Shown here in pieces: positions 1 to 64,000 of a DNA stretch of 64,000 nt. The position numbers were made by a program, and so were the translations under genes. Each line of letters starts with the position of its first letter. Positions within the stretch are counted from its first letter, which is position 1. The notes under the pieces were generated by a model that was given only the letters and a program-made list of their open reading frames with translations, was not told the origin of the DNA and did no database searches. Source of the stretch: Phorcus lineatus (lineage: Eukaryota; Mollusca; Gastropoda; Trochida; Trochidae); assembly GCA_921293015.1 (NCBI GenBank), contig OV121084.1, positions 26,040,946 through 26,104,945 of the forward strand. Direction: 5' to 3'.

Positions 1-145
1 CATCGAAATAGGCATGACATTTGCAAAGCTGCAATGGTCCGGCACATCTGCTTCTCTCGAAACGATTCTCAATATTACCTAGAACGGAAATCAGAGTTCA
101 GAAAAATCATAAAGAAAACCTCTTGAATATCGAAACCGTTTCTGT

Positions 146-151
146 AAAAAA
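146..151. repeat. Variable A-run
   Basis: Six A residues here in most copies. There are seven in copies 9, 12-18, 37, 39 and 41, and eight in copy 10. It is the source of the 1366-bp and 1360-bp length classes. It shifts the frame of the small open reading frame that crosses it, which argues that this frame is not translated. Confidence 0.95.
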
Positions 152-160
152 TCGGGTCAC

Positions 161-170
161 TTTTGGCGCC
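161..170 (+). promoter_or_regulatory. E2F/DP-type site
   Basis: TTTTGGCGCC contains a perfect match to the E2F consensus TTTSSCGC (162-169). I saw no change in it in any copy. E2F/DP drives G1/S transcription in animals, which fits the histone-type 3' end of the same gene. It lies about 600 bp upstream of the inferred start, far for a classical E2F site, so direct control is inferred only. It may instead serve a second, TATA-less start. Confidence 0.5.
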
Positions 171-204
171 GCTACAGTGATAGCATTGGAGGCTACCGTA
201 GGTA

Positions 205-216
205 CGCGCATGCGTG
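205..216. promoter_or_regulatory. NRF-1-like palindromic site
   Basis: CGCGCATGCGTG matches the NRF-1 consensus YGCGCAYGCGCR at 11 of 12 positions around the CGCATGCG palindrome (207-214). NRF-1 sites are common in CpG-rich animal promoters. It sits 35 bp after the E2F-type site and overlaps the first CRE-like half. Confidence 0.4.
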
Positions 217-239
217 ACGTCGCTATGGTCACGACGTCA
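215..239. promoter_or_regulatory. Inverted pair of CRE-like motifs
   Basis: TGACGTCG (215-222) and CGACGTCA (232-239) are exact reverse complements separated by 9 nt. Each is one base from the CRE TGACGTCA bound by CREB/ATF bZIP proteins. In copies 8 and 10 the right half is changed to CGGCGTCA. In copies 9 and 11 two bases of the spacer differ. Confidence 0.4.
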
Positions 240-271
240 TTTATCTGTTGATGTCACAGACGATGTAGCCA

Positions 272-297
272 GTCTCCGGCGAAGCGCCGCCGGAGAC
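272..297. repeat. GC-rich inverted repeat, 10-bp arms
   Basis: Left arm GTCTCCGGCG (272-281) and right arm CGCCGGAGAC (288-297) are perfectly complementary around a 6-nt centre AAGCGC. The element holds five CpGs and looked unchanged in all copies, while a nearby CpG at about offset 331 is mutated in ten copies. It could be a hairpin, a dimeric protein-binding site or a boundary element; nothing here decides. Confidence 0.75.
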
Positions 298-340
298 GGA
301 CGTATTTAGGGGAGAGGCCGCCCGCGCGGTTTTGGGCTTA

Positions 341-348
341 TTTGCCGA
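341..348 (+). promoter_or_regulatory. Weak second E2F-like site
   Basis: TTTGCCGA matches TTTSSCGC at 7 of 8 positions. In copies 8 and 9 it reads TTTGGCGA. Weak evidence on its own; listed because it lies in the same CpG-rich block as the perfect site. Confidence 0.2.
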
Positions 349-410
349 ATTTCCTGACTTCAGATGATTTAATTTACCGTTCGTCAATGCATTCCTTCTT
401 GACGCAAATA

Positions 411-422
411 ATCACAATCACA
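411..422. repeat. ATCACA x2 indel site
   Basis: Two adjacent ATCACA units. One unit is lost in copies 17, 19, 20, 23, 24, 33, 35, 36, 37, 38 and 41, which gives the 1359- and 1360-bp classes. The change is typical replication slippage and is a useful marker for tracing exchange between copies. Confidence 0.95.
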
Positions 423-537
423 CATACAGTTTTCCCACATTAATCTAAGTAAACGGATATTAAGCCGCTGTTCTAAAATGCAAGTTTTGTTAGTCTATAT
501 ACTTGTGAAAACAGAACCATTTACAACCGCATTTGTG

Positions 538-556
538 CCAATCAGTTTTCAATCAG
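538..556 (+). promoter_or_regulatory. CCAAT box and adjacent CAATCAG repeat
   Basis: CCAATCAG begins at 538 and CAATCAG recurs at 550-556. CCAAT is the NF-Y core found in many histone and cell-cycle promoters. It is about 195 bp upstream of the TATA box, further than the usual 60-100 bp upstream of a start, so its role is uncertain. Confidence 0.4.
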
Positions 557-562
557 TGTCAG

Positions 563-677
563 TTATCAAGTGTGTTACAATCTCCTATCACTCAGTTATC
601 AAAACACAGCCGTGGCGGTTCTGCTTATCATTGTGCCATGTTAGAGTGATTAGATTATTGTCAGGATTCAATTATCT
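563..677 (-). promoter_or_regulatory. Cluster of five GATA-type motifs
   Basis: On the minus strand the stretch holds WGATAR matches, read on the plus strand as TTATCA (563-568), CTATCA (585-590), TTATCA (596-601), TTATCA (625-630) and TTATCT (672-677). Five in 115 bp is more than expected by chance, but the region is AT-rich and some may be incidental. They could give tissue or stage control through GATA factors. Confidence 0.3.
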
Positions 678-703
678 CCAATACACTCCACATATCTGGC
701 ATG

Positions 704-738
704 AACAATGAGAAGAACATGTCATTCGTATGTATAAA
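704..738 (+). promoter_or_regulatory. Proximal core promoter with TATA box (copy 1)
   Basis: TATAAA at 733-738 is identical in all 47 copies. An AACAATG SOX-type motif at 704-710 lies just upstream (lost in copy 17, where it reads AACAATT). A CATT start-like sequence at 763-766 lies about 31 bp after the first base of the TATA box, the normal distance, and resembles the PyCATTCPu cap motif described for sea urchin histone genes. This predicts a start near 764 and a leader of about 58 nt. An exact PyCATTCPu match also occurs upstream of the TATA box (722-728) but has no TATA box of its own. Confidence 0.75.
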
Positions 739-821
739 TGCAGAGACGATTTCGATGGAGGACATTATCTACCCTAGCTTTCTCCAGCAAACCTGTATTT
801 AGAGATTCGTGCCGATTCAAC

Positions 822-1127
822 ATGGAAAAAGTTCAAATGTACGCAGAATTGACTCAGACAGAAACACGTTTCAAACGGGCCTGTGAACAAGTAGTTCTCC
901 TGAATGACAAGCTTGAAGGTCTCCAACGCCGATATGACAAAGCAAGACAAGAGAATCATCCTTCATTTCGCTACAACCTCCGCCTGAAGATGGCATCTGT
1001 TGAAGGCGTACGCAATGCTTACTATGAATACGCTTGTGAAAAGGCAGAGAGGATTGCCGAGTTGAGGTACTATGTATCTGAAGAAGCCCAGTCCGACTCC
1101 GAAGGTGAAGACAGCATGGTGTACTAA
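822..1127 (+). CDS. Copy 1: 101-aa coiled-coil/acidic-tail protein, unknown family
   Basis: Small intron-less protein of unknown function; I do not recognise the family. Residues 10-45 keep an unbroken heptad pattern (L10, T13, F17, A20, V24, L27, L31, L34, Y38, A41, N45), predicting a coiled coil. Residues 49-84 look like a second helix rich in Tyr, Arg and Glu. The tail 86-97 is acidic, with S91 and S93 in CK2-type S-x-x-E contexts. There are two Cys (21, 72), nine Tyr, no Trp, and no signal peptide or membrane segment. Net charge is near zero, unlike a histone. The AUG at 822 is chosen because it has A at -3 and G at +4 and lies after the predicted start; an in-frame AUG at 738 overlaps the TATA box. 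The histone-type hairpin suggests S-phase-linked, non-polyadenylated mRNA (inference). This copy has the R47P variant (codon 960-962). At every variable site I tracked it matches copy 4. Confidence 0.78.
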   Translation: MEKVQMYAELTQTETRFKRACEQVVLLNDKLEGLQRRYDKARQENHPSFRYNLRLKMASVEGVRNAYYEYACEKAERIAELRYYVSEEAQSDSEGEDSMVY

Positions 1128-1157
1128 GACAACCATGCAGTCTAACCATTTTACAAC

Positions 1158-1173
1158 AGCCCTTGTCAGGGCT
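1158..1173 (+). terminator. Histone-type mRNA 3' stem-loop (copy 1)
   Basis: AGCCCT-TGTC-AGGGCT folds into a 6-bp stem with a 4-nt loop, the exact size of the animal replication-dependent histone hairpin (GGYYCU-UYUN-AGRRCC). The second stem pair G-C and loop bases U1 and U3, which matter for SLBP recognition, are kept. The outer pair is A-U instead of G-C, and loop position 2 is G instead of a pyrimidine. The flank AAACA after the stem resembles the histone cleavage region, so the mRNA would end near 1178, about 415 nt long. It lies 31 nt after the stop codon, a typical histone spacing. It is present in all 47 copies; in eight of them the third stem pair is U-G. Confidence 0.82.
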
Positions 1174-1183
1174 AAACAAATAT

Positions 1184-1192
1184 CAAAAAAGA
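1184..1192 (+). terminator. Histone downstream element-like (U7 snRNA target)
   Basis: CAAAAAAGA differs at one base from CAAGAAAGA, the purine-rich downstream element of sea urchin-type histone genes that pairs with the 5' end of U7 snRNA. It starts 11 nt after the hairpin, as in histone genes. It is unchanged in every copy except copy 10, where it is replaced. Together with the hairpin it gives the complete two-part signal for histone-type cleavage. Confidence 0.75.
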
Positions 1193-1239
1193 TTTCTGTT
1201 ATACAATGCACAATCCCAAACCCTCCGTCTTTGTATGTT

Positions 1240-1245
1240 AATAAA
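1240..1245 (+). terminator. Canonical poly(A) signal downstream of the hairpin
   Basis: AATAAA lies about 70 nt beyond the hairpin, followed by a moderately T/G-rich stretch. Coexistence of hairpin and AATAAA is reported for some invertebrate histone genes, for example in mussels. Here it could give a back-up polyadenylated transcript in non-dividing cells. Present in all copies. Confidence 0.55.
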
Positions 1246-2097
1246 CTAAAACGCCTACAATTTTGCGTATCTAAACTGGCACAAACAATTGCCCCACAAA
1301 TATAAACATGCAGAATAGCATACGTGCACACACATGGAAACGCACACAAGACAACCCCATGTGCACATCGAAATAGGCATGACATTTGCAAAGCTGCAAT
1401 GGTCCGGCACATCTGCCTCTCTCGAAACGATTCTCAATATTACCTAGAACGGAAATCAGAGTTCAGAAAAATCATAAAGAAAACCTCTTGAATATCGAAA
1501 CCGTTTCTGTAAAAAATCGGGTCACTTTTGGCGCCGCTACAGTGATAGCATTGGAGGCTACCGTAGGTACGCGCATGCGTGACGTCGCTATGGTCACGAC
1601 GTCATTTATCTGTTGATGTCACAGACGATGTAGCCAGTCTCCGGCGAAGCGCCGCCGGAGACGGACGTATTTAGGGGAGAGGCCGCCCGCGCGGTTTTGG
1701 GCTTATTTGCCGAATTTCCTGACTTCAGATGATTTAATTTACCGTTCGTCAATGCATTCCTTCTTGACGCAAATAATCACAATCACACATACAGTTTTAC
1801 CACATTAATCTAAGTAAACGGATATTAAGCCGCTGTTCTAAAATGCAAGTTTTGTTAGTCTATATACTTGTGAAAACAGAACCATTTACAACCACATTTG
1901 TGCCAATCAGTTTTCAATCAGTGTCAGTTATCAAGTGTGTTACAATCTCCTATCACTCAGTTATCAAAACACAGCCGTGGCGGTTCTGCTTATCACTGTG
2001 CCATGTTAGAGTGATTAGATTATTGTCAGGATTCAATTATCTCCAATACACTCCACATATCTGGCATGAACAATGAGAAGAACATGTCATTCGTATG
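1246..2097 (+). other. Inter-gene spacer, copy 1 to copy 2 (pattern repeats in every copy)
   Basis: No gene seen. After AATAAA there is a CA-rich stretch (about 1321-1350) and a perfect 10-bp palindrome ATGTGCACAT (1359-1368) that spans the chosen monomer boundary. The regulatory blocks of the next copy follow at the same offsets as in copy 1. Confidence 0.7.
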
Positions 2098-2186
2098 TAT
2101 AAATGCAGAGACGATTTCGATGGAGGACATTATCTACCCTAGCTTTCTCCAGCAAACCTGTATTTAGAGATTCGTGCCGATTCAAC

Positions 2187-2492
2187 ATGGAAAAAGTTCA
2201 AATGTACGCAGAATTGACTCAGACAGAAACACGTTTCAAACGGGCCTGTGAACAAGTAGTTCTCCTGAATGACAAGCTTGAAGGTCTCCAACGCCGATAT
2301 GACAAAGCAAGACAAGAGAATCATCGTTCATTTCGCTACAACCTCCGCCTGAAGATGGCATCTGTTGAAGGCGTACGCAATGCTTACTATGAATACGCTT
2401 GTGAAAAGGCAGAGAGGATTGCCGAGTTGAGGTACTATGTATCTGAAGAAGCCCAGTCCGACTCCGAAGGTGAAGACAGCATGGTGTACTAA
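2187..2492 (+). CDS. Copy 2: 101-aa coiled-coil/acidic-tail protein
   Basis: Monomer 1366-2730. Consensus protein with R47. TATA 2098-2103, hairpin 2523-2538, downstream element 2549-2557, AATAAA 2605-2610. Its upstream variants (TTTTACC, ACCACA) differ from copies 1, 4, 6 and 7, showing two promoter haplotypes interleaved at this end of the window. Confidence 0.77.
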   Translation: MEKVQMYAELTQTETRFKRACEQVVLLNDKLEGLQRRYDKARQENHRSFRYNLRLKMASVEGVRNAYYEYACEKAERIAELRYYVSEEAQSDSEGEDSMVY

Positions 2493-3551
2493 GACAACCA
2501 TGCAGTCTAACCATTTTACAACAGCCCTTGTCAGGGCTAAACAAATATCAAAAAAGATTTCTGTTATACAATGCACAATCCCAAACCCTCCGTCTTTGTA
2601 TGTTAATAAACTAAAACGCCTACAATTTTGCGTATCTAAACTGGCACAAACAATTGCCCCACAAATATAAACATGCAGAATAGCATACGTGCACACACAT
2701 GGAAACGCACACAAGACAACCCCATGTGCACATCGAAATAGGCATGACATTTGCAAAGCTGCAATGGTCCGGCACATCTGCCTCTCTCGAAACGATTCTC
2801 AATATTACCTAGAACGGAAATCAGAGTTCAGAAAAATCATAAAGAAAACCTCTTGAATATCGAAACCGTTTCTGTAAAAAATCGGGTCACTTTTGGCGCC
2901 GCTACAGTGATAGCATTGGAGGCTACCGTAGGTACGCGCATGCGTGACGTCGCTATGGTCACGACGTCATTTATCTGTTGATGTCACAGACGATGTAGCC
3001 AGTCTCCGGCGAAGCGCCGCCGGAGACGGACGTATTTAGGGGAGAGGCCGCCCGCGCGGTTTTGGGCTTATTTGCCGAATTTCCTGACTTCAGATGATTT
3101 AATTTACCGTTCGTCAATGCATTCCTTCTTGACGCAAATAATCACAATCACACATACAGTTTTACCACATTAATCTAAGTAAACGGATATTAAGCCGCTG
3201 TTCTAAAATGCAAGTTTTGTTAGTCTATATACTTGTGAAAACAGAACCATTTACAACCACATTTGTGCCAATCGGTTTTCAATCAGTGTCAGTTATCAAG
3301 TGTGTTACAATCTCCTATCACTCAGTTATCAAAACACAGCCGTGGCGGTTCTGCTTATCACTGTGCCATGTTAGAGTGATTAGATTATTGTCAGGATTCA
3401 ATTATCTCCAATACACTCCACATATCTGGCATGAACAATGAGAAGAACATGTCATTCGTATGTATAAATGCAGAGACGATTTCGATGGAGGACATTATCT
3501 ACCCTAGCTTTCTCCAGCAAACCTGTATTTAGAGATTCGTGCCGATTCAAC

Positions 3552-3857
3552 ATGGAAAAAGTTCAAATGTACGCAGAATTGACTCAGACAGAAACACGTT
3601 TCAAACGGGCCTGTGAACAAGTAGTTCTCCTGAATGACAAGCTTGAAGGTCTCCAACGCCGATATGACAAAGCAAGACAAGAGAATCATCGTTCATTTCG
3701 CTACAACCTCCGCCTGAAGATGGCATCTGTTGAAGGCGTACGCAATGCTTACTATGAATACGCTTGTGAAAAGGCAGAGAGGATTGTCGAGTTGAGGTAC
3801 TATGTATCTGAAGAAGCCCAGTCCGACTCCGAAGGTGAAGACAGCATGGTGTACTAA
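3552..3857 (+). CDS. Copy 3: 101-aa protein, A79V variant
   Basis: Monomer 2731-4095. The codon at 3786-3788 is GTC, giving Val for Ala79 in the second helix, a conservative change unique to this copy. One upstream base (ATCGG for ATCAG, between the two CAATCAG motifs) is also private. TATA 3463-3468, hairpin 3888-3903, downstream element 3914-3922, AATAAA 3970-3975. Confidence 0.77.
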   Translation: MEKVQMYAELTQTETRFKRACEQVVLLNDKLEGLQRRYDKARQENHRSFRYNLRLKMASVEGVRNAYYEYACEKAERIVELRYYVSEEAQSDSEGEDSMVY

Positions 3858-4916
3858 GACAACCATGCAGTCTAACCATTTTACAACAGCCCTTGTCAGG
3901 GCTAAACAAATATCAAAAAAGATTTCTGTTATACAATGCACAATCCCAAACCCTCCGTCTTTGTATGTTAATAAACTAAAACGCCTACAATTTTGCGTAT
4001 CTAAACTGGCACAAACAATTGCCCCACAAATATAAACATGCAGAATAGCATACGTGCACACACATGGAAACGCACACAAGACAACCCCATGTGCACATCG
4101 AAATAGGCATGACATTTGCAAAGCTGCAATGGTCCGGCACATCTGCTTCTCTCGAAACGATTCTCAATATTACCTAGAACGGAAATCAGAGTTCAGAAAA
4201 ATCATAAAGAAAACCTCTTGAATATCGAAACCGTTTCTGTAAAAAATCGGGTCACTTTTGGCGCCGCTACAGTGATAGCATTGGAGGCTACCGTAGGTAC
4301 GCGCATGCGTGACGTCGCTATGGTCACGACGTCATTTATCTGTTGATGTCACAGACGATGTAGCCAGTCTCCGGCGAAGCGCCGCCGGAGACGGACGTAT
4401 TTAGGGGAGAGGCCGCCCGCGCGGTTTTGGGCTTATTTGCCGAATTTCCTGACTTCAGATGATTTAATTTACCGTTCGTCAATGCATTCCTTCTTGACGC
4501 AAATAATCACAATCACACATACAGTTTTCCCACATTAATCTAAGTAAACGGATATTAAGCCGCTGTTCTAAAATGCAAGTTTTGTTAGTCTATATACTTG
4601 TGAAAACAGAACCATTTACAACCGCATTTGTGCCAATCAGTTTTCAATCAGTGTCAGTTATCAAGTGTGTTACAATCTCCTATCACTCAGTTATCAAAAC
4701 ACAGCCGTGGCGGTTCTGCTTATCATTGTGCCATGTTAGAGTGATTAGATTATTGTCAGGATTCAATTATCTCCAATACACTCCACATATCTGGCATGAA
4801 CAATGAGAAGAACATGTCATTCGTATGTATAAATGCAGAGACGATTTCGATGGAGGACATTATCTACCCTAGCTTTCTCCAGCAAACCTGTATTTAGAGA
4901 TTCGTGCCGATTCAAC

Positions 4917-5222
4917 ATGGAAAAAGTTCAAATGTACGCAGAATTGACTCAGACAGAAACACGTTTCAAACGGGCCTGTGAACAAGTAGTTCTCCTGAAT
5001 GACAAGCTTGAAGGTCTCCAACGCCGATATGACAAAGCAAGACAAGAGAATCATCCTTCATTTCGCTACAACCTCCGCCTGAAGATGGCATCTGTTGAAG
5101 GCGTACGCAATGCTTACTATGAATACGCTTGTGAAAAGGCAGAGAGGATTGCCGAGTTGAGGTACTATGTATCTGAAGAAGCCCAGTCCGACTCCGAAGG
5201 TGAAGACAGCATGGTGTACTAA
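4917..5222 (+). CDS. Copy 4: 101-aa protein, R47P variant
   Basis: Monomer 4096-5460. It carries Pro at position 47, just after the coiled coil, where it may break or mark the turn between the two helices. It matches copy 1 at all tracked sites, three monomers away. TATA 4828-4833, hairpin 5253-5268, downstream element 5279-5287, AATAAA 5335-5340. Confidence 0.77.
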   Translation: MEKVQMYAELTQTETRFKRACEQVVLLNDKLEGLQRRYDKARQENHPSFRYNLRLKMASVEGVRNAYYEYACEKAERIAELRYYVSEEAQSDSEGEDSMVY

Positions 5223-6281
5223 GACAACCATGCAGTCTAACCATTTTACAACAGCCCTTGTCAGGGCTAAACAAATATCAAAAAAGATTTCTGTTATACA
5301 ATGCACAATCCCAAACCCTCCGTCTTTGTATGTTAATAAACTAAAACGCCTACAATTTTGCGTATCTAAACTGGCACAAACAATTGCCCCACAAATATAA
5401 ACATGCAGAATAGCATACGTGCACACACATGGAAACGCACACAAGACAACCCCATGTGCACATCGAAATAGGCATGACATTTGCAAAGCTGCAATGGTCC
5501 GGCACATCTGCCTCTCTCGAAACGATTCTCAATATTACCTAGAACGGAAATCAGAGTTCAGAAAAATCATAAAGAAAACCTCTTGAATATCGAAACCGTT
5601 TCTGTAAAAAATCGGGTCACTTTTGGCGCCGCTACAGTGATAGCATTGGAGGCTACCGTAGGTACGCGCATGCGTGACGTCGCTATGGTCACGACGTCAT
5701 TTATCTGTTGATGTCACAGACGATGTAGCCAGTCTCCGGCGAAGCGCCGCCGGAGACGGACGTATTTAGGGGAGAGGCCGCCCGCGCGGTTTTGGGCTTA
5801 TTTGCCGAATTTCCTGACTTCAGATGATTTAATTTACCGTTCGTCAATGCATTCCTTCTTGACGCAAATAATCACAATCACACATACAGTTTTACCACAT
5901 TAATCTAAGTAAACGGATATTAAGCCGCTGTTCTAAAATGCAAGTTTTGTTAGTCTATATACTTGTGAAAACAGAACCATTTACAACCACATTTGTGCCA
6001 ATCAGTTTTCAATCAGTGTCAGTTATCAAGTGTGTTACAATCTCCTATCACTCAGTTATCAAAACACAGCCGTGGCGGTTCTGCTTATCACTGTGCCATG
6101 TTAGAGTGATTAGATTATTGTCAGGATTCAATTATCTCCAATACACTCCACATATCTGGCATGAACAATGAGAAGAACATGTCATTCGTATGTATAAATG
6201 CAGAGACGATTTCGATGGAGGACATTATCTACCCTAGCTTTCTCCAGCAAACCTGTATTTAGAGATTCGTGCCGATTCAAC

Positions 6282-6587
6282 ATGGAAAAAGTTCAAATGT
6301 ACGCAGAATTGACTCAGACAGAAACACGTTTCAAACGGGCCTGTGAACAAGTAGTTCTCCTGAATGACAAGCTTGAAGGTCTCCAACGCCGATATGACAA
6401 AGCAAGACAAGAGAATCATCCTTCATTTCGCTACAACCTCCGCCTGAAGATGGCATCTGTTGAAGGCGTACGCAATGCTTACTATGAATACGCTTGTGAA
6501 AAGGCAGAGAGGATTGCCGAGTTGAGGTACTATGTATCTGAAGAAGCCCAGTCCGACTCCGAAGGTGAAGACAGCATGGTGTACTAA
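6282..6587 (+). CDS. Copy 5: 101-aa protein, R47P variant
   Basis: Monomer 5461-6825. It combines the R47P coding change of copies 1 and 4 with the promoter haplotype of copies 2 and 3, a clear recombinant or conversion product. TATA 6193-6198, hairpin 6618-6633, downstream element 6644-6652, AATAAA 6700-6705. Confidence 0.77.
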   Translation: MEKVQMYAELTQTETRFKRACEQVVLLNDKLEGLQRRYDKARQENHPSFRYNLRLKMASVEGVRNAYYEYACEKAERIAELRYYVSEEAQSDSEGEDSMVY

Positions 6588-7646
6588 GACAACCATGCAG
6601 TCTAACCATTTTACAACAGCCCTTGTCAGGGCTAAACAAATATCAAAAAAGATTTCTGTTATACAATGCACAATCCCAAACCCTCCGTCTTTGTATGTTA
6701 ATAAACTAAAACGCCTACAATTTTGCGTATCTAAACTGGCACAAACAATTGCCCCACAAATATAAACATGCAGAATAGCATACGTGCACACACATGGAAA
6801 CGCACACAAGACAACCCCATGTGCACATCGAAATAGGCATGACATTTGCAAAGCTGCAATGGTCCGGCACATCTGCTTCTCTCGAAACGATTCTCAATAT
6901 TACCTAGAACGGAAATCAGAGTTCAGAAAAATCATAAAGAAAACCTCTTGAATATCGAAACCGTTTCTGTAAAAAATCGGGTCACTTTTGGCGCCGCTAC
7001 AGTGATAGCATTGGAGGCTACCGTAGGTACGCGCATGCGTGACGTCGCTATGGTCACGACGTCATTTATCTGTTGATGTCACAGACGATGTAGCCAGTCT
7101 CCGGCGAAGCGCCGCCGGAGACGGACGTATTTAGGGGAGAGGCCGCCCGCGCGGTTTTGGGCTTATTTGCCGAATTTCCTGACTTCAGATGATTTAATTT
7201 ACCGTTCGTCAATGCATTCCTTCTTGACGCAAATAATCACAATCACACATACAGTTTTCCCACATTAATCTAAGTAAACGGATATTAAGCCGCTGTTCTA
7301 AAATGCAAGTTTTGTTAGTCTATATACTTGTGAAAACAGAACCATTTACAACCGCATTTGTGCCAATCAGTTTTCAATCAGTGTCAGTTATCAAGTGTGT
7401 TACAATCTCCTATCACTCAGTTATCAAAACACAGCCGTGGCGGTTCTGCTTATCATTGTGCCATGTTAGAGTGATTAGATTATTGTCAGGATTCAATTAT
7501 CTCCAATACACTCCACATATCTGGCATGAACAATGAGAAGAACATGTCATTCGTATGTATAAATGCAGAGACGATTTCGATGGAGGACATTATCTACCCT
7601 AGCTTTCTCCAGCAAACCTGTATTTAGAGATTCGTGCCGATTCAAC

Positions 7647-7952
7647 ATGGAAAAAGTTCAAATGTACGCAGAATTGACTCAGACAGAAACACGTTTCAAA
7701 CGGGCCTGTGAACAAGTAGTTCTCCTGAATGACAAGCTTGAAGGTCTCCAACGCCGATATGACAAAGCAAGACAAGAGAATCATCGTTCATTTCGCTACA
7801 ACCTCCGCCTGAAGATGGCATCTGTTGAAGGCGTACGCAATGCTTACTATGAATACGCTTGTGAAAAGGCAGAGAGGATTGCCGAGTTGAGGTACTATGT
7901 ATCTGAAGAAGCCCAGTCCGACTCCGAAGGTGAAGACAGCATGGTGTACTAA
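7647..7952 (+). CDS. Copy 6: 101-aa coiled-coil/acidic-tail protein
   Basis: Monomer 6826-8190. Consensus protein (R47) with the promoter haplotype of copies 1 and 4, the reciprocal combination to copy 5. TATA 7558-7563, hairpin 7983-7998, downstream element 8009-8017, AATAAA 8065-8070. Confidence 0.77.
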   Translation: MEKVQMYAELTQTETRFKRACEQVVLLNDKLEGLQRRYDKARQENHRSFRYNLRLKMASVEGVRNAYYEYACEKAERIAELRYYVSEEAQSDSEGEDSMVY

Positions 7953-9011
7953 GACAACCATGCAGTCTAACCATTTTACAACAGCCCTTGTCAGGGCTAA
8001 ACAAATATCAAAAAAGATTTCTGTTATACAATGCACAATCCCAAACCCTCCGTCTTTGTATGTTAATAAACTAAAACGCCTACAATTTTGCGTATCTAAA
8101 CTGGCACAAACAATTGCCCCACAAATATAAACATGCAGAATAGCATACGTGCACACACATGGAAACGCACACAAGACAACCCCATGTGCACATCGAAATA
8201 GGCATGACATTTGCAAAGCTGCAATGGTCCGGCACATCTGCTTCTCTCGAAACGATTCTCAATATTACCTAGAACGGAAATCAGAGTTCAGAAAAATCAT
8301 AAAGAAAACCTCTTGAATATCGAAACCGTTTCTGTAAAAAATCGGGTCACTTTTGGCGCCGCTACAGTGATAGCATTGGAGGCTACCGTAGGTACGCGCA
8401 TGCGTGACGTCGCTATGGTCACGACGTCATTTATCTGTTGATGTCACAGACGATGTAGCCAGTCTCCGGCGAAGCGCCGCCGGAGACGGACGTATTTAGG
8501 GGAGAGGCCGCCCGCGCGGTTTTGGGCTTATTTGCCGAATTTCCTGACTTCAGATGATTTAATTTACCGTTCGTCAATGCATTCCTTCTTGACGCAAATA
8601 ATCACAATCACACATACAGTTTTCCCACATTAATCTAAGTAAACGGATATTAAGCCGCTGTTCTAAAATGCAAGTTTTGTTAGTCTATATACTTGTGAAA
8701 ACAGAACCATTTACAACCGCATTTGTGCCAATCAGTTTTCAATCAGTGTCAGTTATCAAGTGTGTTACAATCTCCTATCACTCAGTTATCAAAACACAGC
8801 CGTGGCGGTTCTGCTTATCATTGTGCCATGTTAGAGTGATTAGATTATTGTCAGGATTCAATTATCTCCAATACACTCCACATATCTGGCATGAACAATG
8901 AGAAGAACATGTCATTCGTATGTATAAATGCAGAGACGATTTCGATGGAGGACATTATCTACCCTAGCTTTCTCCAGCAAACCTGTATTTAGAGATTCGT
9001 GCCGATTCAAC

Positions 9012-9317
9012 ATGGAAAAAGTTCAAATGTACGCAGAATTGACTCAGACAGAAACACGTTTCAAACGGGCCTGTGAACAAGTAGTTCTCCTGAATGACAA
9101 GCTTGAAGGTCTCCAACGCCGATATGACAAAGCAAGACAAGAGAATCATCGTTCATTTCGCTACAACCTCCGCCTGAAGATGGCATCTGTTGAAGGCGTA
9201 CGCAATGCTTACTATGAATACGCTTGTGAAAAGGCAGAGAGGATTGCCGAGTTGAGGTACTATGTATCTGAAGAAGCCCAGTCCGACTCCGAAGGTGAAG
9301 ACAGCATGGTGTACTAA
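9012..9317 (+). CDS. Copy 7: 101-aa coiled-coil/acidic-tail protein
   Basis: Monomer 8191-9555. Consensus protein; matches copy 6 at all tracked sites, so likely a recent duplicate. TATA 8923-8928, hairpin 9348-9363, downstream element 9374-9382, AATAAA 9430-9435. Confidence 0.77.
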   Translation: MEKVQMYAELTQTETRFKRACEQVVLLNDKLEGLQRRYDKARQENHRSFRYNLRLKMASVEGVRNAYYEYACEKAERIAELRYYVSEEAQSDSEGEDSMVY

Positions 9318-9895
9318 GACAACCATGCAGTCTAACCATTTTACAACAGCCCTTGTCAGGGCTAAACAAATATCAAAAAAGATTTCTGTTATACAATGCA
9401 CAATCCCAAACCCTCCGTCTTTGTATGTTAATAAACTAAAACGCCTACAATTTTGCGTATCTAAACTGGCACAAACAATTGCCCCACAAATATAAACATG
9501 CAGAATAGCATACGTGCACACACATGGAAACGCACACAAGACAACCCCATGTGCACATCGAAATAGGCATGACATTTGCAAAGCTGCAATGGTCCGGCAC
9601 ATCTGCCTCTCTTGAAACGATTCTCAATATTACATAGAACGGAAATCAGAGTTCAGAAAAATCATAAAGAAAACCTCTTGAATATCGAAACCGTTTCTGT
9701 AAAAAATCGGGTCACTTTTGGCGCCGCTACAGTGATAGCATTGGAGGCTACCGTAGGTACGCGCATGCGTGACGTCGCTATGGTCACGGCGTCATTTATC
9801 TGTTGATGTCACAGACGATGTAGCCAGTCTCCGGCGAAGCGCCGCCGGAGACGGACGTATTTAGGGGAGAGGCCGCCCGCGCGGTTTTGGGCTTA

Positions 9896-9904
9896 TTTGG
9901 CGAA
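9896..9904 (+). promoter_or_regulatory. Variant E2F-like site upstream of copy 8
   Basis: TTTGGCGAA replaces TTTGCCGAA found in most copies. The same change is at 11262-11270 upstream of copy 9. It raises similarity to the TTTGGCG form of E2F sites; the effect is unknown. Confidence 0.2.
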
Positions 9905-10376
9905 TTTCCTGACTTCAGATGATTTAATTTACCGTTCGTCAATGCATTCCTTCTTGACGCAAATAATCACAATCACACATACAGTTTTCCCACATTAATC
10001 TAAGTAAACGGATATTAAGCCGCTGTTCTAAAATGCAAGTTTTGTTAGTCTATATACTTGTGAAAACAGAACCATTTACAACCACATTTGTGCCAATCAG
10101 TTTTCAATCAGTGTCAGTTATCAAGTGTGTTACAATCTCCTATCACTCAGTTATCAAAACACAGCCGTGGCGGTTCTGCTTATCACTGTGCCATGTTAGA
10201 GTGATTAGATTATTGTCAGGATTCAATTATCTCCAATACACTCCACATATCTGGCATGAACAATGAGAAGAACATGTCATTCGTATGTATAAATGCAGAG
10301 ACGATTTCGATGGAGGACATTATCTACCCTAGCTTTCTCCAGCAAACCTGTATTTAGAGATTCGTGCCGATTCAAC

Positions 10377-10682
10377 ATGGAAAAAGTTCAAATGTACGCA
10401 GAATTGACTCAGACAGAAACACGTTTCAAACGGGCCTGTGAACAAGTAGTTCTCCTGAATGACAAGCTTGAAGGTCTCCAACGCCGATATGACAAAGCAA
10501 GACAAGAGAATCATCGTTCATTTCGCTACAACCTCCGCCTGAAGATGGCATCTGTTGAAGGCGTACGCAATGCTTACTATGAATACGCTTGTGAAAAGGC
10601 AGAGAGGATTGCCGAGTTGAGGTACTATGTATCTGAAGAAGCCCAGTCCGACTCCGAAGGTGAAGACAGCATGGTGTACTAA
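10377..10682 (+). CDS. Copy 8: 101-aa coiled-coil/acidic-tail protein
   Basis: Monomer 9556-10920. Consensus protein. The upstream part carries several variants shared with copy 9 (CTCTTG, TTACATAG and TTTGGCG), and its right CRE-like half is altered (CACGGC). TATA 10288-10293, hairpin 10713-10728, downstream element 10739-10747, AATAAA 10795-10800. Confidence 0.77.
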   Translation: MEKVQMYAELTQTETRFKRACEQVVLLNDKLEGLQRRYDKARQENHRSFRYNLRLKMASVEGVRNAYYEYACEKAERIAELRYYVSEEAQSDSEGEDSMVY

Positions 10683-11742
10683 GACAACCATGCAGTCTAA
10701 CCATTTTACAACAGCCCTTGTCAGGGCTAAACAAATATCAAAAAAGATTTCTGTTATACAATGCACAATCCCAAACCCTCCGTCTTTGTATGTTAATAAA
10801 CTAAAACGCCTACAATTTTGCGTATCTAAACTGGCACAAACAATTGCCCCACAAATATAGACATGCAGAATAGCATACGTGCACACACATGGAAACGCAC
10901 ACAAGACAACCCCATGTGCACATCGAAATAGGCATGACATTTGCAAAGCTGCAATGGTCCGGCACATCTGCCTCTCTTGAAACGATTCTCAATATTACAT
11001 AGAACGGAAATCAGAGTTCAGAAAAATCATAAAGAAAACCTCTTGAATATCGAAACCGTTTCTGTAAAAAAATCGGGTCACTTTTGGCGCCGCTACAGTG
11101 ATAGCATTGGAGGCTACCGTAGGTACGCGCATGCGTGACGTCGCTTGGGTCACGACGTCATTTATCTGTTGATGTCACAGACGATGTAGCCAGTCTCCGG
11201 CGAAGCGCCGCCGGAGACGGACGTATTTAGGGGAGAGGCCGCCCGCGCGGTTTTGGGCTTATTTGGCGAATTTCCTGACTTCAGATGATTTAATTTACCG
11301 TTCGTCAATGCATTCCTTCTTGACGCAAATAATCACAATCACACATACAGTTTTCCCACATTAATCTAAGTAAACGGATATTAAGCCGCTGTTCTAAAAT
11401 GCAAGTTTTGTTAGTCTATATACTTGTGAAAACAGAACCATTTACAACCACATTTGTGCCAATCAGTTTTCAATCAGTGTCAGTTATCAAGTGTGTTACA
11501 ATCTCCTATCACTCAGTTATCAAAACACAGCCGTGGCGGTTCTGCTTATCACTGTGCCATGTTAGAGTGATTAGATTATTGTCAGGATTCAATTATCTCC
11601 AATACACTCCACATATCTGGCATGAACAATGAGAAGAACATGTCATTCGTATGTATAAATGCAGAGACGATTTCGATGGAGGACATTATCTACCCTAGCT
11701 TTCTCCAGCAAACCTGTATTTAGAGATTCGTGCCGATTCAAC

Positions 11743-12048
11743 ATGGAAAAAGTTCAAATGTACGCAGAATTGACTCAGACAGAAACACGTTTCAAACGGG
11801 CCTGTGAACAAGTAGTTCTCCTGAATGACAAGCTTGAAGGTCTCCAACGCCGATATGACAAAGCAAGACAAGAGAATCATCGTTCATTTCGCTACAACCT
11901 CCGCCTGAAGATGGCATCTGTTGAAGGCGTACGCAATGCTTACTATGAATACGCTTGTGAAAAGGCAGAGAGGATTGCCGAGTTGAGGTACTATGTATCT
12001 GAAGAAGCCCAGTCCGACTCCGAAGGTGAAGACAGCATGGTGTACTAA
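11743..12048 (+). CDS. Copy 9: 101-aa coiled-coil/acidic-tail protein
   Basis: Monomer 10921-12286 (1366 bp, seven-A run). Consensus protein. Two bases between the CRE-like halves differ (CTTGGG for CTATGG), a change shared with copy 11 but not the intervening copy 10. TATA 11654-11659, hairpin 12079-12094, downstream element 12105-12113, AATAAA 12161-12166. Confidence 0.77.
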   Translation: MEKVQMYAELTQTETRFKRACEQVVLLNDKLEGLQRRYDKARQENHRSFRYNLRLKMASVEGVRNAYYEYACEKAERIAELRYYVSEEAQSDSEGEDSMVY

Positions 12049-13109
12049 GACAACCATGCAGTCTAACCATTTTACAACAGCCCTTGTCAGGGCTAAACAA
12101 ATATCAAAAAAGATTTCTGTTATACAATGCACAATCCCAAACCCTCCGTCTTTGTATGTTAATAAACTAAAACGCCTACAATTTTGCGTATCTAAACTGG
12201 CACAAACAATTGCCCCACAAATATAAACATGCAGAATAGCATACGTGCACACACATGGAAACGCACACAAGACAACCCCATGTGCACATCGAAATAGGCA
12301 TGACATTTGCAAAGCTGCAATGGTCCGGCACATCTGCTTCTCTCGAAACGATTCTCAATATTACCTAGAACGGAAATCAGAGTTCAGAAAAATCATAAAG
12401 AAAACCTCTTGAATATCGAAACCGTTTCTGTAAAAAAAATCGGGTCACTTTTGGCGCCGCTACAGTGATAGCATTGGAGGCTACCGTAGGTACGCGCATG
12501 CGTGACGTCGCTATGGTCACGGCGTCATTTATCTGTTGATGTCACAGACGATGTAGCCAGTCTCCGGCGAAGCGCCGCCGGAGACGGACGTATTTAGGGG
12601 AGAGGCCGCCCGCGCGGTTTTGGGCTTATTTGCCGAATTTCCTGACTTCAGATGACTTAATTTACCGTTCGTCAATGCATTCCTTCTTGACGCAAATAAT
12701 CACAATCACACATACAGTTTTCCCACATTAATCTAAGTAAACGGATATTAAGCCGCTGTTCTAAAATGCAAGTTTTGTAAGTCTATATACTTGTGAAAAC
12801 AGAACCATTTACAACCACATTTGTGCCAATCAGTTTTCAATCAGTGTCAGTTATCAAGTGTGTTACAATCTCCTATCACTCAGTTATCAAAACACAGCCG
12901 TGGCGGTTCTGCTTATCACTGTGCCATGTTAGAGTGATTAGATTATTGTCAGGATTCAATTATCTCCAATACACTCCACATATCTGGCATGAACAATGAG
13001 AAGAACATGTCATTCGTATGTATAAATGCAGAGACGATTTCGATGGAGGACATTATCTACCCTAGCTTTCTCCAGCAAACCTGTATTTAGAGATTCGTGC
13101 CGATTCAAC

Positions 13110-13415
13110 ATGGAAAAAGTTCAAATGTACGCAGAATTGACTCAGACAGAAACACGTTTCAAACGGGCCTGTGAACAAGTAGTTCTCCTGAATGACAAGC
13201 TTGAAGGTCTCCAACGCCGATATGACAAAGCAAGACAAGAGAATCATCGTTCATTTCGCTACAACCTCCGCCTGAAGATGGCATCTGTTGAAGGCGTACG
13301 CAATGCTTACTATGAATACGCTTGTGAAAAGGCAGAGAGGATTGCCGAGTTGAGGTACTATGTATCTGAAGAAGCCCAGTCCGACTCCGAAGGTGAAGAC
13401 AGCATGGTGTACTAA
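13110..13415 (+). CDS. Copy 10: 101-aa protein, gene lacking the downstream element
   Basis: Monomer 12287-13650 (1364 bp, eight-A run). Consensus protein and intact hairpin (13446-13461), but the 9-nt downstream element is replaced by CTGTTA, so U7-dependent cleavage should be impaired. TATA 13021-13026 and AATAAA 13525-13530 are intact, so this copy might rely on polyadenylation (inference). It also has private upstream changes (TGACTT for TGATTT, and GTAAGT for GTTAGT), making it the most diverged copy in the window. Confidence 0.75.
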   Translation: MEKVQMYAELTQTETRFKRACEQVVLLNDKLEGLQRRYDKARQENHRSFRYNLRLKMASVEGVRNAYYEYACEKAERIAELRYYVSEEAQSDSEGEDSMVY

Positions 13416-13471
13416 GACAACCATGCAGTCTAACCATTTTACAACAGCCCTTGTCAGGGCTAAACAAATAT

Positions 13472-13477
13472 CTGTTA
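13472..13477 (+). other. Replaced downstream element in copy 10
   Basis: Where other copies have CAAAAAAGA, this copy has CTGTTA, matching the CTGTTA that follows 9 nt later. The change looks like a small templated replacement and removes exactly the element and nothing else. Confidence 0.85.
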
Positions 13478-14471
13478 TTTCTGTTATACAATGCACAATC
13501 CCAAACCCTCCGTCTTTGTATGTTAATAAACTAAAACGCCTACAATTTTGCGTATCTAAACTGGCACAAACAATTGCCCCACAAATATAAACATGCAGAA
13601 TAGCATACGTGCACACACATGGAAACGCACACAAGACAACCCCATGTGCACATCGAAATAGGCATGACATTTGCAAAGCTGCAATGGTCCGGCACATCTG
13701 CCTCTCTCGAAACGATTCTCAATATTACCTAGAACGGAAATCAGAGTTCAGAAAAATCATAAAGAAAACCTCTTGAATATCGAAACCGTTTCTGTAAAAA
13801 ATCGGGTCACTTTTGGCGCCGCTACAGTGATAGCATTGGAGGCTACCGTAGGTACGCGCATGCGTGACGTCGCTTGGGTCACGACGTCATTTATCTGTTG
13901 ATGTCACAGACGATGTAGCCAGTCTCCGGCGAAGCGCCGCCGGAGACGGACGTATTTAGGGGAGAGGCCGCCCGCGCGGTTTTGGGCTTATTTGCCGAAT
14001 TTCCTGACTTCAGATGATTTAATTTACCGTTCGTCAATGCATTCCTTCTTGACGCAAATAATCACAATCACACATACAGTTTTCCCACATTAATCTAAGT
14101 AAACGGATATTAAGCCGCTGTTCTAAAATGCAAGTTTTGTTAGTCTATATACTTGTGAAAACAGAACCATTTACAACCACATTTGTGCCAATCAGTTTTC
14201 AATCAGTGTCAGTTATCAAGTGTGTTACAATCTCCTATCACTCAGTTATCAAAACACAGCCGTGGCGGTTCTGCTTATCACTGTGCCATGTTAGAGTGAT
14301 TAGATTATTGTCAGGATTCAATTATCTCCAATACACTCCACATATCTGGCATGAACAATGAGAAGAACATGTCATTCGTATGTATAAATGCAGAGACGAT
14401 TTCGATGGAGGACATTATCTACCCTAGCTTTCTCCAGCAAACCTGTATTTAGAGATTCGTGCCGATTCAAC

Positions 14472-14777
14472 ATGGAAAAAGTTCAAATGTACGCAGAATT
14501 GACTCAGACAGAAACACGTTTCAAACGGGCCTGTGAACAAGTAGTTCTCCTGAATGACAAGCTTGAAGGTCTCCAACGCCGATATGACAAAGCAAGACAA
14601 GAGAATCATCGTTCATTTCGCTACAACCTCCGCCTGAAGATGGCATCTGTTGAAGGCGTACGCAATGCTTACTATGAATACGCTTGTGAAAAGGCAGAGA
14701 GGATTGCCGAGTTGAGGTACTATGTATCTGAAGAAGCCCAGTCCGACTCCGAAGGTGAAGACAGCATGGTGTACTAA
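14472..14777 (+). CDS. Copy 11: 101-aa protein, U-G hairpin variant
   Basis: Monomer 13651-15015. Consensus protein. The first copy with AGTCCT as left hairpin arm, giving a U-G third pair. TATA 14383-14388, hairpin 14808-14823, downstream element 14834-14842, AATAAA 14890-14895. Confidence 0.77.
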   Translation: MEKVQMYAELTQTETRFKRACEQVVLLNDKLEGLQRRYDKARQENHRSFRYNLRLKMASVEGVRNAYYEYACEKAERIAELRYYVSEEAQSDSEGEDSMVY

Positions 14778-15837
14778 GACAACCATGCAGTCTAACCATT
14801 TTACAACAGTCCTTGTCAGGGCTAAACAAATATCAAAAAAGATTTCTGTTATACAATGCACAATCCCAAACCCTCCGTCTTTGTATGTTAATAAACTAAA
14901 ACGCCTACAATTTTGCGTATCTAAACTGGCACAAACAATTGCCCCACAAATATAAACATGCAGAATAGCATACGTGCACACACATGGAAACGCACACAAG
15001 ACAACCCCATGTGCACATCGAAATAGGCATGACATTTGCAAAGCTGCAATGGTCCGGCACATCTGCTTCTCTCGAAACGATTCTCAATATTACCTAGAAC
15101 GGAAATCAGAGTTCAGAAAAATCATAAAGAAAACCTCTTGAATATCGAAACCGTTTCTGTAAAAAAATCGGGTCACTTTTGGCGCCGCTACAGTGATAGC
15201 ATTGGAGGCTACCGTAGGTACGCGCATGCGTGACGTCGCTATGGTCACGACGTCATTTATCTGTTGATGTCACAGACGATGTAGCCAGTCTCCGGCGAAG
15301 CGCCGCCGGAGACGGACGTATTTAGGGGAGAGGCCGCCCGCGCGGTTTTGGGCTTATTTGCCGAATTTCCTGACTTCAGATGATTTAATTTACCGTTCGT
15401 CAATGCATTCCTTCTTGACGCAAATAATCACAATCACACATACAGTTTTCCCACATTAATCTAAGTAAACGGATATTAAGCCGCTGTTCTAAAATGCAAG
15501 TTTTGTTAGTCTATATACTTGTGAAAACAGAACCATTTACAACCACATTTGTGCCAATCAGTTTTCAATCAGTGTCAGTTATCAAGTGTGTTACAATCTC
15601 CTATCACTCAGTTATCAAAACACAGCCGTGGCGGTTCTGCTTATCACTGTGCCATGTTAGAGTGATTAGATTATTGTCAGGATTCAATTATCTCCAATAC
15701 ACTCCACATATCTGGCATGAACAATGAGAAGAACATGTCATTCGTATGTATAAATGCAGAGACGATTTCGATGGAGGACATTATCTACCCTAGCTTTCTC
15801 CAGCAAACCTGTATTTAGAGATTCGTGCCGATTCAAC

Positions 15838-16143
15838 ATGGAAAAAGTTCAAATGTACGCAGAATTGACTCAGACAGAAACACGTTTCAAACGGGCCTGT
15901 GAACAAGTAGTTCTCCTGAATGACAAGCTTGAAGGTCTCCAACGCCGATATGACAAAGCAAGACAAGAGAATCATCGTTCATTTCGCTACAACCTCCGCC
16001 TGAAGATGGCATCTGTTGAAGGCGTACGCAATGCTTACTATGAATACGCTTGTGAAAAGGCAGAGAGGATTGCCGAGTTGAGGTACTATGTATCTGAAGA
16101 AGCCCAGTCCGACTCCGAAGGTGAAGACAGCATGGTGTACTAA
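15838..16143 (+). CDS. Copy 12: 101-aa protein, U-G hairpin variant
   Basis: Monomer 15016-16381 (1366 bp). Consensus protein. It begins a run of near-identical 1366-bp monomers (copies 12-16). TATA 15749-15754, hairpin 16174-16189 with the U-G pair, downstream element 16200-16208, AATAAA 16256-16261. Confidence 0.77.
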   Translation: MEKVQMYAELTQTETRFKRACEQVVLLNDKLEGLQRRYDKARQENHRSFRYNLRLKMASVEGVRNAYYEYACEKAERIAELRYYVSEEAQSDSEGEDSMVY

Positions 16144-17203
16144 GACAACCATGCAGTCTAACCATTTTACAACAGTCCTTGTCAGGGCTAAACAAATATC
16201 AAAAAAGATTTCTGTTATACAATGCACAATCCCAAACCCTCCGTCTTTGTATGTTAATAAACTAAAACGCCTACAATTTTGCGTATCTAAACTGGCACAA
16301 ACAATTGCCCCACAAATATAAACATGCAGAATAGCATACGTGCACACACATGGAAACGCACACAAGACAACCCCATGTGCACATCGAAATAGGCATGACA
16401 TTTGCAAAGCTGCAATGGTCCGGCACATCTGCTTCTCTCGAAACGATTCTCAATATTACCTAGAACGGAAATCAGAGTTCAGAAAAATCATAAAGAAAAC
16501 CTCTTGAATATCGAAACCGTTTCTGTAAAAAAATCGGGTCACTTTTGGCGCCGCTACAGTGATAGCATTGGAGGCTACCGTAGGTACGCGCATGCGTGAC
16601 GTCGCTATGGTCACGACGTCATTTATCTGTTGATGTCACAGACGATGTAGCCAGTCTCCGGCGAAGCGCCGCCGGAGACGGACGTATTTAGGGGAGAGGC
16701 CGCCCGCGCGGTTTTGGGCTTATTTGCCGAATTTCCTGACTTCAGATGATTTAATTTACCGTTCGTCAATGCATTCCTTCTTGACGCAAATAATCACAAT
16801 CACACATACAGTTTTCCCACATTAATCTAAGTAAACGGATATTAAGCCGCTGTTCTAAAATGCAAGTTTTGTTAGTCTATATACTTGTGAAAACAGAACC
16901 ATTTACAACCACATTTGTGCCAATCAGTTTTCAATCAGTGTCAGTTATCAAGTGTGTTACAATCTCCTATCACTCAGTTATCAAAACACAGCCGTGGCGG
17001 TTCTGCTTATCACTGTGCCATGTTAGAGTGATTAGATTATTGTCAGGATTCAATTATCTCCAATACACTCCACATATCTGGCATGAACAATGAGAAGAAC
17101 ATGTCATTCGTATGTATAAATGCAGAGACGATTTCGATGGAGGACATTATCTACCCTAGCTTTCTCCAGCAAACCTGTATTTAGAGATTCGTGCCGATTC
17201 AAC

Positions 17204-17509
17204 ATGGAAAAAGTTCAAATGTACGCAGAATTGACTCAGACAGAAACACGTTTCAAACGGGCCTGTGAACAAGTAGTTCTCCTGAATGACAAGCTTGAAG
17301 GTCTCCAACGCCGATATGACAAAGCAAGACAAGAGAATCATCGTTCATTTCGCTACAACCTCCGCCTGAAGATGGCATCTGTTGAAGGCGTACGCAATGC
17401 TTACTATGAATACGCTTGTGAAAAGGCAGAGAGGATTGCCGAGTTGAGGTACTATGTATCTGAAGAAGCCCAGTCCGACTCCGAAGGTGAAGACAGCATG
17501 GTGTACTAA
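17204..17509 (+). CDS. Copy 13: 101-aa protein, U-G hairpin variant
   Basis: Monomer 16382-17747 (1366 bp). Matches copy 12 at all tracked sites. TATA 17115-17120, hairpin 17540-17555 with the U-G pair, downstream element 17566-17574, AATAAA 17622-17627. Confidence 0.77.
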   Translation: MEKVQMYAELTQTETRFKRACEQVVLLNDKLEGLQRRYDKARQENHRSFRYNLRLKMASVEGVRNAYYEYACEKAERIAELRYYVSEEAQSDSEGEDSMVY

Positions 17510-18569
17510 GACAACCATGCAGTCTAACCATTTTACAACAGTCCTTGTCAGGGCTAAACAAATATCAAAAAAGATTTCTGTTATACAATGCACAATCCCA
17601 AACCCTCCGTCTTTGTATGTTAATAAACTAAAACGCCTACAATTTTGCGTATCTAAACTGGCACAAACAATTGCCCCACAAATATAAACATGCAGAATAG
17701 CATACGTGCACACACATGGAAACGCACACAAGACAACCCCATGTGCACATCGAAATAGGCATGACATTTGCAAAGCTGCAATGGTCCGGCACATCTGCTT
17801 CTCTCGAAACGATTCTCAATATTACCTAGAACGGAAATCAGAGTTCAGAAAAATCATAAAGAAAACCTCTTGAATATCGAAACCGTTTCTGTAAAAAAAT
17901 CGGGTCACTTTTGGCGCCGCTACAGTGATAGCATTGGAGGCTACCGTAGGTACGCGCATGCGTGACGTCGCTATGGTCACGACGTCATTTATCTGTTGAT
18001 GTCACAGACGATGTAGCCAGTCTCCGGCGAAGCGCCGCCGGAGACGGACGTATTTAGGGGAGAGGCCGCCCGCGCGGTTTTGGGCTTATTTGCCGAATTT
18101 CCTGACTTCAGATGATTTAATTTACCGTTCGTCAATGCATTCCTTCTTGACGCAAATAATCACAATCACACATACAGTTTTCCCACATTAATCTAAGTAA
18201 ACGGATATTAAGCCGCTGTTCTAAAATGCAAGTTTTGTTAATCTATATACTTGTGAAAACAGAACCATTTACAACCACATTTGTGCCAATCAGTTTTCAA
18301 TCAGTGTCAGTTATCAAGTGTGTTACAATCTCCTATCACTCAGTTATCAAAACACAGCCGTGGCGGTTCTGCTTATCACTGTGCCATGTTAGAGTGATTA
18401 GATTATTGTCAGGATTCAATTATCTCCAATACACTCCACATATCTGGCATGAACAATGAGAAGAACATGTCATTCGTATGTATAAATGCAGAGACGATTT
18501 CGATGGAGGACATTATCTACCCTAGCTTTCTCCAGCAAACCTGTATTTAGAGATTCGTGCCGATTCAAC

Positions 18570-18875
18570 ATGGAAAAAGTTCAAATGTACGCAGAATTGA
18601 CTCAGACAGAAACACGTTTCAAACGGGCCTGTGAACAAGTAGTTCTCCTGAATGACAAGCTTGAAGGTCTCCAACGCCGATATGACAAAGCAAGACAAGA
18701 GAATCATCGTTCATTTCGCTACAACCTCCGCCTGAAGATGGCATCTGTTGAAGGCGTGCGCAATGCTTACTATGAATACGCTTGTGAAAAGGCAGAGAGG
18801 ATTGCCGAGTTGAGGTACTATGTATCTGAAGAAGCCCAGTCCGACTCCGAAGGTGAAGACAGCATGGTGTACTAA
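18570..18875 (+). CDS. Copy 14: 101-aa protein, only silent coding change
   Basis: Monomer 17748-19113 (1366 bp). The protein is consensus, but Val63 is GTG (18756-18758) instead of GTA, the only synonymous coding change I found. The hairpin (18906-18921) has the standard C-G third pair although both neighbours have U-G. TATA 18481-18486, downstream element 18932-18940, AATAAA 18988-18993. Confidence 0.77.
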   Translation: MEKVQMYAELTQTETRFKRACEQVVLLNDKLEGLQRRYDKARQENHRSFRYNLRLKMASVEGVRNAYYEYACEKAERIAELRYYVSEEAQSDSEGEDSMVY

Positions 18876-19935
18876 GACAACCATGCAGTCTAACCATTTT
18901 ACAACAGCCCTTGTCAGGGCTAAACAAATATCAAAAAAGATTTCTGTTATACAATGCACAATCCCAAACCCTCCGTCTTTGTATGTTAATAAACTAAAAC
19001 GCCTACAATTTTGCGTATCTAAACTGGCACAAACAATTGCCCCACAAATATAAACATGCAGAATAGCATACGTGCACACACATGGAAACGCACACAAGAC
19101 AACCCCATGTGCACATCGAAATAGGCATGACATTTGCAAAGCTGCAATGGTCCGGCACATCTGCTTCTCTCGAAACGATTCTCAATATTACCTAGAACGG
19201 AAATCAGAGTTCAGAAAAATCATAAAGAAAACCTCTTGAATATCGAAACCGTTTCTGTAAAAAAATCGGGTCACTTTTGGCGCCGCTACAGTGATAGCAT
19301 TGGAGGCTACCGTAGGTACGCGCATGCGTGACGTCGCTATGGTCACGACGTCATTTATCTGTTGATGTCACAGACGATGTAGCCAGTCTCCGGCGAAGCG
19401 CCGCCGGAGACGGACGTATTTAGGGGAGAGGCCGCCCGCGCGGTTTTGGGCTTATTTGCCGAATTTCCTGACTTCAGATGATTTAATTTACCGTTCGTCA
19501 ATGCATTCCTTCTTGACGCAAATAATCACAATCACACATACAGTTTTCCCACATTAATCTAAGTAAACGGATATTAAGCCGCTGTTCTAAAATGCAAGTT
19601 TTGTTAGTCTATATACTTGTGAAAACAGAACCATTTACAACCACATTTGTGCCAATCAGTTTTCAATCAGTGTCAGTTATCAAGTGTGTTACAATCTCCT
19701 ATCACTCAGTTATCAAAACACAGCCGTGGCGGTTCTGCTTATCACTGTGCCATGTTAGAGTGATTAGATTATTGTCAGGATTCAATTATCTCCAATACAC
19801 TCCACATATCTGGCATGAACAATGAGAAGAACATGTCATTCGTATGTATAAATGCAGAGACGATTTCGATGGAGGACATTATCTACCCTAGCTTTCTCCA
19901 GCAAACCTGTATTTAGAGATTCGTGCCGATTCAAC

Positions 19936-20241
19936 ATGGAAAAAGTTCAAATGTACGCAGAATTGACTCAGACAGAAACACGTTTCAAACGGGCCTGTGA
20001 ACAAGTAGTTCTCCTGAATGACAAGCTTGAAGGTCTCCAACGCCGATATGACAAAGCAAGACAAGAGAATCATCGTTCATTTCGCTACAACCTCCGCCTG
20101 AAGATGGCATCTGTTGAAGGCGTACGCAATGCTTACTATGAATACGCTTGTGAAAAGGCAGAGAGGATTGCCGAGTTGAGGTACTATGTATCTGAAGAAG
20201 CCCAGTCCGACTCCGAAGGTGAAGACAGCATGGTGTACTAA
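19936..20241 (+). CDS. Copy 15: 101-aa protein, U-G hairpin variant
   Basis: Monomer 19114-20479 (1366 bp). Matches copies 12 and 13 at tracked sites. TATA 19847-19852, hairpin 20272-20287 with the U-G pair, downstream element 20298-20306, AATAAA 20354-20359. Confidence 0.77.
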   Translation: MEKVQMYAELTQTETRFKRACEQVVLLNDKLEGLQRRYDKARQENHRSFRYNLRLKMASVEGVRNAYYEYACEKAERIAELRYYVSEEAQSDSEGEDSMVY

Positions 20242-21301
20242 GACAACCATGCAGTCTAACCATTTTACAACAGTCCTTGTCAGGGCTAAACAAATATCAA
20301 AAAAGATTTCTGTTATACAATGCACAATCCCAAACCCTCCGTCTTTGTATGTTAATAAACTAAAACGCCTACAATTTTGCGTATCTAAACTGGCACAAAC
20401 AATTGCCCCACAAATATAAACATGCAGAATAGCATACGTGCACACACATGGAAACGCACACAAGACAACCCCATGTGCACATCGAAATAGGCATGACATT
20501 TGCAAAGCTGCAATGGTCCGGCACATCTGCTTCTCTCGAAACGATTCTCAATATTACCTAGAACGGAAATCAGAGTTCAGAAAAATCATAAAGAAAACCT
20601 CTTGAATATCGAAACCGTTTCTGTAAAAAAATCGGGTCACTTTTGGCGCCGCTACAGTGATAGCATTGGAGGCTACCGTAGGTACGCGCATGCGTGACGT
20701 CGCTATGGTCACGACGTCATTTATCTGTTGATGTCACAGACGATGTAGCCAGTCTCCGGCGAAGCGCCGCCGGAGACGGACGTATTTAGGGGAGAGGCCG
20801 CCCGCGCGGTTTTGGGCTTATTTGCCGAATTTCCTGACTTCAGATGATTTAATTTACCGTTCGTCAATGCATTCCTTCTTGACGCAAATAATCACAATCA
20901 CACATACAGTTTTCCCACATTAATCTAAGTAAACGGATATTAAGCCGCTGTTCTAAAATGCAAGTTTTGTTAGTCTATATACTTGTGAAAACAGAACCAT
21001 TTACAACCACATTTGTGCCAATCAGTTTTCAATCAGTGTCAGTTATCAAGTGTGTTACAATCTCCTATCACTCAGTTATCAAAACACAGCCGTGGCGGTT
21101 CTGCTTATCACTGTGCCATGTTAGAGTGATTAGATTATTGTCAGGATTCAATTATCTCCAATACACTCCACATATCTGGCATGAACAATGAGAAGAACAT
21201 GTCATTCGTATGTATAAATGCAGAGACGATTTCGATGGAGGACATTATCTACCCTAGCTTTCTCCAGCAAACCTGTATTTAGAGATTCGTGCCGATTCAA
21301 C

Positions 21302-21607
21302 ATGGAAAAAGTTCAAATGTACGCAGAATTGACTCAGACAGAAACACGTTTCAAACGGGCCTGTGAACAAGTAGTTCTCCTGAATGACAAGCTTGAAGGT
21401 CTCCAACGCCGATATGACAAAGCAAGACAAGAGAATCATCGTTCATTTCGCTACAACCTCCGCCTGAAGATGGCATCTGTTGAAGGCGTACGCAATGCTT
21501 ACTATGAATACGCTTGTGAAAAGGCAGAGAGGATTGCCGAGTTGAGGTACTATGTATCTGAAGAAGCCCAGTCCGACTCCGAAGGTGAAGACAGCATGGT
21601 GTACTAA
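21302..21607 (+). CDS. Copy 16: 101-aa protein, U-G hairpin variant
   Basis: Monomer 20480-21845 (1366 bp). Consensus protein; one private change in the 3' spacer (CTAAGC for CTAAAC). TATA 21213-21218, hairpin 21638-21653 with the U-G pair, downstream element 21664-21672, AATAAA 21720-21725. Confidence 0.77.
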   Translation: MEKVQMYAELTQTETRFKRACEQVVLLNDKLEGLQRRYDKARQENHRSFRYNLRLKMASVEGVRNAYYEYACEKAERIAELRYYVSEEAQSDSEGEDSMVY

Positions 21608-22661
21608 GACAACCATGCAGTCTAACCATTTTACAACAGTCCTTGTCAGGGCTAAACAAATATCAAAAAAGATTTCTGTTATACAATGCACAATCCCAAA
21701 CCCTCCGTCTTTGTATGTTAATAAACTAAAACGCCTACAATTTTGCGTATCTAAGCTGGCACAAACAATTGCCCCACAAATATAAACATGCAGAATAGCA
21801 TACGTGCACACACATGGAAACGCACACAAGACAACCCCATGTGCACATCGAAATAGGCATGACATTTGCAAAGCTGCAATGGTCCGGCACATCTGCTTCT
21901 CTCGAAACGATTCTCAATATTACCTAGAACGGAAATCAGAGTTCAGAAAAATCATAAAGAAAACCTCTTGAATATCGAAACCGTTTCTGTAAAAAAATCG
22001 GGTCACTTTTGGCGCCGCTACAGTGATAGCATTGGAGGCTACCGTAGGTACGCGCATGCGTGACGTCGCTATGGTCACGACGTCATTTATCTGTTGATGT
22101 CACAGACGATGTAGCCAGTCTCCGGCGAAGCGCCGCCGGAGACGGACGTATTTAGGGGAGAGGCCGCCCGCGCGGTTTTGGGCTTATTTGCCGAATTTCC
22201 TGACTTCAGATGATTTAATTTACCGTTCGTCAATGCATTCCTTCTTGACGCAAATAATCACACATACAGTTTTACCACATTAATCTAAGTAAACGGATAT
22301 TAAGCCGCTGTTCTAAAATGCAAGTTTTGTTAGTCTATATACTTGTGAAAACAGAACCATTTACAACCACATTTGTGCCAATCAGTTTTCAATCAGTGTC
22401 AGTTATCAAGTGTGTTACAATCTCCTATCACTCAGTTATCAAAACACAGCCGTAGCGGTTCTGCTTATCATTGTGCCGTGTTAGAGTGATTAGATTATTG
22501 TCAGGATTCAATTATCTCCAATACACTCCACATATCTGGCATGAACAATTAGAAGAACATGTCATTCGTATGTATAAATGCAGAGACGATTTCGATGGAG
22601 GACATTATCTACCCTAGCTTTCTCCAGCAAACCTGTATTTAGAGATTCGTGCCGATTCAAC

Positions 22662-22967
22662 ATGGAAAAAGTTCAAATGTACGCAGAATTGACTCAGACA
22701 GAAACACGTTTCAAACGGGCCTGTGAACAAGTAGTTCTCCTGAATGACAAGCTTGAAGGTCTCCAACGCCGATATGACAAAGCAAGACAAGAGAATCATC
22801 GTTCATTTCGCTACAACCTCCGCCTGAAGATGGCATCTGTTGAAGGCGTACGCAATGCTTACTATGAATACGCTTGTGAAAAGGCAGAGAGGATTGCCGA
22901 GTTGAGGTACTATGTATCTGAAGAAGCCCAGTCCGACTCCGAAGGTGAAGACAGCATGGTGTACTAA
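22662..22967 (+). CDS. Copy 17: 101-aa protein, U-G hairpin variant
   Basis: Monomer 21846-23205 (1360 bp: seven-A run plus loss of one ATCACA). Consensus protein. Upstream it has CGTAGCGG and loses the SOX-type motif (AACAATT); the first change is shared only with copies 38 and 40. TATA 22573-22578, hairpin 22998-23013 with the U-G pair, downstream element 23024-23032, AATAAA 23080-23085. Confidence 0.77.
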   Translation: MEKVQMYAELTQTETRFKRACEQVVLLNDKLEGLQRRYDKARQENHRSFRYNLRLKMASVEGVRNAYYEYACEKAERIAELRYYVSEEAQSDSEGEDSMVY

Positions 22968-24027
22968 GACAACCATGCAGTCTAACCATTTTACAACAGT
23001 CCTTGTCAGGGCTAAACAAATATCAAAAAAGATTTCTGTTATACAATGCACAATCCCAAACCCTCCGTCTTTGTATGTTAATAAACTAAAACGCCTACAA
23101 TTTTGCGTATCTAAACTGGCACAAACAATTGCCCCACAAATATAAACATGCAGAATAGCATACGTGCACACACATGGAAACGCACACAAGACAACCCCAT
23201 GTGCACATCGAAATAGGCATGACATTTGCAAAGCTGCAATGGTCCGGCACATCTGCTTCTCTCGAAACGATTCTCAATATTACCTAGAACGGAAATCAGA
23301 GTTCAGAAAAATCATAAAGAAAACCTCTTGAATATCGAAACCGTTTCTGTAAAAAAATCGGGTCACTTTTGGCGCCGCTACAGTGATAGCATTGGAGGCT
23401 ACCGTAGGTACGCGCATGCGTGACGTCGCTATGGTCACGACGTCATTTATCTGTTGATGTCACAGACGATGTAGCCAGTCTCCGGCGAAGCGCCGCCGGA
23501 GACGGACGTATTTAGGGGAGAGGCCGCCCGCGCGGTTTTGGACTTATTTGCCGAATTTCCTGACTTCAGATGATTTAATTTACCGTTCGTCAATGCATTC
23601 CTTCTTGACGCAAATAATCACAATCACACATACAGTTTTCCCACATTAATCTAAGTAAACGGATATTAAGCCGCTGTTCTAAAATGCAAGTTTTGTTAGT
23701 CTATATACTTGTGAAAACAGAACCATTTACAACCACATTTGTGCCAATCAGTTTTCAATCAGTGTCAGTTATCAAGTGTGTTGCAATCTCCTATCACTCA
23801 GTTATCAAAACACAGCCGTGGCGGTTCTGCTTATCACTGTGCCATGTTAGAGTGATTAGATTATTGTCAGGATTCAATTATCTCCAATACACTCCACATA
23901 TCTGGCATGAACAATGAGAAGAACATGTCATTCGTATGTATAAATGCAGAGACGATTTCGATGGAGGACATTATCTACCCTAGCTTTCTCCAGCAAACCT
24001 GTATTTAGAGATTCGTGCCGATTCAAC

Positions 24028-24333
24028 ATGGAAAAAGTTCAAATGTACGCAGAATTGACTCAGACAGAAACACGTTTCAAACGGGCCTGTGAACAAGTAG
24101 TTCTCCTGAATGACAAGCTTGAAGGTCTCCAACGCCGATATGACAAAGCAAGACAAGAGAATCATCGTTCATTTCGCTACAACCTCCGCCTGAAGATGGC
24201 ATCTGTTGAAGGCGTACGCAATGCTTACTATGAATACGCTTGTGAAAAGGCAGAGAGGATTGCCGAGTTGAGGTACTATGTATCTGAAGAAGCCCAGTCC
24301 GACTCCGAAGGTCAAGACAGCATGGTGTACTAA
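24028..24333 (+). CDS. Copy 18: 101-aa protein, E96Q variant
   Basis: Monomer 23206-24571 (1366 bp). The codon at 24313-24315 is CAA, so Glu96 in the acidic tail becomes Gln; this removes the acidic +3 residue of the CK2-type site at S93. TATA 23939-23944, hairpin 24364-24379, downstream element 24390-24398, AATAAA 24446-24451. Confidence 0.77.
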   Translation: MEKVQMYAELTQTETRFKRACEQVVLLNDKLEGLQRRYDKARQENHRSFRYNLRLKMASVEGVRNAYYEYACEKAERIAELRYYVSEEAQSDSEGQDSMVY

Positions 24334-25386
24334 GACAACCATGCAGTCTAACCATTTTACAACAGCCCTTGTCAGGGCTAAACAAATATCAAAAAAGATT
24401 TCTGTTATACAATGCACAATCCCAAACCCTCCGTCTTTGTATGTTAATAAACTAAAACGCCTACAATTTTGCGTATCTAAACTGGCACAAACAATTGCCC
24501 CACAAATATAAACATGCAGAATAGCATACGTGCACACACATGGAAACGCACACAAGACAACCCCATGTGCACATCGAAATAGGCATGACATTTGCAAAGC
24601 TGCAATGGTCCGGCACATCTGCCTCTCTCGAAACGATTCTCAATATTACCTAGAACGGAAATCAGAGTTCAGAAAAATCATAAAGAAAACCTCTTGAATA
24701 TCGAAACCGTTTCTGTAAAAAATCGGGTCACTTTTGGCGCCGCTACAGTGATAGCATTGGAGGCTACCGTAGGTACGCGCATGCGTGACGTCGCTATGGT
24801 CACGACGTCATTTATCTGTTGATGTCACAGACGATGTAGCCAGTCTCCGGCGAAGCGCCGCCGGAGACGGACGTATTTAGGGGAGAGGCCGCCCGCGCGG
24901 TTTTGGGCTTATTTGCCGAATTTCCTGACTTCAGATGATTTAATTTACCGTTCGTCAATGCATTCCTTCTTGACGCAAATAATCACACATACAGTTTTAC
25001 CACATTAATCTAAGTAAACGGATATTAAGCCGCTGTTCTAAAATGCAAGTTTTGTTAGTCTATATACTTGTGAAAACAGAACCATTTACAACCACATTTG
25101 TGCCAATCAGTTTTCAATCAGTGTCAGTTATCAAGTGTGTTACAATCTCCTATCACTCAGTTATCAAAACACAGCCGTGGCGGTTCTGCTTATCACTGTG
25201 CCGTGTTAGAGTGATTAGATTATTGTCAGGATTCAATTATCTCCAATACACTCCACATATCTGGCATGAACAATGAGAAGAACATGTCATTCGTATGTAT
25301 AAATGCAGAGACGATTTCGATGGAGGACATTATCTACCCTAGCTTTCTCCAGCAAACCTGTATTTAGAGATTCGTGCCGATTCAAC

Positions 25387-25692
25387 ATGGAAAAAGTTCA
25401 AATGTACGCAGAATTGACTCAGACAGAAACACGTTTCAAACGGGCCTGTGAACAAGTAGTTCTCCTGAATGACAAGCTTGAAGGTCTCCAACGCCGATAT
25501 GACAAAGCAAGACAAGAGAATCATCGTTCATTTCGCTACAACCTCCGCCTGAAGATGGCATCTGTTGAAGGCGTACGCAATGCTTACTATGAATACGCTT
25601 GTGAAAAGGCAGAGAGGATTGCCGAGTTGAGGTACTATGTATCTGAAGAAGCCCAGTCCGACTCCGAAGGTGAAGACAGCATGGTGTACTAA
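25387..25692 (+). CDS. Copy 19: 101-aa coiled-coil/acidic-tail protein
   Basis: Monomer 24572-25930 (1359 bp). Consensus protein. A 3' UTR change (AACTATT for AACCATT) just before the hairpin is shared only with copy 22. TATA 25298-25303, hairpin 25723-25738, downstream element 25749-25757, AATAAA 25805-25810. Confidence 0.77.
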   Translation: MEKVQMYAELTQTETRFKRACEQVVLLNDKLEGLQRRYDKARQENHRSFRYNLRLKMASVEGVRNAYYEYACEKAERIAELRYYVSEEAQSDSEGEDSMVY

Positions 25693-26745
25693 GACAACCA
25701 TGCAGTCTAACTATTTTACAACAGCCCTTGTCAGGGCTAAACAAATATCAAAAAAGATTTCTGTTATACAATGCACAATCCCAAACCCTCCGTCTTTGTA
25801 TGTTAATAAACTAAAACGCCTACAATTTTGCGTATCTAAACTGGCACAAACAATTGCCCCACAAATATAAACATGCAGAATAGCATACGTGCACACACAT
25901 GGAAACGCACACAAGACAACCCCATGTGCACATCGAAATAGGCATGACATTTGCAAAGCTGCAATGGTCCGGCACATCTGCCTCTCTCGAAACGATTCTC
26001 AATATTACCTAGAACGGAAATCAGAGTTCAGAAAAATCATAAAGAAAACCTCTTGAATATCGAAACCGTTTCTGTAAAAAATCGGGTCACTTTTGGCGCC
26101 GCTACAGTGATAGCATTGGAGGCTACCGTAGGTACGCGCATGCGTGACGTCGCTATGGTCACGACGTCATTTATCTGTTGATGTCACAGACGATGTAGCC
26201 AGTCTCCGGCGAAGCGCCGCCGGAGACGGACGTATTTAGGGGAGAGGCCGCCCGCGCGGTTTTGGGCTTATTTGCCGAATTTCCTGACTTCAGATGATTT
26301 AATTTACCGTTCGTCAATGCATTCCTTCTTGACGCAAATAATCACACATACAGTTTTACCACATTAATCTAAGTAAACGGATATTAAGCCGCTGTTCTAA
26401 AATGCAAGTTTTGTTAGTCTATATACTTGTGAAAACAGAACCATTTACAACCACATTTGTGCCAATCAGTTTTCAATCAGTGTCAGTTATCAAGTGTGTT
26501 ACAATCTCCTATCACTCAGTTATCAAAACACAGCCGTGGCGGTTCTGCTTATCACTGTGCCGTGTTAGAGTGATTAGATTATTGTCAGGATTCAATTATC
26601 TCCAATACACTCCACATATCTGGCATGAACAATGAGAAGAACATGTCATTCGTATGTATAAATGCAGAGACGATTTCGATGGAGGACATTATCTACCCTA
26701 GCTTTCTCCAGCAAACCTGTATTTAGAGATTCGTGCCGATTCAAC

Positions 26746-27051
26746 ATGGAAAAAGTTCAAATGTACGCAGAATTGACTCAGACAGAAACACGTTTCAAAC
26801 GGGCCTGTGAACAAGTAGTTCTCCTGAATGACAAGCTTGAAGGTCTCCAACGCCGATATGACAAAGCAAGACAAGAGAATCATCGTTCATTTCGCTACAA
26901 CCTCCGCCTGAAGATGGCATCTGTTGAAGGCGTACGCAATGCTTACTATGAATACGCTTGTGAAAAGGCAGAGAGGATTGCCGAGTTGAGGTACTATGTA
27001 TCTGAAGAAGCCCAGTCCGACTCCGAAGGTGAAGACAGCATGGTGTACTAA
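26746..27051 (+). CDS. Copy 20: 101-aa coiled-coil/acidic-tail protein
   Basis: Monomer 25931-27289 (1359 bp). Consensus protein; matches copy 24 at tracked sites. TATA 26657-26662, hairpin 27082-27097, downstream element 27108-27116, AATAAA 27164-27169. Confidence 0.77.
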   Translation: MEKVQMYAELTQTETRFKRACEQVVLLNDKLEGLQRRYDKARQENHRSFRYNLRLKMASVEGVRNAYYEYACEKAERIAELRYYVSEEAQSDSEGEDSMVY

Positions 27052-28110
27052 GACAACCATGCAGTCTAACCATTTTACAACAGCCCTTGTCAGGGCTAAA
27101 CAAATATCAAAAAAGATTTCTGTTATACAATGCACAATCCCAAACCCTCCGTCTTTGTATGTTAATAAACTAAAACGCCTACAATTTTGCGTATCTAAAC
27201 TGGCACAAACAATTGCCCCACAAATATAAACATGCAGAATAGCATACGTGCACACACATGGAAACGCACACAAGACAACCCCATGTGCACATCGAAATAG
27301 GCATGACATTTGCAAAGCTGCAATGGTCCGGCACATCTGCCTCTCTCGAAACGATTCTCAATATTACCTAGAACGGAAATCAGAGTTCAGAAAAATCATA
27401 AAGAAAACCTCTTGAATATCGAAACCGTTTCTGTAAAAAATCGGGTCACTTTTGGCGCCGCTACAGTGATAGCATTGGAGGCTACCGTAGGTACGCGCAT
27501 GCGTGACGTCGCTATGGTCACGACGTCATTTATCTGTTGATGTCACAGACGATGTAGCCAGTCTCCGGCGAAGCGCCGCCGGAGACGGACGTATTTAGGG
27601 GAGAGGCCGCCCGCGCGGTTTTGGGCTTATTTGCCGAATTTCCTGACTTCAGATGATTTAATTTACCGTTCGTCAATGCATTCCTTCTTGACGCAAATAA
27701 TCACAATCACACATACAGTTTTACCACATTAATCTAAGTAAACGGATATTAAGCCGCTGTTCTAAAATGCAAGTTTTGTTAGTCTATATACTTGTGAAAA
27801 CAGAACCATTTACAACCACATTTGTGCCAATCAGTTTTCAATCAGTGTCAGTTATCAAGTGTGTTACAATCTCCTATCACTCAGTTATCAAAACACAGCC
27901 GTGGCGGTTCTGCTTATCACTGTGCCGTGTTAGAGTGATTAGATTATTGTCAGGATTCAATTATCTCCAATACACTCCACATATCTGGCATGAACAATGA
28001 GAAGAACATGTCATTCGTATGTATAAATGCAGAGACGATTTCGATGGAGGACATTATCTACCCTAGCTTTCTCCAGCAAACCTGTATTTAGAGATTCGTG
28101 CCGATTCAAC

Positions 28111-28416
28111 ATGGAAAAAGTTCAAATGTACGCAGAATTGACTCAGACAGAAACACGTTTCAAACGGGCCTGTGAACAAGTAGTTCTCCTGAATGACAAG
28201 CTTGAAGGTCTCCAACGCCGATATGACAAAGCAAGACAAGAGAATCATCGTTCATTTCGCTACAACCTCCGCCTGAAGATGGCATCTGTTGAAGGCGTAC
28301 GCAATGTTTACTATGAATACGCTTGTGAAAAGGCAGAGAGGATTGCCGAGTTGAGGTACTATGTATCTGAAGAAGCCCAGTCCGACTCCGAAGGTGAAGA
28401 CAGCCTGGTGTACTAA
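28111..28416 (+). CDS. Copy 21: 101-aa protein, A66V + M99L variant
   Basis: Monomer 27290-28654. GTT at codon 66 (28306-28308) and CTG at codon 99 (28405-28407) give a two-residue variant shared by copies 21, 23, 25 and 26. TATA 28022-28027, hairpin 28447-28462, downstream element 28473-28481, AATAAA 28529-28534. Confidence 0.77.
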   Translation: MEKVQMYAELTQTETRFKRACEQVVLLNDKLEGLQRRYDKARQENHRSFRYNLRLKMASVEGVRNVYYEYACEKAERIAELRYYVSEEAQSDSEGEDSLVY

Positions 28417-29475
28417 GACAACCATGCAGTCTAACCATTTTACAACAGCCCTTGTCAGGGCTAAACAAATATCAAAAAAGATTTCTGTTATACAATGCAC
28501 AATCCCAAACCCTCCGTCTTTGTATGTTAATAAACTAAAACGCCTACAATTTTGCGTATCTAAACTGGCACAAACAATTGCCCCACAAATATAAACATGC
28601 AGAATAGCATACGTGCACACACATGGAAACGCACACAAGACAACCCCATGTGCACATCGAAATAGGCATGACATTTGCAAAGCTGCAATGGTCCGGCACA
28701 TCTGCCTCTCTCGAAACGATTCTCAATATTACCTAGAACGGAAATCAGAGTTCAGAAAAATCATAAAGAAAACCTCTTGAATATCGAAACCGTTTCTGTA
28801 AAAAATCGGGTCACTTTTGGCGCCGCTACAGTGATAGCATTGGAGGCTACCGTAGGTACGCGCATGCGTGACGTCGCTATGGTCACGACGTCATTTATCT
28901 GTTGATGTCACAGACGATGTAGCCAGTCTCCGGCGAAGCGCCGCCGGAGACGGACGTATTTAGGGGAGAGGCCGCCCGCGTGGTTTTGGGCTTATTTGCC
29001 GAATTTCCTGACTTCAGATGATTTAATTTACCGTTCGTCAATGCATTCCTTCTTGACGCAAATAATCACAATCACACATACAGTTTTACCACATTAATCT
29101 AAGTAAACGGATATTAAGCCGCTGTTCTAAAATGCAAGTTTTGTTAGTCTATATACTTGTGAAAACAGAACCATTTACAACCACATTTGTGCCAATCAGT
29201 TTTCAATCAGTGTCAGTTATCAAGTGTGTTACAATCTCCTATCACTCAGTTATCAAAACACAGCCGTGGCGGTTCTGCTTATCACTGTGCCGTGTTAGAG
29301 TGATTAGATTATTGTCAGGATTCAATTATCTCCAATACACTCCACATATCTGGCATGAACAATGAGAGGAACATGTCATTCGTATGTATAAATGCAGAGA
29401 CGATTTCGATGGAGGACATTATCTACCCTAGCTTTCTCCAGCAAACCTGTATTTAGAGATTCGTGCCGATTCAAC

Positions 29476-29781
29476 ATGGAAAAAGTTCAAATGTACGCAG
29501 AATTGACTCAGACAGAAACACGTTTCAAACGGGCCTGTGAACAAGTAGTTCTCCTGAATGACAAGCTTGAAGGTCTCCAACGCCGATATGACAAAGCAAG
29601 ACAAGAGAATCATCGTTCATTTCGCTACAACCTCCGCCTGAAGATGGCATCTGTTGAAGGCGTACGCAATGCTTACTATGAATACGCTTGTGAAAAGGCA
29701 GAGAGGATTGCCGAGTTGAGGTACTATGTATCTGAAGAAGCCCAGTCCGACTCCGAAGGTGAAGACAGCATGGTGTACTAA
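29476..29781 (+). CDS. Copy 22: 101-aa coiled-coil/acidic-tail protein
   Basis: Monomer 28655-30019. Consensus protein between two A66V + M99L copies. It shares GAGAGG upstream of the TATA box with copies 27 and 28, and the 3' UTR change with copy 19. TATA 29387-29392, hairpin 29812-29827, downstream element 29838-29846, AATAAA 29894-29899. Confidence 0.77.
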   Translation: MEKVQMYAELTQTETRFKRACEQVVLLNDKLEGLQRRYDKARQENHRSFRYNLRLKMASVEGVRNAYYEYACEKAERIAELRYYVSEEAQSDSEGEDSMVY

Positions 29782-30834
29782 GACAACCATGCAGTCTAAC
29801 TATTTTACAACAGCCCTTGTCAGGGCTAAACAAATATCAAAAAAGATTTCTGTTATACAATGCACAATCCCAAACCCTCCGTCTTTGTATGTTAATAAAC
29901 TAAAACGCCTACAATTTTGCGTATCTAAACTGGCACAAACAATTGCCCCACAAATATAAACATGCAGAATAGCATACGTGCACACACATGGAAACGCACA
30001 CAAGACAACCCCATGTGCACATCGAAATAGGCATGACATTTGCAAAGCTGCAATGGTCCGGCACATCTGCCTCTCTCGAAACGATTCTCAATATTACCTA
30101 GAACGGAAATCAGAGTTCAGAAAAATCATAAAGAAAACCTCTTGAATATCGAAACCGTTTCTGTAAAAAATCGGGTCACTTTTGGCGCCGCTACAGTGAT
30201 AGCATTGGAGGCTACCGTAGGTACGCGCATGCGTGACGTCGCTATGGTCACGACGTCATTTATCTGTTGATGTCACAGACGATGTAGCCAGTCTCCGGCG
30301 AAGCGCCGCCGGAGACGGACGTATTTAGGGGAGAGGCCGCCCGCGCGGTTTTGGGCTTATTTGCCGAATTTCCTGACTTCAGATGATTTAATTTACCGTT
30401 CGTCAATGCATTCCTTCTTGACGCAAATAATCACACATACAGTTTTACCACATTAATCTAAGTAAACGGATATTAAGCCGCTGTTCTAAAATGCAAGTTT
30501 TGTTAGTCTATATACTTGTGAAAACAGAACCATTTACAACCACATTTGTGCCAATCAGTTTTCAATCAGTGTCAGTTATCAAGTGTGTTACAATCTCCTA
30601 TCACTCAGTTATCAAAACACAGCCGTGGCGGTTCTGCTTATCACTGTGCCGTGTTAGAGTGATTAGATTATTGTCAGGATTCAATTATCTCCAATACACT
30701 CCACATATCTGGCATGAACAATGAGAAGAACATGTCATTCGTATGTATAAATGCAGAGACGATTTCGATGGAGGACATTATCTACCCTAGCTTTCTCCAG
30801 CAAACCTGTATTTAGAGATTCGTGCCGATTCAAC

Positions 30835-31140
30835 ATGGAAAAAGTTCAAATGTACGCAGAATTGACTCAGACAGAAACACGTTTCAAACGGGCCTGTGAA
30901 CAAGTAGTTCTCCTGAATGACAAGCTTGAAGGTCTCCAACGCCGATATGACAAAGCAAGACAAGAGAATCATCGTTCATTTCGCTACAACCTCCGCCTGA
31001 AGATGGCATCTGTTGAAGGCGTACGCAATGTTTACTATGAATACGCTTGTGAAAAGGCAGAGAGGATTGCCGAGTTGAGGTACTATGTATCTGAAGAAGC
31101 CCAGTCCGACTCCGAAGGTGAAGACAGCCTGGTGTACTAA
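30835..31140 (+). CDS. Copy 23: 101-aa protein, A66V + M99L variant
   Basis: Monomer 30020-31378 (1359 bp). Same coding pair as copy 21 but on the short-ATCACA upstream background, so coding and upstream parts have been reshuffled. TATA 30746-30751, hairpin 31171-31186, downstream element 31197-31205, AATAAA 31253-31258. Confidence 0.77.
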   Translation: MEKVQMYAELTQTETRFKRACEQVVLLNDKLEGLQRRYDKARQENHRSFRYNLRLKMASVEGVRNVYYEYACEKAERIAELRYYVSEEAQSDSEGEDSLVY

Positions 31141-32193
31141 GACAACCATGCAGTCTAACCATTTTACAACAGCCCTTGTCAGGGCTAAACAAATATCAAA
31201 AAAGATTTCTGTTATACAATGCACAATCCCAAACCCTCCGTCTTTGTATGTTAATAAACTAAAACGCCTACAATTTTGCGTATCTAAACTGGCACAAACA
31301 ATTGCCCCACAAATATAAACATGCAGAATAGCATACGTGCACACACATGGAAACGCACACAAGACAACCCCATGTGCACATCGAAATAGGCATGACATTT
31401 GCAAAGCTGCAATGGTCCGGCACATCTGCCTCTCTCGAAACGATTCTCAATATTACCTAGAACGGAAATCAGAGTTCAGAAAAATCATAAAGAAAACCTC
31501 TTGAATATCGAAACCGTTTCTGTAAAAAATCGGGTCACTTTTGGCGCCGCTACAGTGATAGCATTGGAGGCTACCGTAGGTACGCGCATGCGTGACGTCG
31601 CTATGGTCACGACGTCATTTATCTGTTGATGTCACAGACGATGTAGCCAGTCTCCGGCGAAGCGCCGCCGGAGACGGACGTATTTAGGGGAGAGGCCGCC
31701 CGCGCGGTTTTGGGCTTATTTGCCGAATTTCCTGACTTCAGATGATTTAATTTACCGTTCGTCAATGCATTCCTTCTTGACGCAAATAATCACACATACA
31801 GTTTTACCACATTAATCTAAGTAAACGGATATTAAGCCGCTGTTCTAAAATGCAAGTTTTGTTAGTCTATATACTTGTGAAAACAGAACCATTTACAACC
31901 ACATTTGTGCCAATCAGTTTTCAATCAGTGTCAGTTATCAAGTGTGTTACAATCTCCTATCACTCAGTTATCAAAACACAGCCGTGGCGGTTCTGCTTAT
32001 CACTGTGCCGTGTTAGAGTGATTAGATTATTGTCAGGATTCAATTATCTCCAATACACTCCACATATCTGGCATGAACAATGAGAAGAACATGTCATTCG
32101 TATGTATAAATGCAGAGACGATTTCGATGGAGGACATTATCTACCCTAGCTTTCTCCAGCAAACCTGTATTTAGAGATTCGTGCCGATTCAAC

Positions 32194-32499
32194 ATGGAAA
32201 AAGTTCAAATGTACGCAGAATTGACTCAGACAGAAACACGTTTCAAACGGGCCTGTGAACAAGTAGTTCTCCTGAATGACAAGCTTGAAGGTCTCCAACG
32301 CCGATATGACAAAGCAAGACAAGAGAATCATCGTTCATTTCGCTACAACCTCCGCCTGAAGATGGCATCTGTTGAAGGCGTACGCAATGCTTACTATGAA
32401 TACGCTTGTGAAAAGGCAGAGAGGATTGCCGAGTTGAGGTACTATGTATCTGAAGAAGCCCAGTCCGACTCCGAAGGTGAAGACAGCATGGTGTACTAA
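32194..32499 (+). CDS. Copy 24: 101-aa coiled-coil/acidic-tail protein
   Basis: Monomer 31379-32737 (1359 bp). Consensus protein. TATA 32105-32110, hairpin 32530-32545, downstream element 32556-32564, AATAAA 32612-32617. Confidence 0.77.
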   Translation: MEKVQMYAELTQTETRFKRACEQVVLLNDKLEGLQRRYDKARQENHRSFRYNLRLKMASVEGVRNAYYEYACEKAERIAELRYYVSEEAQSDSEGEDSMVY

Positions 32500-33558
32500 G
32501 ACAACCATGCAGTCTAACCATTTTACAACAGCCCTTGTCAGGGCTAAACAAATATCAAAAAAGATTTCTGTTATACAATGCACAATCCCAAACCCTCCGT
32601 CTTTGTATGTTAATAAACTAAAACGCCTACAATTTTGCGTATCTAAACTGGCACAAACAATTGCCCCACAAATATAAACATGCAGAATAGCATACGTGCA
32701 CACACATGGAAACGCACACAAGACAACCCCATGTGCACATCGAAATAGGCATGACATTTGCAAAGCTGCAATGGTCCGGCACATCTGCCTCTCTCGAAAC
32801 GATTCTCAATATTACCTAGAACGGAAATCAGAGTTCAGAAAAATCATAAAGAAAACCTCTTGAATATCGAAACCGTTTCTGTAAAAAATCGGGTCACTTT
32901 TGGCGCCGCTACAGTGATAGCATTGGAGGCTACCGTAGGTACGCGCATGCGTGACGTCGCTATGGTCACGACGTCATTTATCTGTTGATGTCACAGACGA
33001 TGTAGCCAGTCTCCGGCGAAGCGCCGCCGGAGACGGACGTATTTAGGGGAGAGGCCGCCCGCGCGGTTTTGGGCTTATTTGCCGAATTTCCTGACTTCAG
33101 ATGATTTAATTTACCGTTCGTCAATGCATTCCTTCTTGACGCAAATAATCACAATCACACATACAGTTTTACCACATTAATCTAAGTAAACGGATATTAA
33201 GCCGCTGTTCTAAAATGCAAGTTTTGTTAGTCTATATACTTGTGAAAACAGAACCATTTACAACCACATTTGTGCCAATCAGTTTTCAATCAGTGTCAGT
33301 TATCAAGTGTGTTACAATCTCCTATCACTCAGTTATCAAAACACAGCCGTGGCGGTTCTGCTTATCACTGTGCCGTGTTAGAGTGATTAGATTATTGTCA
33401 GGATTCAATTATCTCCAATACACTCCACATATCTGGCATGAACAATGAGAAGAACATGTCATTCGTATGTATAAATGCAGAGACGATTTCGATGGAGGAC
33501 ATTATCTACCCTAGCTTTCTCCAGCAAACCTGTATTTAGAGATTCGTGCCGATTCAAC

Positions 33559-33864
33559 ATGGAAAAAGTTCAAATGTACGCAGAATTGACTCAGACAGAA
33601 ACACGTTTCAAACGGGCCTGTGAACAAGTAGTTCTCCTGAATGACAAGCTTGAAGGTCTCCAACGCCGATATGACAAAGCAAGACAAGAGAATCATCGTT
33701 CATTTCGCTACAACCTCCGCCTGAAGATGGCATCTGTTGAAGGCGTACGCAATGTTTACTATGAATACGCTTGTGAAAAGGCAGAGAGGATTGCCGAGTT
33801 GAGGTACTATGTATCTGAAGAAGCCCAGTCCGACTCCGAAGGTGAAGACAGCCTGGTGTACTAA
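33559..33864 (+). CDS. Copy 25: 101-aa protein, A66V + M99L variant
   Basis: Monomer 32738-34102. Matches copy 21 at tracked sites. TATA 33470-33475, hairpin 33895-33910, downstream element 33921-33929, AATAAA 33977-33982. Confidence 0.77.
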   Translation: MEKVQMYAELTQTETRFKRACEQVVLLNDKLEGLQRRYDKARQENHRSFRYNLRLKMASVEGVRNVYYEYACEKAERIAELRYYVSEEAQSDSEGEDSLVY

Positions 33865-34923
33865 GACAACCATGCAGTCTAACCATTTTACAACAGCCCT
33901 TGTCAGGGCTAAACAAATATCAAAAAAGATTTCTGTTATACAATGCACAATCCCAAACCCTCCGTCTTTGTATGTTAATAAACTAAAACGCCTACAATTT
34001 TGCGTATCTAAACTGGCACAAACAATTGCCCCACAAATATAAACATGCAGAATAGCATACGTGCACACACATGGAAACGCACACAAGACAACCCCATGTG
34101 CACATCGAAATAGGCATGACATTTGCAAAGCTGCAATGGTCCGGCACATCTGCCTCTCTCGAAACGATTCTCAATATTACCTAGAACGGAAATCAGAGTT
34201 CAGAAAAATCATAAAGAAAACCTCTTGAATATCGAAACCGTTTCTGTAAAAAATCGGGTCACTTTTGGCGCCGCTACAGTGATAGCATTGGAGGCTACCG
34301 TAGGTACGCGCATGCGTGACGTCGCTATGGTCACGACGTCATTTATCTGTTGATGTCACAGACGATGTAGCCAGTCTCCGGCGAAGCGCCGCCGGAGACG
34401 GACGTATTTAGGGGAGAGGCCGCCCGCGTGGTTTTGGGCTTATTTGCCGAATTTCCTGACTTCAGATGATTTAATTTACCGTTCGTCAATGCATTCCTTC
34501 TTGACGCAAATAATCACAATCACACATACAGTTTTACCACATTAATCTAAGTAAACGGATATTAAGCCGCTGTTCTAAAATGCAAGTTTTGTTAGTCTAT
34601 ATACTTGTGAAAACAGAACCATTTACAACCACATTTGTGCCAATCAGTTTTCAATCAGTGTCAGTTATCAAGTGTGTTACAATCTCCTATCACTCAGTTA
34701 TCAAAACACAGCCGTGGCGGTTCTGCTTATCACTGTGCCGTGTTAGAGTGATTAGATTATTGTCAGGATTCAATTATCTCCAATACACTCCACATATCTG
34801 GCATGAACAATGAGAAGAACATGTCATTCGTATGTATAAATGCAGAGACGATTTCGATGGAGGACATTATCTACCCTAGCTTTCTCCAGCAAACCTGTAT
34901 TTAGAGATTCGTGCCGATTCAAC

Positions 34924-35229
34924 ATGGAAAAAGTTCAAATGTACGCAGAATTGACTCAGACAGAAACACGTTTCAAACGGGCCTGTGAACAAGTAGTTCT
35001 CCTGAATGACAAGCTTGAAGGTCTCCAACGCCGATATGACAAAGCAAGACAAGAGAATCATCGTTCATTTCGCTACAACCTCCGCCTGAAGATGGCATCT
35101 GTTGAAGGCGTACGCAATGTTTACTATGAATACGCTTGTGAAAAGGCAGAGAGGATTGCCGAGTTGAGGTACTATGTATCTGAAGAAGCCCAGTCCGACT
35201 CCGAAGGTGAAGACAGCCTGGTGTACTAA
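34924..35229 (+). CDS. Copy 26: 101-aa protein, A66V + M99L variant
   Basis: Monomer 34103-35467. As copy 25, but with the CpG-to-TpG change in the GC block (GCGTGG). TATA 34835-34840, hairpin 35260-35275, downstream element 35286-35294, AATAAA 35342-35347. Confidence 0.77.
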   Translation: MEKVQMYAELTQTETRFKRACEQVVLLNDKLEGLQRRYDKARQENHRSFRYNLRLKMASVEGVRNVYYEYACEKAERIAELRYYVSEEAQSDSEGEDSLVY

Positions 35230-36288
35230 GACAACCATGCAGTCTAACCATTTTACAACAGCCCTTGTCAGGGCTAAACAAATATCAAAAAAGATTTCTG
35301 TTATACAATGCACAATCCCAAACCCTCCGTCTTTGTATGTTAATAAACTAAAACGCCTACAATTTTGCGTATCTAAACTGGCACAAACAATTGCCCCACA
35401 AATATAAACATGCAGAATAGCATACGTGCACACACATGGAAACGCACACAAGACAACCCCATGTGCACATCGAAATAGGCATGACATTTGCAAAGCTGCA
35501 ATGGTCCGGCACATCTGCCTCTCTCGAAACGATTCTCAATATTACCTAGAACGGAAATCAGAGTTCAGAAAAATCATAAAGAAAACCTCTTGAATATCGA
35601 AACCGTTTCTGTAAAAAATCGGGTCACTTTTGGCGCCGCTACAGTGATAGCATTGGAGGCTACCGTAGGTACGCGCATGCGTGACGTCGCTATGGTCACG
35701 ACGTCATTTATCTGTTGATGTCACAGACGATGTAGCCAGTCTCCGGCGAAGCGCCGCCGGAGACGGACGTATTTAGGGGAGAGGCCGCCCGCGTGGTTTT
35801 GGGCTTATTTGCCGAATTTCCTGACTTCAGATGATTTAATTTACCGTTCGTCAATGCATTCCTTCTTGACGCAAATAATCACAATCACACATACAGTTTT
35901 ACCACATTAATCTAAGTAAACGGATATTAAGCCGCTGTTCTAAAATGCAAGTTTTGTTAGTCTATATACTTGTGAAAACAGAACCATTTACAACCACATT
36001 TGTGCCAATCAGTTTTCAATCAGTGTCAGTTATCAAGTGTGTTACAATCTCCTATCACTCAGTTATCAAAACACAGCCGTGGCGGTTCTGCTTATCACTG
36101 TGCCGTGTTAGAGTGATTAGATTATTGTCAGGATTCAATTATCTCCAATACACTCCACATATCTGGCATGAACAATGAGAGGAACATGTCATTCGTATGT
36201 ATAAATGCAGAGACGATTTCGATGGAGGACATTATCTACCCTAGCTTTCTCCAGCAAACCTGTATTTAGAGATTCGTGCCGATTCAAC

Positions 36289-36594
36289 ATGGAAAAAGTT
36301 CAAATGTACGCAGAATTGACTCAGACAGAAACACGTTTCAAACGGGCCTGTGAACAAGTAGTTCTCCTGAATGACAAGCTTGAAGGTCTCCAACGCCGAT
36401 ATGACAAAGCAAGACAAGAGAATCATCGTTCATTTCGCTACAACCTCCGCCTGAAGATGGCATCTGTTGAAGGCGTACGCAATGCTTACTATGAATACGC
36501 TTGTGAAAAGGCAGAGAGGATTGCCGAGTTGAGGTACTATGTATCTGAAGAAGCCCAGTCCGACTCCGAAGGTGAAGACAGCATGGTGTACTAA
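36289..36594 (+). CDS. Copy 27: 101-aa coiled-coil/acidic-tail protein
   Basis: Monomer 35468-36832. Consensus protein with GCGTGG and GAGAGG upstream. TATA 36200-36205, hairpin 36625-36640, downstream element 36651-36659, AATAAA 36707-36712. Confidence 0.77.
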   Translation: MEKVQMYAELTQTETRFKRACEQVVLLNDKLEGLQRRYDKARQENHRSFRYNLRLKMASVEGVRNAYYEYACEKAERIAELRYYVSEEAQSDSEGEDSMVY

Positions 36595-37653
36595 GACAAC
36601 CATGCAGTCTAACCATTTTACAACAGCCCTTGTCAGGGCTAAACAAATATCAAAAAAGATTTCTGTTATACAATGCACAATCCCAAACCCTCCGTCTTTG
36701 TATGTTAATAAACTAAAACGCCTACAATTTTGCGTATCTAAACTGGCACAAACAATTGCCCCACAAATATAAACATGCAGAATAGCATACGTGCACACAC
36801 ATGGAAACGCACACAAGACAACCCCATGTGCACATCGAAATAGGCATGACATTTGCAAAGCTGCAATGGTCCGGCACATCTGCCTCTCTCGAAACGATTC
36901 TCAATATTACCTAGAACGGAAATCAGAGTTCAGAAAAATCATAAAGAAAACCTCTTGAATATCGAAACCGTTTCTGTAAAAAATCGGGTCACTTTTGGCG
37001 CCGCTACAGTGATAGCATTGGAGGCTACCGTAGGTACGCGCATGCGTGACGTCGCTATGGTCACGACGTCATTTATCTGTTGATGTCACAGACGATGTAG
37101 CCAGTCTCCGGCGAAGCGCCGCCGGAGACGGACGTATTTAGGGGAGAGGCCGCCCGCGTGGTTTTGGGCTTATTTGCCGAATTTCCTGACTTCAGATGAT
37201 TTAATTTACCGTTCGTCAATGCATTCCTTCTTGACGCAAATAATCACAATCACACATACAGTTTTACCACATTAATCTAAGTAAACGGATATTAAGCCGC
37301 TGTTCTAAAATGCAAGTTTTGTTAGTCTATATACTTGTGAAAACAGAACCATTTACAACCACATTTGTGCCAATCAGTTTTCAATCAGTGTCAGTTATCA
37401 AGTGTGTTACAATCTCCTATCACTCAGTTATCAAAACACAGCCGTGGCGGTTCTGCTTATCACTGTGCCGTGTTAGAGTGATTAGATTATTGTCAGGATT
37501 CAATTATCTCCAATACACTCCACATATCTGGCATGAACAATGAGAGGAACATGTCATTCGTATGTATAAATGCAGAGACGATTTCGATGGAGGACATTAT
37601 CTACCCTAGCTTTCTCCAGCAAACCTGTATTTAGAGATTCGTGCCGATTCAAC

Positions 37654-37959
37654 ATGGAAAAAGTTCAAATGTACGCAGAATTGACTCAGACAGAAACACG
37701 TTTCAAACGGGCCTGTGAACAAGTAGTTCTCCTGAATGACAAGCTTGAAGGTCTCCAACGCCGATATGACAAAGCAAGACAAGAGAATCATCGTTCATTT
37801 CGCTACAACCTCCGCCTGAAGATGGCATCTGTTGAAGGCGTACGCAATGCTTACTATGAATACGCTTGTGAAAAGGCAGAGAGGATTGCCGAGTTGAGGT
37901 ACTATGTATCTGAAGAAGCCCAGTCCGACTCCGAAGGTGAAGACAGCATGGTGTACTAA
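37654..37959 (+). CDS. Copy 28: 101-aa coiled-coil/acidic-tail protein
   Basis: Monomer 36833-38197. Matches copy 27 at all tracked sites. TATA 37565-37570, hairpin 37990-38005, downstream element 38016-38024, AATAAA 38072-38077. Confidence 0.77.
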   Translation: MEKVQMYAELTQTETRFKRACEQVVLLNDKLEGLQRRYDKARQENHRSFRYNLRLKMASVEGVRNAYYEYACEKAERIAELRYYVSEEAQSDSEGEDSMVY

Positions 37960-39018
37960 GACAACCATGCAGTCTAACCATTTTACAACAGCCCTTGTCA
38001 GGGCTAAACAAATATCAAAAAAGATTTCTGTTATACAATGCACAATCCCAAACCCTCCGTCTTTGTATGTTAATAAACTAAAACGCCTACAATTTTGCGT
38101 ATCTAAACTGGCACAAACAATTGCCCCACAAATATAAACATGCAGAATAGCATACGTGCACACACATGGAAACGCACACAAGACAACCCCATGTGCACAT
38201 CGAAATAGGCATGACATTTGCAAAGCTGCAATGGTCCGGCACATCTGCCTCTCTCGAAACGATTCTCAATATTACCTAGAACGGAAATCAGAGTTCAGAA
38301 AAATCATAAAGAAAACCTCTTGAATATCGAAACCGTTTCTGTAAAAAATCGGGTCACTTTTGGCGCCGCTACAGTGATAGCATTGGAGGCTACCGTAGGT
38401 ACGCGCATGCGTGACGTCGCTATGGTCACGACGTCATTTATCTGTTGATGTCACAGACGATGTAGCCAGTCTCCGGCGAAGCGCCGCCGGAGACGGACGT
38501 ATTTAGGGGAGAGGCCGCCCGCGCGGTTTTGGGCTTATTTGCCGAATTTCCTGACTTCAGATGATTTAATTTACCGTTCGTCAATGCATTCCTTCTTGAC
38601 GCAAATAATCACAATCACACATACAGTTTTACCACATTAATCTAAGTAAACGGATATTAAGCCGCTGTTCTAAAATGCAAGTTTTGTTAGTCTATATACT
38701 TGTGAAAACAGAACCATTTACAACCACATTTGTGCCAATCAGTTTTCAATCAGTGTCAGTTATCAAGTGTGTTACAATCTCCTATCACTCAGTTATCAAA
38801 ACACAGCCGTGGCGGTTCTGCTTATCACTGTGCCGTGTTAGAGTGATTAGATTATTGTCAGGATTCAATTATCTCCAATACACTCCACATATCTGGCATG
38901 AACAATGAGAAGAACATGTCATTCGTATGTATAAATGCAGAGACGATTTCGATGGAGGACATTATCTACCCTAGCTTTCTCCAGCAAACCTGTATTTAGA
39001 GATTCGTGCCGATTCAAC

Positions 39019-39324
39019 ATGGAAAAAGTTCAAATGTACGCAGAATTGACTCAGACAGAAACACGTTTCAAACGGGCCTGTGAACAAGTAGTTCTCCTGA
39101 ATGACAAGCTTGAAGGTCTCCAACGCCGATATGACAAAGCAAGACAAGAGAATCATCGTTCATTTCGCTACAACCTCCGCCTGAAGATGGCATCTGTTGA
39201 AGGCGTACGCAATGCTTACTATGAATACGCTTGTGAAAAGGCAGAGAGGATTGCCGAGTTGAGGTACTATGTATCTGAAGAAGCCCAGTCCGACTCCGAA
39301 GGTGAAGACAGCATGGTGTACTAA
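39019..39324 (+). CDS. Copy 29: 101-aa coiled-coil/acidic-tail protein
   Basis: Monomer 38198-39562. Consensus protein, unmodified GC block. TATA 38930-38935, hairpin 39355-39370, downstream element 39381-39389, AATAAA 39437-39442. Confidence 0.77.
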   Translation: MEKVQMYAELTQTETRFKRACEQVVLLNDKLEGLQRRYDKARQENHRSFRYNLRLKMASVEGVRNAYYEYACEKAERIAELRYYVSEEAQSDSEGEDSMVY

Positions 39325-40383
39325 GACAACCATGCAGTCTAACCATTTTACAACAGCCCTTGTCAGGGCTAAACAAATATCAAAAAAGATTTCTGTTATA
39401 CAATGCACAATCCCAAACCCTCCGTCTTTGTATGTTAATAAACTAAAACGCCTACAATTTTGCGTATCTAAACTGGCACAAACAATTGCCCCACAAATAT
39501 AAACATGCAGAATAGCATACGTGCACACACATGGAAACGCACACAAGACAACCCCATGTGCACATCGAAATAGGCATGACATTTGCAAAGCTGCAATGGT
39601 CCGGCACATCTGCCTCTCTCGAAACGATTCTCAATATTACCTAGAACGGAAATCAGAGTTCAGAAAAATCATAAAGAAAACCTCTTGAATATCGAAACCG
39701 TTTCTGTAAAAAATCGGGTCACTTTTGGCGCCGCTACAGTGATAGCATTGGAGGCTACCGTAGGTACGCGCATGCGTGACGTCGCTATGGTCACGACGTC
39801 ATTTATCTGTTGATGTCACAGACGATGTAGCCAGTCTCCGGCGAAGCGCCGCCGGAGACGGACGTATTTAGGGGAGAGGCCGCCCGCGTGGTTTTGGGCT
39901 TATTTGCCGAATTTCCTGACTTCAGATGATTTAATTTACCGTTCGTCAATGCATTCCTTCTTGACGCAAATAATCACAATCACACATACAGTTTTACCAC
40001 ATTAATCTAAGTAAACGGATATTAAGCCGCTGTTCTAAAATGCAAGTTTTGTTAGTCTATATACTTGTGAAAACAGAACCATTTACAACCACATTTGTGC
40101 CAATCAGTTTTCAATCAGTGTCAGTTATCAAGTGTGTTACAATCTCCTATCACTCAGTTATCAAAACACAGCCGTGGCGGTTCTGCTTATCACTGTGCCG
40201 TGTTAGAGTGATTAGATTATTGTCAGGATTCAATTATCTCCAATACACTCCACATATCTGGCATGAACAATGAGAAGAACATGTCATTCGTATGTATAAA
40301 TGCAGAGACGATTTCGATGGAGGACATTATCTACCCTAGCTTTCTCCAGCAAACCTGTATTTAGAGATTCGTGCCGATTCAAC

Positions 40384-40689
40384 ATGGAAAAAGTTCAAAT
40401 GTACGCAGAATTGACTCAGACAGAAACACGTTTCAAACGGGCCTGTGAACAAGTAGTTCTCCTGAATGACAAGCTTGAAGGTCTCCAACGCCGATATGAC
40501 AAAGCAAGACAAGAGAATCATCGTTCATTTCGCTACAACCTCCGCCTGAAGATGGCATCTGTTGAAGGCGTACGCAATGCTTACTATGAATACGCTTGTG
40601 AAAAGGCAGAGAGGATTGCCGAGTTGAGGTACTATGTATCTGAAGAAGCCCAGTCCGACTCCGAAGGTGAAGACAGCATGGTGTACTAA
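40384..40689 (+). CDS. Copy 30: 101-aa coiled-coil/acidic-tail protein
   Basis: Monomer 39563-40927. Consensus protein with GCGTGG upstream. TATA 40295-40300, hairpin 40720-40735, downstream element 40746-40754, AATAAA 40802-40807. Confidence 0.77.
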   Translation: MEKVQMYAELTQTETRFKRACEQVVLLNDKLEGLQRRYDKARQENHRSFRYNLRLKMASVEGVRNAYYEYACEKAERIAELRYYVSEEAQSDSEGEDSMVY

Positions 40690-41748
40690 GACAACCATGC
40701 AGTCTAACCATTTTACAACAGCCCTTGTCAGGGCTAAACAAATATCAAAAAAGATTTCTGTTATACAATGCACAATCCCAAACCCTCCGTCTTTGTATGT
40801 TAATAAACTAAAACGCCTACAATTTTGCGTATCTAAACTGGCACAAACAATTGCCCCACAAATATAAACATGCAGAATAGCATACGTGCACACACATGGA
40901 AACGCACACAAGACAACCCCATGTGCACATCGAAATAGGCATGACATTTGCAAAGCTGCAATGGTCCGGCACATCTGCCTCTCTCGAAACGATTCTCAAT
41001 ATTACCTAGAACGGAAATCAGAGTTCAGAAAAATCATAAAGAAAACCTCTTGAATATCGAAACCGTTTCTGTAAAAAATCGGGTCACTTTTGGCGCCGCT
41101 ACAGTGATAGCATTGGAGGCTACCGTAGGTACGCGCATGCGTGACGTCGCTATGGTCACGACGTCATTTATCTGTTGATGTCACAGACGATGTAGCCAGT
41201 CTCCGGCGAAGCGCCGCCGGAGACGGACGTATTTAGGGGAGAGGCCGCCCGCTCGGTTTTGGGCTTATTTGCCGAATTTCCTGACTTCAGATGATTTAAT
41301 TTACCGTTCGTCAATGCATTCCTTCTTGACGCAAATAATCACAATCACACATACAGTTTTACCACATTAATCTAAGTAAACGGATATTAAGCCGCTGTTC
41401 TAAAATGCAAGTTTTGTTAGTCTATATACTTGTGAAAACAGAACCATTTACAACCACATTTGTGCCAATCAGTTTTCAATCAGTGTCAGTTATCAAGTGT
41501 GTTACAATCTCCTATCACTCAGTTATCAAAACACAGCCGTGGCGGTTCTGCTTATCACTGTGCCGTGTTAGAGTGATTAGATTATTGTCAGGATTCAATT
41601 ATCTCCAATACACTCCACATATCTGGCATGAACAATGAGAAGAACATGTCATTCGTATGTATAAATGCAGAGACGATTTCGATGGAGGACATTATCTACC
41701 CTAGCTTTCTCCAGCAAACCTGTATTTAGAGATTCGTGCCGATTCAAC

Positions 41749-42054
41749 ATGGAAAAAGTTCAAATGTACGCAGAATTGACTCAGACAGAAACACGTTTCA
41801 AACGGGCCTGTGAACAAGTAGTTCTCCTGAATGACAAGCTTGAAGGTCTCCAACGCCGATATGACAAAGCAAGACAAGAGAATCATCGTTCATTTCGCTA
41901 CAACCTCCGCCTGAAGATGGCATCTGTTGAAGGCGTACGCAATGCTTACTATGAATACGCTTGTGAAAAGGCAGAGAGGATTGCCGAGTTGAGGTACTAT
42001 GTATCTGAAGAAGCCCAGTCCGACTCCGAAGGTGAAGACAGCATGGTGTACTAA
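41749..42054 (+). CDS. Copy 31: 101-aa coiled-coil/acidic-tail protein
   Basis: Monomer 40928-42292. Consensus protein. Private GC-block change (GCTCGG), and ACCCAATG in the 3' spacer, shared with copy 33. TATA 41660-41665, hairpin 42085-42100, downstream element 42111-42119, AATAAA 42167-42172. Confidence 0.77.
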   Translation: MEKVQMYAELTQTETRFKRACEQVVLLNDKLEGLQRRYDKARQENHRSFRYNLRLKMASVEGVRNAYYEYACEKAERIAELRYYVSEEAQSDSEGEDSMVY

Positions 42055-43113
42055 GACAACCATGCAGTCTAACCATTTTACAACAGCCCTTGTCAGGGCT
42101 AAACAAATATCAAAAAAGATTTCTGTTATACAATGCACAATCCCAAACCCTCCGTCTTTGTATGTTAATAAACTAAAACGCCTACAATTTTGCGTATCTA
42201 AACTGGCACAAACAATTGCCCCACAAATATAAACATGCAGAATAGCATACGTGCACACACATGGAAACGCACACAAGACAACCCAATGTGCACATCGAAA
42301 TAGGCATGACATTTGCAAAGCTGCAATGGTCCGGCACATCTGCCTCTCTCGAAACGATTCTCAATATTACCTAGAACGGAAATCAGAGTTCAGAAAAATC
42401 ATAAAGAAAACCTCTTGAATATCGAAACCGTTTCTGTAAAAAATCGGGTCACTTTTGGCGCCGCTACAGTGATAGCATTGGAGGCTACCGTAGGTACGCG
42501 CATGCGTGACGTCGCTATGGTCACGACGTCATTTATCTGTTGATGTCACAGACGATGTAGCCAGTCTCCGGCGAAGCGCCGCCGGAGACGGACGTATTTA
42601 GGGGAGAGGCCGCCCGCGCGGTTTTGGGCTTATTTGCCGAATTTCCTGACTTCAGATGATTTAATTTACCGTTCGTCAATGCATTCCTTCTTGACGCAAA
42701 TAATCACAATCACACATACAGTTTTACCACATTAATCTAAGTAAACGGATATTAAGCCGCTGTTCTAAAATGCAAGTTTTGTTAGTCTATATACTTGTGA
42801 AAACAGAACCATTTACAACCACATTTGTGCCAATCAGTTTTCAATCAGTGTCAGTTATCAAGTGTGTTACAATCTCCTATCACTCAGTTATCAAAACACA
42901 GCCGTGGCGGTTCTGCTTATCACTGTGCCGTGTTAGAGTGATTAGATTATTGTCAGGATTCAATTATCTCCAATACACTCCACATATCTGGCATGAACAA
43001 TGAGAAGAACATGTCATTCGTATGTATAAATGCAGAGACGATTTCGATGGAGGACATTATCTACCCTAGCTTTCTCCAGCAAACCTGTATTTAGAGATTC
43101 GTGCCGATTCAAC

Positions 43114-43419
43114 ATGGAAAAAGTTCAAATGTACGCAGAATTGACTCAGACAGAAACACGTTTCAAACGGGCCTGTGAACAAGTAGTTCTCCTGAATGAC
43201 AAGCTTGAAGGTCTCCAACGCCGATATGACAAAGCAAGACAAGAGAATCATCGTTCATTTCGCTACAACCTCCGCCTGAAGATGGCATCTGTTGAAGGCG
43301 TACGCAATGCTTACTATGAATACGCTTGTGAAAAGGCAGAGAGGATTGCCGAGTTGAGGTACTATGTATCTGAAGAAGCCCAGTCCGACTCCGAAGGTGA
43401 AGACAGCATGGTGTACTAA
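43114..43419 (+). CDS. Copy 32: 101-aa coiled-coil/acidic-tail protein
   Basis: Monomer 42293-43657. Consensus protein; private 3' spacer change (AAATATG for AAACATG). TATA 43025-43030, hairpin 43450-43465, downstream element 43476-43484, AATAAA 43532-43537. Confidence 0.77.
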   Translation: MEKVQMYAELTQTETRFKRACEQVVLLNDKLEGLQRRYDKARQENHRSFRYNLRLKMASVEGVRNAYYEYACEKAERIAELRYYVSEEAQSDSEGEDSMVY

Positions 43420-44459
43420 GACAACCATGCAGTCTAACCATTTTACAACAGCCCTTGTCAGGGCTAAACAAATATCAAAAAAGATTTCTGTTATACAATG
43501 CACAATCCCAAACCCTCCGTCTTTGTATGTTAATAAACTAAAACGCCTACAATTTTGCGTATCTAAACTGGCACAAACAATTGCCCCACAAATATAAATA
43601 TGCAGAATAGCATACGTGCACACACATGGAAACGCACACAAGACAACCCCATGTGCACATCGAAATAGGCATGACATTTGCAAAGCTGCAATGGTCCGGC
43701 ACATCTGCCTCTCTCGAAACGATTCTCAATATTACCTAGAACGGAAATCAGAGTTCAGAAAAATCATAAAGAAAACCTCTTGAATATCGAAACCGTTTCT
43801 GTAAAAAATCGGGTCACTTTTGGCGCCGCTACAGTGATAGCATTGGAGGCTACCGTAGGTACGCGCATGCGTGACGTCGCTATGGTCACGACGTCATTTA
43901 TCTGTTGATGTCACAGACGATGTAGCCAGTCTCCGGCGAAGCGCCGCCGGAGACGGACGTATTTAGGGGAGAGGCCGCCCGCGCGGTTTTGGGCTTATTT
44001 GCCGAATTTCCTGACTTCAGATGATTTAATTTACCGTTCGTCAATGCATTCCTTCTTGACGCAAATAATCACACATACAGTTTTACCACATTAATCTAAG
44101 TAAACGGATATTAAGCCGCTGTTCTAAAATGCAAGTTTTGTTAGTCTATATACTTGTGAAAACAGAACCATTTACAACCACATTTGTGCCAATCAGTTTT
44201 CAATCAGTGTCAGTTATCAAGTGTGTTGCAATCTCCTATCACTCAGTTATCAAAACACAGCCGTGGCGGTTCTGCTTATCACTGTGCCGTGTTAGAGTGA
44301 TTAGATTATTGTCAGGATTCAATTATCTCCAATACACTCCACATATCTGGCATGAACAATGAGAAGAACATGTCATTCGTATGTATAAATGCAGAGACGA
44401 TTTCGATGGAGGACATTATCTACCCTAGCTTTCTCCAGCAAACCTGTATTTAGAGATTC

Positions 44460-44462
44460 ATG
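44460..44462 (+). other. New out-of-frame leader AUG, copy 33
   Basis: G-to-A at a CpG turns TTCGTGCC into TTCATGCC. The AUG is 13 nt before the CDS start, in another frame, with pyrimidine-poor but not optimal context. The same change is at 48543 and 49903. Confidence 0.8.
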
Positions 44463-44472
44463 CCGATTCAAC

Positions 44473-44778
44473 ATGGAAAAAGTTCAAATGTACGCAGAAT
44501 TGACTCAGACAGAAACACGTTTCAAACGGGCCTGTGAACAAGTAGTTCTCCTGAATGACAAGCTTGAAGGTCTCCAACGCCGATATGACAAAGCAAGACA
44601 AGAGAATCATCGTTCATTTCGCTACAACCTCCGCCTGAAGATGGCATCTGTTGAAGGCGTACGCAATGCTTACTATGAATACGCTTGTGAAAAGGCAGAG
44701 AGGATTGCCGAGTTGAGGTACTATGTATCTGAAGAAGCCCAGTCCGACTCCGAAGGTGAAGACAGCATGGTGTACTAA
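44473..44778 (+). CDS. Copy 33: 101-aa protein with new upstream AUG
   Basis: Monomer 43658-45016 (1359 bp). Consensus protein, but a G-to-A change in the leader makes an AUG at 44460, 13 nt before and out of frame with the start. It would overlap the CDS and may lower translation. TATA 44384-44389, hairpin 44809-44824, downstream element 44835-44843, AATAAA 44891-44896. Confidence 0.75.
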   Translation: MEKVQMYAELTQTETRFKRACEQVVLLNDKLEGLQRRYDKARQENHRSFRYNLRLKMASVEGVRNAYYEYACEKAERIAELRYYVSEEAQSDSEGEDSMVY

Positions 44779-45837
44779 GACAACCATGCAGTCTAACCAT
44801 TTTACAACAGCCCTTGTCAGGGCTAAACAAATATCAAAAAAGATTTCTGTTATACAATGCACAATCCCAAACCCTCCGTCTTTGTATGTTAATAAACTAA
44901 AACGCCTACAATTTTGCGTATCTAAACTGGCACAAACAATTGCCCCACAAATATAAACATGCAGAATAGCATACGTGCACACACATGGAAACGCACACAA
45001 GACAACCCAATGTGCACATCGAAATAGGCATGACATTTGCAAAGCTGCAATGGTCCGGCACATCTGCCTCTCTCGAAACGATTCTCAATATTACCTAGAA
45101 CGGAAATCAGAGTTCAGAAAAATCATAAAGAAAACCTCTTGAATATCGAAACCGTTTCTGTAAAAAATCGGGTCACTTTTGGCGCCGCTACAGTGATAGC
45201 ATTGGAGGCTACCGTAGGTACGCGCATGCGTGACGTCGCTATGGTCACGACGTCATTTATCTGTTGATGTCACAGACGATGTAGCCAGTCTCCGGCGAAG
45301 CGCCGCCGGAGACGGACGTATTTAGGGGAGAGGCCGCCCGCGCGGTTTTGGGCTTATTTGCCGAATTTCCTGACTTCAGATGATTTAATTTACCGTTCGT
45401 CAATGCATTCCTTCTTGACGCAAATAATCACAATCACACATACAGTTTTACCACATTAATCTAAGTAAACGGATATTAAGCCGCTGTTCTAAAATGCAAG
45501 TTTTGTTAGTCTATATACTTGTGAAAACAGAACCATTTACAACCACATTTGTGCCAATCAGTTTTCAATCAGTGTCAGTTATCAAGTGTGTTACAATCTC
45601 CTATCACTCAGTTATCAAAACACAGCCGTGGCGGTTCTGCTTATCACTGTGCCGTGTTAGAGTGATTAGATTATTGTCAGGATTCAATTATCTCCAATAC
45701 ACTCCACATATCTGGCATGAACAATGAGAAGAACATGTCATTCGTATGTATAAATGCAGAGACGATTTCGATGGAGGACATTATCTACCCTAGCTTTCTC
45801 CAGCAAACCTGTATTTAGAGATTCGTGCCGATTCAAC

Positions 45838-46143
45838 ATGGAAAAAGTTCAAATGTACGCAGAATTGACTCAGACAGAAACACGTTTCAAACGGGCCTGT
45901 GAACAAGTAGTTCTCCTGAATGACAAGCTTGAAGGTCTCCAACGCCGATATGACAAAGCAAGACAAGAGAATCATCGTTCATTTCGCTACAACCTCCGCC
46001 TGAAGATGGCATCTGTTGAAGGCGTACGCAATGCTTACTATGAATACGCTTGTGAAAAGGCAGAGAGGATTGCCGAGTTGAGGTACTATGTATCTGAAGA
46101 AGCCCAGTCCGACTCCGAAGGTGAAGACAGCATGGTGTACTAA
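45838..46143 (+). CDS. Copy 34: 101-aa coiled-coil/acidic-tail protein
   Basis: Monomer 45017-46381. Consensus protein and leader. TATA 45749-45754, hairpin 46174-46189, downstream element 46200-46208, AATAAA 46256-46261. Confidence 0.77.
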   Translation: MEKVQMYAELTQTETRFKRACEQVVLLNDKLEGLQRRYDKARQENHRSFRYNLRLKMASVEGVRNAYYEYACEKAERIAELRYYVSEEAQSDSEGEDSMVY

Positions 46144-47196
46144 GACAACCATGCAGTCTAACCATTTTACAACAGCCCTTGTCAGGGCTAAACAAATATC
46201 AAAAAAGATTTCTGTTATACAATGCACAATCCCAAACCCTCCGTCTTTGTATGTTAATAAACTAAAACGCCTACAATTTTGCGTATCTAAACTGGCACAA
46301 ACAATTGCCCCACAAATATAAACATGCAGAATAGCATACGTGCACACACATGGAAACGCACACAAGACAACCCCATGTGCACATCGAAATAGGCATGACA
46401 TTTGCAAAGCTGCAATGGTCCGGCACATCTGCCTCTCTCGAAACGATTCTCAATATTACCTAGAACGGAAATCAGAGTTCAGAAAAATCATAAAGAAAAC
46501 CTCTTGAATATCGAAACCGTTTCTGTAAAAAATCGGGTCACTTTTGGCGCCGCTACAGTGATAGCATTGGAGGCTACCGTAGGTACGCGCATGCGTGACG
46601 TCGCTATGGTCACGACGTCATTTATCTGTTGATGTCACAGACGATGTAGCCAGTCTCCGGCGAAGCGCCGCCGGAGACGGACGTATTTAGGGGAGAGGCC
46701 GCCCGCGCGGTTTTGGGCTTATTTGCCGAATTTCCTGACTTCAGATGATTTAATTTACCGTTCGTCAATGCATTCCTTCTTGACGCAAATAATCACACAT
46801 ACAGTTTTACCACATTAATCTAAGTAAACGGATATTAAGCCGCTGTTCTAAAATGCAAGTTTTGTTAGTCTATATACTTGTGAAAACAGAACCATTTACA
46901 ACCACATTTGTGCCAATCAGTTTTCAATCAGTGTCAGTTATCAAGTGTGTTGCAATCTCCTATCACTCAGTTATCAAAACACAGCCGTGGCGGTTCTGCT
47001 TATCACTGTGCCGTGTTAGAGTGATTAGATTATTGTCAGGATTCAATTATCTCCAATACACTCCACATATCTGGCATGAACAATGAGAAGAACATGTCAT
47101 TCGTATGTATAAATGCAGAGACGATTTCGATGGAGGACATTATCTACCCTAGCTTTCTCCAGCAAACCTGTATTTAGAGATTCGTGCCGATTCAAC

Positions 47197-47502
47197 ATGG
47201 AAAAAGTTCAAATGTACGCAGAATTGACTCAGACAGAAACACGTTTCAAACGGGCCTGTGAACAAGTAGTTCTCCTGAATGACAAGCTTGAAGGTCTCCA
47301 ACGCCGATATGACAAAGCAAGACAAGAGAATCATCGTTCATTTCGCTACAACCTCCGCCTGAAGATGGCATCTGTTGAAGGCGTACGCAATGCTTACTAT
47401 GAATACGCTTGTGAAAAGGCAGAGAGGATTGCCGAGTTGAGGTACTATGTATCTGAAGAAGCCCAGTCCGACTCCGAAGGTGAAGACAGCATGGTGTACT
47501 AA
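47197..47502 (+). CDS. Copy 35: 101-aa coiled-coil/acidic-tail protein
   Basis: Monomer 46382-47740 (1359 bp). Consensus protein; upstream GTTGCAAT as in copies 18, 33, 36 and 37, but without the new leader AUG. TATA 47108-47113, hairpin 47533-47548, downstream element 47559-47567, AATAAA 47615-47620. Confidence 0.77.
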   Translation: MEKVQMYAELTQTETRFKRACEQVVLLNDKLEGLQRRYDKARQENHRSFRYNLRLKMASVEGVRNAYYEYACEKAERIAELRYYVSEEAQSDSEGEDSMVY

Positions 47503-48555
47503 GACAACCATGCAGTCTAACCATTTTACAACAGCCCTTGTCAGGGCTAAACAAATATCAAAAAAGATTTCTGTTATACAATGCACAATCCCAAACCCTC
47601 CGTCTTTGTATGTTAATAAACTAAAACGCCTACAATTTTGCGTATCTAAACTGGCACAAACAATTGCCCCACAAATATAAACATGCAGAATAGCATACGT
47701 GCACACACATGGAAACGCACACAAGACAACCCCATGTGCACATCGAAATAGGCATGACATTTGCAAAGCTGCAATGGTCCGGCACATCTGCCTCTCTCGA
47801 AACGATTCTCAATATTACCTAGAACGGAAATCAGAGTTCAGAAAAATCATAAAGAAAACCTCTTGAATATCGAAACCGTTTCTGTAAAAAATCGGGTCAC
47901 TTTTGGCGCCGCTACAGTGATAGCATTGGAGGCTACCGTAGGTACGCGCATGCGTGACGTCGCTATGGTCACGACGTCATTTATCTGTTGATGTCACAGA
48001 CGATGTAGCCAGTCTCCGGCGAAGCGCCGCCGGAGACGGACGTATTTAGGGGAGAGGCCGCCCGCGCGGTTTTGGGCTTATTTGCCGAATTTCCTGACTT
48101 CAGATGATTTAATTTACCGTTCGTCAATGCATTCCTTCTTGACGCAAATAATCACACATACAGTTTTACCACATTAATCTAAGTAAACGGATATTAAGCC
48201 GCTGTTCTAAAATGCAAGTTTTGTTAGTCTATATACTTGTGAAAACAGAACCATTTACAACCACATTTGTGCCAATCAGTTTTCAATCAGTGTCAGTTAT
48301 CAAGTGTGTTGCAATCTCCTATCACTCAGTTATCAAAACACAGCCGTGGCGGTTCTGCTTATCACTGTGCCGTGTTAGAGTGATTAGATTATTGTCAGGA
48401 TTCAATTATCTCCAATACACTCCACATATCTGGCATGAACAATGAGAAGAACATGTCATTCGTATGTATAAATGCAGAGACGATTTCGATGGAGGACATT
48501 ATCTACCCTAGCTTTCTCCAGCAAACCTGTATTTAGAGATTCATGCCGATTCAAC

Positions 48556-48861
48556 ATGGAAAAAGTTCAAATGTACGCAGAATTGACTCAGACAGAAACA
48601 CGTTTCAAACGGGCCTGTGAACAAGTAGTTCTCCTGAATGACAAGCTTGAAGGTCTCCAACGCCGATATGACAAAGCAAGACAAGAGAATCATCGTTCAT
48701 TTCGCTACAACCTCCGCCTGAAGATGGCATCTGTTGAAGGCGTACGCAATGCTTACTATGAATACGCTTGTGAAAAGGCAGAGAGGATTGCCGAGTTGAG
48801 GTACTATGTATCTGAAGAAGCCCAGTCCGACTCCGAAGGTGAAGACAGCATGGTGTACTAA
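48556..48861 (+). CDS. Copy 36: 101-aa protein with new upstream AUG
   Basis: Monomer 47741-49099 (1359 bp). Consensus protein; out-of-frame leader AUG at 48543. TATA 48467-48472, hairpin 48892-48907, downstream element 48918-48926, AATAAA 48974-48979. Confidence 0.75.
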   Translation: MEKVQMYAELTQTETRFKRACEQVVLLNDKLEGLQRRYDKARQENHRSFRYNLRLKMASVEGVRNAYYEYACEKAERIAELRYYVSEEAQSDSEGEDSMVY

Positions 48862-49915
48862 GACAACCATGCAGTCTAACCATTTTACAACAGCCCTTGT
48901 CAGGGCTAAACAAATATCAAAAAAGATTTCTGTTATACAATGCACAATCCCAAACCCTCCGTCTTTGTATGTTAATAAACTAAAACGCCTACAATTTTGC
49001 GTATCTAAACTGGCACAAACAATTGCCCCACAAATATAAACATGCAGAATAGCATACGTGCACACACATGGAAACGCACACAAGACAACCCCATGTGCAC
49101 ATCGAAATAGGCATGACATTTGCAAAGCTGCAATGGTCCGGCACATCTGCTTCTCTCGAAACGATTCTCAATATTACCTAGAACGGAAATCAGAGTTCAG
49201 AAAAATCATAAAGAAAACCTCTTGAATATCGAAACCGTTTCTGTAAAAAAATCGGGTCACTTTTGGCGCCGCTACAGTGATAGCATTGGAGGCTACCGTA
49301 GGTACGCGCATGCGTGACGTCGCTATGGTCACGACGTCATTTATCTGTTGATGTCACAGACGATGTAGCCAGTCTCCGGCGAAGCGCCGCCGGAGACGGA
49401 CGTATTTAGGGGAGAGGCCGCCCGCGCGGTTTTGGGCTTATTTGCCGAATTTCCTGACTTCAGATGATTTAATTTACCGTTCGTCAATGCATTCCTTCTT
49501 GACGCAAATAATCACACATACAGTTTTACTACATTAATCTAAGTAAACGGATATTAAGCCGCTGTTCTAAAATGCAAGTTTTGTTAGTCTATATACTTGT
49601 GAAAACAGAACCATTTACAACCACATTTGTGCCAATCAGTTTTCAATCAGTGTCAGTTATCAAGTGTGTTGCAATCTCCTATCACTCAGTTATCAAAACA
49701 CAGCCGTGGCGGTTCTGCTTATCACTGTGCCGTGTTAGAGTGATTAGATTATTGTCAGGATTCAATTATCTCCAATACACTCCACATATCTGGCATGAAC
49801 AATGAGAAGAACATGTCATTCGTATGTATAAATGCAGAGACGATTTCGATGGAGGACATTATCTACCCTAGCTTTCTCCAGCAAACCTGTATTTAGAGAT
49901 TCATGCCGATTCAAC

Positions 49916-50221
49916 ATGGAAAAAGTTCAAATGTACGCAGAATTGACTCAGACAGAAACACGTTTCAAACGGGCCTGTGAACAAGTAGTTCTCCTGAATG
50001 ACAAGCTTGAAGGTCTCCAACGCCGATATGACAAAGCAAGACAAGAGAATCATCGTTCATTTCGCTACAACCTCCGCCTGAAGATGGCATCTGTTGAAGG
50101 CGTACGCAATGCTTACTATGAATACGCTTGTGAAAAGGCAGAGAGGATTGCCGAGTTGAGGTACTATGTATCTGAAGAAGCCCAGTCCGACTCCGAAGGT
50201 GAAGACAGCATGGTGTACTAA
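49916..50221 (+). CDS. Copy 37: 101-aa protein with new upstream AUG
   Basis: Monomer 49100-50459 (1360 bp). Consensus protein; out-of-frame leader AUG at 49903; private upstream TTTTACT. TATA 49827-49832, hairpin 50252-50267, downstream element 50278-50286, AATAAA 50334-50339. Confidence 0.75.
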   Translation: MEKVQMYAELTQTETRFKRACEQVVLLNDKLEGLQRRYDKARQENHRSFRYNLRLKMASVEGVRNAYYEYACEKAERIAELRYYVSEEAQSDSEGEDSMVY

Positions 50222-51274
50222 GACAACCATGCAGTCTAACCATTTTACAACAGCCCTTGTCAGGGCTAAACAAATATCAAAAAAGATTTCTGTTATACAA
50301 TGCACAATCCCAAACCCTCCGTCTTTGTATGTTAATAAACTAAAACGCCTACAATTTTGCGTATCTAAACTGGCACAAACAATTGCCCCACAAATATAAA
50401 CATGCAGAATAGCATACGTGCACACACATGGAAACGCACACAAGACAACCCCATGTGCACATCGAAATAGGCATGACATTTGCAAAGCTGCAATGGTCCG
50501 GCACATCTGCCTCTCTCGAAACGATTCTCAATATTACCTAGAACGGAAATCAGAGTTCAGAAAAATCATAAAGAAAACCTCTTGAATATCGAAACCGTTT
50601 CTGTAAAAAATCGGGTCACTTTTGGCGCCGCTACAGTGATAGCATTGGAGGCTACCGTAGGTACGCGCATGCGTGACGTCGCTATGGTCACGACGTCATT
50701 TATCTGTTGATGTCACAGACGATGTAGCCAGTCTCCGGCGAAGCGCCGCCGGAGACGGACGTATTTAGGGGAGAGGCCGCCCGCGCGGTTTTGGGCTTAT
50801 TTGCCGAATTTCCTGACTTCAGATGATTTAATTTACCGTTCGTCAATGCATTCCTTCTTGACGCAAATAATCACACATACAGTTTTACCACATTAATCTA
50901 AGTAAACGGATATTAAGCCGCTGTTCTAAAATGCAAGTTTTGTTAGTCTATATACTTGTGAAAACAGAACCATTTACAACCACATTTGTGCCAATCAGTT
51001 TTCAATCAGTGTCAGTTATCAAGTGTGTTACAATCTCCTATCACTCAGTTATCAAAACACAGCCGTAGCGGTTCTGCTTATCACTGTGCCGTGTTAGAGT
51101 GATTAGATTATTGTCAGGATTCAATTATCTCCAATACACTCCACATATCTGGCATGAACAATGAGAAGAACATGTCATTCGTATGTATAAATGCAGAGAC
51201 GATTTCGATGGAGGACATTATCTACCCTAGCTTTCTCCAGCAAACCTGTATTTAGAGATTCGTGCCGATTCAAC

Positions 51275-51580
51275 ATGGAAAAAGTTCAAATGTACGCAGA
51301 ATTGACTCAGACAGAAACACGTTTCAAACGGGCCTGTGAACAAGTAGTTCTCCTGAATGACAAGCTTGAAGGTCTCCAACGCCGATATGACAAAGCAAGA
51401 CAAGAGAATCATCGTTCATTTCGCTACAACCTCCGCCTGAAGATGGCATCTGTTGAAGGCGTACGCAATGCTTACTATGAATACGCTTGTGAAAAGGCAG
51501 AGAGGATTGCCGAGTTGAGGTACTATGTATCTGAAGAAGCCCAGTCCGACTCCGAAGGTGAAGACAGCATGGTGTACTAA
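51275..51580 (+). CDS. Copy 38: 101-aa protein, U-G hairpin variant
   Basis: Monomer 50460-51818 (1359 bp). Consensus protein. It shares CGTAGCGG upstream and the U-G hairpin with copies 17 and 40. TATA 51186-51191, hairpin 51611-51626, downstream element 51637-51645, AATAAA 51693-51698. Confidence 0.77.
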   Translation: MEKVQMYAELTQTETRFKRACEQVVLLNDKLEGLQRRYDKARQENHRSFRYNLRLKMASVEGVRNAYYEYACEKAERIAELRYYVSEEAQSDSEGEDSMVY

Positions 51581-52640
51581 GACAACCATGCAGTCTAACC
51601 ATTTTACAACAGTCCTTGTCAGGGCTAAACAAATATCAAAAAAGATTTCTGTTATACAATGCACAATCCCAAACCCTCCGTCTTTGTATGTTAATAAACT
51701 AAAACGCCTACAATTTTGCGTATCTAAACTGGCACAAACAATTGCCCCACAAATATAAACATGCAGAATAGCATACGTGCACACACATGGAAACGCACAC
51801 AAGACAACCCCATGTGCACATCGAAATAGGCATGACATTTGCAAAGCTGCAATGGTCCGGCACATCTGCTTCTCTCGAAACGATTCTCAATATTACCTAG
51901 AACGGAAATCAGAGTTCAGAAAAATCATAAAGAAAACCTCTTGAATATCGAAACCGTTTCTGTAAAAAAATCGGGTCACTTTTGGCGCCGCTACAGTGAT
52001 AGCATTGGAGGCTACCGTAGGTACGCGCATGCGTGACGTCGCTATGGTCACGACGTCATTTATCTGTTGATGTCACAGACGATGTAGCCAGTCTCCGGCG
52101 AAGCGCCGCCGGAGACGGACGTATTTAGGGGAGAGGCCGCCCGCGTGGTTTTGGGCTTATTTGCCGAATTTCCTGACTTCAGATGATTTAATTTACCGTT
52201 CGTCAATGCATTCCTTCTTGACGCAAATAATCACAATCACACATACAGTTTTACCACATTAATCTAAGTAAACGGATATTAAGCCGCTGTTCTAAAATGC
52301 AAGTTTTGTTAGTCTATATACTTGTGAAAACAGAACCATTTACAACCACATTTGTGCCAATCAGTTTTCAATCAGTGTCAGTTATCAAGTGTGTTACAAT
52401 CTCCTATCACTCAGTTATCAAAACACAGCCGTGGCGGTTCTGCTTATCACTGTGCCATGTTAGAGTGATTAGATTATTGTCAGGATTCAATTATCTCCAA
52501 TACACTCCACATATCTGGCATGAACAATGAGAAGAACATGTCATTCGTATGTATAAATGCAGAGACGATTTCGATGGAGGACATTATCTACCCTAGCTTT
52601 CTCCAGCAAACCTGTATTTAGAGATTCGTGCCGATTCAAC

Positions 52641-52946
52641 ATGGAAAAAGTTCAAATGTACGCAGAATTGACTCAGACAGAAACACGTTTCAAACGGGCC
52701 TGTGAACAAGTAGTTCTCCTGAATGACAAGCTTGAAGGTCTCCAACGCCGATATGACAAAGCAAGACAAGAGAATCATCGTTCATTTCGCTACAACCTCC
52801 GCCTGAAGATGGCATCTGTTGAAGGCGTACGCAATGCTTACTATGAATACGCTTGTGAAAAGGCAGAGAGGATTGCCGAGTTGAGGTACTATGTATCTGA
52901 AGAAGCCCAGTCCGACTCCGAAGGTGAAGACAGCATGGTGTACTAA
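52641..52946 (+). CDS. Copy 39: 101-aa coiled-coil/acidic-tail protein
   Basis: Monomer 51819-53184 (1366 bp). Consensus protein with seven-A run and GCGTGG upstream. TATA 52552-52557, hairpin 52977-52992 with the standard stem, downstream element 53003-53011, AATAAA 53059-53064. Confidence 0.77.
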   Translation: MEKVQMYAELTQTETRFKRACEQVVLLNDKLEGLQRRYDKARQENHRSFRYNLRLKMASVEGVRNAYYEYACEKAERIAELRYYVSEEAQSDSEGEDSMVY

Positions 52947-54005
52947 GACAACCATGCAGTCTAACCATTTTACAACAGCCCTTGTCAGGGCTAAACAAAT
53001 ATCAAAAAAGATTTCTGTTATACAATGCACAATCCCAAACCCTCCGTCTTTGTATGTTAATAAACTAAAACGCCTACAATTTTGCGTATCTAAACTGGCA
53101 CAAACAATTGCCCCACAAATATAAACATGCAGAATAGCATACGTGCACACACATGGAAACGCACACAAGACAACCCCATGTGCACATCGAAATAGGCATG
53201 ACATTTGCAAAGCTGCAATGGTCCGGCACATCTGCCTCTCTCGAAACGATTCTCAATATTACCTAGAACGGAAATCAGAGTTCAGAAAAATCATAAAGAA
53301 AACCTCTTGAATATCGAAACCGTTTCTGTAAAAAATCGGGTCACTTTTGGCGCCGCTACAGTGATAGCATTGGAGGCTACCGTAGGTACGCGCATGCGTG
53401 ACGTCGCTATGGTCACGACGTCATTTATCTGTTGATGTCACAGACGATGTAGCCAGTCTCCGGCGAAGCGCCGCCGGAGACGGACGTATTTAGGGGAGAG
53501 GCCGCCCGCGCGGTTTTGGGCTTATTTGCCGAATTTCCTGACTTCAGATGATTTAATTTACCGTTCGTCAATGCATTCCTTCTTGACGCAAATAATCACA
53601 ATCACACATACAGTTTTACCACATTAATCTAAGTAAACGGATATTAAGCCGCTGTTCTAAAATGCAAGTTTTGTTAGTCTATATACTTGTGAAAACAGAA
53701 CCATTTACAACCACATTTGTGCCAATCAGTTTTCAATCAGTGTCAGTTATCAAGTGTGTTACAATCTCCTATCACTCAGTTATCAAAACACAGCCGTAGC
53801 GGTTCTGCTTATCACTGTGCCGTGTTAGAGTGATTAGATTATTGTCAGGATTCAATTATCTCCAATACACTCCACATATCTGGCATGAACAATGAGAAGA
53901 ACATGTCATTCGTATGTATAAATGCAGAGACGATTTCGATGGAGGACATTATCTACCCTAGCTTTCTCCAGCAAACCTGTATTTAGAGATTCGTGCCGAT
54001 TCAAC

Positions 54006-54311
54006 ATGGAAAAAGTTCAAATGTACGCAGAATTGACTCAGACAGAAACACGTTTCAAACGGGCCTGTGAACAAGTAGTTCTCCTGAATGACAAGCTTGA
54101 AGGTCTCCAACGCCGATATGACAAAGCAAGACAAGAGAATCATCGTTCATTTCGCTACAACCTCCGCCTGAAGATGGCATCTGTTGAAGGCGTACGCAAT
54201 GCTTACTATGAATACGCTTGTGAAAAGGCAGAGAGGATTGCCGAGTTGAGGTACTATGTATCTGAAGAAGCCCAGTCCGACTCCGAAGGTGAAGACAGCA
54301 TGGTGTACTAA
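54006..54311 (+). CDS. Copy 40: 101-aa protein, U-G hairpin variant
   Basis: Monomer 53185-54549. Consensus protein. Copies 38-39 and 40-41 look like a duplicated two-monomer block. TATA 53917-53922, hairpin 54342-54357 with the U-G pair, downstream element 54368-54376, AATAAA 54424-54429. Confidence 0.77.
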   Translation: MEKVQMYAELTQTETRFKRACEQVVLLNDKLEGLQRRYDKARQENHRSFRYNLRLKMASVEGVRNAYYEYACEKAERIAELRYYVSEEAQSDSEGEDSMVY

Positions 54312-55365
54312 GACAACCATGCAGTCTAACCATTTTACAACAGTCCTTGTCAGGGCTAAACAAATATCAAAAAAGATTTCTGTTATACAATGCACAATCC
54401 CAAACCCTCCGTCTTTGTATGTTAATAAACTAAAACGCCTACAATTTTGCGTATCTAAACTGGCACAAACAATTGCCCCACAAATATAAACATGCAGAAT
54501 AGCATACGTGCACACACATGGAAACGCACACAAGACAACCCCATGTGCACATCGAAATAGGCATGACATTTGCAAAGCTGCAATGGTCCGGCACATCTGC
54601 TTCTCTCGAAACGATTCTCAATATTACCTAGAACGGAAATCAGAGTTCAGAAAAATCATAAAGAAAACCTCTTGAATATCGAAACCGTTTCTGTAAAAAA
54701 ATCGGGTCACTTTTGGCGCCGCTACAGTGATAGCATTGGAGGCTACCGTAGGTACGCGCATGCGTGACGTCGCTATGGTCACGACGTCATTTATCTGTTG
54801 ATGTCACAGACGATGTAGCCAGTCTCCGGCGAAGCGCCGCCGGAGACGGACGTATTTAGGGGAGAGGCCGCCCGCGTGGTTTTGGGCTTATTTGCCGAAT
54901 TTCCTGACTTCAGATGATTTAATTTACCGTTCGTCAATGCATTCCTTCTTGACGCAAATAATCACACATACAGTTTTACCACATTAATCTAAGTAAACGG
55001 ATATTAAGCCGCTGTTCTAAAATGCAAGTTTTGTTAGTCTATATACTTGTGAAAACAGAACCATTTACAACCACATTTGTGCCAATCAGTTTTCAATCAG
55101 TGTCAGTTATCAAGTGTGTTACAATCTCCTATCACTCAGTTATCAAAACACAGCCGTGGCGGTTCTGCTTATCACTGTGCCGTGTTAGAGTGATTAGATT
55201 ATTGTCAGGATTCAATTATCTCCAATACACTCCACATATCTGGCATGAACAATGAGAAGAACATGTCATTCGTATGTATAAATGCAGAGACGATTTCGAT
55301 GGAGGACATTATCTACCCTAGCTTTCTCCAGCAAACCTGTATTTAGAGATTCGTGCCGATTCAAC

Positions 55366-55671
55366 ATGGAAAAAGTTCAAATGTACGCAGAATTGACTCA
55401 GACAGAAACACGTTTCAAACGGGCCTGTGAACAAGTAGTTCTCCTGAATGACAAGCTTGAAGGTCTCCAACGCCGATATGACAAAGCAAGACAAGAGAAT
55501 CATCGTTCATTTCGCTACAACCTCCGCCTGAAGATGGCATCTGTTGAAGGCGTACGCAATGCTTACTATGAATACGCTTGTGAAAAGGCAGAGAGGATTG
55601 CCGAGTTGAGGTACTATGTATCTGAAGAAGCCCAGTCCGACTCCGAAGGTGAAGACAGCATGGTGTACTAA
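55366..55671 (+). CDS. Copy 41: 101-aa coiled-coil/acidic-tail protein
   Basis: Monomer 54550-55909 (1360 bp). Consensus protein; like copy 39 but with one ATCACA lost. TATA 55277-55282, hairpin 55702-55717, downstream element 55728-55736, AATAAA 55784-55789. Confidence 0.77.
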   Translation: MEKVQMYAELTQTETRFKRACEQVVLLNDKLEGLQRRYDKARQENHRSFRYNLRLKMASVEGVRNAYYEYACEKAERIAELRYYVSEEAQSDSEGEDSMVY

Positions 55672-56730
55672 GACAACCATGCAGTCTAACCATTTTACAA
55701 CAGCCCTTGTCAGGGCTAAACAAATATCAAAAAAGATTTCTGTTATACAATGCACAATCCCAAACCCTCCGTCTTTGTATGTTAATAAACTAAAACGCCT
55801 ACAATTTTGCGTATCTAAACTGGCACAAACAATTGCCCCACAAATATAAACATGCAGAATAGCATACGTGCACACACATGGAAACGCACACAAGACAACC
55901 CCATGTGCACATCGAAATAGGCATGACATTTGCAAAGCTGCAATGGTCCGGCACATCTGCCTCTCTCGAAACGATTCTCAATATTACCTAGAACGGAAAT
56001 CAGAGTTCAGAAAAATCATAAAGAAAACCTCTTGAATATCGAAACCGTTTCTGTAAAAAATCGGGTCACTTTTGGCGCCGCTACAGTGATAGCATTGGAG
56101 GCTACCGTAGGTACGCGCATGCGTGACGTCGCTATGGTCACGACGTCATTTATCTGTTGATGTCACAGACGATGTAGCCAGTCTCCGGCGAAGCGCCGCC
56201 GGAGACGGACGTATTTAGGGGAGAGGCCGCCCGCGCGGTTTTGGGCTTATTTGCCGAATTTCCTGACTTCAGATGATTTAATTTACCGTTCGTCAATGCA
56301 TTCCTTCTTGACGCAAATAATCACAATCACACATACAGTTTTACCACATTAATCTAAGTAAACGGATATTAAGCCGCTGTTCTAAAATGCAAGTTTTGTT
56401 AGTCTATATACTTGTGAAAACAGAACCATTTACAACCACATTTGTGCCAATCAGTTTTCAATCAGTGTCAGTTATCAAGTGTGTTACAATCTCCTATCAC
56501 TCAGTTATCAAAACACAGCCGTGGCGGTTCTGCTTATCACTGTGCCGTGTTAGAGTGATTAGATTATTGTCAGGATTCAATTATCTCCAATACACTCCAC
56601 ATATCTGGCATGAACAATGAGAAGAACATGTCATTCGTATGTATAAATGCAGAGACGATTTCGATGGAGGACATTATCTACCCTAGCTTTCTCCAGCAAA
56701 CCTGTATTTAGAGATTCGTGCCGATTCAAC

Positions 56731-57036
56731 ATGGAAAAAGTTCAAATGTACGCAGAATTGACTCAGACAGAAACACGTTTCAAACGGGCCTGTGAACAAG
56801 TAGTTCTCCTGAATGACAAGCTTGAAGGTCTCCAACGCCGATATGACAAAGCAAGACAAGAGAATCATCGTTCATTTCGCTACAACCTCCGCCTGAAGAT
56901 GGCATCTGTTGAAGGCGTACGCAATGCTTACTATGAATACGCTTGTGAAAAGGCAGAGAGGATTGCCGAGTTGAGGTACTATGTATCTGAAGAAGCCCAG
57001 TCCGACTCCGAAGGTGAAGACAGCATGGTGTACTAA
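56731..57036 (+). CDS. Copy 42: 101-aa coiled-coil/acidic-tail protein
   Basis: Monomer 55910-57274. Consensus at all tracked sites. TATA 56642-56647, hairpin 57067-57082, downstream element 57093-57101, AATAAA 57149-57154. Confidence 0.77.
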   Translation: MEKVQMYAELTQTETRFKRACEQVVLLNDKLEGLQRRYDKARQENHRSFRYNLRLKMASVEGVRNAYYEYACEKAERIAELRYYVSEEAQSDSEGEDSMVY

Positions 57037-58095
57037 GACAACCATGCAGTCTAACCATTTTACAACAGCCCTTGTCAGGGCTAAACAAATATCAAAAAAG
57101 ATTTCTGTTATACAATGCACAATCCCAAACCCTCCGTCTTTGTATGTTAATAAACTAAAACGCCTACAATTTTGCGTATCTAAACTGGCACAAACAATTG
57201 CCCCACAAATATAAACATGCAGAATAGCATACGTGCACACACATGGAAACGCACACAAGACAACCCCATGTGCACATCGAAATAGGCATGACATTTGCAA
57301 AGCTGCAATGGTCCGGCACATCTGCCTCTCTCGAAACGATTCTCAATATTACCTAGAACGGAAATCAGAGTTCAGAAAAATCATAAAGAAAACCTCTTGA
57401 ATATCGAAACCGTTTCTGTAAAAAATCGGGTCACTTTTGGCGCCGCTACAGTGATAGCATTGGAGGCTACCGTAGGTACGCGCATGCGTGACGTCGCTAT
57501 GGTCACGACGTCATTTATCTGTTGATGTCACAGACGATGTAGCCAGTCTCCGGCGAAGCGCCGCCGGAGACGGACGTATTTAGGGGAGAGGCCGCCCGCG
57601 TGGTTTTGGGCTTATTTGCCGAATTTCCTGACTTCAGATGATTTAATTTACCGTTCGTCAATGCATTCCTTCTTGACGCAAATAATCACAATCACACATA
57701 CAGTTTTACCACATTAATCTAAGTAAACGGATATTAAGCCGCTGTTCTAAAATGCAAGTTTTGTTAGTCTATATACTTGTGAAAACAGAACCATTTACAA
57801 CCACATTTGTGCCAATCAGTTTTCAATCAGTGTCAGTTATCAAGTGTGTTACAATCTCCTATCACTCAGTTATCAAAACACAGCCGTGGCGGTTCTGCTT
57901 ATCACTGTGCCGTGTTAGAGTGATTAGATTATTGTCAGGATTCAATTATCTCCAATACACTCCACATATCTGGCATGAACAATGAGAAGAACATGTCATT
58001 CGTATGTATAAATGCAGAGACGATTTCGATGGAGGACATTATCTACCCTAGCTTTCTCCAGCAAACCTGTATTTAGAGATTCGTGCCGATTCAAC

Positions 58096-58401
58096 ATGGA
58101 AAAAGTTCAAATGTACGCAGAATTGACTCAGACAGAAACACGTTTCAAACGGGCCTGTGAACAAGTAGTTCTCCTGAATGACAAGCTTGAAGGTCTCCAA
58201 CGCCGATATGACAAAGCAAGACAAGAGAATCATCGTTCATTTCGCTACAACCTCCGCCTGAAGATGGCATCTGTTGAAGGCGTACGCAATGCTTACTATG
58301 AATACGCTTGTGAAAAGGCAGAGAGGATTGCCGAGTTGAGGTACTATGTATCTGAAGAAGCCCAGTCCGACTCCGAAGGTGAAGACAGCATGGTGTACTA
58401 A
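58096..58401 (+). CDS. Copy 43: 101-aa coiled-coil/acidic-tail protein
   Basis: Monomer 57275-58639. Consensus protein, GCGTGG upstream. TATA 58007-58012, hairpin 58432-58447, downstream element 58458-58466, AATAAA 58514-58519. Confidence 0.77.
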   Translation: MEKVQMYAELTQTETRFKRACEQVVLLNDKLEGLQRRYDKARQENHRSFRYNLRLKMASVEGVRNAYYEYACEKAERIAELRYYVSEEAQSDSEGEDSMVY

Positions 58402-59460
58402 GACAACCATGCAGTCTAACCATTTTACAACAGCCCTTGTCAGGGCTAAACAAATATCAAAAAAGATTTCTGTTATACAATGCACAATCCCAAACCCTCC
58501 GTCTTTGTATGTTAATAAACTAAAACGCCTACAATTTTGCGTATCTAAACTGGCACAAACAATTGCCCCACAAATATAAACATGCAGAATAGCATACGTG
58601 CACACACATGGAAACGCACACAAGACAACCCCATGTGCACATCGAAATAGGCATGACATTTGCAAAGCTGCAATGGTCCGGCACATCTGCCTCTCTCGAA
58701 ACGATTCTCAATATTACCTAGAACGGAAATCAGAGTTCAGAAAAATCATAAAGAAAACCTCTTGAATATCGAAACCGTTTCTGTAAAAAATCGGGTCACT
58801 TTTGGCGCCGCTACAGTGATAGCATTGGAGGCTACCGTAGGTACGCGCATGCGTGACGTCGCTATGGTCACGACGTCATTTATCTGTTGATGTCACAGAC
58901 GATGTAGCCAGTCTCCGGCGAAGCGCCGCCGGAGACGGACGTATTTAGGGGAGAGGCCGCCCGCGTGGTTTTGGGCTTATTTGCCGAATTTCCTGACTTC
59001 AGATGATTTAATTTACCGTTCGTCAATGCATTCCTTCTTGACGCAAATAATCACAATCACACATACAGTTTTACCACATTAATCTAAGTAAACGGATATT
59101 AAGCCGCTGTTCTAAAATGCAAGTTTTGTTAGTCTATATACTTGTGAAAACAGAACCATTTACAACCACATTTGTGCCAATCAGTTTTCAATCAGTGTCA
59201 GTTATCAAGTGTGTTACAATCTCCTATCACTCAGTTATCAAAACACAGCCGTGGCGGTTCTGCTTATCACTGTGCCGTGTTAGAGTGATTAGATTATTGT
59301 CAGGATTCAATTATCTCCAATACACTCCACATATCTGGCATGAACAATGAGAAGAACATGTCATTCGTATGTATAAATGCAGAGACGATTTCGATGGAGG
59401 ACATTATCTACCCTAGCTTTCTCCAGCAAACCTGTATTTAGAGATTCGTGCCGATTCAAC

Positions 59461-59766
59461 ATGGAAAAAGTTCAAATGTACGCAGAATTGACTCAGACAG
59501 AAACACGTTTCAAACGGGCCTGTGAACAAGTAGTTCTCCTGAATGACAAGCTTGAAGGTCTCCAACGCCGATATGACAAAGCAAGACAAGAGAATCATCG
59601 TTCATTTCGCTACAACCTCCGCCTGAAGATGGCATCTGTTGAAGGCGTACGCAATGCTTACTATGAATACGCTTGTGAAAAGGCAGAGAGGATTGCCGAG
59701 TTGAGGTACTATGTATCTGAAGAAGCCCAGTCCGACTCCGAAGGTGAAGACAGCATGGTGTACTAA
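59461..59766 (+). CDS. Copy 44: 101-aa coiled-coil/acidic-tail protein
   Basis: Monomer 58640-60004. Matches copy 43 at tracked sites. TATA 59372-59377, hairpin 59797-59812, downstream element 59823-59831, AATAAA 59879-59884. Confidence 0.77.
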   Translation: MEKVQMYAELTQTETRFKRACEQVVLLNDKLEGLQRRYDKARQENHRSFRYNLRLKMASVEGVRNAYYEYACEKAERIAELRYYVSEEAQSDSEGEDSMVY

Positions 59767-60825
59767 GACAACCATGCAGTCTAACCATTTTACAACAGCC
59801 CTTGTCAGGGCTAAACAAATATCAAAAAAGATTTCTGTTATACAATGCACAATCCCAAACCCTCCGTCTTTGTATGTTAATAAACTAAAACGCCTACAAT
59901 TTTGCGTATCTAAACTGGCACAAACAATTGCCCCACAAATATAAACATGCAGAATAGCATACGTGCACACACATGGAAACGCACACAAGACAACCCCATG
60001 TGCACATCGAAATAGGCATGACATTTGCAAAGCTGCAATGGTCCGGCACATCTGCCTCTCTCGAAACGATTCTCAATATTACCTAGAACGGAAATCAGAG
60101 TTCAGAAAAATCATAAAGAAAACCTCTTGAATATCGAAACCGTTTCTGTAAAAAATCGGGTCACTTTTGGCGCCGCTACAGTGATAGCATTGGAGGCTAC
60201 CGTAGGTACGCGCATGCGTGACGTCGCTATGGTCACGACGTCATTTATCTGTTGATGTCACAGACGATGTAGCCAGTCTCCGGCGAAGCGCCGCCGGAGA
60301 CGGACGTATTTAGGGGAGAGGCCGCCCGCGCGGTTTTGGGCTTATTTGCCGAATTTCCTGACTTCAGATGATTTAATTTACCGTTCGTCAATGCATTCCT
60401 TCTTGACGCAAATAATCACAATCACACATACAGTTTTACCACATTAATCTAAGTAAACGGATATTAAGCCGCTGTTCTAAAATGCAAGTTTTGTTAGTCT
60501 ATATACTTGTGAAAACAGAACCATTTACAACCACATTTGTGCCAATCAGTTTTCAATCAGTGTCAGTTATCAAGTGTGTTACAATCTCCTATCACTCAGT
60601 TATCAAAACACAGCCGTGGCGGTTCTGCTTATCACTGTGCCATGTTAGAGTGATTAGATTATTGTCAGGATTCAATTATCTCCAATACACTCCACATATC
60701 TGGCATGAACAATGAGAAGAACATGTCATTCGTATGTATAAATGCAGAGACGATTTCGATGGAGGACATTATCTACCCTAGCTTTCTCCAGCAAACCTGT
60801 ATTTAGAGATTCGTGCCGATTCAAC

Positions 60826-61131
60826 ATGGAAAAAGTTCAAATGTACGCAGAATTGACTCAGACAGAAACACGTTTCAAACGGGCCTGTGAACAAGTAGTT
60901 CTCCTGAATGACAAGCTTGAAGGTCTCCAACGCCGATATGACAAAGCAAGACAAGAGAATCATCGTTCATTTCGCTACAACCTCCGCCTGAAGATGGCAT
61001 CTGTTGAAGGCGTACGCAATGCTTACTATGAATACGCTTGTGAAAAGGCAGAGAGGATTGCCGAGTTGAGGTACTATGTATCTGAAGAAGCCCAGTCCGA
61101 CTCCGAAGGTGAAGACAGCATGGTGTACTAA
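60826..61131 (+). CDS. Copy 45: 101-aa coiled-coil/acidic-tail protein
   Basis: Monomer 60005-61369. Consensus protein; 3' UTR change GTCTTACC, shared with copy 46, lies between stop codon and hairpin. TATA 60737-60742, hairpin 61162-61177, downstream element 61188-61196, AATAAA 61244-61249. Confidence 0.77.
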   Translation: MEKVQMYAELTQTETRFKRACEQVVLLNDKLEGLQRRYDKARQENHRSFRYNLRLKMASVEGVRNAYYEYACEKAERIAELRYYVSEEAQSDSEGEDSMVY

Positions 61132-62190
61132 GACAACCATGCAGTCTTACCATTTTACAACAGCCCTTGTCAGGGCTAAACAAATATCAAAAAAGATTTC
61201 TGTTATACAATGCACAATCCCAAACCCTCCGTCTTTGTATGTTAATAAACTAAAACGCCTACAATTTTGCGTATCTAAACTGGCACAAACAATTGCCCCA
61301 CAAATATAAACATGCAGAATAGCATACGTGCACACACATGGAAACGCACACAAGACAACCCCATGTGCACATCGAAATAGGCATGACATTTGCAAAGCTG
61401 CAATGGTCCGGCACATCTGCTTCTCTCGAAACGATTCTCAATATTACCTAGAACGGAAATCAGAGTTCAGAAAAATCATAAAGAAAACCTCTTGAATATC
61501 GAAACCGTTTCTGTAAAAAATCGGGTCACTTTTGGCGCCGCTACAGTGATAGCATTGGAGGCTACCGTAGGTACGCGCATGCGTGACGTCGCTATGGTCA
61601 CGACGTCATTTATCTGTTGATGTCACAGACGATGTAGCCAGTCTCCGGCGAAGCGCCGCCGGAGACGGACGTATTTAGGGGAGAGGCCGCCCGCGCGGTT
61701 TTGGGCTTATTTGCCGAATTTCTTGACTCCAGATGATTTAATTTACCGTTCGTCAATGCATTCCTTCTTGACGCAAATAATCACAATCACACATACAGTT
61801 TTACCACATTAATCTAAGTAAACGGATATTAAGCCGCTGTTCTAAAATGCAAGTTTTGTTAGTCTATATACTTGTGAAAACAGAACCATTTACAACCACA
61901 TTTGTGCCAATCAGTTTTCAATCAGTGTCAGTTATCAAGTGTGTTACAATCTCCTATCACTCAGTTATCAAAACACAGCCGTGGCGGTTCTGCTTATCAC
62001 TGTGCCATGTTAGAGTGATTAGATTATTGTCAGGATTCAATTATCTCCAATACACTCCACATATCTGGCATGAACAATGAGAAGAACATGTCATTCGTAT
62101 GTATAAATGCAGAGACGATTTCGATGGAGGACATTATCTACCCTAGCTTTCTCCAGCAAACCTGTATTTAGAGATTCGTGCCGATTCAAC

Positions 62191-62496
62191 ATGGAAAAAG
62201 TTCAAATGTACGCAGAATTGACTCAGACAGAAACACGTTTCAAACGGGCCTGTGAACAAGTAGTTCTCCTGAATGACAAGCTTGAAGGTCTCCAACGCCG
62301 ATATGACAAAGCAAGACAAGAGAATCATCGTTCATTTCGCTACAACCTCCGCCTGAAGATGGCATCTGTTGAAGGCGTACGCAATGCTTACTATGAATAC
62401 GCTTGTGAAAAGGCAGAGAGGATTGCCGAGTTGAGGTACTATGTATCTGAAGAAGCCCAGTCCGACTCCGAAGGTGAAGACAGCATGGTGTACTAA
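62191..62496 (+). CDS. Copy 46: 101-aa coiled-coil/acidic-tail protein
   Basis: Monomer 61370-62734. Consensus protein; two private changes in the distal region (TTCTTGACTCC). TATA 62102-62107, hairpin 62527-62542, downstream element 62553-62561, AATAAA 62609-62614. Confidence 0.77.
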   Translation: MEKVQMYAELTQTETRFKRACEQVVLLNDKLEGLQRRYDKARQENHRSFRYNLRLKMASVEGVRNAYYEYACEKAERIAELRYYVSEEAQSDSEGEDSMVY

Positions 62497-63555
62497 GACA
62501 ACCATGCAGTCTTACCATTTTACAACAGCCCTTGTCAGGGCTAAACAAATATCAAAAAAGATTTCTGTTATACAATGCACAATCCCAAACCCTCCGTCTT
62601 TGTATGTTAATAAACTAAAACGCCTACAATTTTGCGTATCTAAACTGGCACAAACAATTGCCCCACAAATATAAACATGCAGAATAGCATACGTGCACAC
62701 ACATGGAAACGCACACAAGACAACCCCATGTGCACATCGAAATAGGCATGACATTTGCAAAGCTGCAATGGTCCGGCACATCTGCTTCTCTCGAAACGAT
62801 TCTCAATATTACCTAGAACGGAAATCAGAGTTCAGAAAAATCATAAAGAAAACCTCTTGAATATCGAAACCGTTTCTGTAAAAAATCGGGTCACTTTTGG
62901 CGCCGCTACAGTGATAGCATTGGAGGCTACCGTAGGTACGCGCATGCGTGACGTCGCTATGGTCACGACGTCATTTATCTGTTGATGTCACAGACGATGT
63001 AGCCAGTCTCCGGCGAAGCGCCGCCGGAGACGGACGTATTTAGGGGAGAGGCCGCCCGCGCGGTTTTGGGCTTATTTGCCGAATTTCCTGACTTCAGATG
63101 ATTTAATTTACCGTTCGTCAATGCATTCCTTCTTGACGCAAATAATCACAATCACACATACAGTTTTACCACATTAATCTAAGTAAACGGATATTAAGCC
63201 GCTGTTCTAAAATGCAAGTTTTGTTAGTCTATATACTTGTGAAAACAGAACCATTTACAACCACATTTGTGCCAATCAGTTTTCAATCAGTGTCAGTTAT
63301 CAAGTGTGTTACAATCTCCTATCACTCAGTTATCAAAACACAGCCGTGGCGGTTCTGCTTATCACTGTGCCATGTTAGAGTGATTAGATTATTGTCAGGA
63401 TTCAATTATCTCCAATACACTCCACATATCTGGCATGAACAATGAGAAGAACATGTCATTCGTATGTATAAATGCAGAGACGATTTCGATGGAGGACATT
63501 ATCTACCCTAGCTTTCTCCAGCAAACCTGTATTTAGAGATTCGTGCCGATTCAAC

Positions 63556-63861
63556 ATGGAAAAAGTTCAAATGTACGCAGAATTGACTCAGACAGAAACA
63601 CGTTTCAAACGGGCCTGTGAACAAGTAGTTCTCCTGAATGACAAGCTTGAAGGTCTCCAACGCCGATATGACAAAGCAAGACAAGAGAATCATCGTTCAT
63701 TTCGCTACAACCTCCGCCTGAAGATGGCATCTGTTGAAGGCGTACGCAATGCTTACTATGAATACGCTTGTGAAAAGGCAGAGAGGATTGCCGAGTTGAG
63801 GTACTATGTATCTGAAGAAGCCCAGTCCGACTCCGAAGGTGAAGACAGCATGGTGTACTAA
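63556..63861 (+). CDS. Copy 47: 101-aa coiled-coil/acidic-tail protein
   Basis: Monomer from 62735, cut by the window edge after the poly(A) signal. The gene itself is complete and consensus. TATA 63467-63472, hairpin 63892-63907, downstream element 63918-63926, AATAAA 63974-63979. Confidence 0.77.
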   Translation: MEKVQMYAELTQTETRFKRACEQVVLLNDKLEGLQRRYDKARQENHRSFRYNLRLKMASVEGVRNAYYEYACEKAERIAELRYYVSEEAQSDSEGEDSMVY

Positions 63862-64000
63862 GACAACCATGCAGTCTAACCATTTTACAACAGCCCTTGT
63901 CAGGGCTAAACAAATATCAAAAAAGATTTCTGTTATACAATGCACAATCCCAAACCCTCCGTCTTTGTATGTTAATAAACTAAAACGCCTACAATTTTGC

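Follow-up and report, generated by a model that had tools for sequence, protein, structure and literature searches.

Tandem copies of a non-histone gene with a histone-type 3′ end in the gastropod Phorcus lineatus

The 3′ signals of histone type are thought to be reserved for histone messages in animals (as stated in parts of PMC10388802), and the described systems chosen for comparison, those of Hydractinia (PMC5011920), bdelloid rotifers (PMC2642717) and the clam Lucina (PMC6210712), all concern histones in the portions of these papers that were available. No recognised non-histone gene with a 3′ end of this type appeared in literature covered by titles and the beginnings of abstracts, most subscription journals lying outside that coverage. 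If the reading proposed below is true, a conserved non-histone gene of about 240 copies with all the 3′ signals of the host would end this exclusivity, it would point to a supply of protein tied to DNA replication, and poly(A)-selected RNA-seq would fail to pick up genes of this kind. The natural variant hairpin of the array, closed by A-U and with a loop G, would in addition offer a test of the tolerance of SLBP.

The window, i.e., the whole stretch of 64,000 nucleotides that was analysed (window 1..64000, C7:26040946-26104945, + strand), comes from a genome of 958 Mb in 74 contigs and consists, according to copy mapping, of 47 head-to-tail copies of a unit of about 1,365 bp, each with its coding sequence (CDS). 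It is part of a tandem array extending over about C7:26034282-26184578, and its complete units (n=46) share a mean pairwise identity of 99.6%. The elements of each unit follow one another in the order TATAAAT, ATG with a 101-codon open reading frame (ORF), hairpin, 10-nt gap, CAAAAAAGA, CAATGC and AATAAA. TATAAAT (733..739, + strand, in the first copy) is situated 89 nt upstream of the ATG in 47/47 copies and is a putative TATA box. The first CDS (822..1127, + strand) encodes a non-histone protein of 101 aa, and this ORF is uninterrupted in 47/47 copies. An in-frame ATG at 738, which would extend the reading to 129 aa, was rejected for its overlap with the TATAAAT at 733-739. An antisense ORF of 149 aa (963-1412, − strand), found in most of the other copies as well and in register with the CDS, was likewise discounted, since the register probably accounts for it; an ORF of such length was found in 26 of 2,000 shuffled units.

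Each unit also has, about 500 nt before the TATA box, a block of roughly 90 bp (GCGCATGCGTGACGTC...CCGGCGAAGCGCCGCCGGAGAC; window 206-298 for the first) that seems to have diverged less between the array loci than the sequence on either side. It includes an inverted repeat, as well as CRE-like and NRF1-like motifs; TGACGTC and GCGCATGCG, both from this block, were absent at the five histone loci checked. Just beyond the end of the array, an ORF of 468 aa, rich in serine, is located on the opposite strand (L010:3408-4814, C7).

A hairpin about 30 nt past the stop had been claimed for every copy by the first-pass annotation, and the count agrees: AGCCCT-TGTC-AGGGCT, a 6-bp stem with a 4-nt loop (1158-1173, + strand, in the first copy), stands 30 nt past the stop in 47/47 copies, 39 of them exact and eight reading AGTCCT, where the stem is preserved via a G-U pair. 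The annotation had also placed a downstream element ten nt past the hairpin in every copy, which was right about the spacing and wrong about "every": the histone downstream element CAAAAAAGA (1184-1192, + strand, 10-nt gap from the stem) is present in 46/47 copies and was lost solely from the copy whose hairpin lies at 13446..13461 (+ strand). CAATGC (1204..1209, + strand) follows in 47/47 copies at the place that it occupies in host histone 3′ ends. AATAAA, a possible poly(A) signal that the annotation had passed over in silence, occurs 109-112 nt past the stop in 47/47 copies (1240..1245, + strand, in the first), which leaves room for a polyadenylated form. Loop bases U1 and U3 are important for SLBP, and both are kept in the window copies together with the second G of the stem, just as the retention of the second G-C pair and of U1/U3 had been claimed. 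In the human complex this second G contacts Arg181 of SLBP (excerpt of PMC10388802).

Chance occurrence was assessed with shuffled sequences. The 47 hairpins of the window, at a spacing of about 1,365 bp, were set against 100 dinucleotide shuffles, in which matches with up to three mismatches averaged 0.24 and never exceeded three. A set of 20,000 units made by dinucleotide shuffling contained 25 hairpins of histone type and not one together with the downstream element; the definition of this motif had been set after the sequence was seen, and the test with model R1, which was built from host histones alone (see below), is the fairer one. When 4,227 Rfam families were searched over window 1-1400, Histone3 (RF00032) came out on top with 22.8 bits (E 0.0015), its match spanning the full length of the model at 1153-1197; the gathering score of this family is 34, which no match in the window attains. 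The remaining Rfam matches were below their own cut-offs and were treated as chance.

The core histones of the host were located with a typed metazoan H4 query. They form mixed four-gene clusters of about 4 kb on C5, C7, C9 and C13; these clusters are found at the very ends of contigs (end of C5, starts of C7, C9 and C13), so the true copy number of core histones is probably larger than assembled. Clusters of stem-loop histone genes and the SLBP gene described below point to an animal genome, and the H2A and H2B sequences look molluscan. At the loci read, the H4, H2B, H2A and H3 genes carry GGTCCTTTTCAGGACC 27-33 nt past the stop, with the exception of one H4 gene (L046) whose frame is shifted. 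The exact CAAAAAAGA is present in the H4 genes of C13 and C9, the remaining host ends being close variants, and ten distinct core-histone 3′ ends, once aligned, all end in CAATGC, placed as in the array. With a like hairpin at +27 to +33 and an identical element in these H4 genes, the host histones are not clearly different from the array; a clear difference is what the annotation had named as refuting its reading. The hairpins themselves differ at 5/16 bases, i.e., in two pairs changed on both sides and in one loop base, and that of the array is the most divergent one read, being closed by A-U, with G as the second loop base and AAAC after the stem; neither the closing pair nor the loop G occurs in any host histone end read.

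The ten distinct core-histone 3′ ends, without any array sequence, were used for building a covariance model (R1). Applied to the window, R1 recovered 47/47 array ends at E≤1 without any further match, in support of the histone-type 3′ end that had been proposed. The scores were 38.2 bits (E 3.4e-8) for 38 copies, including the whole 3′ end of the first copy (1150..1209, + strand), 36.2 bits (E 1.3e-7) for eight copies, and 16.9 bits (E 0.045) for the copy at 13446..13461 without the element, so that 46/47 ends reach E≤1.3e-7. At the other array loci R1 gave 25.4-41.9 bits, apart from one degraded remnant (14.4 bits, E 0.41). By comparison, Rfam Histone3 scored the core histones of one cluster (L041) at 33.6-37.4, three of the four types passing the cut-off of 34 and H2B falling just short, and the array at 22.8 in the window and at best 26.1 at other loci.

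Kinship of the ends was also examined by alignment. Three array ends were aligned pairwise with five histone ends, and the observed score was reached by 0/2,000 shuffles in 14 of the 15 alignments and by 2/2,000 in the remaining one; for the stretch past the stem alone, 4/5,000 shuffles matched it. Over its 60 nt, the array end is identical to that of H4 in 43/60 columns and to that of linker histone H1 in 44/61, the value for H1 versus H4 being 43/60. A structure set of 132 matches from histones, from the array and from the L061 gene described below, 32 of its rows being distinct, showed the six pairs formed in 99.5% of cells and two pairs changing on both sides, in an alignment that, being fitted to the model, is biased in its favour. 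The pairing percentage and the covariation score were reached by 0/500 shuffles, whereas the counts of changed pairs and of pair types did not exceed the shuffles; sliding the helix by one column lowered the pairing to 41-65%. The matches at E≤0.001 in a model search of 16 sources (193,683 bases) were situated, as far as compared, at histone genes, at array copies or at L061.

H1 of the host forms its own tandem array at C2:65.53-65.97 Mb (L059, L060), apart from the core-histone clusters, with units of about 3 kb and at least 138 copies (138 of 146 matches reported; 150 of 156 candidates scored). The hairpin of the copy read is GGCCCTTTTCAGGGCC, and CAATGC is present as well. This end, likewise no part of R1, scored 41.4 bits, compared with 38.2 bits for the window array, and with 37.2 in Rfam it passes the cut-off. 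Promoter kinship between the array and H1 was looked for, and no alignment rose above shuffles.

In the whole genome, the array-type hairpin was counted 239 times (164 forward, 75 reverse) and the reversed control pattern 0 times. Ten array loci of 9.9 kb each, on C7, C16, C25 and C41, were examined. They contain 42 copies with full-length ORF, all of which have the hairpin (one with a mismatched pair, one with G-U at the second pair), and broken copies and fragments at L014, L017 and L018. The most diverged of them (L018, C41:25.81 Mb) has truncated and broken copies beside intact ones, and GATAAA in place of AATAAA. At the C16a and C25 loci CAAAAGAGA replaces CAAAAAAGA, and some copies on C41 are without the leading C. 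Four comparisons of the window with other loci gave identical bases at 62/64 positions of the hairpin, 33/36 of the element and 92/103 between stop and hairpin, as against 575/677 in the AATAAA region and 644/762 in the spacer (about 85%); given such short stretches, better preservation of hairpin and element than of spacer is suggestive rather than strong. The upstream stretch in these comparisons is offset from the conserved block at 206-298 and was not counted for it.

The array protein (101 aa, 12.1 kDa, pI 5.5) has a net negative charge, no proline, and an acidic, serine-containing tail at its C terminus; a two-helix coiled coil would be a guess from this composition. Five protein variants occur in the window, 38/47 copies being identical. 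That the gene is not a histone gene, as had been claimed, agrees with the searches: Pfam gave nothing above cut-off and no histone family at E≤10, and no meaningful score was obtained against host H2A, H2B, H3 and H4 or the two ends of H1 outside its globular domain. PDB sequences contained no relative (best E 0.18). None was detected in phages, viral contigs or prokaryote contigs either; since animal genomes are scarce in these collections or absent from them, this has no bearing on relatives in other animals. Similar uncharacterised proteins may occur in marine invertebrates, a point that was not used as evidence.

For selection on the CDS, the comparison between loci is taken as the informative one, because the copies of the window are very recent; 5/6 of the variable CDS sites within it are non-synonymous. 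Among seven of the eight representative copies extracted (all but C7c), dN/dS values were 0.06-0.40 over 21 pairs, 19 of them ≤0.21, which indicates purifying selection, and no indel was present in the CDS of the eight aligned representatives. The length of the ORF is in itself not beyond chance, an ORF of at least 101 aa on either strand being found in 357/2,000 shuffled units.

As to the processing machinery, the RNA-binding domain of SLBP was found at one locus as two adjacent pieces (C13:29.818 Mb; 51.1 and 39.6 bits vs. a cut-off of 27). A search of the genome identified no U7, giving at best 25 bits with RF00066 (cut-off 34) and five matches to a U7-like pattern, compared with 13 for the control; this gap does not separate the explanations, because the element of the array equals that of host H4. 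What the DNA itself displays is a coding gene under selection, at high copy number, with the full host-type 3′ signals in order and spacing, in a genome with an SLBP gene. The best reading, which we hold to be probable, is that of a multicopy, uninterrupted non-histone gene with message production of the SLBP/U7 type coupled to S phase. SLBP would bind the array hairpin and the U7 snRNP would pair with CAAAAAAGA; the pre-mRNA would then be cut a few nt past the hairpin, giving a message without poly(A) tail, which SLBP would tie to S phase. High copy number together with histone-type control could thus supply a small acidic protein in a pulse that coincides with histone synthesis, and any chromatin-related role would be a further prediction. 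The data suggest, without proving it, that synthesis of the array protein keeps pace with DNA replication.

Several observations count against this reading: the Rfam score below cut-off, the divergent loop and closing pair, AATAAA in 47/47 copies, the one copy without the element, CAAAAGAGA on C16 and C25 and the missing leading C in some C41 copies. To these may be added the 5/6 non-synonymous CDS sites of the window, an ORF length within the range of chance, the U7 search that identified none, and the want of promoter kinship with H1. A variant that does not exclude it has two 3′ ends, one of histone type in dividing cells and one made by polyadenylation at AATAAA in others. This seems quite possible, without being favoured, since AATAAA is found in all window copies and in 6/8 of the aligned representatives, the host H1 end read also has AATAAA further on, and, in the accessible parts of the respective papers, bdelloid H2A variants have both signals (PMC2642717) and some human histone genes yield poly(A) messages (PMC3661734, PMC7807067). 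Against it, both aligned C41 copies have GATAAA and yet keep the hairpin, and between loci the AATAAA region is preserved no better than the spacer (575/677, vs. 62/64 for the hairpin). If, on the other hand, polyadenylation were the only mode and the hairpin a leftover without function, from a histone gene or a duplication, its position as the most divergent one read in the genome and the intact AATAAA of the window copies would be accounted for. The persistence of hairpin, purine element and CAATGC on four contigs while the spacers diverge would not, and the spacing is as close as H1 and H4 keep it mutually, unexpected for a relic. Moreover, two stem pairs have changed on both sides relative to the host histones and are still paired, in the model-fitted alignment in which 2/5 measures are not above shuffles. 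We regard a relic as unlikely.

Also unlikely, and indeed scarcely credible, is a satellite whose ORF is non-functional. Low dN/dS between loci, the indel-free CDS of the eight representatives and the 42 copies with full-length ORF elsewhere speak against such a satellite, in spite of the high copy number, the near-identical units, the 5/6 non-synonymous CDS variants of the window, an ORF length not beyond chance and the broken or fragmentary copies at L014, L017 and L018. The last alternative, that of a protein related to histones, or itself one, but diverged past recognition, draws on its histone-like size and gene layout and on H1 and H4 having the nearest 3′ ends. It is set against the empty Pfam result for histones at E≤10, the want of any score with the host histones tried, the pI of 5.5 and the lack of a relative in PDB, and is very improbable.

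The array may not be the only such case. Exact core-histone hairpins were counted 96 times in the genome, 85 in the clusters and 11 elsewhere, the latter all away from any core or linker histone match that was reported. Each of these 11 follows, by 131-501 nt and on the same strand, a match to one ORF of 133 aa, which is unrelated to the array protein and has only a weak Pfam match below cut-off. Two of these 11 members match the full 133 aa and nine the C-terminal part only; the ORF has 22 matches altogether, and next to the other 11 no exact hairpin is listed. The members are located at L061:12-590 (C7:43.107 Mb) and at ten more places on C7, C9, C11, C25 and C41 (L058). The copy at L061 has the hairpin, a purine-rich stretch and TCAATGC; R1 gives it 50.1 bits and Rfam 34.4, a value slightly above the cut-off. 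Pairs in convergent orientation are spaced by 3,646 bp on C7 as well as on C25, and these pairs together with the dispersal suggest a mobile element or segmental copies. The broader proposal is that poly(A)-free, S-phase-coupled messages extend beyond histones in this animal, with the array family providing a replication-coupled nuclear or chromatin protein at histone-like levels and perhaps with the second family as a further instance. With only 2/11 second-family members matching over the full length, we put this at slightly under an even call.

Comparison with the known systems places the array as follows. RF00032 is matched full-length at the right place and on the right strand, but with a score below cut-off. 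The host core histones have in common with the array a short uninterrupted gene, a hairpin 27-33 nt past the stop, CAAAAAAGA (H4 of C13 and C9) and CAATGC; they differ in encoding histone proteins, in GGTCCTTTTCAGGACC followed by ACCA, in their promoters and in their arrangement in mixed four-gene clusters. H1 is, like the array, a single-gene tandem array, and the one 3′ end read has hairpin, CAAATATC, CAATGCAC and a downstream AATAAA, whereas it encodes H1, has a G-C closing pair, the loop TTTC and a unit of about 3 kb, and is without upstream similarity. The replication-dependent histones of Hydractinia (PMC5011920, in the portion available) combine stem-loop and purine-rich downstream element with intronless multicopy genes, as the array does with its uninterrupted coding region; there, histones only are concerned and expression in S phase was shown by EdU labelling and in situ hybridisation. 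Taken with these systems, the array would represent known machinery with a new, non-histone client.
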